Shown here: positions 1-29,416 of the stretch, one piece after another | Position numbering within the stretch: position 1 is the stretch's first letter | Layout: every line of letters begins with the position of its first letter | Virus record (IMG/VR): IMGVR_UViG_3300029986_000716 | Location: 1-29,416 of that record | DNA length: 29,416 nt | Reading direction: 5' to 3' (one strand) | Source: a virus | Translations under genes and position numbers: made by a program | Notes under the pieces: generated by a model | What the model saw: the letters and a program-made list of their open reading frames with translations, nothing else | Databases searched by the model: none | Told to the model about the DNA's origin: nothing

Positions 1-485
1 TTAATAGAGGAAATTTCATGAGGTATACCAGTTCCACCAGCAGCTAAAGATAGCAACTTACCTGACTGGCAACCACATGATTTTCTAGTTAAATCCTTTG
101 TTAGCCCATAAGCATCTAAGTATCTAATATTTCCACATACGCATTGGCAAACAAAAGTACCTATCTTAGCAGTTGGGTCAGTTTCATAAGTTGCTCTTCT
201 TAATACTTTAAAATAATTTACAGTTGTTCCAATTAAGTAATTATATTTACTAGAGTTTCTAAAAGAGACAATTCCTTTAGCACCATTAATTTTTCCTGAG
301 CATGATTTACACATAGTAATTTTATTATTAATTAATCCATAAAAAGCTGTGTTTTTTGTCACATTACCACAGTCACACAGGCAGTTAGCTACCATTCCTC
401 CATAAGTAGCCTTTTCTATACTTTGAATAGTTAAATTACCATACTTCATACCGATATATTTAGTGTAGTCTATCTTTTTTGGCAT
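1..485 (-). CDS. zinc-knuckle repeat protein, homing-endonuclease type (partial)
   Basis: The frame is open from the ATG at 485 to the left edge, about 161 residues, so the C-terminus is missing. The start has a GAGGAG ribosome site just upstream on the minus strand. It begins MPKKIDYTKYIGMKYGNLT and carries two Cys-rich modules of the type (F/Y)G-LTV...C-C-CG...SCGC: one with CLCDCGN and CKSCSG, the second with CQCVCGN and KSCGCQSG. Such repeats form the DNA-binding front part of many phage free-standing endonucleases, and the genes at 7488 and 8394 share them. No nuclease domain is visible in the part present, so the nuclease role is inferred. It diverges from the MoxR-type ATPase gene. Confidence 0.75.
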   Translation of the reverse strand, partial: MPKKIDYTKYIGMKYGNLTIQSIEKATYGGMVANCLCDCGNVTKNTAFYGLINNKITMCKSCSGKINGAKGIVSFRNSSKYNYLIGTTVNYFKVLRRATYETDPTAKIGTFVCQCVCGNIRYLDAYGLTKDLTRKSCGCQSGKLLSLAAGGTGIPHEISSI

Positions 486-600
486 ACAGTCTCCTCAATA
501 ACAGTATCGGAAAATGTCATAAAAACTTTAGTAAATTCATAGCGAGGGGCATCAAAGTGATATGCCCTCTAACCTCAAATCCTCCTAAAAGGAAAAACTA
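486..600. promoter_or_regulatory. divergent intergenic region with leader hairpin
   Basis: This 115-bp gap separates two diverging genes and must hold at least the start signals for both. It contains a short stem-loop, GGGCAT (547-552) with ATGCCC (562-567), just before the ribosome site CCTCCTAAAAGGA of the gene at 601. The hairpin has no U-rich tail, so it looks more like a leader or processing structure than a terminator. I cannot assign a -35/-10 pair with confidence. Confidence 0.35.
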
Positions 601-1887
601 ATGGCTCACAAAACTGAAACAATCAGTAAGGATTTCTTCTCCACCTCCACAAAGATGTCCATTGGGCAATTTGAGCAGTTTTTGAAGAACGTTGTATTGA
701 ATACAGACCCTAGGGATTTCGCTCCTATTATAGTTTGGGGAGCGCCGGGTTGCGCAAAGAGTGTAATTACTGAACTTACGTTTGCTTCTTGTGCCCGTAA
801 GCTTCGTACTGTTATTCTTTCTCAGATTGGCCCACTAGATACCAATGGTCTGCCAAATATTCAGAAGGATGAAGACAATCGTGATATTACTAGAATGTCT
901 CCAACTGATATGTTTGGTCGTGGTAAGCATCATCTTTTTCTTGATGAGCTTAATAACTGTGCTCCTTCTACACTGGCAGCAGTTCAGAACCTTCTATCTT
1001 CTAAGTCAATTGGTGGTGATGACTATAGTGATGTTCATATCATTGCTGCCTGTAATCCTCCAAGCACCAATAGTCTAGCAAATGATTTGAACTTTCCTAC
1101 AATTTCACGTTGTATTAACATTGTTATTGACTATTCACTAGATGATTTTATCAACTACGCAATGGCTACTGGTTCTATTCATCCTTCTATCACAGCATTC
1201 CATAAGAAAACTTCTGGCCGGTTTCTTCAGGCTAAGTGGAGCATCTATCCTGGCTCTGCTTATGAAGTTCCAGAACCAGGAGCTAATGAACCCTTTCCTT
1301 GCCCTCGTTCATGGACAATTGCTTCACAGTCCATTAATGCTCTATCAGGTGCCAAAGTAAATAATGTGGTAGACTATTCTCTTCTTAAGCCTCTAGTTGA
1401 AGGTTCTGTGGGAATTCAGGCAGCATCAGAGTTTGCTACTACTTATGCTTACATGAATCGTATTCCTGACATTGAGAAAATTTATGAGGGAACTTTAACT
1501 GCAAAGAAGGAAAAAATTGAGGATAACGTAGCAATTCAGTTTCTAACTATGATGAGCTGTATTAACCACTGTATTGCTCAGGTAAATAGTGCTGCTACTA
1601 AGGGAATTACAGTTCGAATTGATAATGAAAATTCTCCTGCTTTTAAACTTCTAGCTGGTATTCATTACTGTGTTCGTTTTATGGGAGATGCCACTTCAGC
1701 GGAACTTGCCACTATGACACTTCAAAGTGTAGCAAAGGCAATGAGAGAAAGTAAGCTCTCAACCGATTTTATGAATAAACTTCTCGGTGGAGTTTCAAAA
1801 GAAAAAGGTCTAACTCGCGAGGATATTATTCGTTACGCAAAAGATACTGCTGCAGGACAATCTGAAATTCAATCAAATATTGGCTAA
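601..1887 (+). CDS. MoxR-type AAA+ ATPase
   Basis: A 428-residue AAA+ ATPase. Walker A is GAPGCAKS (47-54), Walker B is LFLDEL (112-117), a sensor-1 Asn lies in AACNP (152), and a probable arginine finger lies in PTISR (170). MoxR ATPases act as chaperone-like remodelling enzymes and usually work with a VWA-domain protein; such a protein is encoded at 6047-7420, with array A between them. The start ATG follows a purine-rich AAAAGGA site. By eye the gene is richer in G+C and in CTT/GGT/CGT codons than the small genes that follow, which suggests a different expression level or history. The substrate is unknown. Family assignment is firm; the MoxR subtype rests partly on the VWA neighbour. Confidence 0.85.
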   Translation: MAHKTETISKDFFSTSTKMSIGQFEQFLKNVVLNTDPRDFAPIIVWGAPGCAKSVITELTFASCARKLRTVILSQIGPLDTNGLPNIQKDEDNRDITRMSPTDMFGRGKHHLFLDELNNCAPSTLAAVQNLLSSKSIGGDDYSDVHIIAACNPPSTNSLANDLNFPTISRCINIVIDYSLDDFINYAMATGSIHPSITAFHKKTSGRFLQAKWSIYPGSAYEVPEPGANEPFPCPRSWTIASQSINALSGAKVNNVVDYSLLKPLVEGSVGIQAASEFATTYAYMNRIPDIEKIYEGTLTAKKEKIEDNVAIQFLTMMSCINHCIAQVNSAATKGITVRIDNENSPAFKLLAGIHYCVRFMGDATSAELATMTLQSVAKAMRESKLSTDFMNKLLGGVSKEKGLTREDIIRYAKDTAAGQSEIQSNIG

Positions 1888-1908
1888 TAGTAATAGTTAG
1901 CTAAATAT

Positions 1909-1951
1909 AAAAATGGTATGAATAGCCTAAAAAACTATTCATACCATTTTT
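1909..1951. terminator. bidirectional Rho-independent terminator
   Basis: A perfect 17-bp inverted repeat (1909-1925 with 1935-1951, core ATGGTATGAATAG) with a 9-nt loop. It has A5 on the left and T5 on the right, so it can terminate in both directions. It lies between the convergent genes ending at 1887 (+) and 1966 (-), exactly where a shared terminator is expected. Confidence 0.9.
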
Positions 1952-1965
1952 CTTTATTTTAATTA

Positions 1966-2139
1966 TTATAGTTTCTTTGCGTCTTTTTCAACATCAGCTA
2001 CTACTGTTTTTACTTCTGCTACCACTGAACTTACTTTGGCGGTATCAGCAGCTACTATTTTTTCATTGTTCTTAAAAACAAGAGCACCAACAATAAAACC
2101 GGCCACGAAACTAATAATAAACCATACGAAATCTGACAT
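1966..2139 (-). CDS. small single-pass membrane protein
   Basis: A 57-residue minus-strand gene with a GGAGGTAAT ribosome site directly before its ATG at 2139. It opens MSDFVWFIISFVAGFIVGAL, giving one clear membrane segment at about residues 4-22, followed by a Lys/Glu/Val/Ala-rich tail that should form a helix outside the membrane. No signal-cleavage site is evident. It is the only complete minus-strand gene in the window and is convergent with the MoxR-type gene across a shared terminator. It resembles small phage inner-membrane or holin-accessory proteins in layout only; the function is unknown. Confidence 0.75.
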   Translation of the reverse strand: MSDFVWFIISFVAGFIVGALVFKNNEKIVAADTAKVSSVVAEVKTVVADVEKDAKKL

Positions 2140-2190
2140 ATTACCTCCTTATATTTACATACTTAATTCTATAAAAGAAATGAGGATTAA

Positions 2191-2409
2191 ATGAAAAGAT
2201 GTTATATTCTTCATATCCCTTCTGGAGAATATCTAAAAGACTGTGATGGAAATAATGATATTTACAAAAGTATTAAACAAGCAACTACACAGATTAAGTG
2301 TATATTAGCTTTGTCTAAACTAAATTACCTAGGCTGGAATGAACATAACAAACATATAGGAACAGTTGTAGCAATAAATGAATTTGAAATAATAAGACTG
2401 GAGGATTAG
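2191..2409 (+). CDS. ILHIPTG-family small protein A1
   Basis: First gene of array A, 72 residues, and a good type member of the family. Residues 4-14 read CYILHIPSGEY, a predicted strand-turn-strand; a helix follows at about 24-43; then GWNEHNKHIG, a W-N-x-x-N module seen also at 4460 and 5648; and finally NEFEIIRLED, a predicted closing strand. No Cys/His metal site, signal peptide or membrane segment is seen. The ribosome site is GAGG before the ATG. Its last codons (CTGGAGGAT) place GGAGG just ahead of the next ATG at 2412. The family is unrecognised and has no assigned function. Confidence 0.8.
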   Translation: MKRCYILHIPSGEYLKDCDGNNDIYKSIKQATTQIKCILALSKLNYLGWNEHNKHIGTVVAINEFEIIRLED

Positions 2410-2411
2410 CT

Positions 2412-2639
2412 ATGTATAAAATTCTACATATACCTACTGGAACTTATGTTATGGACTATTATAATAAACCTATAACTATTAGAAATATACCAGAAGATAA
2501 ATTTGATAAAGCTGATATTTTACGACAAGTTATCCTAACTACTTTACGATATACTACGTTTAATCATGAAATTAAAGAAAGTTCAGCAGGACTTGATAAT
2601 TTATTTTCTGAAGTTACCTTTGTAGAAATAAAGAAATAA
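2412..2639 (+). CDS. ILHIPTG-family small protein A2
   Basis: 75 residues starting MYKILHIPTGTYV, close to the family consensus. The middle contains a Lys/Asp-rich helix (KFDKADILRQVIL). The end is divergent: SEVTFVEIKK replaces the usual E-F-E-I-I, although the alternating hydrophobic strand is kept. It starts 2 nt after the previous stop and ends 1 nt before the next ATG, so all three genes should be cotranslated. Confidence 0.78.
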   Translation: MYKILHIPTGTYVMDYYNKPITIRNIPEDKFDKADILRQVILTTLRYTTFNHEIKESSAGLDNLFSEVTFVEIKK

Positions 2640-2640
2640 T

Positions 2641-2883
2641 ATGTATACTATTCTACATATAACAACTGGAGAATATGTATATAGTTATAGTGGTACATTT
2701 TATAGTGGAGAACTTAAAAATTCTCTATATAAAATCATTAAAGTAAACTCAATAGAAATGTGTAATGCTTGTATATTAACGATAGTAGAAATAGGAATAT
2801 ACATATCAAATTCAAAACCAGTTTTTCATAACTTATATCAAACCAATAAAAATGAATTTGAAATAATAAGAATAGGAGAATGA
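2641..2883 (+). CDS. ILHIPTG-family small protein A3
   Basis: 80 residues, beginning MYTILHITTGEYVYSYSGT and ending NEFEIIRIGE. Nearest relative in the window is the next gene (2885): both carry ITTGEY followed by a short aromatic stretch and a C-S/Y-S-G turn, which suggests a recent duplication followed by divergence. The ending AGAATAGGAGAATG supplies the ribosome site for the following ATG. Confidence 0.78.
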   Translation: MYTILHITTGEYVYSYSGTFYSGELKNSLYKIIKVNSIEMCNACILTIVEIGIYISNSKPVFHNLYQTNKNEFEIIRIGE

Positions 2884-2884
2884 T

Positions 2885-3133
2885 ATGTATTGTATTTTAC
2901 ATATAACCACTGGAGAATATATATATACTTTTTTAGGTATACTTTGTAGTGGACAACCAAATCATGAATTTTACTTGTATAAGACTAATTTAAGAAATAG
3001 TTGTATAGTCACTGTATGCGATATAGTTAGAAGAGGTATTGCTATGAAAAACTCTGGTAAATGGTTTATTTTTCAACAATGTGTAGAAAATGAATTTGAA
3101 ATAATAGAAATTGAGGATAAATATGATAGCTAA
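2885..3133 (+). CDS. ILHIPTG-family small protein A4
   Basis: 82 residues, MYCILHITTGEYIYTFLG at the front and NEFEIIEIEDKYDS at the end; the usual terminal strand is followed by an extra DKYDS. It is the sister of the gene at 2641. Its end overlaps the start of a 49-codon reading frame at 3123. Confidence 0.78.
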   Translation: MYCILHITTGEYIYTFLGILCSGQPNHEFYLYKTNLRNSCIVTVCDIVRRGIAMKNSGKWFIFQQCVENEFEIIEIEDKYDS

Positions 3134-3272
3134 TATACAATTTCCAAATTATATACCTAATTATGAAATAACTTTTTACAGAAAAGTAGAGCCAGTAAAT
3201 AAAAAAGAAGGTATAAAAGAATATATAACCAATAAAAACTATTTAGGAAATATAGTGGATATTTATGTATAG
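3123..3272 (+). CDS. short unassigned ORF in array A
   Basis: A 49-residue frame (MIANIQFPNYIPNYEITFYR at the start, GNIVDIYV at the end) fills the gap between two family genes. It overlaps the upstream gene by 11 nt and the ATG at 3265 by 8 nt, so it keeps the translational chain intact. GAGGAT lies about 6 nt before the ATG. It lacks both family motifs. It may be a genuine small gene or an eroded family copy; coding status is uncertain. Confidence 0.5.
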   Translation: MIANIQFPNYIPNYEITFYRKVEPVNKKEGIKEYITNKNYLGNIVDIYV

Positions 3273-3537
3273 AATATTATATATAGAAAGTGGAGATTAT
3301 ATTTATAGATATATTGGCACTCCTCACTGTGATTCAAAATTTTCTGTTTATGAAATAGTTGGTGATGGTGAGCAGAATCTATTTGTTCCTTGGGAATTTA
3401 AAACTATTGAAGAGGCAAAAATACTATTTGAAGCTACTGATACTATTAAGTATCCTTCATTTTCTATACTTGATATACTTCATAATGATATTTACTTAGA
3501 TGAAAATCCGTTATTATTTGATATAGTAGAGGTATAG
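3265..3537 (+). CDS. ILHIPTG-family small protein A5 (LFEIVEV subgroup)
   Basis: 90 residues, MYRILYIESGDYIYRYIGT to LFDIVEV. It founds the run of four LFEIVEV-type copies (3265, 3540, 3797, 4033). The middle has FKTIEEAKILFE, the helix that reappears in many copies as S/T-K-x-E-A. The final codons GTAGAGGTATAG place GAGG 8 nt before the next ATG at 3540. Confidence 0.8.
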   Translation: MYRILYIESGDYIYRYIGTPHCDSKFSVYEIVGDGEQNLFVPWEFKTIEEAKILFEATDTIKYPSFSILDILHNDIYLDENPLLFDIVEV

Positions 3538-3539
3538 CC

Positions 3540-3794
3540 ATGTATAGAATATTATTTATAGAAACTGGAGAATATTTATATTGCTTAAGTAATACCCCTT
3601 ATGCTAATTTGTATTACTCATATGAAGTTAATAATCCTCCTAAGAATATATGTTATAAGTTTAAAATATATGAAGTAGCTTCAAAAAAAGAAGCTATTGA
3701 TAAACTATCTGAAGTTTTAGAGATTGAACTAGCTAATAAAATTCTATTGACTATACCTGATAATAGATTATTATTTGAGATAGTGGAGGTATAG
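3540..3794 (+). CDS. ILHIPTG-family small protein A6 (LFEIVEV subgroup)
   Basis: 84 residues, MYRILFIETGEYLYCLSNT to LFEIVEV, with the helix ASKKEAIDKL. The first 45 or so nucleotides are identical to those of the next gene at 3797, and both share a SNTP block at different distances from the start, so one differs from the other by internal insertion or deletion. Ends GTGGAGGTATAG, which provides the ribosome site for 3797. Confidence 0.8.
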   Translation: MYRILFIETGEYLYCLSNTPYANLYYSYEVNNPPKNICYKFKIYEVASKKEAIDKLSEVLEIELANKILLTIPDNRLLFEIVEV

Positions 3795-3796
3795 CC

Positions 3797-4030
3797 ATGT
3801 ATAGAATATTATTTATAGAAACTGGAGAATATTTATATTGCCTATATACTGATGGATATTTATATTACTTAAGTAATACCCCTCATTCTAATTTGTATTC
3901 CTTATATGAAGTAGCTTCAAAAAAAGAAGCTATTGAGAAGCTAGATGAAAATATTATAATATATCCAACAGATATTAGTTATATAGTAATATCAGAAAAC
4001 AAGATATTATTTGAGGTAGTGGAGGTATAG
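3797..4030 (+). CDS. ILHIPTG-family small protein A7 (LFEIVEV subgroup)
   Basis: 77 residues. Its front half matches the gene at 3540 and its back half (YPTDISYIVISENKILFEVVEV, here split by reading as YPTDISYIVI then SENKILFE) matches the gene at 4033, so it is a mosaic between its two neighbours. Contains ASKKEAIEKL. Ends with GTGGAGGTA before the next ATG. Confidence 0.8.
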   Translation: MYRILFIETGEYLYCLYTDGYLYYLSNTPHSNLYSLYEVASKKEAIEKLDENIIIYPTDISYIVISENKILFEVVEV

Positions 4031-4032
4031 CT

Positions 4033-4266
4033 ATGTATAGAATATTATTTATAGAACCTGGGGAATATTTGTACTGTTTCTTTCCTGAGGGAAATTTATA
4101 TTGTTCTAATGAAATTACTAATACATCTTCATATCATATATATGAAGTAGATTCAAAAAAAGAAGCTATTGAGAAACTAAATGAACGTATTATACTATAT
4201 CCAACAGATGCTAGTTATATAGTAATACCAGAAAACAAGATATTATTTGAGATAGTGGAGGTATGA
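4033..4266 (+). CDS. ILHIPTG-family small protein A8 (LFEIVEV subgroup)
   Basis: 77 residues, MYRILFIEPGEYLYCFFPEG to LFEIVEV. The T of the family TG turn is Pro here (EPGEY). The helix is DSKKEAIEKL. Its last third is nearly the same as in the preceding gene, with only a few changes. Stop TGA is 3 nt before the ATG at 4270. Confidence 0.8.
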   Translation: MYRILFIEPGEYLYCFFPEGNLYCSNEITNTSSYHIYEVDSKKEAIEKLNERIILYPTDASYIVIPENKILFEIVEV

Positions 4267-4269
4267 GAG

Positions 4270-4473
4270 ATGTATAAAATTTTACATATACCTACTGGGA
4301 CTTATCTACTATATTATGATACACCATGGGAGTTTTTATCTGATTTTTCAGCTAAACAAGTAATAGATAATTTAGAAGACTACTTTGGAACAAGTTTAAT
4401 AGATTGGAATCCGCAAATAAATTGGAGTAATTTTATAATTAATGAATTTGAAGTTATTTATGATAAGGTATAA
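4270..4473 (+). CDS. ILHIPTG-family small protein A9
   Basis: 67 residues, one of the shortest intact copies: MYKILHIPTGTYLLYYDTP at the front, NEFEVIYDKV at the end. The middle is short and contains a helix (SAKQVIDNLEDYF). It overlaps the next gene by 14 nt; the codons of its terminal EFEVIYD span the likely start of 4460. Confidence 0.78.
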   Translation: MYKILHIPTGTYLLYYDTPWEFLSDFSAKQVIDNLEDYFGTSLIDWNPQINWSNFIINEFEVIYDKV

Positions 4474-4687
4474 AATCTTACATATACCTACTGGACATTA
4501 TTTAAAAAACTATAAAAATAGTGATATTCTTTTAAACTCAAAAAAAGAAGCTCAAATAATGATAGATAATAACTTAGAGTGGCATGCTATAAATTCTACA
4601 TATTCTTTTTGTTGGAATGAGTATAATGCTGATATTGGAGAAGGAATTTCTAAAGAAGAGTTTGAAATAATAAAACTAGGAGAATAA
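4460..4687 (+). CDS. ILHIPTG-family small protein A10
   Basis: 75 residues from the ATG at 4460 (MIRYKILHIPTGHYLKNY). An in-frame ATG at 4442 exists but adds residues derived from the previous gene's tail, so the later start is preferred. It has the NSKKEAQIMI helix, CWNEYNADIG and EEFEIIKLGE, so both middle modules of the family occur in one protein. The stop is directly followed by the next ATG. Confidence 0.76.
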   Translation: MIRYKILHIPTGHYLKNYKNSDILLNSKKEAQIMIDNNLEWHAINSTYSFCWNEYNADIGEGISKEEFEIIKLGE

Positions 4688-4960
4688 ATGAAGAAAGAAA
4701 AATTAGTTTGGAATATATTGAGATTAACCTCATCAGAATATATGCGTATTTATAATTATAATATTGAAGTATATACTCAAAATTTTAAAAGTAAGTCAGA
4801 GGCTTATTGGGTTTTAATAAATGCTATTAATGACTACAATGAAGATTTGGATTATTATATTAGAACAGAACACAAGAGGTGTGAACAATTTTCTAACTAT
4901 AAACCAGTATCCTATATTGAATTTGAACTAATAAAAACAAACCCCATACAGGAGAAATAA
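4688..4960 (+). CDS. ILHIPTG-family small protein A11 (divergent)
   Basis: 90 residues. The first strand is changed to VWNILRLTSSEYMRIY and the last to YIEFELIKTNPIQEK, but position and spacing of both strands, and the FKSKSEAYWVL helix between them, fit the family. It is richer in Tyr and charged residues than its neighbours. The CAGGAGAAATAA at its end supplies the ribosome site for 4962. Confidence 0.68.
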   Translation: MKKEKLVWNILRLTSSEYMRIYNYNIEVYTQNFKSKSEAYWVLINAINDYNEDLDYYIRTEHKRCEQFSNYKPVSYIEFELIKTNPIQEK

Positions 4961-4961
4961 A

Positions 4962-5204
4962 ATGACAACATATAAATGTAATAATTGTGGAGAATATTGG
5001 CAACAAGGTCCTACAAGAGATATTAAATATGATAAACCTTGTGCTAAATGTCTAACAAACACATTAGAAACTATACGAAAAGACCCGAAATTGTGGAAAT
5101 CTGGTGGTAAAGGAGGAGCAGATATGTATTTGGGATTACCACCAGCAATGAGAGAAATAGATGAAATTTTAAATCCATATATTAAATATAAAACAGAGGA
5201 ATAG
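4962..5204 (+). CDS. small zinc-finger protein
   Basis: 80 residues with a four-Cys metal site near the N-terminus: CNNC (6-9) and CAKC (about 27-30), a zinc-ribbon spacing. A Gly/Lys-rich stretch (WKSGGKGGADMYLG) and an acidic helix follow. It lacks the family strands, so it is an unrelated gene inside array A. The metal site suggests nucleic-acid or protein binding; no family is recognised. Confidence 0.65.
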   Translation: MTTYKCNNCGEYWQQGPTRDIKYDKPCAKCLTNTLETIRKDPKLWKSGGKGGADMYLGLPPAMREIDEILNPYIKYKTEE

Positions 5205-5207
5205 GAA

Positions 5208-5366
5208 ATGACACCACAAGAAATGAAAGCTATGGTAAAATTAATAGATTCATGTCTAGCAATGAATAACCAAATACAAGCATTAAAAACAGATATACAA
5301 GATTTACATATAAAAATACAAGCATTAGAGCATTATATATTAAGAAGTCTTCCTCCTAATAGCTAA
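5208..5366 (+). CDS. small coiled-coil protein
   Basis: A 52-residue frame beginning MTPQEMKAMVKLIDSC with an ATAGGAAATG start region, 3 nt after the previous stop. Residues about 20-45 (NNQIQALKTDIQDLHIKIQA) have regular hydrophobic spacing typical of a short coiled coil. It ends SLPPNS. Probably a real gene given its snug fit; function unknown. Confidence 0.6.
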   Translation: MTPQEMKAMVKLIDSCLAMNNQIQALKTDIQDLHIKIQALEHYILRSLPPNS

Positions 5367-5378
5367 AGGAAAAATCAA

Positions 5379-5435
5379 ATGCTAGAACTACTTCAAAGAC
5401 TATTTATTGGTCATAGTCATATTTGGAAGTTCTAA
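5379..5435 (+). CDS. 18-residue mini-ORF, possible gene remnant
   Basis: MLELLQRLFIGHSHIWKF, preceded by AAAGGAAAAATCAA, a good ribosome site. It ends 4 nt before the ATG at 5440. It may be a leader peptide that keeps ribosomes moving along the array, or the surviving front of a deleted gene. Too short to judge. Confidence 0.3.
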   Translation: MLELLQRLFIGHSHIWKF

Positions 5436-5439
5436 ATAT

Positions 5440-5655
5440 ATGTACATTATTTTACACATACCATCAGAGCAATATGTGTATTCTGGTAAAAATAGAAAAG
5501 CTACTTTTAATACTGAATTAGCTTGCCAAGAATGGATTAAGTCAATAGTATATACTTATTCACAATCTCCCTGCTGGATATATGAAAATGTAGATATTGG
5601 ACAAGTCACTAATGAGAACGAATTTGAAATTATAAGGATAGAAGATAATGTATAA
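5440..5655 (+). CDS. ILHIPTG-family small protein A12
   Basis: 71 residues from the ATG at 5440 (MYIILHIPSEQYVYSGKN); a further upstream non-ATG start would add residues outside the family alignment. The turn is SEQ instead of TGE. It carries the FNTELACQEWIKS helix, CWIYENVDIG and NEFEIIRIEDNV. It overlaps the next ATG at 5648 by 8 nt. Confidence 0.76.
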   Translation: MYIILHIPSEQYVYSGKNRKATFNTELACQEWIKSIVYTYSQSPCWIYENVDIGQVTNENEFEIIRIEDNV

Positions 5656-5866
5656 AATATTATGCATAACTTCTGGACAATATATGAGAAGTTTTTCAGG
5701 AACAGACCTAGTTTATATTTCTTATGATGATGCTATGGAGTCTATTAAGAACGATATTAACTGGGTTACAAAGCGTGGAGGTACGTGGAATGATTATAAT
5801 AAAGATATATCTTATGAAGTAACTTTGGAGGAGTTTGAAATAGAGGAAATTAATGAAAAGCTATAA
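5648..5866 (+). CDS. ILHIPTG-family small protein A13
   Basis: 72 residues, MYKILCITSGQYMRSFSGT to EEFEIEEINEKL. The middle has ISYDDAMESIKND and TWNDYNKDI, the W-N-x-Y-N module. It overlaps the preceding gene by 8 nt and the following one by 14 nt. The GAGGAAATTA within its closing codons is the ribosome site for 5853. Confidence 0.78.
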   Translation: MYKILCITSGQYMRSFSGTDLVYISYDDAMESIKNDINWVTKRGGTWNDYNKDISYEVTLEEFEIEEINEKL

Positions 5867-6023
5867 AATTTTAGATGTAATTTCTGGAGAATATATAACA
5901 TTTTATGCTGGAAATTTATATTTTGAACTTTCTTCAATAGAAAACGCTAATTTTTGGATTACTAAACTATGTAAGCGTAGAAATAGAAGTAAAAATAATT
6001 TTGAAATTATAGAAATAGATTAA
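5853..6023 (+). CDS. ILHIPTG-family small protein A14 (minimal copy)
   Basis: 56 residues, the shortest intact copy in the window: MKSYKILDVISGEYITFYAG at the front and NNFEIIEID at the end, with a single helix (SSIENANFWITKLCKR) between. It shows the core of the family: strand-turn-strand, helix, strand. It is the last copy of array A, 23 nt before the VWA gene. Confidence 0.72.
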   Translation: MKSYKILDVISGEYITFYAGNLYFELSSIENANFWITKLCKRRNRSKNNFEIIEID

Positions 6024-6046
6024 CTCTAGCCTTTTATGGAGAAAAA

Positions 6047-7420
6047 ATGGCAGCTAAAACATCACCAACAGATTTAAAGGCATACTACCAGAGTCTTTTA
6101 GACGACTGGGATAATATAAATGTTCCAAACATTAATCTAGCCAGTCTAAGACAATTCATAATAAAACAGATTCCCTTCTATTCACAGGCTTTACAACAAA
6201 TTAATATAGAAATTAATAATAGTGATAAAGCAAAAGAATTCCCAAGTTTTGCGTTTACTGATAGCTTTAAAATTTATATTTCTACTAAACTATATACTAT
6301 TCATGAAATGTTGGCAGCTAAACAAAACAAGCCATGGTTTAAAACTCCAGAACTAGGTATCTCTTTTACTATCTTACATGAGATAGGTCATATTGTTTTT
6401 GATAGTTTTGGCAGAGCTCAACATAGAGATATGAAGCTTTGGAATGTAGCTACAGATGCTCAAATTAATCAGTTTGTGGCAAGAATAATGAAAGAAAGTG
6501 GTATTTTTAAGTCAGATGCTAATTATACAAGTTTTATGGGAGTTCTTGAAAAACAATTTGTATTTGACCCAGCTAAATATGCCAAACTTTCAGCTGAAGG
6601 TACCTATGATGACATGTATAAAGTAGGTATGAGAGGAAAGGACTATGAAGGTTGGACTCTAAATGGTGATATGGTAGGTGATGGAAGTTCTGGAAAAGAC
6701 GAGAATGGAAAACCTTTATCTCCAGAAGAACAAATGGCCAGAGATATTATTAAATCAGAATTAAAAGATTATACTTCTAAAAACTCAAATAAGCTTCCTG
6801 GGTCTGGCAGTGAGTATGGAAGAGATTTTGAGATGCTTCTTGAGCCTCCAAAAGTAAATCTAAGGCAGATTTTAAAGCACATTACTGACAGAGAAAATTC
6901 AGAAGACTATGGATATTCAAGAAGAGGTTCTCGAATGGACCATATGATGCCAAAAAATATAAGACTTCCTTCTATGGTTGATATTGCCCCAGACTTAATC
7001 AGAAAATTTATGGTTGTTCTCGATTGCTCTGGAAGTATGTCAAGTGAGCAATTAAATGATGCTCTAAATATTATTAGAGAAATTACTTGTAAATACACCA
7101 GAAATCCAGTATATCTTATTCTACACACTTCTGAAATTTGCTTTTCAGGTGATATTAAGACATATCAAGAAGTTCCCAAAAACATATCGGGTGGTACGGC
7201 TTTTGCTCCCGTTCTATGTGAGATTTCTAGACTTAAAAAAGAAGAAAACACTGTACCAAGCATAATTTTATGGACAACGGATCTCCTCGGTGAATTGGGA
7301 CCTGAGGACTATAATGTTAAAAATTTTCCCTTCTATAAAAAGCTGCATTGGATTATTTCAGGATCAGATTTAGAATGTCCAATTGGCCATAATCATTGGA
7401 TAGATGAAATTGGAGATTAG
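6047..7420 (+). CDS. metallopeptidase-like/VWA domain protein, MoxR partner
   Basis: 457 residues; ribosome site GGAG before the ATG. The N-terminal part has a zincin-type HEIGH (111-115), with NVATDAQIN (133-141) downstream as the likely third-ligand region. The C-terminal part is a von Willebrand A fold with a complete MIDAS: D326-C-S328-G-S330, T384 in GGTAF, and D412 in WTTDLLG. This order (putative metallopeptidase, then VWA-like) is that of the DUF2201-type proteins that accompany MoxR AAA+ ATPases. The likely partner is the ATPase at 601. The stretch between the domains, about 200-260, is Gly/Asp/Ser-rich and probably flexible. Whether it cleaves peptides is not known for the family; the metal-binding residues are intact. 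Confidence 0.85.
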   Translation: MAAKTSPTDLKAYYQSLLDDWDNINVPNINLASLRQFIIKQIPFYSQALQQINIEINNSDKAKEFPSFAFTDSFKIYISTKLYTIHEMLAAKQNKPWFKTPELGISFTILHEIGHIVFDSFGRAQHRDMKLWNVATDAQINQFVARIMKESGIFKSDANYTSFMGVLEKQFVFDPAKYAKLSAEGTYDDMYKVGMRGKDYEGWTLNGDMVGDGSSGKDENGKPLSPEEQMARDIIKSELKDYTSKNSNKLPGSGSEYGRDFEMLLEPPKVNLRQILKHITDRENSEDYGYSRRGSRMDHMMPKNIRLPSMVDIAPDLIRKFMVVLDCSGSMSSEQLNDALNIIREITCKYTRNPVYLILHTSEICFSGDIKTYQEVPKNISGGTAFAPVLCEISRLKKEENTVPSIILWTTDLLGELGPEDYNVKNFPFYKKLHWIISGSDLECPIGHNHWIDEIGD

Positions 7421-7462
7421 TCTTAGATAATGAAATAAATTTACTTTTTAAGTAATCATATT

Positions 7463-7529
7463 AGTCAGTAAGCCGATAATTAAAGGTATGAAAAAAGATA
7501 TATTAAATCAAACTTTCGGCTTACTGACT
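7463..7529 (+). promoter_or_regulatory. inverted repeat bracketing the endonuclease start
   Basis: AGTCAGTAAGCCGA (7463-7476) and TCGGCTTACTGACT (7516-7529) are perfect 14-nt inverted copies. The 39-nt loop holds the TAAAGGT ribosome site and the ATG at 7488; the right arm encodes FGLLT of the protein. A transcript reaching this point could fold the start site into a closed loop, a known way to restrict phage homing-endonuclease expression. A weaker palindrome (TTACTT-ttt-AAGTAA, 7441-7455) lies just upstream. Confidence 0.5.
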
Positions 7530-8375
7530 GTTATAGAGAAGTTGGGCTCTATTGATTATAAACAACATTGGCAATGTAGATGTATTTGTGGAAAGTTGGT
7601 TGACAAAACAACAGAATCATTAACTTGTCCTAGGAATAAAAAACACTGTGGGTGTTGTGATAGAAATCAGTTTAAATCAGGACAAAAATTTGGAAAATTA
7701 ACTATAACAAAGGAGTCAGTAAAGTTTGGATCTTCTGGAAAAAGAATAAAATCATGGGAGTGTAGCTGTGAATGTGGAAATATCACTATAGTAAATACTT
7801 CTGATTTACTAAGTGGAAATACTACTAGCTGTGGGTGTACCAGACAAAATTATAAAGTTGATTTAACTGGCAAAGTATATGGTAGACTCACAGTAATAGC
7901 TTTAGATATTGAAAAATCACTTAATAAAAAAGACAAATATTGGAAATGTCAATGTGTTTGTGGTAATACTTGTAGTCCTTCTACAAATGCTCTTTTAAGT
8001 GGACTTAATCAATCTTGTGGCTGTATTAAACAGGATTTATTTAAAGCTTATAGAATATCTAAGGGATATGATCCTGAGACTTTAATGACTCCACACAAAA
8101 TTGCTTTAAGAGGCAGGATGAGTGGTAAGAAACCCTCGATAATGTTAAAATATAATAGTAAATGCCAACTATGCCAAGAAGAATACACAAGTCAGGAATT
8201 AGATGTACACCATATAGTTCCCTTAAGTAAAAACGATAAACTTTTTAAACAAGAAAATAATTTAATTATTTTATGTAAGAAATGTCATCTTATAGCACAT
8301 AATAATAATTGGCAAAAAATAGATTTATATATTCAAAAGAAGTTAGCTGCAATAACTGGTCTTATTCTAACTTAA
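7488..8375 (+). CDS. HNH homing endonuclease with zinc-knuckle repeats
   Basis: 295 residues. Three DNA-binding type repeats of pattern FG-LTV...W-C-C-CG...CGC lie at about 10-56, 68-117 and 131-179. The C-terminal nuclease has C226-x-x-C229, LDVHHIVPLS with H241/H242, N258, C263-x-x-C266 and H271, a complete HNH site with a structural zinc. It would nick or cut DNA at a specific site, probably to spread its own gene. It sits between the VWA gene and a second endonuclease, with an inverted repeat around its start. No frame damage is seen. Confidence 0.85.
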   Translation: MKKDILNQTFGLLTVIEKLGSIDYKQHWQCRCICGKLVDKTTESLTCPRNKKHCGCCDRNQFKSGQKFGKLTITKESVKFGSSGKRIKSWECSCECGNITIVNTSDLLSGNTTSCGCTRQNYKVDLTGKVYGRLTVIALDIEKSLNKKDKYWKCQCVCGNTCSPSTNALLSGLNQSCGCIKQDLFKAYRISKGYDPETLMTPHKIALRGRMSGKKPSIMLKYNSKCQLCQEEYTSQELDVHHIVPLSKNDKLFKQENNLIILCKKCHLIAHNNNWQKIDLYIQKKLAAITGLILT

Positions 8376-8393
8376 GATGGGAGGTATAAAAGT

Positions 8394-9461
8394 ATTCCAA
8401 ATAAGTATAATTTTTTAACTTTACCTATAAAAAATTTAAAAGTTATCTCTGATGAAGGTTTGAATAAGGCAAGAAGGGGTCTTTGGAAATGTCAATGTAT
8501 CTGTGGAACTATTTTTGTAAAAACCTCATCTTTTTTAATAACACATAAAGATAGTTATACCTGCCACTGTGTAAAGGATTTGATAGGTAAGACATTTGGC
8601 CTATTAACAGTTATAGAAAAAGCAGAAACAGTAGATGGAAAACCTAAATATAAATGTAGATGTAAGTGTGGCAATACTAAGATAATATACTCTGCTAATT
8701 TACTATCAAACTCTACTACTTCTTGTGGATGTAAAATCCCTAATAAAAATATAGATTTGATAGGAAAAGTGTTTGGAAAGCTTACTGTAAGAAGTTTTGT
8801 AGCCACTGAATCTAAGAAAGCAAAGCACTGGTTATGTGAATGTTCTTGTGGAAAAACTATTATTGCTACTTCTTCTCAATTACACAATAAAAAAATTCCT
8901 AAGACTCACTGTGGATGTTCTGGACATAATAAAATAAACAATACTTTATTAGGAAATATATTTGGTGAATTAACTGTTATTTCACAAGTAAAATCTAATA
9001 GAGGTAAAAAAGCTTGGGAATGTTTATGCTCTTGTGGAAATAGAATTATATCAGAAACCTCAGTTCTACTTTCTGGTGAAAAAACTAATTGCCCTAAATG
9101 TTCTTGTGGAAAAACTGAAGCCTTATGTATAAATACCATTAAGAGATTAACTGGATTAGAGTTTACAAAAACTAGAAAATATTTTTCTAGGTATAATTAT
9201 ATAGAATTTGATGGGCTCAATGAAGCTTCTAACATAGCAATAGAGTATAATGGAGAACAACATTATATTTTTCCTAATTTTTGGCATAAAACAAAAGAAG
9301 ATTTTATAAAACAATATAATAGAGATGTTAAAAAACAAAACTACTGTAGAGAAAATAATATAAAACTAATAATTATCCCATATACAGAACAAAATAATTT
9401 AGAAGCTTTTATTAAGTTGGAATTTAGCAGATTAAATTTAAATAACTTATTTCTAGTATAG
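8394..9461 (+). CDS. zinc-knuckle repeat endonuclease with Vsr-like C-terminal domain
   Basis: No ATG opens this frame, yet coding character extends upstream of the TTG at 8460 to the stop at 8373. A strong GGGAGG (8379-8384) lies 9 nt before ATT at 8394, so I place the start there, giving 355 residues. Four Cys-rich repeats (CQCICG, CRCKCGN, CECSCGK, CLCSCGN) are followed by a nuclease-like domain with EFDGLN, AIEYNGEQHY, NRDVKK and LIIIPYTE, the acidic/Gln/His pattern of Vsr- or PD-(D/E)xK-like phage endonucleases. The C-terminal domain closely resembles that at 26018. Use of ATT is unusual; the gene could instead be a start-codon mutant. Confidence 0.72.
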   Translation: MPNKYNFLTLPIKNLKVISDEGLNKARRGLWKCQCICGTIFVKTSSFLITHKDSYTCHCVKDLIGKTFGLLTVIEKAETVDGKPKYKCRCKCGNTKIIYSANLLSNSTTSCGCKIPNKNIDLIGKVFGKLTVRSFVATESKKAKHWLCECSCGKTIIATSSQLHNKKIPKTHCGCSGHNKINNTLLGNIFGELTVISQVKSNRGKKAWECLCSCGNRIISETSVLLSGEKTNCPKCSCGKTEALCINTIKRLTGLEFTKTRKYFSRYNYIEFDGLNEASNIAIEYNGEQHYIFPNFWHKTKEDFIKQYNRDVKKQNYCRENNIKLIIIPYTEQNNLEAFIKLEFSRLNLNNLFLV

Positions 9462-9482
9462 TTTATTAGGTTTAATAATTTT

Positions 9483-9520
9483 GGGAGAGGGGATTTAATG
9501 TCCCTTCTCCCATTTTCTTT
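9483..9520 (+). terminator. stem-loop with T-rich tail ahead of array B
   Basis: GGGAGAGGGGA (9483-9493) pairs with TCCCTTCTCCC (9501-9511) with one G-T pair and a 7-nt loop, followed by ATTTTCTTT. It should end transcripts from the endonuclease genes. The ribosome site of the first array B gene begins only 14 nt beyond the stem. Confidence 0.8.
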
Positions 9521-9534
9521 GATTGGAGGAGTTT

Positions 9535-9747
9535 ATGAGAACTGGTAAACTTTTATATATTCCAGAAGGAAAATACCTTACATATAGAGGAATTACTACT
9601 ATTTCTATGGTTTGTATTAATATTATATTAACTGAACTTACTTCAAATAAAGATATTGAAAAATATTCTTGTCTTGTAAAGAGTTTAGGATTACCTATTA
9701 GAAGTAGTTTTTTATATTCGGAATTTGAGGTAATTGAGGATGACTAA
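9535..9747 (+). CDS. ILHIPTG-family small protein B1
   Basis: 70 residues from ATG 9535, which has GGAGGAG just upstream; the in-frame TTG at 9523 lies in that ribosome site and is rejected. Starts MRTGKLLYIPEGKYLTYRG and ends YSEFEVIEDD. The middle is Ile/Leu-rich (ISMVCINIILTELT) but with no membrane topology I would trust. It overlaps the next gene by 8 nt (ATGACTAA). Confidence 0.78.
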   Translation: MRTGKLLYIPEGKYLTYRGITTISMVCINIILTELTSNKDIEKYSCLVKSLGLPIRSSFLYSEFEVIEDD

Positions 9748-9958
9748 AATACTACATATACCTAGTGGGGAATATGTTAAATTTGTTTCGAGAGACCAAC
9801 ATAAGTTGGTTCTTAATATAGAAGATTCACGGTTTTCTGATATATCTTTAGATGCATTATTTCTTAAATTAGAAGATACTTATTTTAATTTAAATATAAA
9901 GGGCTATGATGATTCCCAAGCTAGAATTAAAGCGGAATTTGAGGTAATAGATGGCTAG
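9740..9958 (+). CDS. ILHIPTG-family small protein B2
   Basis: 72 residues, MTKILHIPSGEYVKFVSRD to AEFEVIDG. Starting with this copy, array B uses an MTK/MTR start created by the ATGACTAA overlap. It carries LNIEDSRFSD in the middle, a relaxed form of the F-E-D-S-Y motif of later copies. Overlaps the next ATG through ATGGCTAG. Confidence 0.8.
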   Translation: MTKILHIPSGEYVKFVSRDQHKLVLNIEDSRFSDISLDALFLKLEDTYFNLNIKGYDDSQARIKAEFEVIDG

Positions 9959-10163
9959 GATACTTTATATACCTACTGGAGAATATTTAAAATTTTATTA
10001 CGCTAATGATAACATTTATTCTTTTGTAGAATTATGGGAAGTTGATTCTGAAATCACTTATTTATTGGCACTTAATTCAAGTATGTTTATTAATAGTTGG
10101 CTAAAATTAAATAATGTCATTCTACTAATTTTACTAAGTGAATTGGAGATAATATATGACTAA
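9951..10163 (+). CDS. ILHIPTG-family small protein B3
   Basis: 70 residues, MARILYIPTGEYLKFYYAN to SELEIIYD. The last 40 or so nucleotides, through the next start, are identical to those of the duplicated genes at 10370 and 10587, while the middle differs. This makes it a donor or recipient of a C-terminal segment. The GGAGATAAT in its last codons serves as the next ribosome site. Confidence 0.8.
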   Translation: MARILYIPTGEYLKFYYANDNIYSFVELWEVDSEITYLLALNSSMFINSWLKLNNVILLILLSELEIIYD

Positions 10164-10377
10164 AATATTAGATGTAATTAAAGGAGAATATGTTCAATTT
10201 GTTCCACGTAAAGATGAGGGTAGGCCAGAACTAGTAGAGGATAGTTTTAGATATAACGTATTAAATTATGATATAGAAGCTCTTATAGAATATCTATTAG
10301 AAGACAATGGGGATAATATATTATATCCATATCAAAATTCTTATACAAGACAAAGTTTCGAGATAATATATGACTAA
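10156..10377 (+). CDS. ILHIPTG-family small protein B4
   Basis: 73 residues, MTKILDVIKGEYVQFVPRKD to QSFEIIYD. The first strand reads ILDVIKGEY rather than ILHIPTGEY; the gene at 10804 has the related ILDLVNGQY. The middle is acidic (YDIEALIEYLLEDNGD). It ends with the ATATATGACTAA junction. Confidence 0.8.
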   Translation: MTKILDVIKGEYVQFVPRKDEGRPELVEDSFRYNVLNYDIEALIEYLLEDNGDNILYPYQNSYTRQSFEIIYD

Positions 10378-10594
10378 AATACTTTATATACCTACTGGGG
10401 AATATTTACAGTATTGGGAATTTAAAGAAAGTAAATATACCTCCATTATAGAAGATATAGAACTAGAAGTTGAAGAGGAACTAGTGGAGCTAACAAATAT
10501 TGGCAGGGGAGATTATCTTATAAATGACTGGTTAGAACATAATAAGATTATTCTACCAATTTTACTAAGTGAATTGGAGATAATATATGACTAA
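10370..10594 (+). CDS. ILHIPTG-family small protein B5 (duplicate copy 1)
   Basis: 74 residues, MTKILYIPTGEYLQYWEF to SELEIIYD, with a strongly acidic middle (ELEVEEELVEL) and INDWLEHNKIILPILL before the last strand. The protein is identical to the next gene's. The W-L-x-x-N-x-I-I-L-P block is shared with copies at 9951 and 11298. Confidence 0.85.
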   Translation: MTKILYIPTGEYLQYWEFKESKYTSIIEDIELEVEEELVELTNIGRGDYLINDWLEHNKIILPILLSELEIIYD

Positions 10595-10811
10595 AATACT
10601 TTATATACCTACTGGGGAATATTTACAGTATTGGGAATTTAAAGAAAGTAAATATACCTCCATTATAGAAGATATAGAACTAGAAGTTGAAGAGGAACTA
10701 GTGGAGCTAACAAATATTGGCAGGGGAGATTATCTTATAAATGACTGGTTAGAACATAATAAGATTATTCTACCAATTTTACTAAGTGAATTGGAGATAA
10801 TATATGACTAA
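10587..10811 (+). CDS. ILHIPTG-family small protein B6 (duplicate copy 2)
   Basis: Second, identical copy of the gene at 10370, overlapping it by 8 nt. Because DNA and protein are both unchanged, it doubles dosage rather than adding a new sequence. It might also be gained or lost readily in a growing phage population. Confidence 0.85.
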   Translation: MTKILYIPTGEYLQYWEFKESKYTSIIEDIELEVEEELVELTNIGRGDYLINDWLEHNKIILPILLSELEIIYD

Positions 10812-11046
10812 AATATTAGATTTAGTAAATGGACAATATGTTAAATTTATCTCCTCTCATAAATATGAAATGGAACATTTAGACGATAAAACATATCAAG
10901 TAATTGATTTTGAAGATAGTTATAGTTATGAAATAGGTTCTTCTGTAAGACAACACATAGATTATATGTTAGAGGATAATATGTGTGATGCACAATCTCG
11001 ATATAAGGGATATACATTAGAGAATTTCGAGGTAATATATGACTAA
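10804..11046 (+). CDS. ILHIPTG-family small protein B7 (FEDSY subgroup)
   Basis: 80 residues, MTKILDLVNGQYVKFISSHK to ENFEVIYD. The middle has IDFEDSYSYE, defining a subgroup with 11039, 11530 and 14673 in which F/Y-E-D-S-Y follows a short charged loop. The next start lies in its closing ATATATGACTAA. Confidence 0.8.
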   Translation: MTKILDLVNGQYVKFISSHKYEMEHLDDKTYQVIDFEDSYSYEIGSSVRQHIDYMLEDNMCDAQSRYKGYTLENFEVIYD

Positions 11047-11305
11047 GCTACTACATATTACTTCTGGACAATATGTTTATTTTCTATCTTCACTAGAGTA
11101 TGATAGAAAAAACCATAAGCACCTTAGTTTAAGTACACACGTGCTAGATTATGAAGATTCTTATATGTATGAAGATGAGCATATACCCATAGAAGAAATT
11201 TTGGAAAAAAGAGGTTCTAAGGGAGGATGCTATTTAACTTCATATAAGATTTCAGATTTTAAAACATTTCTAAAATCTGAATTTGCTATAATTAAAAATG
11301 ACTAG
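11039..11305 (+). CDS. ILHIPTG-family small protein B8 (FEDSY subgroup)
   Basis: 88 residues, MTKLLHITSGQYVYFLSSLE, then LDYEDSYMYE, ending SEFAIIKND. The first ~60 nt are identical to the gene at 11530, after which the two diverge sharply. The final E-F-E has become E-F-A. Overlaps 11298 by 8 nt. Confidence 0.8.
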   Translation: MTKLLHITSGQYVYFLSSLEYDRKNHKHLSLSTHVLDYEDSYMYEDEHIPIEEILEKRGSKGGCYLTSYKISDFKTFLKSEFAIIKND

Positions 11306-11537
11306 GATACTTTACATACCTACCGGAGAATATTTAAAATATTATACTCATTTGGATGAAAATGAAATTATAATAGAGAGTGTATTGGAGGAAATAATGA
11401 GAAAGGAAGATATTGAAATAGAGATAGAAGAAATACTATCAATGGAACAACATAAAACTAGATATAGTGATTGGATAAAATTAAATAATTTAATACTTCC
11501 AGTTTTACCAAATGAATTGGAGATAATATATGACTAA
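11298..11537 (+). CDS. ILHIPTG-family small protein B9
   Basis: 79 residues, MTRILYIPTGEYLKYYTHLD to NELEIIYD. A Glu/Ile-rich helical middle (EEIMRKEDIEIEIEEILSME) and a DWIKLNNLILPVLP block tie it to the duplicated pair at 10370/10587. Ends in the standard overlap with the next gene. Confidence 0.8.
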   Translation: MTRILYIPTGEYLKYYTHLDENEIIIESVLEEIMRKEDIEIEIEEILSMEQHKTRYSDWIKLNNLILPVLPNELEIIYD

Positions 11538-11781
11538 GCTACTACATATTACTTCTGGACAATATGTTTATTTTCTATCTTCGGTAGAGTATGATAGGGC
11601 CCATTCAGAAGATACTTCAGGAAGACTTGTAAATTTTGAAGATTCTTATTATTTTAAGCATGGTCATGAAACAATAGGTAATTTTATTACTAAATATCTT
11701 ACAGAAGGCGTTGAACTAGAAGTAGGAAATGGTAATGTCATTTTATATTCATTAGATGAATTAGAAATAGTATATGACTAA
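11530..11781 (+). CDS. ILHIPTG-family small protein B10 (FEDSY subgroup)
   Basis: 83 residues, MTKLLHITSGQYVYFLSSVE, VNFEDSYYFK, ending LDELEIVYD. It shares its N-terminal segment with 11039 and its EYDRAHSED block with the copy at 14673 in array C, so it links two arrays. Overlaps the next ATG by 8 nt. Confidence 0.8.
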   Translation: MTKLLHITSGQYVYFLSSVEYDRAHSEDTSGRLVNFEDSYYFKHGHETIGNFITKYLTEGVELEVGNGNVILYSLDELEIVYD

Positions 11782-12064
11782 ATCTAGCTATATACCTAGT
11801 ATAAAAAGAGAATTAAAAATATTATACATTCCAAATGGTGAGTATATAGTCCCTAATTTTCCTTTTACACATTTTGGTTTAAGTCATTGGCATGTTATTG
11901 CCTATAGAAAAAAAGTAATTAATAAGTTTGTAAAATTATGTTCTGAATTGTCTACTTGGGGAAGACCTCCAGAATGGTTTGGGGACTTGCCTAGAAATCA
12001 TACCTTTGATATAAGTGAATTTGAGTTTATTTTTATAGTTGAGGGGATAGAAATAAATGACTAG
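11774..12064 (+). CDS. ILHIPTG-family small protein B11 (N-terminally extended)
   Basis: 96 residues. The family strand appears late, as KILYIPNGEYIV at about 15-26, after MTKSSYIPSIKREL. The extension may be a leftover of an earlier start, because SSYIPS resembles a damaged copy of the same strand. The middle is Trp/Pro-rich, and the protein ends SEFEFIFIVEGIEIND with a longer tail than usual. Confidence 0.75.
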   Translation: MTKSSYIPSIKRELKILYIPNGEYIVPNFPFTHFGLSHWHVIAYRKKVINKFVKLCSELSTWGRPPEWFGDLPRNHTFDISEFEFIFIVEGIEIND

Positions 12065-12287
12065 AATACTTTATATACCTACTGGAGAATATATACAGTT
12101 TATATCGCCTGAGGTTGGATATACGGAAATTTTTGAAGAATCTACTGATAACTTATTTAAGTTTACGAGTAATACTCCAGAAAGATATATAAGCAAAATT
12201 ATAGAACATAATTATTCATCTTTTTTAGTTCGTAAAGTAGGTTATATAAAGCATATTAGATCAGAATTCGAGATAATATATGACTAA
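12057..12287 (+). CDS. ILHIPTG-family small protein B12
   Basis: 76 residues, MTRILYIPTGEYIQFISPE to RSEFEIIYD. The KHIRSEFEIIYD end resembles that of the copies at 14450 and 14890 (KFLRSEFEIIYD). Overlaps both neighbours by 8 nt. Confidence 0.8.
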   Translation: MTRILYIPTGEYIQFISPEVGYTEIFEESTDNLFKFTSNTPERYISKIIEHNYSSFLVRKVGYIKHIRSEFEIIYD

Positions 12288-12522
12288 ACTGCTATATATT
12301 CCAAACGGTAATTATTTAAGGTTTTATTTACATAATTCAAATGACCTCACAATAAACTTAGAAGAAGCTGGAATCGGGGCAGGGCCAGATTTTAAAACGG
12401 CAGCTCATTTTATAAATTATTTACTACATACTAAATGTGGCTCAAGGTGGTATGAAATAAATGGAATTGAGTATGGCCACGAATTTCTTCGTTGTGAACT
12501 TGAGATAGTAAAATATGACTAA
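12280..12522 (+). CDS. ILHIPTG-family small protein B13
   Basis: 80 residues, MTKLLYIPNGNYLRFYLHN to RCELEIVKYD. The middle is Gly/Ala-rich (EEAGIGAGPDFKTAAHFINY). It shares FLRCELEI with the FLRSEFEI of array C copies. Its final KYD codons overlap the start of the split copy at 12515. Confidence 0.78.
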   Translation: MTKLLYIPNGNYLRFYLHNSNDLTINLEEAGIGAGPDFKTAAHFINYLLHTKCGSRWYEINGIEYGHEFLRCELEIVKYD

Positions 12523-12622
12523 GATATTATATATAACAGAAGGATATATCATACAACTAATAAAATTCCCAGCTATAGTAGGGGAATATACAGAAATATA
12601 TGAAGATAGTGCGTGGCTATGA
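12515..12622 (+). pseudogene. ILHIPTG-family copy B14, N-terminal half
   Basis: 35 codons: MTKILYITEGYIIQLIKFPA, ending EDSAWL before TGA at 12620-12622. It has the family front but no closing strand. The next frame begins at 12619 and supplies the missing back half (RAEFEILIC). Together they would make a normal ~84-residue copy, so a frameshift has split the gene. The stop and next start overlap as ATGA, so both halves could still be made by coupled translation. Confidence 0.65.
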
Positions 12623-12768
12623 CTCAAAATAAGTCAGTAGAAGAGTTCTTAATTGAGTTATGTGGGCCATCATATATTGATAATGGATTTTTTAGAGAAA
12701 AAAACAAAGTTTTAAATAGACTAAAGTCAGCTTTTTTAAGAGCTGAGTTTGAAATATTAATATGTTAA
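12619..12768 (+). pseudogene. ILHIPTG-family copy B14, C-terminal half
   Basis: 49 residues, MTQNKSVEEFLIELCGPSY to RAEFEILIC. The E-F-E-I strand and the preceding helix (VEEFLIEL) match the back half of family members. It starts inside the ATGA overlap with the 12515 frame. It lies at the end of array B, where a decaying copy would be least disruptive to coupling. Confidence 0.6.
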
Positions 12769-12835
12769 TAAATAAAATTATTAAGGTTGAGTCTACTTCT
12801 GACGATACTAGTTAAATATAAAGGAGAAACCATTT

Positions 12836-13285
12836 ATGATGGAACTTGTAAGAAATATTCAATACGATAAAATCTCACTTATAACTGAGAAAGAGCTTAG
12901 TGAGATGTCTAGGTTTAATATACTTTTTGATATATCTAAGCCAGATTCTATAATGGCTACCATAGCAGTAAAGTTTGATACACAAAATAATGCCTACGTT
13001 TTTGAACGGCAAGAAATATACGATTCTTTGAAAGAACTATCTACTGTGACAATGAAAGAACTTCTAATGCTATTCGCAAAGAGAGCTATTATAAATAGTG
13101 ACTCTGAATATTTTCACAGAGACGACCCTAAGCTTCATTCCTTTTTAAGTAAGTTGTCATACCCATCTATAGAGGATGTGTGTAGTAATTTAGAGGAATT
13201 CGCAAAGCAGTTTAAATCAGGCCATGTTACTTTAAATTTAGGAAATGCTCGTAAATATAAAAACCAACCTATACATAGAAATTAA
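12836..13285 (+). CDS. unidentified protein, 149 aa
   Basis: Starts after a strong AAGGAGAAACC site; a second ATG follows immediately. The sequence is mixed alpha/beta with charged helices (ELSEMSRFNILFDISK, MKELLMLFAKRAII, IEDVCSNLEEFAKQF) and no membrane segment or metal site. It is not a family member. With the following gene it forms the core part of the unit headed by array B. I do not recognise it. Confidence 0.8.
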   Translation: MMELVRNIQYDKISLITEKELSEMSRFNILFDISKPDSIMATIAVKFDTQNNAYVFERQEIYDSLKELSTVTMKELLMLFAKRAIINSDSEYFHRDDPKLHSFLSKLSYPSIEDVCSNLEEFAKQFKSGHVTLNLGNARKYKNQPIHRN

Positions 13286-13321
13286 CCTAACCAATAGCAA
13301 AACTAATAGGAGCATGCTATT

Positions 13322-14140
13322 ATGACTTTTGATGAACTTCTAACAATTGATGATATCAGAAATAACCAACAAAAAGTTTTAGACTATTTAGATAGATGCT
13401 TTTTTAATGATAGCACAGTTACTTTAAGTAATGATGACTATATTAAAAAATCTGTTATAAATAGACTATCCCAATTAGTTTTACTTAGTGAGAATGTTGC
13501 TTCTATAAATGAGAATTCAGAAGAGCTTAGTAGGGCTATGTTAAGAGCCTCATTAAATGAAAAGGATATTAATTTCATCTTAAATGCCTCTTTGAAGATT
13601 TCTGATATTTCTGTATCTATAAAAGAAGCAGCTGCTAAATCTGATGGATCTTCTAAAGAAGAAGAAGCCTCAGAAAAGGCTAATGAAATGATTAAGGCTA
13701 AGATGGAAAGTATGGGCTCTATTGAAAATTTAATTTATATCATAAAGGAATCTCTTGGAACATCAAGAATTCTTCCAGTGTCTTCAGAAGAAGCTATTAT
13801 GGAGGCTATGTCTCAAAATCTCGAACCTGAAAAAGCAAGAAAAGATATGCTACAAATTGAACGGCCAGTAGAGTTTAATCTTAGTTTTTTGGATTTAAAT
13901 AAGCTTGATAATTCTCAGATTTTTTCTTTTCTAAAAAATATGCTGTCATGTGATTCTAATAGTTCATTAGAATTACAGTTGCCTATTGATGCTTTAATAG
14001 ATGATATAAAGACACTTTATACAATAGACTTACCAAATATTGCAGAACAAGCAGTGGATTTTGCTAAGAATTCTGCTAAAAATTCCTTCTCCTTTACTGC
14101 TGAGAGGGATGCATTTCAGAGTTTATTTGACACACTGTAA
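13322..14140 (+). CDS. unidentified mostly helical protein, 272 aa
   Basis: Begins MTFDELLTIDDIRNNQQKV after TAGGAGCATGCTATT. The whole protein reads as amphipathic helices. A Ser/Glu/Lys-rich linker (SDGSSKEEEASEKAN, about 107-121) separates an N-terminal helical domain from a C-terminal one rich in FS-L and AVDFAKNSAKNS segments. No catalytic motif is visible. A stem-loop terminator follows 20 nt after the stop. It could be a structural or assembly protein, but nothing proves this. Confidence 0.8.
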   Translation: MTFDELLTIDDIRNNQQKVLDYLDRCFFNDSTVTLSNDDYIKKSVINRLSQLVLLSENVASINENSEELSRAMLRASLNEKDINFILNASLKISDISVSIKEAAAKSDGSSKEEEASEKANEMIKAKMESMGSIENLIYIIKESLGTSRILPVSSEEAIMEAMSQNLEPEKARKDMLQIERPVEFNLSFLDLNKLDNSQIFSFLKNMLSCDSNSSLELQLPIDALIDDIKTLYTIDLPNIAEQAVDFAKNSAKNSFSFTAERDAFQSLFDTL

Positions 14141-14160
14141 TAGTCTACAAACTAACTAAG

Positions 14161-14194
14161 TATGGGCTGGTATTAAGTTATCAGCCCATATTTT
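14161..14194 (+). terminator. stem-loop with T-rich tail ahead of array C
   Basis: TATGGGCTG (14161-14169) pairs with CAGCCCATA (14182-14190), extendable by inner wobble pairs, followed by TTTTATAT. It should terminate the 12836-14140 transcripts. The array C start codon is only 21 nt beyond the stem, with GAAAGGA between. Confidence 0.8.
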
Positions 14195-14211
14195 ATATCG
14201 AAAGGACTAGT

Positions 14212-14457
14212 ATGACTAAAATATTGTATGTACCTAATGGAGACTATTTAAAATTTTATGACCCGGGCTCACAATTACCAAATATTATTTTATTAGAGAA
14301 GCTTTGTGAATTTACTGATACTAGATTATGTAGCAAAAAGGATATATTAGCTTATTTAAATTATACTGAAGATGCATACCATGGCTGGTATACTGTGAAT
14401 AATATAGAAATTTTCCATAAATTTTTAGCTTCTGAAATAGAGTTGATATATGACTAG
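14212..14457 (+). CDS. ILHIPTG-family small protein C1
   Basis: 81 residues, MTKILYVPNGDYLKFYDPG to ASEIELIYD. The helix block SKKDILAYLNY and the HGWYTVNNIEIFHKF segment resemble the gene at 12280, whose RWYEINGIEYGHEF is in the same place. First copy of array C; the next start is in its closing ATATATGACTAG. Confidence 0.8.
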   Translation: MTKILYVPNGDYLKFYDPGSQLPNIILLEKLCEFTDTRLCSKKDILAYLNYTEDAYHGWYTVNNIEIFHKFLASEIELIYD

Positions 14458-14680
14458 AATATTATATATACCAGAAGGAATTTATATGTCTTATTACCAT
14501 GAAATTACTGTAGTATTTGAAAAGGTAAATGTAAATTCTAAATACAAAAATAACATAGAAGCATACCTTGAAGATGTAATCACAGCATGTAATAACTCAG
14601 ACTATGTTAGGCACATATGGGGACTTCCTATTACACATACTAAATTTCTTCGTTCAGAGTTTGAGATAATCTATGACTAA
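14450..14680 (+). CDS. ILHIPTG-family small protein C2
   Basis: 76 residues, MTRILYIPEGIYMSYYHE, then HIWGLPITHTKFLRSEFE before IIYD. Front and back segments are shared with the gene at 14890, while the middles differ (ENNID against HEITV). The I-W-G-L-P block is specific to this pair; a weaker GLP block occurs in 9535. Confidence 0.8.
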   Translation: MTRILYIPEGIYMSYYHEITVVFEKVNVNSKYKNNIEAYLEDVITACNNSDYVRHIWGLPITHTKFLRSEFEIIYD

Positions 14681-14897
14681 ATTACTTCATATACCTACTG
14701 GAGAATATATTAAATTTCTATCATCTATTAAGTATGATAAGGCCCATCCAGAAAATGAATCTGAAGAAGTTGTCTCTTTTGAAGATTCTTATGCATATGA
14801 GTATGACCATATATCCATTGAAGAGTTTGCACAAAACTATTGTGATTGTCTTCTCTATATCTCCAGTTTAAATGAGTTAGAGATAATATATGACTAG
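14673..14897 (+). CDS. ILHIPTG-family small protein C3 (FEDSY subgroup)
   Basis: 74 residues, MTKLLHIPTGEYIKFLSSIK, then KAHPENESEEVVSFEDSYAY, ending NELEIIYD. It matches array B members 11039 and 11530 in the EYDRAH/KYDKAH and FEDSY blocks. It lies between the two closely similar copies C2 and C4. Confidence 0.8.
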   Translation: MTKLLHIPTGEYIKFLSSIKYDKAHPENESEEVVSFEDSYAYEYDHISIEEFAQNYCDCLLYISSLNELEIIYD

Positions 14898-15111
14898 AAT
14901 ATTATATATACCAGAAGGAATTTATATGACGTTTGAAAATAATAATATAGATTATTCCTCTATAAACGTTAATATAGAATACAATGAGGGTCCAGAAAAG
15001 TGTATATTACAAGTAATACACTTATGTAATGAATATCCTTTGGCCCATATATGGGGGTTGCCCAAAAATACTAAATTTCTACGATCGGAATTTGAGATAA
15101 TATATGACTAA
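14890..15111 (+). CDS. ILHIPTG-family small protein C4
   Basis: 73 residues, MTRILYIPEGIYMTFENNN to KFLRSEFEIIYD, near-duplicate of C2 at both ends. Its last codons form the same ATATATGACTAA junction used between family members, but the next gene is the RuvB-like ATPase. The ATPase is therefore translationally tied to the array. Confidence 0.8.
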   Translation: MTRILYIPEGIYMTFENNNIDYSSINVNIEYNEGPEKCILQVIHLCNEYPLAHIWGLPKNTKFLRSEFEIIYD

Positions 15112-16225
15112 ATTTAAAATATTTAATGAAACCAACAATGTTTATCCAGGAATTAATGAGCCACAATTTTCACAATTAGAACAATTAGCAGAATTAGCAA
15201 ATATCCATAAAATACAATTACCCCATATAGGCATATTCGGAGAGGCATCTACTGGAAAAACGACATCCACTAAGTTGTTAGCTAATGCCTGTAATTATTT
15301 ATTTTTATCCTACAATGCTATGGATTTTTCATCACTAGAGGAATTTCATAAAATTTTATTTACTAAATTTAAAGATTTAAATTCTGGAGAATATGCTTTA
15401 AATAATGGTAATTTTGGAATACCTACTAAAAAAACAGTAATTCTAATAGATGAAGCACAAGAACTCAAAACATCAATACAATCTGCCCTACTTTCAATTT
15501 TAACTAAAAAAGAAGGAGTGTTTTCTGAAATATTACAATATACTTTTTTAATAGATAATATAACTTGGATATTTGCCACTACTGACCCATCAAAATTAGT
15601 GTATCCTTTAACCACTAGATTAGTTCCTATAACATTTAATCAATATACATTAGAGGATATTGAGCATATCATAAGTATGAAATATCCTTTAATTTCTGAT
15701 GGAGGGCTAGAGATTATGGCAAAATGTGCTAAATTAGTTCCAAGAGCAGCAGTTAGAAATGCCGAATTTCTAGTAGCAAATAATGTAGGAGAAGTAATTT
15801 CAGAAGAAAAAACAGAAGAATTTGTTAAAACTTTTTTAGGATGCGAGAAAAATGGAGTGGATGGGATAGATAAACGTATTTTAATGTATTTAAGTAATTA
15901 TCAGAAACAAATAAAACCAATAGATAAAATTTCTTTGGCTGGCTTTACTAATATAAAAGAACATTTAGAAACTAAAGGAATAAAATCCCTATCTTTATAT
16001 GAGCATAAAGAATATAATAGAGCTAAATTCCAAATACTAATGCTCACAGAAAAGATAAACAATGCTCCTCCAATTCCTAAGTCTAGACGAGATATTTCAT
16101 TGGCTTGTAGATTATTGGATTTAAAAGATTTAGAAATGAGATTAACTTATTTAGAAAGTTTAAAGTTCATTGAAAAAACACCAAAAGGTATTTGTATTTC
16201 AGAGAACTATAGAACAAACAATTAA
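15104..16225 (+). CDS. RuvB-like AAA+ ATPase
   Basis: 373 residues. Walker A is GEASTGKTT (46-54), Walker B is VILIDEA (112-118), sensor 1 is in FATTDPSKL (158-166), an arginine-finger candidate is in TTRLVPI (R172), and sensor 2 is PRAAVRNAE (R214/R218). The C-terminal part starts GVDGIDKRILMYL and ends LKFIEKTPKGICISENYR, both like the winged-helix end of RuvB (GLD-x-D...GF-x-RTPRG). RuvB moves Holliday junctions; here a role in branch migration or clamp-loader-like remodelling is likely. No RuvA or RuvC is seen nearby. The start ATG is inside the array junction shared with 14890. Confidence 0.8.
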   Translation: MTKFKIFNETNNVYPGINEPQFSQLEQLAELANIHKIQLPHIGIFGEASTGKTTSTKLLANACNYLFLSYNAMDFSSLEEFHKILFTKFKDLNSGEYALNNGNFGIPTKKTVILIDEAQELKTSIQSALLSILTKKEGVFSEILQYTFLIDNITWIFATTDPSKLVYPLTTRLVPITFNQYTLEDIEHIISMKYPLISDGGLEIMAKCAKLVPRAAVRNAEFLVANNVGEVISEEKTEEFVKTFLGCEKNGVDGIDKRILMYLSNYQKQIKPIDKISLAGFTNIKEHLETKGIKSLSLYEHKEYNRAKFQILMLTEKINNAPPIPKSRRDISLACRLLDLKDLEMRLTYLESLKFIEKTPKGICISENYRTNN

Positions 16226-16229
16226 CTAC

Positions 16230-16700
16230 ATGGAAGATAACATATTAGATATTATTTTTACTTCTCATAGGGATTTTCTATGCTTAAATTCTGATATAGC
16301 TGGAGTTTCTATTTCTGATTCAGCATGGTCTAGAGTTAGGTCATATCTTTCTCCTGAAAATAAGTTTGTTGTTATTCAGTCTATTATGATGACTGAAGCA
16401 TTAATCTCAAAAGTAGAAATAAAACTCACAAATTCAGTAATCTTTAAAAAACGTAATTTAATAAAATTATATGTAAGTTATTCATTCCCAGGATTTGAAA
16501 ATGGAGCATGTTTTGAATTTCTATTAAGAGGAGCCTCACTAGATACGAAACAGCTAATGGACCAAGATGGGGTATTACATCAGATTAGACTAAGTGCTTC
16601 AGACCCCAATAAAATTTTTGGAATAATTTCTGTAGGGGCTATAGAAAATATGAAAAATGACGATACTTCATTATACGAAAGGCTTCTCAAAATACTGTAG
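16230..16700 (+). CDS. unidentified protein, 156 aa
   Basis: I start at ATG 16230 (MEDNILDIIFTSHRDF), 4 nt after the ATPase stop; an earlier in-frame start would overlap the ATPase's conserved C-terminus. The protein alternates strands and helices (VEIKLTNSVIF, IKLYVSYSFPGFE, CFEFLLRGASL) with no recognised motif. A perfect inverted repeat spans its stop codon. Position suggests a link to recombination or replication, but that is only context. Confidence 0.75.
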   Translation: MEDNILDIIFTSHRDFLCLNSDIAGVSISDSAWSRVRSYLSPENKFVVIQSIMMTEALISKVEIKLTNSVIFKKRNLIKLYVSYSFPGFENGACFEFLLRGASLDTKQLMDQDGVLHQIRLSASDPNKIFGIISVGAIENMKNDDTSLYERLLKIL

Positions 16701-16710
16701 ACCTTTCGTA
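16674..16710 (+). promoter_or_regulatory. inverted repeat across a stop codon
   Basis: TACGAAAGG (16674-16682) and CCTTTCGTA (16702-16710) are perfect inverted copies around a 19-nt loop that contains the stop codon of the preceding gene. There is no T-rich tail directly after the stem, so an intercistronic processing or stability hairpin is as likely as a terminator. The HU-like gene starts 36 nt downstream. Confidence 0.45.
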
Positions 16711-16745
16711 AGATTAATAACTACGTGTTTTATGGAGAATTTTTA

Positions 16746-17018
16746 ATGACAAAGAAGCAACTAGCACTATATATTTCTGAACGTGATAGCGTTTCTCAAG
16801 TAGAGGCTATTAGAATGATAGACATTGTAGCCAGCTCTATACGAGAAACTCTAGAGCTTGGCGAGGATATTACTTTGCGAGGTTTTGGTAATTTTAAGGT
16901 AATTCAGACTGCTCCTCGATCTGGTAGAAATTTACATACCCAAGAACGAGTTATAATTCCAAGTAAGTCTCGCGTTCGTTTTCATTCCTATATGAATGAA
17001 GAGGAAGTTTCAGAATAA
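16746..17018 (+). CDS. HU/IHF-like DNA-binding protein
   Basis: 90 residues from ATG 16746 with TATGGAG upstream; an ATG at 16725 would add seven residues and lies in the leader. It has the HU layout: MTKKQLALYIS helix, QVEAIRMIDIVASSIRETL helix, then ITLRGFGNFKVIQ strands and the beta-arm PRSGRNLHTQERVIIP. HU-type dimers bend or coat DNA. In the arm the usual R-N-P is R-N-L, so the Pro that wedges into DNA in standard HU/IHF is missing. The end, after SRVRFHSYM, has an acidic tail. It overlaps the next gene's start by 1 nt. Confidence 0.88.
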   Translation: MTKKQLALYISERDSVSQVEAIRMIDIVASSIRETLELGEDITLRGFGNFKVIQTAPRSGRNLHTQERVIIPSKSRVRFHSYMNEEEVSE

Positions 17019-17722
17019 TGAAATCATCTTCTTTAAATATTCAGCCATCTATGTCAGAACTAATTGAATTTGATACAGATGATGAATTAGACGACTCTAA
17101 TAAGACCTCATTAGTAACTGAAGAATCTGTAGAACGAAGACAGATTCATATTATTGATGAAATTACTAAGAACTCTTTTGAACAAATTAAAAATTTATAT
17201 GATGAATTAGTAGAAGATAATCAAGAAAAGCCAATACATTTTGTAATAGGTTCTCCTGGAGGTGAAGCATCAAGCATGCTAGGTATTATGAATTTAATAC
17301 TAATCAGTAAAACTCCTTGCTATACATATCTACTTAGTGAGACCTGTTCCGCAGGAGCTTGGGTTTATCTTTGTGGGCATAAGAGATTTGCTCCTAGGAC
17401 TAATCTAGTAAGTTTTATGTTACATCCTCTTGCTTGGGGTATGGATTCTGAAGCATTAGGAACTCATAATGCCTATAATAAATATCTTGAAAACTTAAGT
17501 AATAAACTAATAGCATTCACAGTTAAACAAACTAGAATTCCTATTAGACGACTAAAGAAATTAGCTACTAGTGAAACACAGTTCTTTATTGGTGAAGAAC
17601 TATTTGAACAGGGTATTGCTACAGATGAGCTAACTACAGCTTCTTTTTGGTTAGACCCTGAAAAGAAAAAAAATACCTCACCAAAACTTACAGAGGATTG
17701 TCCTCAAACTTTATTGGATTAA
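17018..17722 (+). CDS. ClpP-family serine protease-like protein
   Basis: 234 residues. After a 40-residue acidic N-terminus, the ClpP fold shows VIGSPGGEA (76-84, the oxyanion-hole loop), ETCSAGAWVYL with the nucleophile S111, and FMLHPLAWG with H136. The third residue of the triad, Asp in standard ClpP (E-R-D-R-F), falls at SETQFFIGEE (about 185-194), where the aligned residue reads Thr or Glu. It could use a Ser-His dyad or another acid. ClpP-like phage proteins often act in head maturation; here the neighbours are DNA-binding proteins, so a regulatory protease is also possible. No Clp ATPase is in the window. Confidence 0.8.
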   Translation: MKSSSLNIQPSMSELIEFDTDDELDDSNKTSLVTEESVERRQIHIIDEITKNSFEQIKNLYDELVEDNQEKPIHFVIGSPGGEASSMLGIMNLILISKTPCYTYLLSETCSAGAWVYLCGHKRFAPRTNLVSFMLHPLAWGMDSEALGTHNAYNKYLENLSNKLIAFTVKQTRIPIRRLKKLATSETQFFIGEELFEQGIATDELTTASFWLDPEKKKNTSPKLTEDCPQTLLD

Positions 17723-17738
17723 TTTTATAGGAAATAAA

Positions 17739-17975
17739 ATGTCCCAGACAACTACTTCAATTACCCCAACCTTAGGCAAAGATATTATTTATATTTGTCA
17801 GGCTTGTGAGCATAGAGAAAAGGAATTTTCTCTTCCAAATAGAAATTATAAGTATTGTCAAAAGTGTGGTAGTATTTCAATTAAGGCAACTTTAGTAGAT
17901 TCTTATAATTATATAGTTGCTTCAGCACCTGTAAGCTACAGTAAAATTGAAGAGGATACAACTACTGATGTCTAA
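17739..17975 (+). CDS. small zinc-ribbon protein
   Basis: 78 residues with C-Q-A-C (20-23) and C-Q-K-C (about 40-43), a zinc-ribbon arrangement, between a Thr-rich N-terminus and a strand-forming tail. A TAGGAAATAAA site precedes the ATG. It overlaps the next gene by 8 nt (ATGTCTAA). Such ribbons commonly bind nucleic acid or partner proteins; the specific function is unknown. Confidence 0.72.
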   Translation: MSQTTTSITPTLGKDIIYICQACEHREKEFSLPNRNYKYCQKCGSISIKATLVDSYNYIVASAPVSYSKIEEDTTTDV

Positions 17976-18513
17976 TATATCAGAAACACTACTTAAAGAA
18001 AAACTAAGTGAGTGGACTTCTTCTACTAAGGTCAGAGAAGCTCTTGAGCTTTCTTCTATGGATGAAGCTCTCTTTAAAAAAGAACTAAATATTCTTGAAA
18101 CAAAGGGACTCATAGAAAGAACAGGTGCCAAGAAGGGTCTAAAATTTAAGTATAAATTTTCAGACGAATTAAAAAAAGAATTTACAGAGGAGACTAATAT
18201 CCCAGAAAATATAAAAATAGAACCAGAAAAGAAAAATAAAAAGTCCAAAGTAAATATAGAAGATATACAGTGTGAGATAGTTAATTTAGATAAGCATGAA
18301 TTTACTGAAGAAGTAACTAATGTATCTTTAAATAAATTGTTTACTTTTATAACAAGAAATGCCTCTGAGCATTCCTATACTCTTTCTATTAAAAGAACCA
18401 CTAAAGGTATCTGTGTTAAAACATATAGAGATATTTTTATGTTATCAGAGGTATTATATACAAAAGAGAATTTTCTACTGCTCTTAAAGGCATCTGGAGT
18501 CTCTCTTGACTAG
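17968..18513 (+). CDS. winged-helix-like protein
   Basis: 181 residues from the ATG at 17968, inside the previous gene's stop overlap. Residues about 9-60 read as a winged helix: LSEWTSSTKVREALELSS, FKKELNILETKGLIERTGAK, then KFKYKF as the wing. A Lys/Glu-rich linker (PEKKNKKSKVN) leads to a C-terminal alpha/beta part (SYTLSIKRTTKGICVKTYRD). It may be a transcription regulator. It overlaps the next gene by 8 nt (TTGACTAG). Confidence 0.68.
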   Translation: MSNISETLLKEKLSEWTSSTKVREALELSSMDEALFKKELNILETKGLIERTGAKKGLKFKYKFSDELKKEFTEETNIPENIKIEPEKKNKKSKVNIEDIQCEIVNLDKHEFTEEVTNVSLNKLFTFITRNASEHSYTLSIKRTTKGICVKTYRDIFMLSEVLYTKENFLLLLKASGVSLD

Positions 18514-19207
18514 TATATCAGATTTATCAGATTCATTTTTACTGGCACGAGAAAATTTTGTTACTAATTTAGCTACTGTTATAAAGTATCTAAGTTATAC
18601 TCCCACTTCTTTTGCTATTCAATTATCTTCTATAAGTTCTTCCAAGGTATTTTCTGATGATGTAACAGAATGGCTATCTGGAACTAAACTACCAAGTATT
18701 TATCATCTATTTAAAATATCTAAGTTAATCAATGTTTCTTTGGATGCTTTATTTTCTAGCACATTTAGTATGACTCCTATTAATAATCCCATGAGTTATT
18801 ATTGCTCTGGAGACAGAAATATATTACTAGCTAACACATCAAATATTAATATCTCTAACCAAACTGAGGAGAATCCAGTAATGGCAACAAAGACAATGGC
18901 AGTATCTATTTCAAAGACCAATAAGAAGAAGATGGACACTCTTATCCAGGCTCGTACTTCTAGCCCTTCATATAATGTTCTTCTAGCTAATAAGGTCTAT
19001 AATTCAGGAATGCTTCTAAAAGATGTAGCAGAGGCTGTAGGAGCTTCTACAGGGGCACTCCGAGACTATTGCCTATACAACGTCACTGTTCCAGTCACGA
19101 TAGCTCACAGCCTAGTTAAGATGTATCATACCTCTTATCGTAATCTTGGTCTTATTTATAATGCCAATACAAAGCGTTATGAGCATCGTCAGGTAGTAGC
19201 AAAGTAA
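18506..19207 (+). CDS. HTH-domain protein with a possible internal start
   Basis: 233 residues from TTG 18506, which overlaps the previous stop and has GGAG 8 nt upstream. The N-terminal part ends with VTEWLSGTKLPSIYHLFKIS and INVSLDALF, the latter half of an XRE/lambda-repressor-type HTH. From residue 126 the protein changes character: MATKTMAVSISKTNKKKMDT, then LLKDVAEAVGASTGALRDYC, a second HTH-like segment. The ATG of this second part (18881) has GAGGAG 9 nt upstream, and the codons after it are richer in G+C. It is likely a DNA-binding regulator, perhaps made in long and short forms. A terminator follows. Confidence 0.68.
   Translation: MTSISDLSDSFLLARENFVTNLATVIKYLSYTPTSFAIQLSSISSSKVFSDDVTEWLSGTKLPSIYHLFKISKLINVSLDALFSSTFSMTPINNPMSYYCSGDRNILLANTSNINISNQTEENPVMATKTMAVSISKTNKKKMDTLIQARTSSPSYNVLLANKVYNSGMLLKDVAEAVGASTGALRDYCLYNVTVPVTIAHSLVKMYHTSYRNLGLIYNANTKRYEHRQVVAK
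18881..19207 (+). CDS. possible nested short product of the HTH gene
   Basis: An in-frame ATG at 18881 follows GAGGAG with a 9-nt spacing, the best ribosome site in this part of the window. It would give a 108-residue protein, MATKTMAVSISKTNKKKMDT to YEHRQVVAK. The codon choice shifts at this point (GCT CGT, CTT, AAG in place of AT-only codons), as if the short form were the main, well-expressed product. Alternative: the long form arose by fusion of two genes that lost the stop between them. Confidence 0.5.
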   Translation: MATKTMAVSISKTNKKKMDTLIQARTSSPSYNVLLANKVYNSGMLLKDVAEAVGASTGALRDYCLYNVTVPVTIAHSLVKMYHTSYRNLGLIYNANTKRYEHRQVVAK

Positions 19208-19230
19208 TAAAATTAAGAGTTAGTCTATTT

Positions 19231-19264
19231 AAATGCTGGTAGTGTAAAAGCTACCAGCATTTTT
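19231..19264 (+). terminator. stem-loop with T-rich tail ahead of array D
   Basis: AAATGCTGGTAG (19231-19242) pairs perfectly with CTACCAGCATTT (19251-19262), 8-nt loop, followed by TTATAT. A strong Rho-independent terminator for the HTH gene. The first array D gene starts 20 nt past the stem, with GAGAGGAGATAT between. Confidence 0.88.
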
Positions 19265-19281
19265 ATATAGAGAGGAGATAT

Positions 19282-19551
19282 ATGAAATATTGTCTATTAC
19301 ATGTTATTTCTGGAACTTATGTATCTAATCGTATTTATACTTTTGATGCGGCGGGGGCCTGGCCATCCTGCCAGGCCCGGTGGATGGCCCGCGAGCCGGT
19401 ATGGGGAGATGCGTTATTAAGTAATCAACATGTTAGCCACAAAACAAAAGAATTTTCTTCTGTTGAAGAAATAAATGAATTTTATATAGTAGAAACTGAA
19501 TTTACTAAAGACTTTAATAAACAAGAATTTGAGGTCATAGAAATTAGATGA
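19282..19551 (+). CDS. ILHIPTG-family small protein D1 with GC-rich insertion
   Basis: 89 residues, MKYCLLHVISGTYVSNRIYT to KQEFEVIEIR, so both family ends are present. Residues 22-42 (DAAGAWPSCQARWMAREPV and on) are encoded by a 63-nt block of roughly three-quarters G+C, quite unlike the surrounding DNA. Removing it rejoins ...YTFDA to LLSNQHV and leaves a 68-residue copy of ordinary family size. The frame stays open through the insert. It overlaps the next gene by ATGA. Confidence 0.72.
   Translation: MKYCLLHVISGTYVSNRIYTFDAAGAWPSCQARWMAREPVWGDALLSNQHVSHKTKEFSSVEEINEFYIVETEFTKDFNKQEFEVIEIR
19345..19413 (+). mobile_element. 63-nt GC-rich hairpin insertion with 6-nt direct repeats
   Basis: GATGCG occurs at 19345-19350 and again at 19408-19413, exactly 63 nt (21 codons) apart. 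Between them, GGGCCTGGC (19355-19363) pairs perfectly with GCCAGGCCC (19370-19378), 6-nt loop. An alternative 8-bp pairing joins GGCCATCC (19361-19368) to GGATGGCC (19382-19389). I count 48 G/C of 63. Direct repeats at the edges, strong fold and foreign composition suggest an inserted palindromic element. The type is not one I can name. Rickettsia palindromic elements insert in-frame in a comparable way. Confidence 0.6.
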
Positions 19552-19808
19552 AAGCCAAATATATTTTACATATACCCACAGGATTGTATTATAATTATGC
19601 TTATTGGCCAGATACATATTATGTATGCTGTGTAATACTAACTAAAGAGCCTTCAAGTTCCTGGCATAATTTTACATCTCATTTTGAAGCATTAAAACAA
19701 GCCAAATCTGTTTTTATACACGATGAGCAAGATCATAAATATGAAGTTTCTTCCAATGAATTTGAACTTATAGAATTGGAATGTAGAGATAAAAATGAAA
19801 AACAGTAA
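19548..19808 (+). CDS. ILHIPTG-family small protein D2
   Basis: 86 residues, MKAKYILHIPTGLYYNYAYW to NEFELIELECRDKNEKQ. Rich in Tyr and Trp in the first half; FEALKQAKSVFIH is the family helix. The tail beyond the last strand is longer and charged. ATGA overlap with the previous gene and a 14-nt overlap with the next. Confidence 0.78.
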   Translation: MKAKYILHIPTGLYYNYAYWPDTYYVCCVILTKEPSSSWHNFTSHFEALKQAKSVFIHDEQDHKYEVSSNEFELIELECRDKNEKQ

Positions 19809-20046
19809 AGCAAGATATCAAAAATATAAAATACTGCATCTTACAACTGGCTTATATGTTCACGTGAGTTTTATAGATAATAGTCCATGGTATGATTTAG
19901 TAGATATTCCCTCTATATTCAAGTATAAAATTCCTTATAAGAGTATGTGTATTAGACGTATTACTAAAGTTATTAAAGATATTAAAATTTCTTATAAGAT
20001 AAAGTATGATATCAATGAATTTGAAATAATAGAAATAGAAGATTAA
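19795..20046 (+). CDS. ILHIPTG-family small protein D3
   Basis: 83 residues. An extension, MKNSKARYQK, precedes YKILHLTTGLYVHVSF; ends INEFEIIEIED. The middle is basic (YKSMCIRRITKVIKDIKIS), unlike the mostly acidic array B copies. Starts inside the tail of D2. Confidence 0.78.
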   Translation: MKNSKARYQKYKILHLTTGLYVHVSFIDNSPWYDLVDIPSIFKYKIPYKSMCIRRITKVIKDIKISYKIKYDINEFEIIEIED

Positions 20047-20048
20047 CT

Positions 20049-20303
20049 ATGGCTAAATATGCTATTCTACATATTCCAACAGGAAAATACATTTATAGAA
20101 GTTACGATATAGATATAAAATCCTATGATTTTATATTTATGGAGTGTTTTACAGAAGAGCCTAAACATTACTCATTATTGGGAGTTTATTTTTATTATTT
20201 TACATTGAATTTAAATATTTATGATAATCTATGTTCAAGGATAGAAGATAAAACTATTAAAATTAATAGAAATGAATTGACTATATTAAGGATAACTAAA
20301 TGA
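20049..20303 (+). CDS. ILHIPTG-family small protein D4
   Basis: 84 residues, MAKYAILHIPTGKYIYRSY to NELTILRITK. The closing strand has lost both usual Glu-Phe residues (NELTILRI for NEFEIIEI). An aromatic middle, GVYFYYFTLNLNIYD. Starts 2 nt after the previous stop; ATGA overlap with the next gene. Confidence 0.75.
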   Translation: MAKYAILHIPTGKYIYRSYDIDIKSYDFIFMECFTEEPKHYSLLGVYFYYFTLNLNIYDNLCSRIEDKTIKINRNELTILRITK

Positions 20304-20647
20304 CTTATAAGATAATACTATATGATTATACTCTTGAAGGATATAAACAAACACATAAGAAGAGTGGAATGTATTATTGGAGATTAGAGACTTTATGGAA
20401 TAGCAAAGAAAGACAAATATTAGAATTTAAATCAGTCTATGAAGCTAAGTGTTTTTTATTATCTAATTCGTCATTTCCTAAATTTTTCAAACATATGATA
20501 TCACAACCAGCAGAAAATATTTTAGATAAACTAATAAATAAGGGCAAATATTCTTTTAAAAATCTATATAACTTTCCTCCTGAGCTTAAAAAAAATAATC
20601 TATTATGTGAATTTGAGATAGTAGAGATAACAAATGAAAATATATAA
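20300..20647 (+). CDS. ILHIPTG-family small protein D5 (divergent, long)
   Basis: 115 residues. First strand changed to TYKIILYDYTLEGYKQ with no TG turn; closing strand CEFEIVEITNENI is typical. The helix FKSVYEAKCFLLS is conserved. The extra length is a Lys/Asn-rich loop before the closing strand. Overlaps the mini-ORF at 20634 by 14 nt. Confidence 0.7.
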   Translation: MTYKIILYDYTLEGYKQTHKKSGMYYWRLETLWNSKERQILEFKSVYEAKCFLLSNSSFPKFFKHMISQPAENILDKLINKGKYSFKNLYNFPPELKKNNLLCEFEIVEITNENI

Positions 20648-20696
20648 AATATTTAACAAGCTAATTTTATTAAATAAGTATATAAATAATGGCTAA
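20634..20696 (+). CDS. 20-residue mini-ORF bridging two array genes
   Basis: MKIYKIFNKLILLNKYINNG begins inside the end of D5 and stops 8 nt into D6. Its YKIF start recalls the family's first strand, so it may be the stub of a deleted copy. Whether or not the peptide matters, its translation would carry ribosomes from D5 to the D6 start. Confidence 0.35.
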   Translation: MKIYKIFNKLILLNKYINNG

Positions 20697-21012
20697 CTTC
20701 AGAATATTTCATATTCTTTCTTGTGAGAGTTGTAATGTCTCATTAGATACTGATTTAAAAACTTGTAAAGAAATTTTTAATTTATTAATGATAAAATATT
20801 TAGTGACTCCCTTGGATGAAGAAGTTAGCGATTTAACTAAAGAAAACTTATGGAAGGATGAGGTAATAAAATCCTTTGGAAATATTACAAACTTACATGA
20901 CTTTGCTGGTGAGCTTGTAGATTTTTTAACTTGCTTTGTAGTTGAAGAAAACCTTACTGATTCATGGCTTTCACTTACTATTAATGAATTTGAAATAACT
21001 GAAATAATATGA
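20689..21012 (+). CDS. ILHIPTG-family small protein D6 (divergent)
   Basis: 107 residues, MANFRIFHILSCESCNVSLD to NEFEITEII. The first strand FRIFHILSCES keeps the hydrophobic pattern but not the TG turn. The middle is longer and more helical (FNLLMIKYLV, DFAGELVDFLTCFVV). No usual ribosome site; probably depends on coupling. ATGA overlap with the next gene. Confidence 0.66.
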   Translation: MANFRIFHILSCESCNVSLDTDLKTCKEIFNLLMIKYLVTPLDEEVSDLTKENLWKDEVIKSFGNITNLHDFAGELVDFLTCFVVEENLTDSWLSLTINEFEITEII

Positions 21013-21260
21013 AATACTATAAAATATTACATATTCCCACAGGAAAATATTTGCGTAATTGTCAAGGATTTCATACTATAAAAAGGTATTTAGAAGATAT
21101 TCCTAGTGTTTATACTCAAAAAACACTTGATAATATATTTCCTAAGAATTATACTTTTCTGGTATGTGAAGATATAAAAACTACACAAGAAGTTATAGCT
21201 ATGAATTATATTGAATTTGAAATAATAGAACTAGGAGAAGATGAATGGTACTACGTTTAG
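21009..21260 (+). CDS. ILHIPTG-family small protein D7
   Basis: 83 residues, MKYYKILHIPTGKYLRNCQG to IEFEIIELGEDEWYYV. Classic front; the closing strand is followed by an acidic-aromatic tail that overlaps the metallophosphoesterase start by 16 nt. Its CTAGGAGAAGATGA codons hold that gene's ribosome site. Confidence 0.78.
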   Translation: MKYYKILHIPTGKYLRNCQGFHTIKRYLEDIPSVYTQKTLDNIFPKNYTFLVCEDIKTTQEVIAMNYIEFEIIELGEDEWYYV

Positions 21261-21925
21261 TTTGTATAAGTGATACACATAATCAATTAGAGAAAGTTAA
21301 AATTCCAGAAGGGGATGTTTTGATCCATTCAGGAGATTTTACTATGGGTGGAACCTTAAAAGAAATATCAAAAGAATTATTATTATTTGGAAAATTACCT
21401 CATAAATATAAAATATGTATTGCCGGAAATCATGACTGGCTGTTTGAATTACAACCAAAAATAGCCCAACAAATATGTCTTGATAATAATATAATTTATT
21501 TAGAAAACTCTTCAACTATTATTGAAACTATTAAGTTCTATGGCAATCCTAAAACTAAATGGTTTTTTGATTGGGCTTTTAATTTACCAAAAGACAATTC
21601 AAAAACTAAACAAGAATGGGATAAAATACCAGAAGATACTAATGTTTTAATTTTACATGGGCCAGCTTTTGGGGTAGTAGATAGACTATTAAGTGGTCAT
21701 CCAGTTGGTTGCCCTATGTTATTTGAACGACTACAACAACTTAAAGATTTGATATTGTTTCAGTGTGGTCATATACATTCTGCTGAAAATAGAACAGAGC
21801 TAGTAAATAACACCTTATGTATTAATGCCTCAGTATGTACAGAACAATATAAACCAATAAATAAGCCACTAGTATTTGATTTAGATACTGAAACTAAGAT
21901 AATTAGTCAAGTATTCGAGGATTAA
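21245..21925 (+). CDS. calcineurin-like metallophosphoesterase
   Basis: 226 residues with the full two-metal phosphoesterase set in order: D-T-H in CISDTHNQ (7-14), HSGD (28-31), AGNHDW (about 60-65), LHGP (about 137-140), and CGHIHSAEN (about 175-183). These residues bind two metal ions and hydrolyse phosphate esters in small molecules, nucleic acids or proteins. The short, compact form resembles phage- and bacterial-encoded phosphoesterases of the MPPED type; the substrate is unknown. It is set in the middle of array D and joined to it by overlaps, so it is probably co-expressed with the array. Confidence 0.85.
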   Translation: MVLRLVCISDTHNQLEKVKIPEGDVLIHSGDFTMGGTLKEISKELLLFGKLPHKYKICIAGNHDWLFELQPKIAQQICLDNNIIYLENSSTIIETIKFYGNPKTKWFFDWAFNLPKDNSKTKQEWDKIPEDTNVLILHGPAFGVVDRLLSGHPVGCPMLFERLQQLKDLILFQCGHIHSAENRTELVNNTLCINASVCTEQYKPINKPLVFDLDTETKIISQVFED

Positions 21926-21928
21926 ATT

Positions 21929-22195
21929 ATGTCATATGCTATATTATGTATAGAGATTAGTGATTATCTGTATAGCTGTTATGGCAGCCCTAACTATCTG
22001 CCCTTTTCTTCGGAGGAATTTGTTAGTCTTTATGATATTAACAAACTTCCTATTAAATTCTCAACTAAAGAAGAGGCCTATGATTTTTTGATTACCTGTT
22101 CTTATAGAGTAATAATAAATACTCAGTCGTTACTAGTAAAGACTAATACAGCTTTATTTGAAATAGTGGAGTATCCAAAATATGACAAAGAATAA
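21929..22195 (+). CDS. ILHIPTG-family small protein D8
   Basis: 88 residues. Front MSYAILCIEISDYLYSCYGS (turn EISD instead of PTGE), helix FSTKEEAYDFL, end ALFEIVEYPKYDKE. It belongs with the LFEIVE subgroup. First copy after the metallophosphoesterase, 3 nt from its stop. Confidence 0.77.
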   Translation: MSYAILCIEISDYLYSCYGSPNYLPFSSEEFVSLYDINKLPIKFSTKEEAYDFLITCSYRVIINTQSLLVKTNTALFEIVEYPKYDKE

Positions 22196-22562
22196 ACAAT
22201 ATGCTATTTTACATATTGAAAGTGGAGAATATCTTCGAACAACCCATTTAACAATGGGATATAACTTCAGAGAACCTTATTTTGCTATTAATTTGTTACC
22301 GAAAACGGAATCTGTTTATGGTACGGCATATATAACATATTCTGCTTCATTTTTTAAAAAGGAATACGGTATTTCTCGTAGGGATTTTAGTCTAAAATCG
22401 AGTGGAATATATTTCAGGGATAAAATTTCTGCTATTACTTTTTTAAGAGACATATATTTACCTCATGTAATCGAATTATATAAATCTTACAACTTATACA
22501 GCATAATACCATTAAATAATAGAATACCAGAAAGAATAGAATTTGAAATAGTGGAGGTATAA
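22182..22562 (+). CDS. ILHIPTG-family small protein D9 (long)
   Basis: 126 residues, the longest complete family member: MTKNKQYAILHIESGEYLR to IEFEIVEV. The extra segment is an aromatic, basic middle (YSASFFKKEYGISRRDFSLK). The helix DKISAITFLRDIYL keeps the family position. Ends GTGGAGGTATAATG, overlapping the next ATG by one base. Confidence 0.77.
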   Translation: MTKNKQYAILHIESGEYLRTTHLTMGYNFREPYFAINLLPKTESVYGTAYITYSASFFKKEYGISRRDFSLKSSGIYFRDKISAITFLRDIYLPHVIELYKSYNLYSIIPLNNRIPERIEFEIVEV

Positions 22563-22801
22563 TGTATAAAATATTAGTAATAGAGACAGGAGAATATCTC
22601 TATAAAACCAATCAAGGTAGGTTATATTCCTCTTTAAAAAACTTTGCTTATAGAGAAAAATTCGGGAAAATAGCTACTTATAAGTATAAAAATACTATAC
22701 ATAAAATATTTATTGATGGAAAAGTTAACCTGTATATTAATGATAGCTTAATAACTCTAAATAAAGAAACGAAACCATTATTTGAGATAGTAGAGGAGTA
22801 A
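22562..22801 (+). CDS. ILHIPTG-family small protein D10 (LFEIVEV subgroup)
   Basis: 79 residues, MYKILVIETGEYLYKTNQG to PLFEIVEE. Lys-rich middle (YREKFGKIATYKYKNTIHK). The IDGKVNLYINDSL block before the last strand is the counterpart of ILINNQPFEV in the next gene. Start-stop overlap TAATG with D9. Confidence 0.79.
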   Translation: MYKILVIETGEYLYKTNQGRLYSSLKNFAYREKFGKIATYKYKNTIHKIFIDGKVNLYINDSLITLNKETKPLFEIVEE

Positions 22802-22803
22802 TC

Positions 22804-23058
22804 ATGTATAAAATTCTTCTAATAGAAACAGGGGAATACTTATATAAAAATATTATAGATACATATGATGACTATTCTGTAATATATTCCAAAGAAGAAA
22901 TGAAAATATATAGAGGAAGCTTGATAGAGGCTACTTTTTCCTCTAAAGAAGCTATAGAAAAGCAATTTAAAAAAAATATATGGAGAATATTGATAAATAA
23001 TCAACCTTTTGAGGTAAATGAAACTACTAGATATTTATTTGAGATAATAGAGGAATAG
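22804..23058 (+). CDS. ILHIPTG-family small protein D11 (LFEIVEV subgroup)
   Basis: 84 residues, MYKILLIETGEYLYKNIIDT to YLFEIIEE. It carries IYSKEEMKIYRGSLIEATFS followed by SKEAIEKQF. The Y-S-x-x-E-x-K-x-Y block links it with 23347 and 23603. Confidence 0.79.
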   Translation: MYKILLIETGEYLYKNIIDTYDDYSVIYSKEEMKIYRGSLIEATFSSKEAIEKQFKKNIWRILINNQPFEVNETTRYLFEIIEE

Positions 23059-23060
23059 AT

Positions 23061-23354
23061 ATGTATAGAATACTTCATGTAGTAACTGGTAATTATTTAA
23101 TGATATCAAATGACTATATTAGTGAGAATAATATAAAATATAAAAATCCTCCTATGAGACATATAACTTATAGGACTTTTTTAAAACTAAGCATGGTAGG
23201 TAGTCTTGCTGAATTTAGAACAAGAAGAGAAGCACAAATGGTTTTAGATTTTTTATATATAAAAGGAAATGTTGATTACAATAATAACTATATAGAAAAA
23301 TCTTTTATAGCAGATAATTATAATAAATGTGAATTTGAGATAGTAAATGTATAA
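23061..23354 (+). CDS. ILHIPTG-family small protein D12
   Basis: 97 residues, MYRILHVVTGNYLMISNDY to KCEFEIVNV. The helix is FRTRREAQMVLDFLY, a clear S/T-x-x-E-A example. Basic overall. It overlaps the next gene by 8 nt (ATGTATAA). Confidence 0.79.
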   Translation: MYRILHVVTGNYLMISNDYISENNIKYKNPPMRHITYRTFLKLSMVGSLAEFRTRREAQMVLDFLYIKGNVDYNNNYIEKSFIADNYNKCEFEIVNV

Positions 23355-23601
23355 ACTACTAATAATAGAGAATGGAACTTATATACATACAGATGTTGAT
23401 AGAAGTGTGCCTTTATTGTATTCCCAAGAAGAAATAAAACTATACCACCAGAAATTAGAGGAAGCATTATTTGATACAGTAGAAGAAATAGAGGAAATAT
23501 TTACAAGAACTACTGACAATTGGCAATCAATAGATATTAATGGAATTGAAGTTAGATTAGATACTTCCTCAAGATTTTTATTTGAGATAGTAGAGGTATA
23601 A
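23347..23601 (+). CDS. ILHIPTG-family small protein D13 (LFEIVEV subgroup)
   Basis: 84 residues, MYKLLIIENGTYIHTDVDRS to FLFEIVEV. It has LYSQEEIKLYHQKLEEALFD and an acidic helix TVEEIEEIF. Its end is GTAGAGGTATAAC before the next ATG. Confidence 0.79.
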   Translation: MYKLLIIENGTYIHTDVDRSVPLLYSQEEIKLYHQKLEEALFDTVEEIEEIFTRTTDNWQSIDINGIEVRLDTSSRFLFEIVEV

Positions 23602-23602
23602 C

Positions 23603-23848
23603 ATGTATAAAATTCTTCTAATAGAAACTGGAGAGTATTTATACCATAATGATATTAATAATATTTATTTAATTTATTCATTATATGAAACTAAAAAATA
23701 CATGGGACACTTTACTGATATATTTGAATCATTAGATTTAATACATGAGATGTTTCATTCCAATTGTAATATAATTTGGTTAAATGAGACAACTACTGTT
23801 ATTTTAGGAAAAGAAAACCTTAATTTATTTGAGATAATAGAGGTATAA
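23603..23848 (+). CDS. ILHIPTG-family small protein D14 (LFEIVEV subgroup)
   Basis: 81 residues, MYKILLIETGEYLYHNDIN to NLFEIIEV. The IYSLYETKKYMGHFTDIFES block corresponds to that of D11 and D13. Starts one base after the D13 stop. Confidence 0.79.
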   Translation: MYKILLIETGEYLYHNDINNIYLIYSLYETKKYMGHFTDIFESLDLIHEMFHSNCNIIWLNETTTVILGKENLNLFEIIEV

Positions 23849-23850
23849 TT

Positions 23851-24114
23851 ATGCCACATGAGTATAACCCTTACTACCATTTTCCTCATAAAACTCCTCA
23901 AGGTAAATTTATAATTCTTATTATTACAAGTGGTAGAATTTTAAGATGGCCATATTCAAGACATAGTGAAGAACCCAAATATGCTACAAGAAAGGATGCT
24001 GAAAAGATAATTCAAGAATATTTAAAATTTGCCAATACTTCTAAGTATACAAAGATTAAACGCTGTATAAATGAATTTGAAGTAGTGGATCTCATAACAG
24101 ACATTAATAAGTAA
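23851..24114 (+). CDS. ILHIPTG-family small protein D15 (divergent)
   Basis: 87 residues. A His/Tyr/Pro-rich extension (MPHEYNPYYHFPHKTPQG) comes first, then KFIILIITSGRILRW as the modified first strand. The helix YATRKDAEKIIQEYLKF and end NEFEVVDLITDINK are typical. Last copy before the helicase gene. Confidence 0.74.
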   Translation: MPHEYNPYYHFPHKTPQGKFIILIITSGRILRWPYSRHSEEPKYATRKDAEKIIQEYLKFANTSKYTKIKRCINEFEVVDLITDINK

Positions 24115-24141
24115 GTACTTGATAATAAAGTAATTAAGTAT

Positions 24142-25605
24142 ATGAAAGCATCTTTAATAAACAATACTACAGTCCAGTTAGAGTTTGATAATCAGGCTCA
24201 AAGAGATTCCTTAGCCAATATGCTTTCATATAAAATACCAGGTTGTGAATTTTCAGCAGCATACAAAATAAAACGCTGGAACGGTATGAAATGTTATCTT
24301 ACAGCTACTAACCGAGTTAAAATTGGTTTGTTTAAGTCATTGTTTTCTATGCATTCTCTAGTATTTGACAAAAATTTCAAAACTTTAACCTTTGATGATA
24401 TTCCATTATATAAAACTAATCCTAATTTTGAACGTAGACAGTATCAATTAGATGCTATAAACAGTATTCTACAAAATAAATATGGTATATGTGCTGCTAT
24501 AATGGGAAGTGGAAAAAGTCTAATATCAGCTGCTGTGTTAAGTTATCATCTTTCTTTGAATCCTAAAAATAAAGCCTTATTTATCGTATATGATAAGAAT
24601 ATATTACAACAATCAATTAAGAATTTTACTTCTTATGGATTTAAAGTAAGTCAATTTGGAGATAACATAAAAGATATCACAGGAGATATTATAGTAGGAA
24701 CTATTCAATCACTTAATAATATCCAAAAACCAAAACAAGTTCTAAAAAATATTACCTTCTTATTTTCAGATGAAAGCCATCATAGTGGCAGTAAAACCTC
24801 TAGAAAGGTAATGTCAAAATTACCTAATTGTAAATATTTTATAGGACTAACAGCTACCCCATTCACTGAAAAAACACTAGAGTATGCTGAACTTACAGCG
24901 TCCATAGGTCCTGTTATATATACTTATTGTTATCAAGATGCGGTAAAAGATGGTAAGATAGTTCCTGTAAAAGCATTTTTTTTAGATTTACCAGTGGATT
25001 ACGATTTAAAAGAGCAGATATTTTTAAGAAAAAACTATAAATATATATGGGATACTGCTATACAAAATAACATAAAAAGAAATACAACAATAGCTACTGT
25101 ACTTAATACTTGTTCTGAATTACTTGAGACTCCTAATTTAGTTTTAGTAGATAGGACAGAGCACGGAACTAACCTTTATAATGCCATTAAAAAAATGCCT
25201 AATTTGAACCCAGCGACCATGTTTGGAGACGATAATATAATAATTAGGCAATTTAAAAAAAGAGCTTTAATGGTCGATAATAGTAATACACTCATTAGTA
25301 CGGTCGTCAGTGAAGGTATAGATTTCGCTGTTTCGCCAGTGGTAGCCTTTAATGCTAGTGGTAGAAAAAGTTTTATAAGATTAATACAATTTCTTGGTAG
25401 AATCACAAGAAAAAATGAAAAGTTTAAAAAATTTAGAATTTATCTTGATATTTTAGACAAAGAAAATCCATTTTTATTAATTCATTCAAATGAAAGAATA
25501 GAAATTTGTAAACAATTTGGAATAGATGTCCAAGTTTGTTCAAGTATTCAAGAACTTATAGTGGACATTATTAAATACTATAAAGAAACGACTAAAGAAG
25601 AGTAA
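24142..25605 (+). CDS. uvsW: UvsW-like SF2 DNA helicase
   Basis: 487 residues. The N-terminal ~95 residues (SYKIPGCEFSAAYKIKRWNG and IGLF) resemble the DNA-binding front domain of T4 UvsW. Helicase motifs: Q-like FERRQYQLDAI (97-107), motif I MGSGKS (121-126), motif II SDESHH (209-214), motif III TATP (237-240), then STVVSEGIDF and FLGRITRK as V and VI. UvsW remodels forks, R-loops and branched DNA and takes part in recombination-dependent replication. The ATG has only a weak ribosome site 27 nt after array D; read-through from the array is likely. The stop is followed at once by an endonuclease start. Confidence 0.87.
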   Translation: MKASLINNTTVQLEFDNQAQRDSLANMLSYKIPGCEFSAAYKIKRWNGMKCYLTATNRVKIGLFKSLFSMHSLVFDKNFKTLTFDDIPLYKTNPNFERRQYQLDAINSILQNKYGICAAIMGSGKSLISAAVLSYHLSLNPKNKALFIVYDKNILQQSIKNFTSYGFKVSQFGDNIKDITGDIIVGTIQSLNNIQKPKQVLKNITFLFSDESHHSGSKTSRKVMSKLPNCKYFIGLTATPFTEKTLEYAELTASIGPVIYTYCYQDAVKDGKIVPVKAFFLDLPVDYDLKEQIFLRKNYKYIWDTAIQNNIKRNTTIATVLNTCSELLETPNLVLVDRTEHGTNLYNAIKKMPNLNPATMFGDDNIIIRQFKKRALMVDNSNTLISTVVSEGIDFAVSPVVAFNASGRKSFIRLIQFLGRITRKNEKFKKFRIYLDILDKENPFLLIHSNERIEICKQFGIDVQVCSSIQELIVDIIKYYKETTKEE

Positions 25606-26037
25606 ATGTGTAAGAAATGTGATATAACTGAACTACAAGATTATGCTAAAAATAAAGGCGGTAAATTATTATCTACTAACTATATAAATAGTAAGACTAA
25701 AATGTTATGGGAATGTGAGGAAGGGCATCAATGGGAAGTTAGTTGGAATAGTATTAAACAGGATACTTGGTGTCCTTCCTGTAGTAGAGAGAAATCAAAA
25801 TCAGATATTACTGAACTACAAGAGTATGCTAAGAATAAAGAAGGAAAGTTAATCTCTGATAATTATATAAATTCTATAACGAAAATGCTATGGAAATGTA
25901 AAGAGGGACATCAATGGGAAGCTAAATGGACAGATATTAAAAATAATAATAGCTGGTGTCCTGAATGTGCTTCATTTAAAACAGAACTTAGATGTAAGGA
26001 ATTATTAGAAGCTAAGTTTGGTTTTTGCTCTGACTAA
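25606..26037 (+). pseudogene. zinc-ribbon part of a frameshifted endonuclease
   Basis: 143 codons. Two repeats of about 60 residues, each TELQ-YAKNK-GKL...MLW-C-EGHQWE...WCP-C, bind zinc and are the usual front half of one type of phage endonuclease. The frame ends with AKFGF-CSD-stop at 26035. Shifting by one base at the T5 run (26022-26026) continues as FALTKSRFIYNNKRYEFDGY in the next frame, matching the intact nuclease domain at 8394. A single extra T explains the break. Confidence 0.75.
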
Positions 26038-26296
26038 ATCAAGATTTATATATAATAATAAAAGATATGAATTTGATGGTTATAATAAAGAACATAAAAT
26101 AGCATTTGAATATCAGGGATATCAACATTATGTCTATCCTAATCATTGGCATAAAACTTTAGAAAGCTATGAAAAAGCCAAACAACGTGATATAGATAAA
26201 GTGATATATGCTAAGGAGAATAGTATAAAACTAATCATAATACCCTACACAGAAGAAAAGAATTTAGAACAATATATAGGAGGAATACAAGTATAA
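26018..26296 (+). pseudogene. nuclease part of a frameshifted endonuclease
   Basis: The +1 frame encodes KRYEFDGYN, IAFEYQGYQHYVYPNHWHKT, KQRDIDKVIYAKENS and LIIIPYTEEKNLEQYI, parallel with the Vsr-like domain at 8394-9461. It lacks a proper start: TTG 26018 has no suitable ribosome site. It ends in TAATG with the replicative helicase gene. The nuclease would be active only if the frames are joined, by slippage at T5 or because the extra T is a sequencing error. Confidence 0.75.
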
Positions 26297-27684
26297 TGGA
26301 CCCTACAATTTCAATACCTTTCAACGCAGTCTACCAATCTGGATTACTTTACTTGCTAATTAAAGATTTTGATTTTCTCAAAGCGGTACTGGATGATCTG
26401 CAACCTGCATTGCTTGATGCTGGAGAATCGCATATTAAACTGTTAAAGATAATTAAAAATTCTTATAAACAAACTAAAAGAATTCTAACAGTGGAGTTAA
26501 TTAGAAATAATATTATTATTATGAGAAAAGCTAATATATTGTCAGATGGTGATGTATTTGGAATTACTTCTATTCTCGATTCTGCCAAGACATTAACTGA
26601 ATCAGATTATATATACATAAAAGAAAAATGCTATGATTTTTTAAAAAAACAAACAATGGCTATTGCTTTCTCGAAGAGTATTGACGCGTTTGAGCAATGT
26701 GATTATGATAAAGTTTATGATATTATGGGAGAGGCTTATAAAAAGAATTTTGGAAGTGAGTTTAGTATAGGAATAGATTACCTAAAAGATAGTGTTTGTG
26801 ATAGATATTTAGAAGCTCCTAGAAAAGGTTTATGGCAAACAGGCTTCCCAACAATAGATCAATATATGGGTGGTGGACTTGCAGAAAAAGAAGCCCTAGC
26901 TATAATCAGTTCAACAGGTCGTGGAAAAAGTTCAATGTTAGCCAATCTTGCTGTCACTGCTGCCAAACAAAACAAGAAAACATTGTTTGTGACATTAGAG
27001 ATGTCAGAATTGATTATGGCTCAAAGATTTGATAGCATAATTTCTGGATTTTGTGCTAAAGATTTGTCATCTATCCCAGAAGCTAAGATAGCTCTTCAAA
27101 GAAAATTAGATACTACATTTAATGGTAATATAAGTAAATTACTAACAGTGAAGGGTTTTGATAGAGGAACTTTATCATTAGGAGCCTTTGACAATTATTT
27201 AGAGAGATTTTCAAATGACTTTGGAGCCCCTTCTTGTATAATAGCTGATTGGGTAGGTTGCTTTAAAATGGCAACCACATTTGATAAAAGATATGAAGCC
27301 ATTGCTGAAATATCAGATGGTTTAATAAATTTAAGTAGAAAATATAACTGTACTATGCTCACAGCTTTTCAATCTAATAGATCAGCAGTGGGACAAAGTA
27401 ATTTTAACTATGATAGTGTCTCTGAAAGTTTTTCAGCGTTGTTCGGACTTGACGCAATTTGGGCATTGGGGTCTTCGGAAAAGGAATTAGATGCTGGTAA
27501 AAGAACTATAACCATTAGAAAGAATAGATTTGGTCCTGATTCAGTATCTGTTAACCTAATGGGCAATAAGCCTACTGAACCTCTTACCTTTAAGTTTATA
27601 GAAGCACCCAAGGAAGATGAGGAAGAAGAGTTGCTAAGACAGGAAGAAGAGAACAAAAAACCAGCATATCACAAAAAATACTAA
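26296..27684 (+). CDS. dnaB: DnaB/gp41-like replicative DNA helicase
   Basis: 462 residues. The N-terminal domain is helical (about 1-150). The RecA-like core has GFPTIDQYMGGGLAEKEALA, Walker A STGRGKSS (206-213), VTLEMSE (232-238, motif H1a), Walker B IIADWVG (314-320), and TAFQSNRSAV with the motif H3 Gln. These are the marks of the hexameric 5'-3' fork helicase of the DnaB/T4 gp41 family. The C-terminus ends in a long acidic tail (EDEEEELLRQEEENKK), possibly for contact with primase or loader. Its start overlaps the stop of the endonuclease fragment. A stem-loop follows. Confidence 0.88.
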   Translation: MDPTISIPFNAVYQSGLLYLLIKDFDFLKAVLDDLQPALLDAGESHIKLLKIIKNSYKQTKRILTVELIRNNIIIMRKANILSDGDVFGITSILDSAKTLTESDYIYIKEKCYDFLKKQTMAIAFSKSIDAFEQCDYDKVYDIMGEAYKKNFGSEFSIGIDYLKDSVCDRYLEAPRKGLWQTGFPTIDQYMGGGLAEKEALAIISSTGRGKSSMLANLAVTAAKQNKKTLFVTLEMSELIMAQRFDSIISGFCAKDLSSIPEAKIALQRKLDTTFNGNISKLLTVKGFDRGTLSLGAFDNYLERFSNDFGAPSCIIADWVGCFKMATTFDKRYEAIAEISDGLINLSRKYNCTMLTAFQSNRSAVGQSNFNYDSVSESFSALFGLDAIWALGSSEKELDAGKRTITIRKNRFGPDSVSVNLMGNKPTEPLTFKFIEAPKEDEEEELLRQEEENKKPAYHKKY

Positions 27685-27688
27685 CCAC

Positions 27689-27718
27689 TAAACCCTATTT
27701 GTTAGGGTTTATTACTTT
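27689..27718 (+). terminator. stem-loop after the helicase gene
   Basis: TAAACCCTA (27689-27697) pairs with TAGGGTTTA (27703-27711), 5-nt loop, followed by TTACTTT. It is a weaker terminator than the others because the T tract is broken. The next ribosome site (AGGAG) begins about 9 nt on. Confidence 0.68.
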
Positions 27719-27732
27719 ATAGGAGAAAATAA

Positions 27733-27957
27733 ATGAAAGATAAAGATGTAATTTATGAGCAAGCAAAAAAGATTGCTAAACTTGAAGCTGATTTTCATGC
27801 TATAACTATTGCCTATAATAAAGAGCAGCAGATGACTAAAGCTCTTGTAAAACGACTTGAAGTATATCATCCAGGTGCCTCTGAACTTAAAAGAGAATAC
27901 AATAGAGGTAGGCAAGATGGGTGGAATGCTGCCAAAGAAACTAAGAAGAGTAAGTAA
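27733..27957 (+). CDS. small coiled-coil protein, 74 aa
   Basis: Starts after ATAGGAGAAAATAA. Residues about 6-45 (VIYEQAKKIAKLEADFHAI, QQMTKALVKRLEVY) read as a helix with coiled-coil spacing; the C-terminus is basic (REYNRGRQDGWNAAKETKK). It is not a family member and heads the last unit, directly before array E. Function unknown. Confidence 0.75.
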   Translation: MKDKDVIYEQAKKIAKLEADFHAITIAYNKEQQMTKALVKRLEVYHPGASELKREYNRGRQDGWNAAKETKKSK

Positions 27958-27958
27958 A

Positions 27959-28288
27959 ATGAAAGCCTATTGTATTTTATTTATTCCTACATGTGAGTAT
28001 ATTTATGGAAAAACAAATAATAAACTAAATAAAGTTAAAATACTATCCAAAATAGATGTAGCTAATTATACTTTCTTTAATTTTTATTTAGAATCTTGTG
28101 CCCCAATATCTGCTGTCAAATTATTTTTTTCCGACAAAAATTGGTTAGAGGAACATTTACCTACAAGTGGTTTATATGATGATATAGCCTTGGATTTATT
28201 TCCTGCAACATGTTTAACTCAGATAACAGAAGATGAGAAACCAATACTTAACGAATTTGAAATAGTTGAGGTAGATGTAGATGTATAA
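27959..28288 (+). CDS. ILHIPTG-family small protein E1 (long type)
   Basis: 109 residues from ATG 27959 (MKAYCILFIPTCEYIYGKT); an earlier in-frame start overlaps the previous gene. Array E copies are longer: between the front and NEFEIVEVDVDV lies FFNFYLES, NWLEEHLPTS and DDIALDLFPATCL, a block shared with 28658. The usual TG turn reads TCE. It overlaps the next gene by 8 nt. Confidence 0.78.
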   Translation: MKAYCILFIPTCEYIYGKTNNKLNKVKILSKIDVANYTFFNFYLESCAPISAVKLFFSDKNWLEEHLPTSGLYDDIALDLFPATCLTQITEDEKPILNEFEIVEVDVDV

Positions 28289-28634
28289 AATTCTTCATAT
28301 ACCAACTGGAAACTTTGTTATATATTTTTCTAGCCTCTATAGAGATTTAACTATCTCTGAAATAATTGAAAGAATTGGAGTATCTTCCGGATTCTGTTTT
28401 TTTATTTCTGAAAGCTATTTAGGAGGAAGAGAGCAAGAATTTTCTCATGAAATAGAAACAGATTTTACTACAGCTGTTAAAATAATTAACTCTTCTAAAT
28501 TTTTAAGAGAAATAGCAGCAGATATAAATGATATTATAGATAGTGGAGATACTTTAGATACATTAATAAATACACATGGAAAAAATAAAATTATACCAGA
28601 TGTTTCAGAATTTGAAATAATTGAAGTAGATTAA
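28281..28634 (+). CDS. ILHIPTG-family small protein E2 (long type)
   Basis: 117 residues, MYKILHIPTGNFVIYFSSLY to SEFEIIEVD. The long middle has GFCFFISESYLGG, TAVKIINSSKFLREIAADIN and an acidic loop (DSGDTLDTLINTHGKN). Layout parallels 28994 (F-Y-L-G, helix K-x-F-R-E). Confidence 0.79.
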   Translation: MYKILHIPTGNFVIYFSSLYRDLTISEIIERIGVSSGFCFFISESYLGGREQEFSHEIETDFTTAVKIINSSKFLREIAADINDIIDSGDTLDTLINTHGKNKIIPDVSEFEIIEVD

Positions 28635-28657
28635 AAAAATACCTTGGAGAAATGCTA

Positions 28658-28990
28658 ATGAAACTATATAGTATATTACACATACCTACTGGAGATTATA
28701 TATATTTCTGTTATATAGGTCATCTTTCTGTAACTCCTGGAATGGCTATTACAAAAGAGATTATGGATGACCTTCCATGTTTTAATTTTTATTTGTCTAG
28801 TGCCTATGAAACAACAAGTTCTGGATTTATTCAAATAATAAGTGATAATAAAAAATGGCTACAAGATATTACAAAATCTACAAAACTATGTGACCATATA
28901 GCTTTGGATTTATTTCCTGAAAAATGTTTAGATGATATAGCAGAAGACACAAAACCAACACCTAAAGAATTTGAAGTAGTTGAGATATAG
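28658..28990 (+). CDS. ILHIPTG-family small protein E3 (long type)
   Basis: 110 residues. I choose ATG 28658 (MKLYSILHIPTGDYIYFC), 8 nt after GGAG; an ATG at 28652 is too close to that site. It shares FNFYLSS, KWLQDI, DHIALDLFPEKCLDDIAED and KPTPKEFEVVEI with 27959 and is its closest relative. Confidence 0.78.
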   Translation: MKLYSILHIPTGDYIYFCYIGHLSVTPGMAITKEIMDDLPCFNFYLSSAYETTSSGFIQIISDNKKWLQDITKSTKLCDHIALDLFPEKCLDDIAEDTKPTPKEFEVVEI

Positions 28991-28993
28991 CTT

Positions 28994-29365
28994 ATGACAC
29001 AGACTAAACACAACTATAAAATTCTTCATATCCCAACTGGTAATTTTATATTAGTTGTTCTAGGGGTATCAAGTAGAAGAAAAATGTCAGATAGACTCTT
29101 AACTGAGTGGTTAAAAACAACACAAGCAACTACTAGCATGAGTGGTGTGTTGCTTTATGGCTTTTATCTTGGAACAGAATATTTACCATTCGATAATGAC
29201 TCTCCTACTCTAGAACTAGTATCACACAAAAAAGAAATACTGGAAAAAATATTAAATACTAAATCTTTTAGGGAGTGTATTATAATGGATATCTATAACG
29301 TCTCTATGCCTGAGTCAACTACTCAAGCATTCAATGCTATAGAATTTGAAATAGTGGAGGCTTAG
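28994..29365 (+). CDS. ILHIPTG-family small protein E4 (long type)
   Basis: 123 residues, MTQTKHNYKILHIPTGNFIL to IEFEIVEA. The middle has LLYGFYLGTEYLPF, HKKEILEKILNTKSFRECI and MDIYNVS, the latter in the place of ALDLFP in E1/E3. Ends GTGGAGGCTTAG, so the ribosome site for the following copy again lies in its last codons. Confidence 0.79.
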   Translation: MTQTKHNYKILHIPTGNFILVVLGVSSRRKMSDRLLTEWLKTTQATTSMSGVLLYGFYLGTEYLPFDNDSPTLELVSHKKEILEKILNTKSFRECIIMDIYNVSMPESTTQAFNAIEFEIVEA

Positions 29366-29368
29366 ATT

Positions 29369-29416
29369 ATGAAACAAATACTATATATACCAAGTGGAAG
29401 CTATTTTCTATGGTAT
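29369..29416 (+). CDS. ILHIPTG-family small protein E5 (partial)
   Basis: Only the first 16 codons are inside the window: MKQILYIPSGSYFLWY, the typical family front with PSG turn. GGAGG sits 11 nt before the ATG. Array E therefore continues beyond the right edge. Confidence 0.72.
   Translation, partial: MKQILYIPSGSYFLWY

Follow-up and report, generated by a model that had tools for sequence, protein, structure and literature searches.

A small-protein family expanded at core-gene junctions lies between the MoxR and VWA genes of a large uncultured tailed phage

The stretch of DNA analysed here (the window, 29,416 nt) derives from a large uncultured tailed phage, and approximately 50 genes of a single small-protein family occupy 43% of its length, filling six core-gene junctions. 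The junction between the genes for a MoxR ATPase and its VWA partner (J1) is just one of these six. It is probable (roughly 0.7) that the separation of MoxR and VWA represents one of several expansions seated at junctions, whereby MoxR is transcribed separately and the family serves in conflict with the host, outside the MoxR/VWA machine. The proposed link between this machine and the intervening array appears mostly incidental; the pattern is instead that of an uncharacterised family of about 50 copies, which occupies the same junctions in two phage species and exhibits amino-acid change far above that of the core genes.

The MoxR-type AAA+ ATPase (601-1887, plus strand, 428 aa) contains an AAA_5 domain (PF07728, E 6.9e-8, 33 bits against a cut-off of 22) with Walker A (GAPGCAKS) and Walker B (LFLDEL, in LFLDELNN) motifs, and matches phrog_1297 (ATPase) at E 2.6e-45. 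Its orthologs share 79% identity in the species-level relative G001, and 50% and 49% in the distant relatives G008 and G009, respectively. The partner (6047-7420, plus strand, 457 aa) has the DUF2201 architecture of an N-terminal HExxH metallopeptidase and a C-terminal VWA-like domain (PF13203, 28.4 bits, cut-off 23.2; PF09967, 27.4 bits, cut-off 26.4; phrog_1314, E 2.9e-38). Its metallopeptidase motif (HEIGH, residues 111-115) and the MIDAS residues of its VWA domain (DxSxS at 326-330, T384 and D412) are invariant across four orthologs, and both genes were found in every relative whose sequence spans the region. The two genes lie at the coordinates originally given, on the same strand with array A between them, at a distance of 4,159 nt.

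Judged from these matches, the two proteins are a known phage chaperone/co-chaperone pair of the N4 gp24/gp25 type, relatives of phrog_1297 and phrog_1314 being encoded by one genome; immediate adjacency, a common yet non-defining trait of such pairs, does not occur in the window. Nearby, same-strand genes for MoxR and a DUF2201 metallopeptidase-VWA protein (phrog_1297/phrog_1314) likewise occur in N4 (Schitoviridae; gp24/gp25) and in jumbo phages of group 2.2 (PMC7824862), whereas in the window 14 unrelated small genes and, after MoxR, a terminator-like hairpin lie in the 4.2 kb between the two. A role in virion assembly and processing has been proposed for the jumbo-phage pair (PMC7824862), and by analogy the pair described here probably acts on virion or other phage complexes, by remodelling or processing them. 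No structural genes were recognised as its neighbours in the window. RavA-ViaA of E. coli, compared here by description rather than by sequence, also combines a MoxR ATPase with a VWA partner. Unlike the VWA protein of the window, E. coli ViaA is not known to carry a fused metallopeptidase of the DUF2201 type.

The original prediction placed 14 family copies, further small genes, the gene of a convergent membrane protein and a terminator between MoxR and VWA, and each of these was recovered. Using a family HMM built without any array A copy from the window, 13 open reading frames of the array were detected at E <= 1.4e-7 and a divergent fourteenth (4688-4960, plus strand, 90 aa; G001 homolog at 8255-8506) at 9.3e-5, while reversed-sequence decoys gave E >= 1.3. 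Ten of the genes form the first part of the array (2191-4687, plus strand; starts at 2191, 2412, 2641, 2885, 3265, 3540, 3797, 4033, 4270 and 4442) and three the second (5407-6023, plus strand; starts at 5407/5440, 5648 and 5853), the last of which stops 23 nt upstream of VWA. The genes outside the family comprise a small Cys-rich (CxxC...CxxC) protein (4962-5204, plus strand, 80 aa), with zinc-ribbon matches below threshold and an N-terminus conserved in a G001 fusion open reading frame (7893-8255), a predicted coil protein (5208-5366, plus strand, 52 aa) and a small open reading frame at 3111-3272. The membrane protein, convergent to MoxR (1966-2139, minus strand, 57 aa; phrog_3879, E 8.4e-6), was not found at the corresponding place in G001, where just 25 nt separate the post-MoxR hairpin from the first array gene.

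The other five arrays, all on the plus strand, adjoin helicase, HU, ClpP-like and other genes: J2 between VWA and p149 (9523-12522, 13 family genes), J3 between p272 and AAA/p176 (14212-15111, four genes), J4 between HTH and phosphoesterase (19282-21260, six genes detected by HMM and a divergent one at 20689-21012), J5 between phosphoesterase and UvsW (21929-24114, eight genes) and J6 after DnaB (27857-29365, four genes within the window, compared to eight in the near-identical contig G007). The window, G001, G008 and G009 have one core gene order in common. The numbers of array genes in the window and in G001 are 13/8, 13/10, 4/6, 6/7, 8/6 and 4+/14 for J1 to J6, and cross-species best matches fall in the same junction for 35 of 53 genes, compared to 8.7 expected and a maximum of 22 in 2,000 shuffles. 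At the MoxR/VWA junction the sample consists of two array-bearing species, with gaps of 4,159 nt in the window and 2,460 nt in G001, and two relatives devoid of arrays there, namely G008 (975 nt, containing three ORFans) and G009 (1,023 nt, containing a degraded GIY-YIG open reading frame), the latter having no arrays at all. Scans of viral contigs with VWA and MoxR returned only these three relatives and one distant match (G021), which lacks a VWA match, and the MoxR scan of genome contigs returned no relative.

Insertion of the array between formerly neighbouring MoxR and VWA genes is supported by this comparison, since G008 and G009 maintain the same core order without the array and with the pair about 1 kb apart, while the array is present in both the window and G001. 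The stricter part of that prediction, i.e., insertion into a former operon, is less sure, because the 1-kb junction of G008 and G009 holds other genes and a terminator-like hairpin ends MoxR in the array-bearing species. The premise that MoxR and VWA normally sit side by side holds for seven of 12 other phage lineages; in the remaining five, none of which has the family, the genes are either split by unrelated genes (G7C, phiA41, Vibrio 2.275 and PA5oct) or located on opposite strands (navn). Cultured relatives share about 23-30% identity with the window proteins. The family HMM found no member in 14 MoxR/VWA loci of cultured phages, and a single tblastn query of the cultured-phage collection gave no convincing one. 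The spacing of the pair is mixed and the co-occurrence of family and pair one-sided; neither a constant separation of the two genes nor a lack of co-occurrence, both set out beforehand as evidence against the original prediction, was cleanly observed. Homing endonucleases have likewise brought unrelated DNA into the gap (G7C gp24.1 HNH, PA5oct and the GIY-YIG remnant of G009), yet those are mobile nuclease genes, whereas the gap of the window holds a tandem small-protein array. Since unrelated genes have interrupted the gap more than once among phages, adjacency should not be demanded for the recognition of a phage MoxR/VWA chaperone pair.

Most of the arrays begin directly 3' of a terminator-like hairpin. 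The one that follows MoxR (1907-1953, plus strand) resembles a bidirectional intrinsic terminator, with a folding energy of -19.8 kcal/mol (z -7.3) and T-rich flanks on both strands. Its G001 counterpart (6086-6118) differs by two compensatory pairs (U-A to C-G and A-U to G-C), and such conservation in both species suggests that MoxR and array A, which look like separate transcription units, are insulated from one another. Of the hairpins with at least 11 Watson-Crick pairs, all four in the window (shuffle expectation 0.5) and three of four within positions 1-20000 of G001 stand where a conserved gene gives way to an array. Besides the one after MoxR, hairpins precede the arrays of J2 (9482-9512), J3 (14158-14193), J4 (19231-19262) and J6 (27687-27713). 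The arrays may be leaders of core transcription units, with the hairpins as attenuators that tune core output, a reading which we regard as rather unlikely. In its favour, the hairpins stand 19-25 nt ahead of the first array gene (J3 and J4 in the window; J1, J2 and J4 in G001), and the arrays closely abut the core gene that follows, J3 overlapping AAA373 by 8 nt; yet a strong hairpin is missing at some junctions (J5), and promoter-like sites are no more common than in shuffled sequence. Under such an arrangement the family proteins would be made whenever the unit is read, which is compatible with the preferred explanation of how the arrays arose.

The family evolves faster than the core genes: reciprocal best matches show a median identity of 38%, compared to 61.5% for core genes (Mann-Whitney p 2e-6). 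Among near-identical strains, whose contigs begin at about 10.4 kb, downstream of array A, 17 of 20 SNPs lie within family genes, which constitute 45% of that sequence (P 2e-4 to 7e-4), and none of the 17 is synonymous (P 0.003-0.03, depending on the assumed ts/tv bias); as the SNPs number 20, are located mostly in the J5 array and stem from metagenome assemblies, the semblance of selection could arise from shared history or from a local process. By analogy, these exclusively nonsynonymous changes resemble the pattern of host-conflict genes. A still less probable reading than attenuation takes the arrays for near-neutral or selfish tandem duplications, without common function, tolerated at the ends of transcription units, where insertions would cause the least polar damage. 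An exact 217-bp tandem duplication in J2 (10357-10790) and a nonsense change at 22013 in strain G006 would fit such tolerance, but most copies are intact open reading frames in both species in spite of the approximately 40% amino-acid divergence of the core genes, the array junctions are conserved, and the lack of synonymous changes is unlike the prediction of relaxed neutrality. The contigs G003 and G007 had seemed to miss one 217-bp unit, yet they merely start inside the first copy of the identical pair.

Very improbable, finally, is the claim that the products of array A serve the MoxR/VWA machine as adaptors or substrates, co-located because they work together. Both array-bearing species do have the array between MoxR and VWA, directly ahead of the latter, and for eight of its 13 copies the closest match in G001 is a same-junction copy. 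The family, however, also occupies five further junctions, four array A copies (3265-4266) are closest to J5/J6 members, the pair occurs without the family both at this junction of G008 and G009 and in the examined cultured lineages, and the conserved hairpin parts MoxR from the array.

According to the preferred reading, at least six core-gene junctions would have become seats of one expanded family in the lineage leading to the window phage and G001, and MoxR and VWA would be split because one of those seats is the gap that follows the MoxR terminator. The arrays may have grown in place by tandem duplication, with some exchange between junctions, and would be transcribed at the 5' end of the core unit that follows (VWA in the case of array A), separately from MoxR. 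Against this, the distance of about 20 nt from hairpin to array gene leaves no space there for a sigma-70-type promoter. By analogy, the family products may act in host conflict, either by counteracting defence or in host takeover, which would explain both their copy number and their diversifying change. More tentatively, and with less than even odds, the family could be a diversifying repertoire, encoded mostly by the first genes after inter-unit terminators and used against varying host defences, with the MoxR/VWA gap as one seat. Should it be such a counter-defence repertoire, approximately 100 sequences are ready for testing.

The family itself belongs to no existing curated Pfam or PHROG family: among 79 members there was no recurrent Pfam match (at best two members) and no PHROG common to two members, and only L7 and G12 are near-invariant. 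One nuclease of G004 starts with VYKILHIPTGKYYIG. An origin of the family from GIY-YIG, suggested by a common YKI...TG hairpin, was rejected, since hhalign aligned only 13 N-terminal columns, rather than a profile across the domain, and the catalytic Tyr, Arg and Glu are not conserved. A single match to PF20815 was obtained (E 0.068), and there is no near-invariant Cys that would form the CxxC pairs of a zinc ribbon. No PDB fold, anti-CRISPR or other, matched significantly; for the candidate anti-CRISPR fold 8g9s_A (AcrIIC5), VIA gave Z scores of 4.3 and 2.7, and Foldseek nothing below E 1. In size and predicted fold (TM ~0.6, prob 0.98) the family resembles small uncharacterised proteins of T4-like phages in BFVD (e.g., Q6U957 of Aeromonas phage 44RR2.8t), but with a Foldseek E of just 0.006-0.3 and no sequence match. 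Such T4-like proteins are not known to be expanded. A second family pattern found only tailspike-like open reading frames in viral contigs, apart from known records, and three genome contigs had the exact family-motif pattern, none of which passed the family HMM. In the literature on tandem small-protein expansions in phages, only the zinc-ribbon case of Bacillus phage G, with about 35 copies, was found (PMC7824862). It resembles the present one as lineage-specific growth of one small-protein family in a large phage genome, yet the family differs, that of the window being without a conserved Cys motif and arranged in tandem at core-gene junctions.

The MoxR and VWA genes lie 4,159 nt apart in the window, which is the entire IMG/VR virus record (29,416 bases, 24-37% GC, with no tRNA found). 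MoxR (601-1887) matches PF07728 above the Pfam cut-off and phrog_1297 strongly; its partner, a DUF2201 metallopeptidase-VWA protein (6047-7420), matches PF13203 and PF09967 above their cut-offs and phrog_1314 strongly, and the motifs of both are intact (GAPGCAKS and LFLDEL; HEIGH, DCSGSMS, T384 and D412). This is an ordinary phage chaperone pair, known from group 2.2 jumbo phages and proposed to act in virion assembly and peptide processing (PMC7824862). The label "HNH endonuclease" carried by phrog_1314, and given in RefSeq phage records to such VWA proteins (EcP1 F362_gp34, GAP32_211, CBB gp217, phage G gp576, phiA41 gp41), looks like a propagated annotation error.

The contents of the gap are those of the original prediction: 14 copies of an expanded small-protein family (array A), three other small ORFs, a minus-strand ORF for a 57-aa membrane protein and a terminator-like hairpin (1907-1953). 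The count of 14 is correct, since an HMM built with array A excluded recovers 13 copies (E <= 1.4e-7) plus a divergent one (4688-4960; E 9e-5), with reversed decoys scoring E 1.3 or worse. VWA starts 23 nt downstream of the end of the last array A gene.

That the pair normally sits side by side holds only in part. The genes are adjacent in Slickus, S-TIM61, Vibrio 1.238, GAP32, CBB, EcP1 and Pantoea G19, but are split in four phages, by an HNH gene (G7C), two ORFs (phiA41), one 1.5-kb ORF (Vibrio 2.275) or three ORFs and a homing endonuclease (PA5oct), and occupy opposite strands in navn; identities were checked by HMM, except for the navn MoxR, taken from annotation. The gene-order comparison proposed earlier thus meets the pair with mixed spacing and without the family, no member of which was found at these loci by HMM search. 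Since unrelated genes split the pair in several of these phages, this gap is prone to insertion across phages in general.

For the MoxR|VWA junction, four genomes can be compared: the window, its species-level relative G001 (IMGVR_UViG_3300031251_000400) and the distant relatives G008 and G009. The order in G009 (213 kb) is MoxR-VWA-p149-p272-p176-HU-Zn ribbon-p188-HTH-UvsW-DnaB, with no array anywhere among these genes; the two family singletons in the stretches examined lie outside this run. G008 keeps the order to the end of its fragment, three unrelated ORFs separating MoxR from VWA. The window and G001 share it, with an added AAA ORF, ClpP-like protease and phosphoesterase, and hold family arrays in six identical junctions (HMM counts, window/G001): MoxR|VWA (J1, 13/8), VWA|p149 (J2, 13/10), p272|p176 (J3, 4/6), HTH|phosphoesterase (J4, 6/7), phosphoesterase|UvsW (J5, 8/6) and after DnaB (J6, 4+/14). 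The two more distant relatives have no arrays in these junctions. As both species fill the same six, the arrays probably predate their split, and because 35 of 53 cross-species best hits keep their junction (8.7 expected; maximum 22 in 2,000 shuffles), they appear to evolve mostly in place, with some exchange between junctions.

A functional tie of the array products to MoxR/VWA is disfavoured, since the family occupies six junctions and the array A copies at 3265-4266 are closest to J5/J6 members, an exchange which argues against an array specific to the pair. The preferred reading of array A is an insertion between conserved genes that are neighbours, the other possibility raised originally, its junction being without an array in G008 and G009 and with one in the window and G001.

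A stringent hairpin-plus-T scan of the whole window gave four plus-strand sites (0.5 per shuffle), all between a conserved gene and the following array: after MoxR (1907-1953), before J2 (9482-9512), after p272 (14158-14193) and after HTH (19231-19262). The same placement holds for three of the four sites in G001 1-20000 (6086-6118, 9913-9948, 18361-18389). The seven fold at -17 to -24 kcal/mol, with z of -5 to -7 in six and -2.6 for G001 18361-18389; hairpins after DnaB in both genomes are slightly weaker. The MoxR hairpin is kept between the two species, two base pairs being altered on both sides. Transcription of MoxR would thereby end ahead of array A, which may itself lead on into VWA. 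The first array gene follows the hairpin by only 19-25 nt in G001 and in window J3 and J4, and therefore either a promoter overlapping the hairpin or read-through would be required.

Several other features were observed around the junctions. The AAA ATPase gene (window 15104-16225) overlaps the last J3 array gene by 8 nt at its start; only its C-terminal 128 aa are left behind the array in G001 (15024-15410), as if the ATPase part had been lost by array recombination. HNH and related Cys-rich-repeat ORFs lie in window J2 (7488-9461) and the UvsW|DnaB gap (25606-26296), the latter holding a GIY-YIG gene instead in G001, where the stretches concerned are 23102-23797 and 25258-25509. At 7458-7534 an inverted repeat, perfect over 14 bp at its core (AGTCAGTAAGCCGA), straddles the initiation codon of the HNH gene at 7488, and a lone family gene in G008 (41013-41519; L035 1013-1519) lies directly upstream of a GIY-YIG nuclease gene.

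The point worth attention is the family itself, some 50 fast-changing small genes at common core-gene boundaries. By HMM search the window has 48 copies and G001 has 51, with more in other contigs of both species; the divergent members at 4688 and 20689 bring the window to 50, or 43% of its bases. Members (56-145 aa) share [K/R]ILxIPxGxYL at the N-terminus and an EFEII strand at the C-terminus, separated by a variable middle, with no convincingly recurrent Pfam or PHROG family among them. AlphaFold2 models of two members, fairly confident (mean pLDDT 86 and 82), predict a small beta-sheet, made up of the N-terminal hairpin and the C-terminal strand, accompanied by one to three helices. A PDB search gave no significant match, and the nearest predicted viral structures (TM ~0.6) are small uncharacterised proteins, several of T4-like phages. 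In seventeen pairs of adjacent family genes the overlap is exactly 8 nt (e.g. window 10156-12287; it reads ATGACTAA in arrays B and C), so that C-terminal and N-terminal codes form one unbroken conserved block, which separates the variable middles and could plausibly serve as a site of recombination. Two identical 217-bp family genes stand in tandem at 10357-10790; the G003 and G007 contigs, near-identical strains, start inside the first, which is what an assembly break at this repeat would produce.

Family members of the window and G001 that pair as reciprocal best hits have a median identity of 38%, whereas the median of 13 core genes is 61.5% (p 2e-6). Three strain contigs, 99.8-99.95% identical to the window, cover it starting at 10.4 kb or 19.2 kb, downstream of array A. 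Of 20 unique SNPs, 17 fall in family genes, which account for 45% of the sequence compared (P 2e-4 to 7e-4), and none of the 17 is synonymous (20-29% expected; P 0.003-0.03); the codon at 23136 reads K, Q or E across strains. This pattern of few SNPs, clustered in J5, would suit diversifying selection and a role in host conflict. Strain G006 has a nonsense change at 22013, in the family gene at 21929, and therefore at least one copy seems dispensable; the same strain carries an in-frame 6-base gap at 19359-19364.
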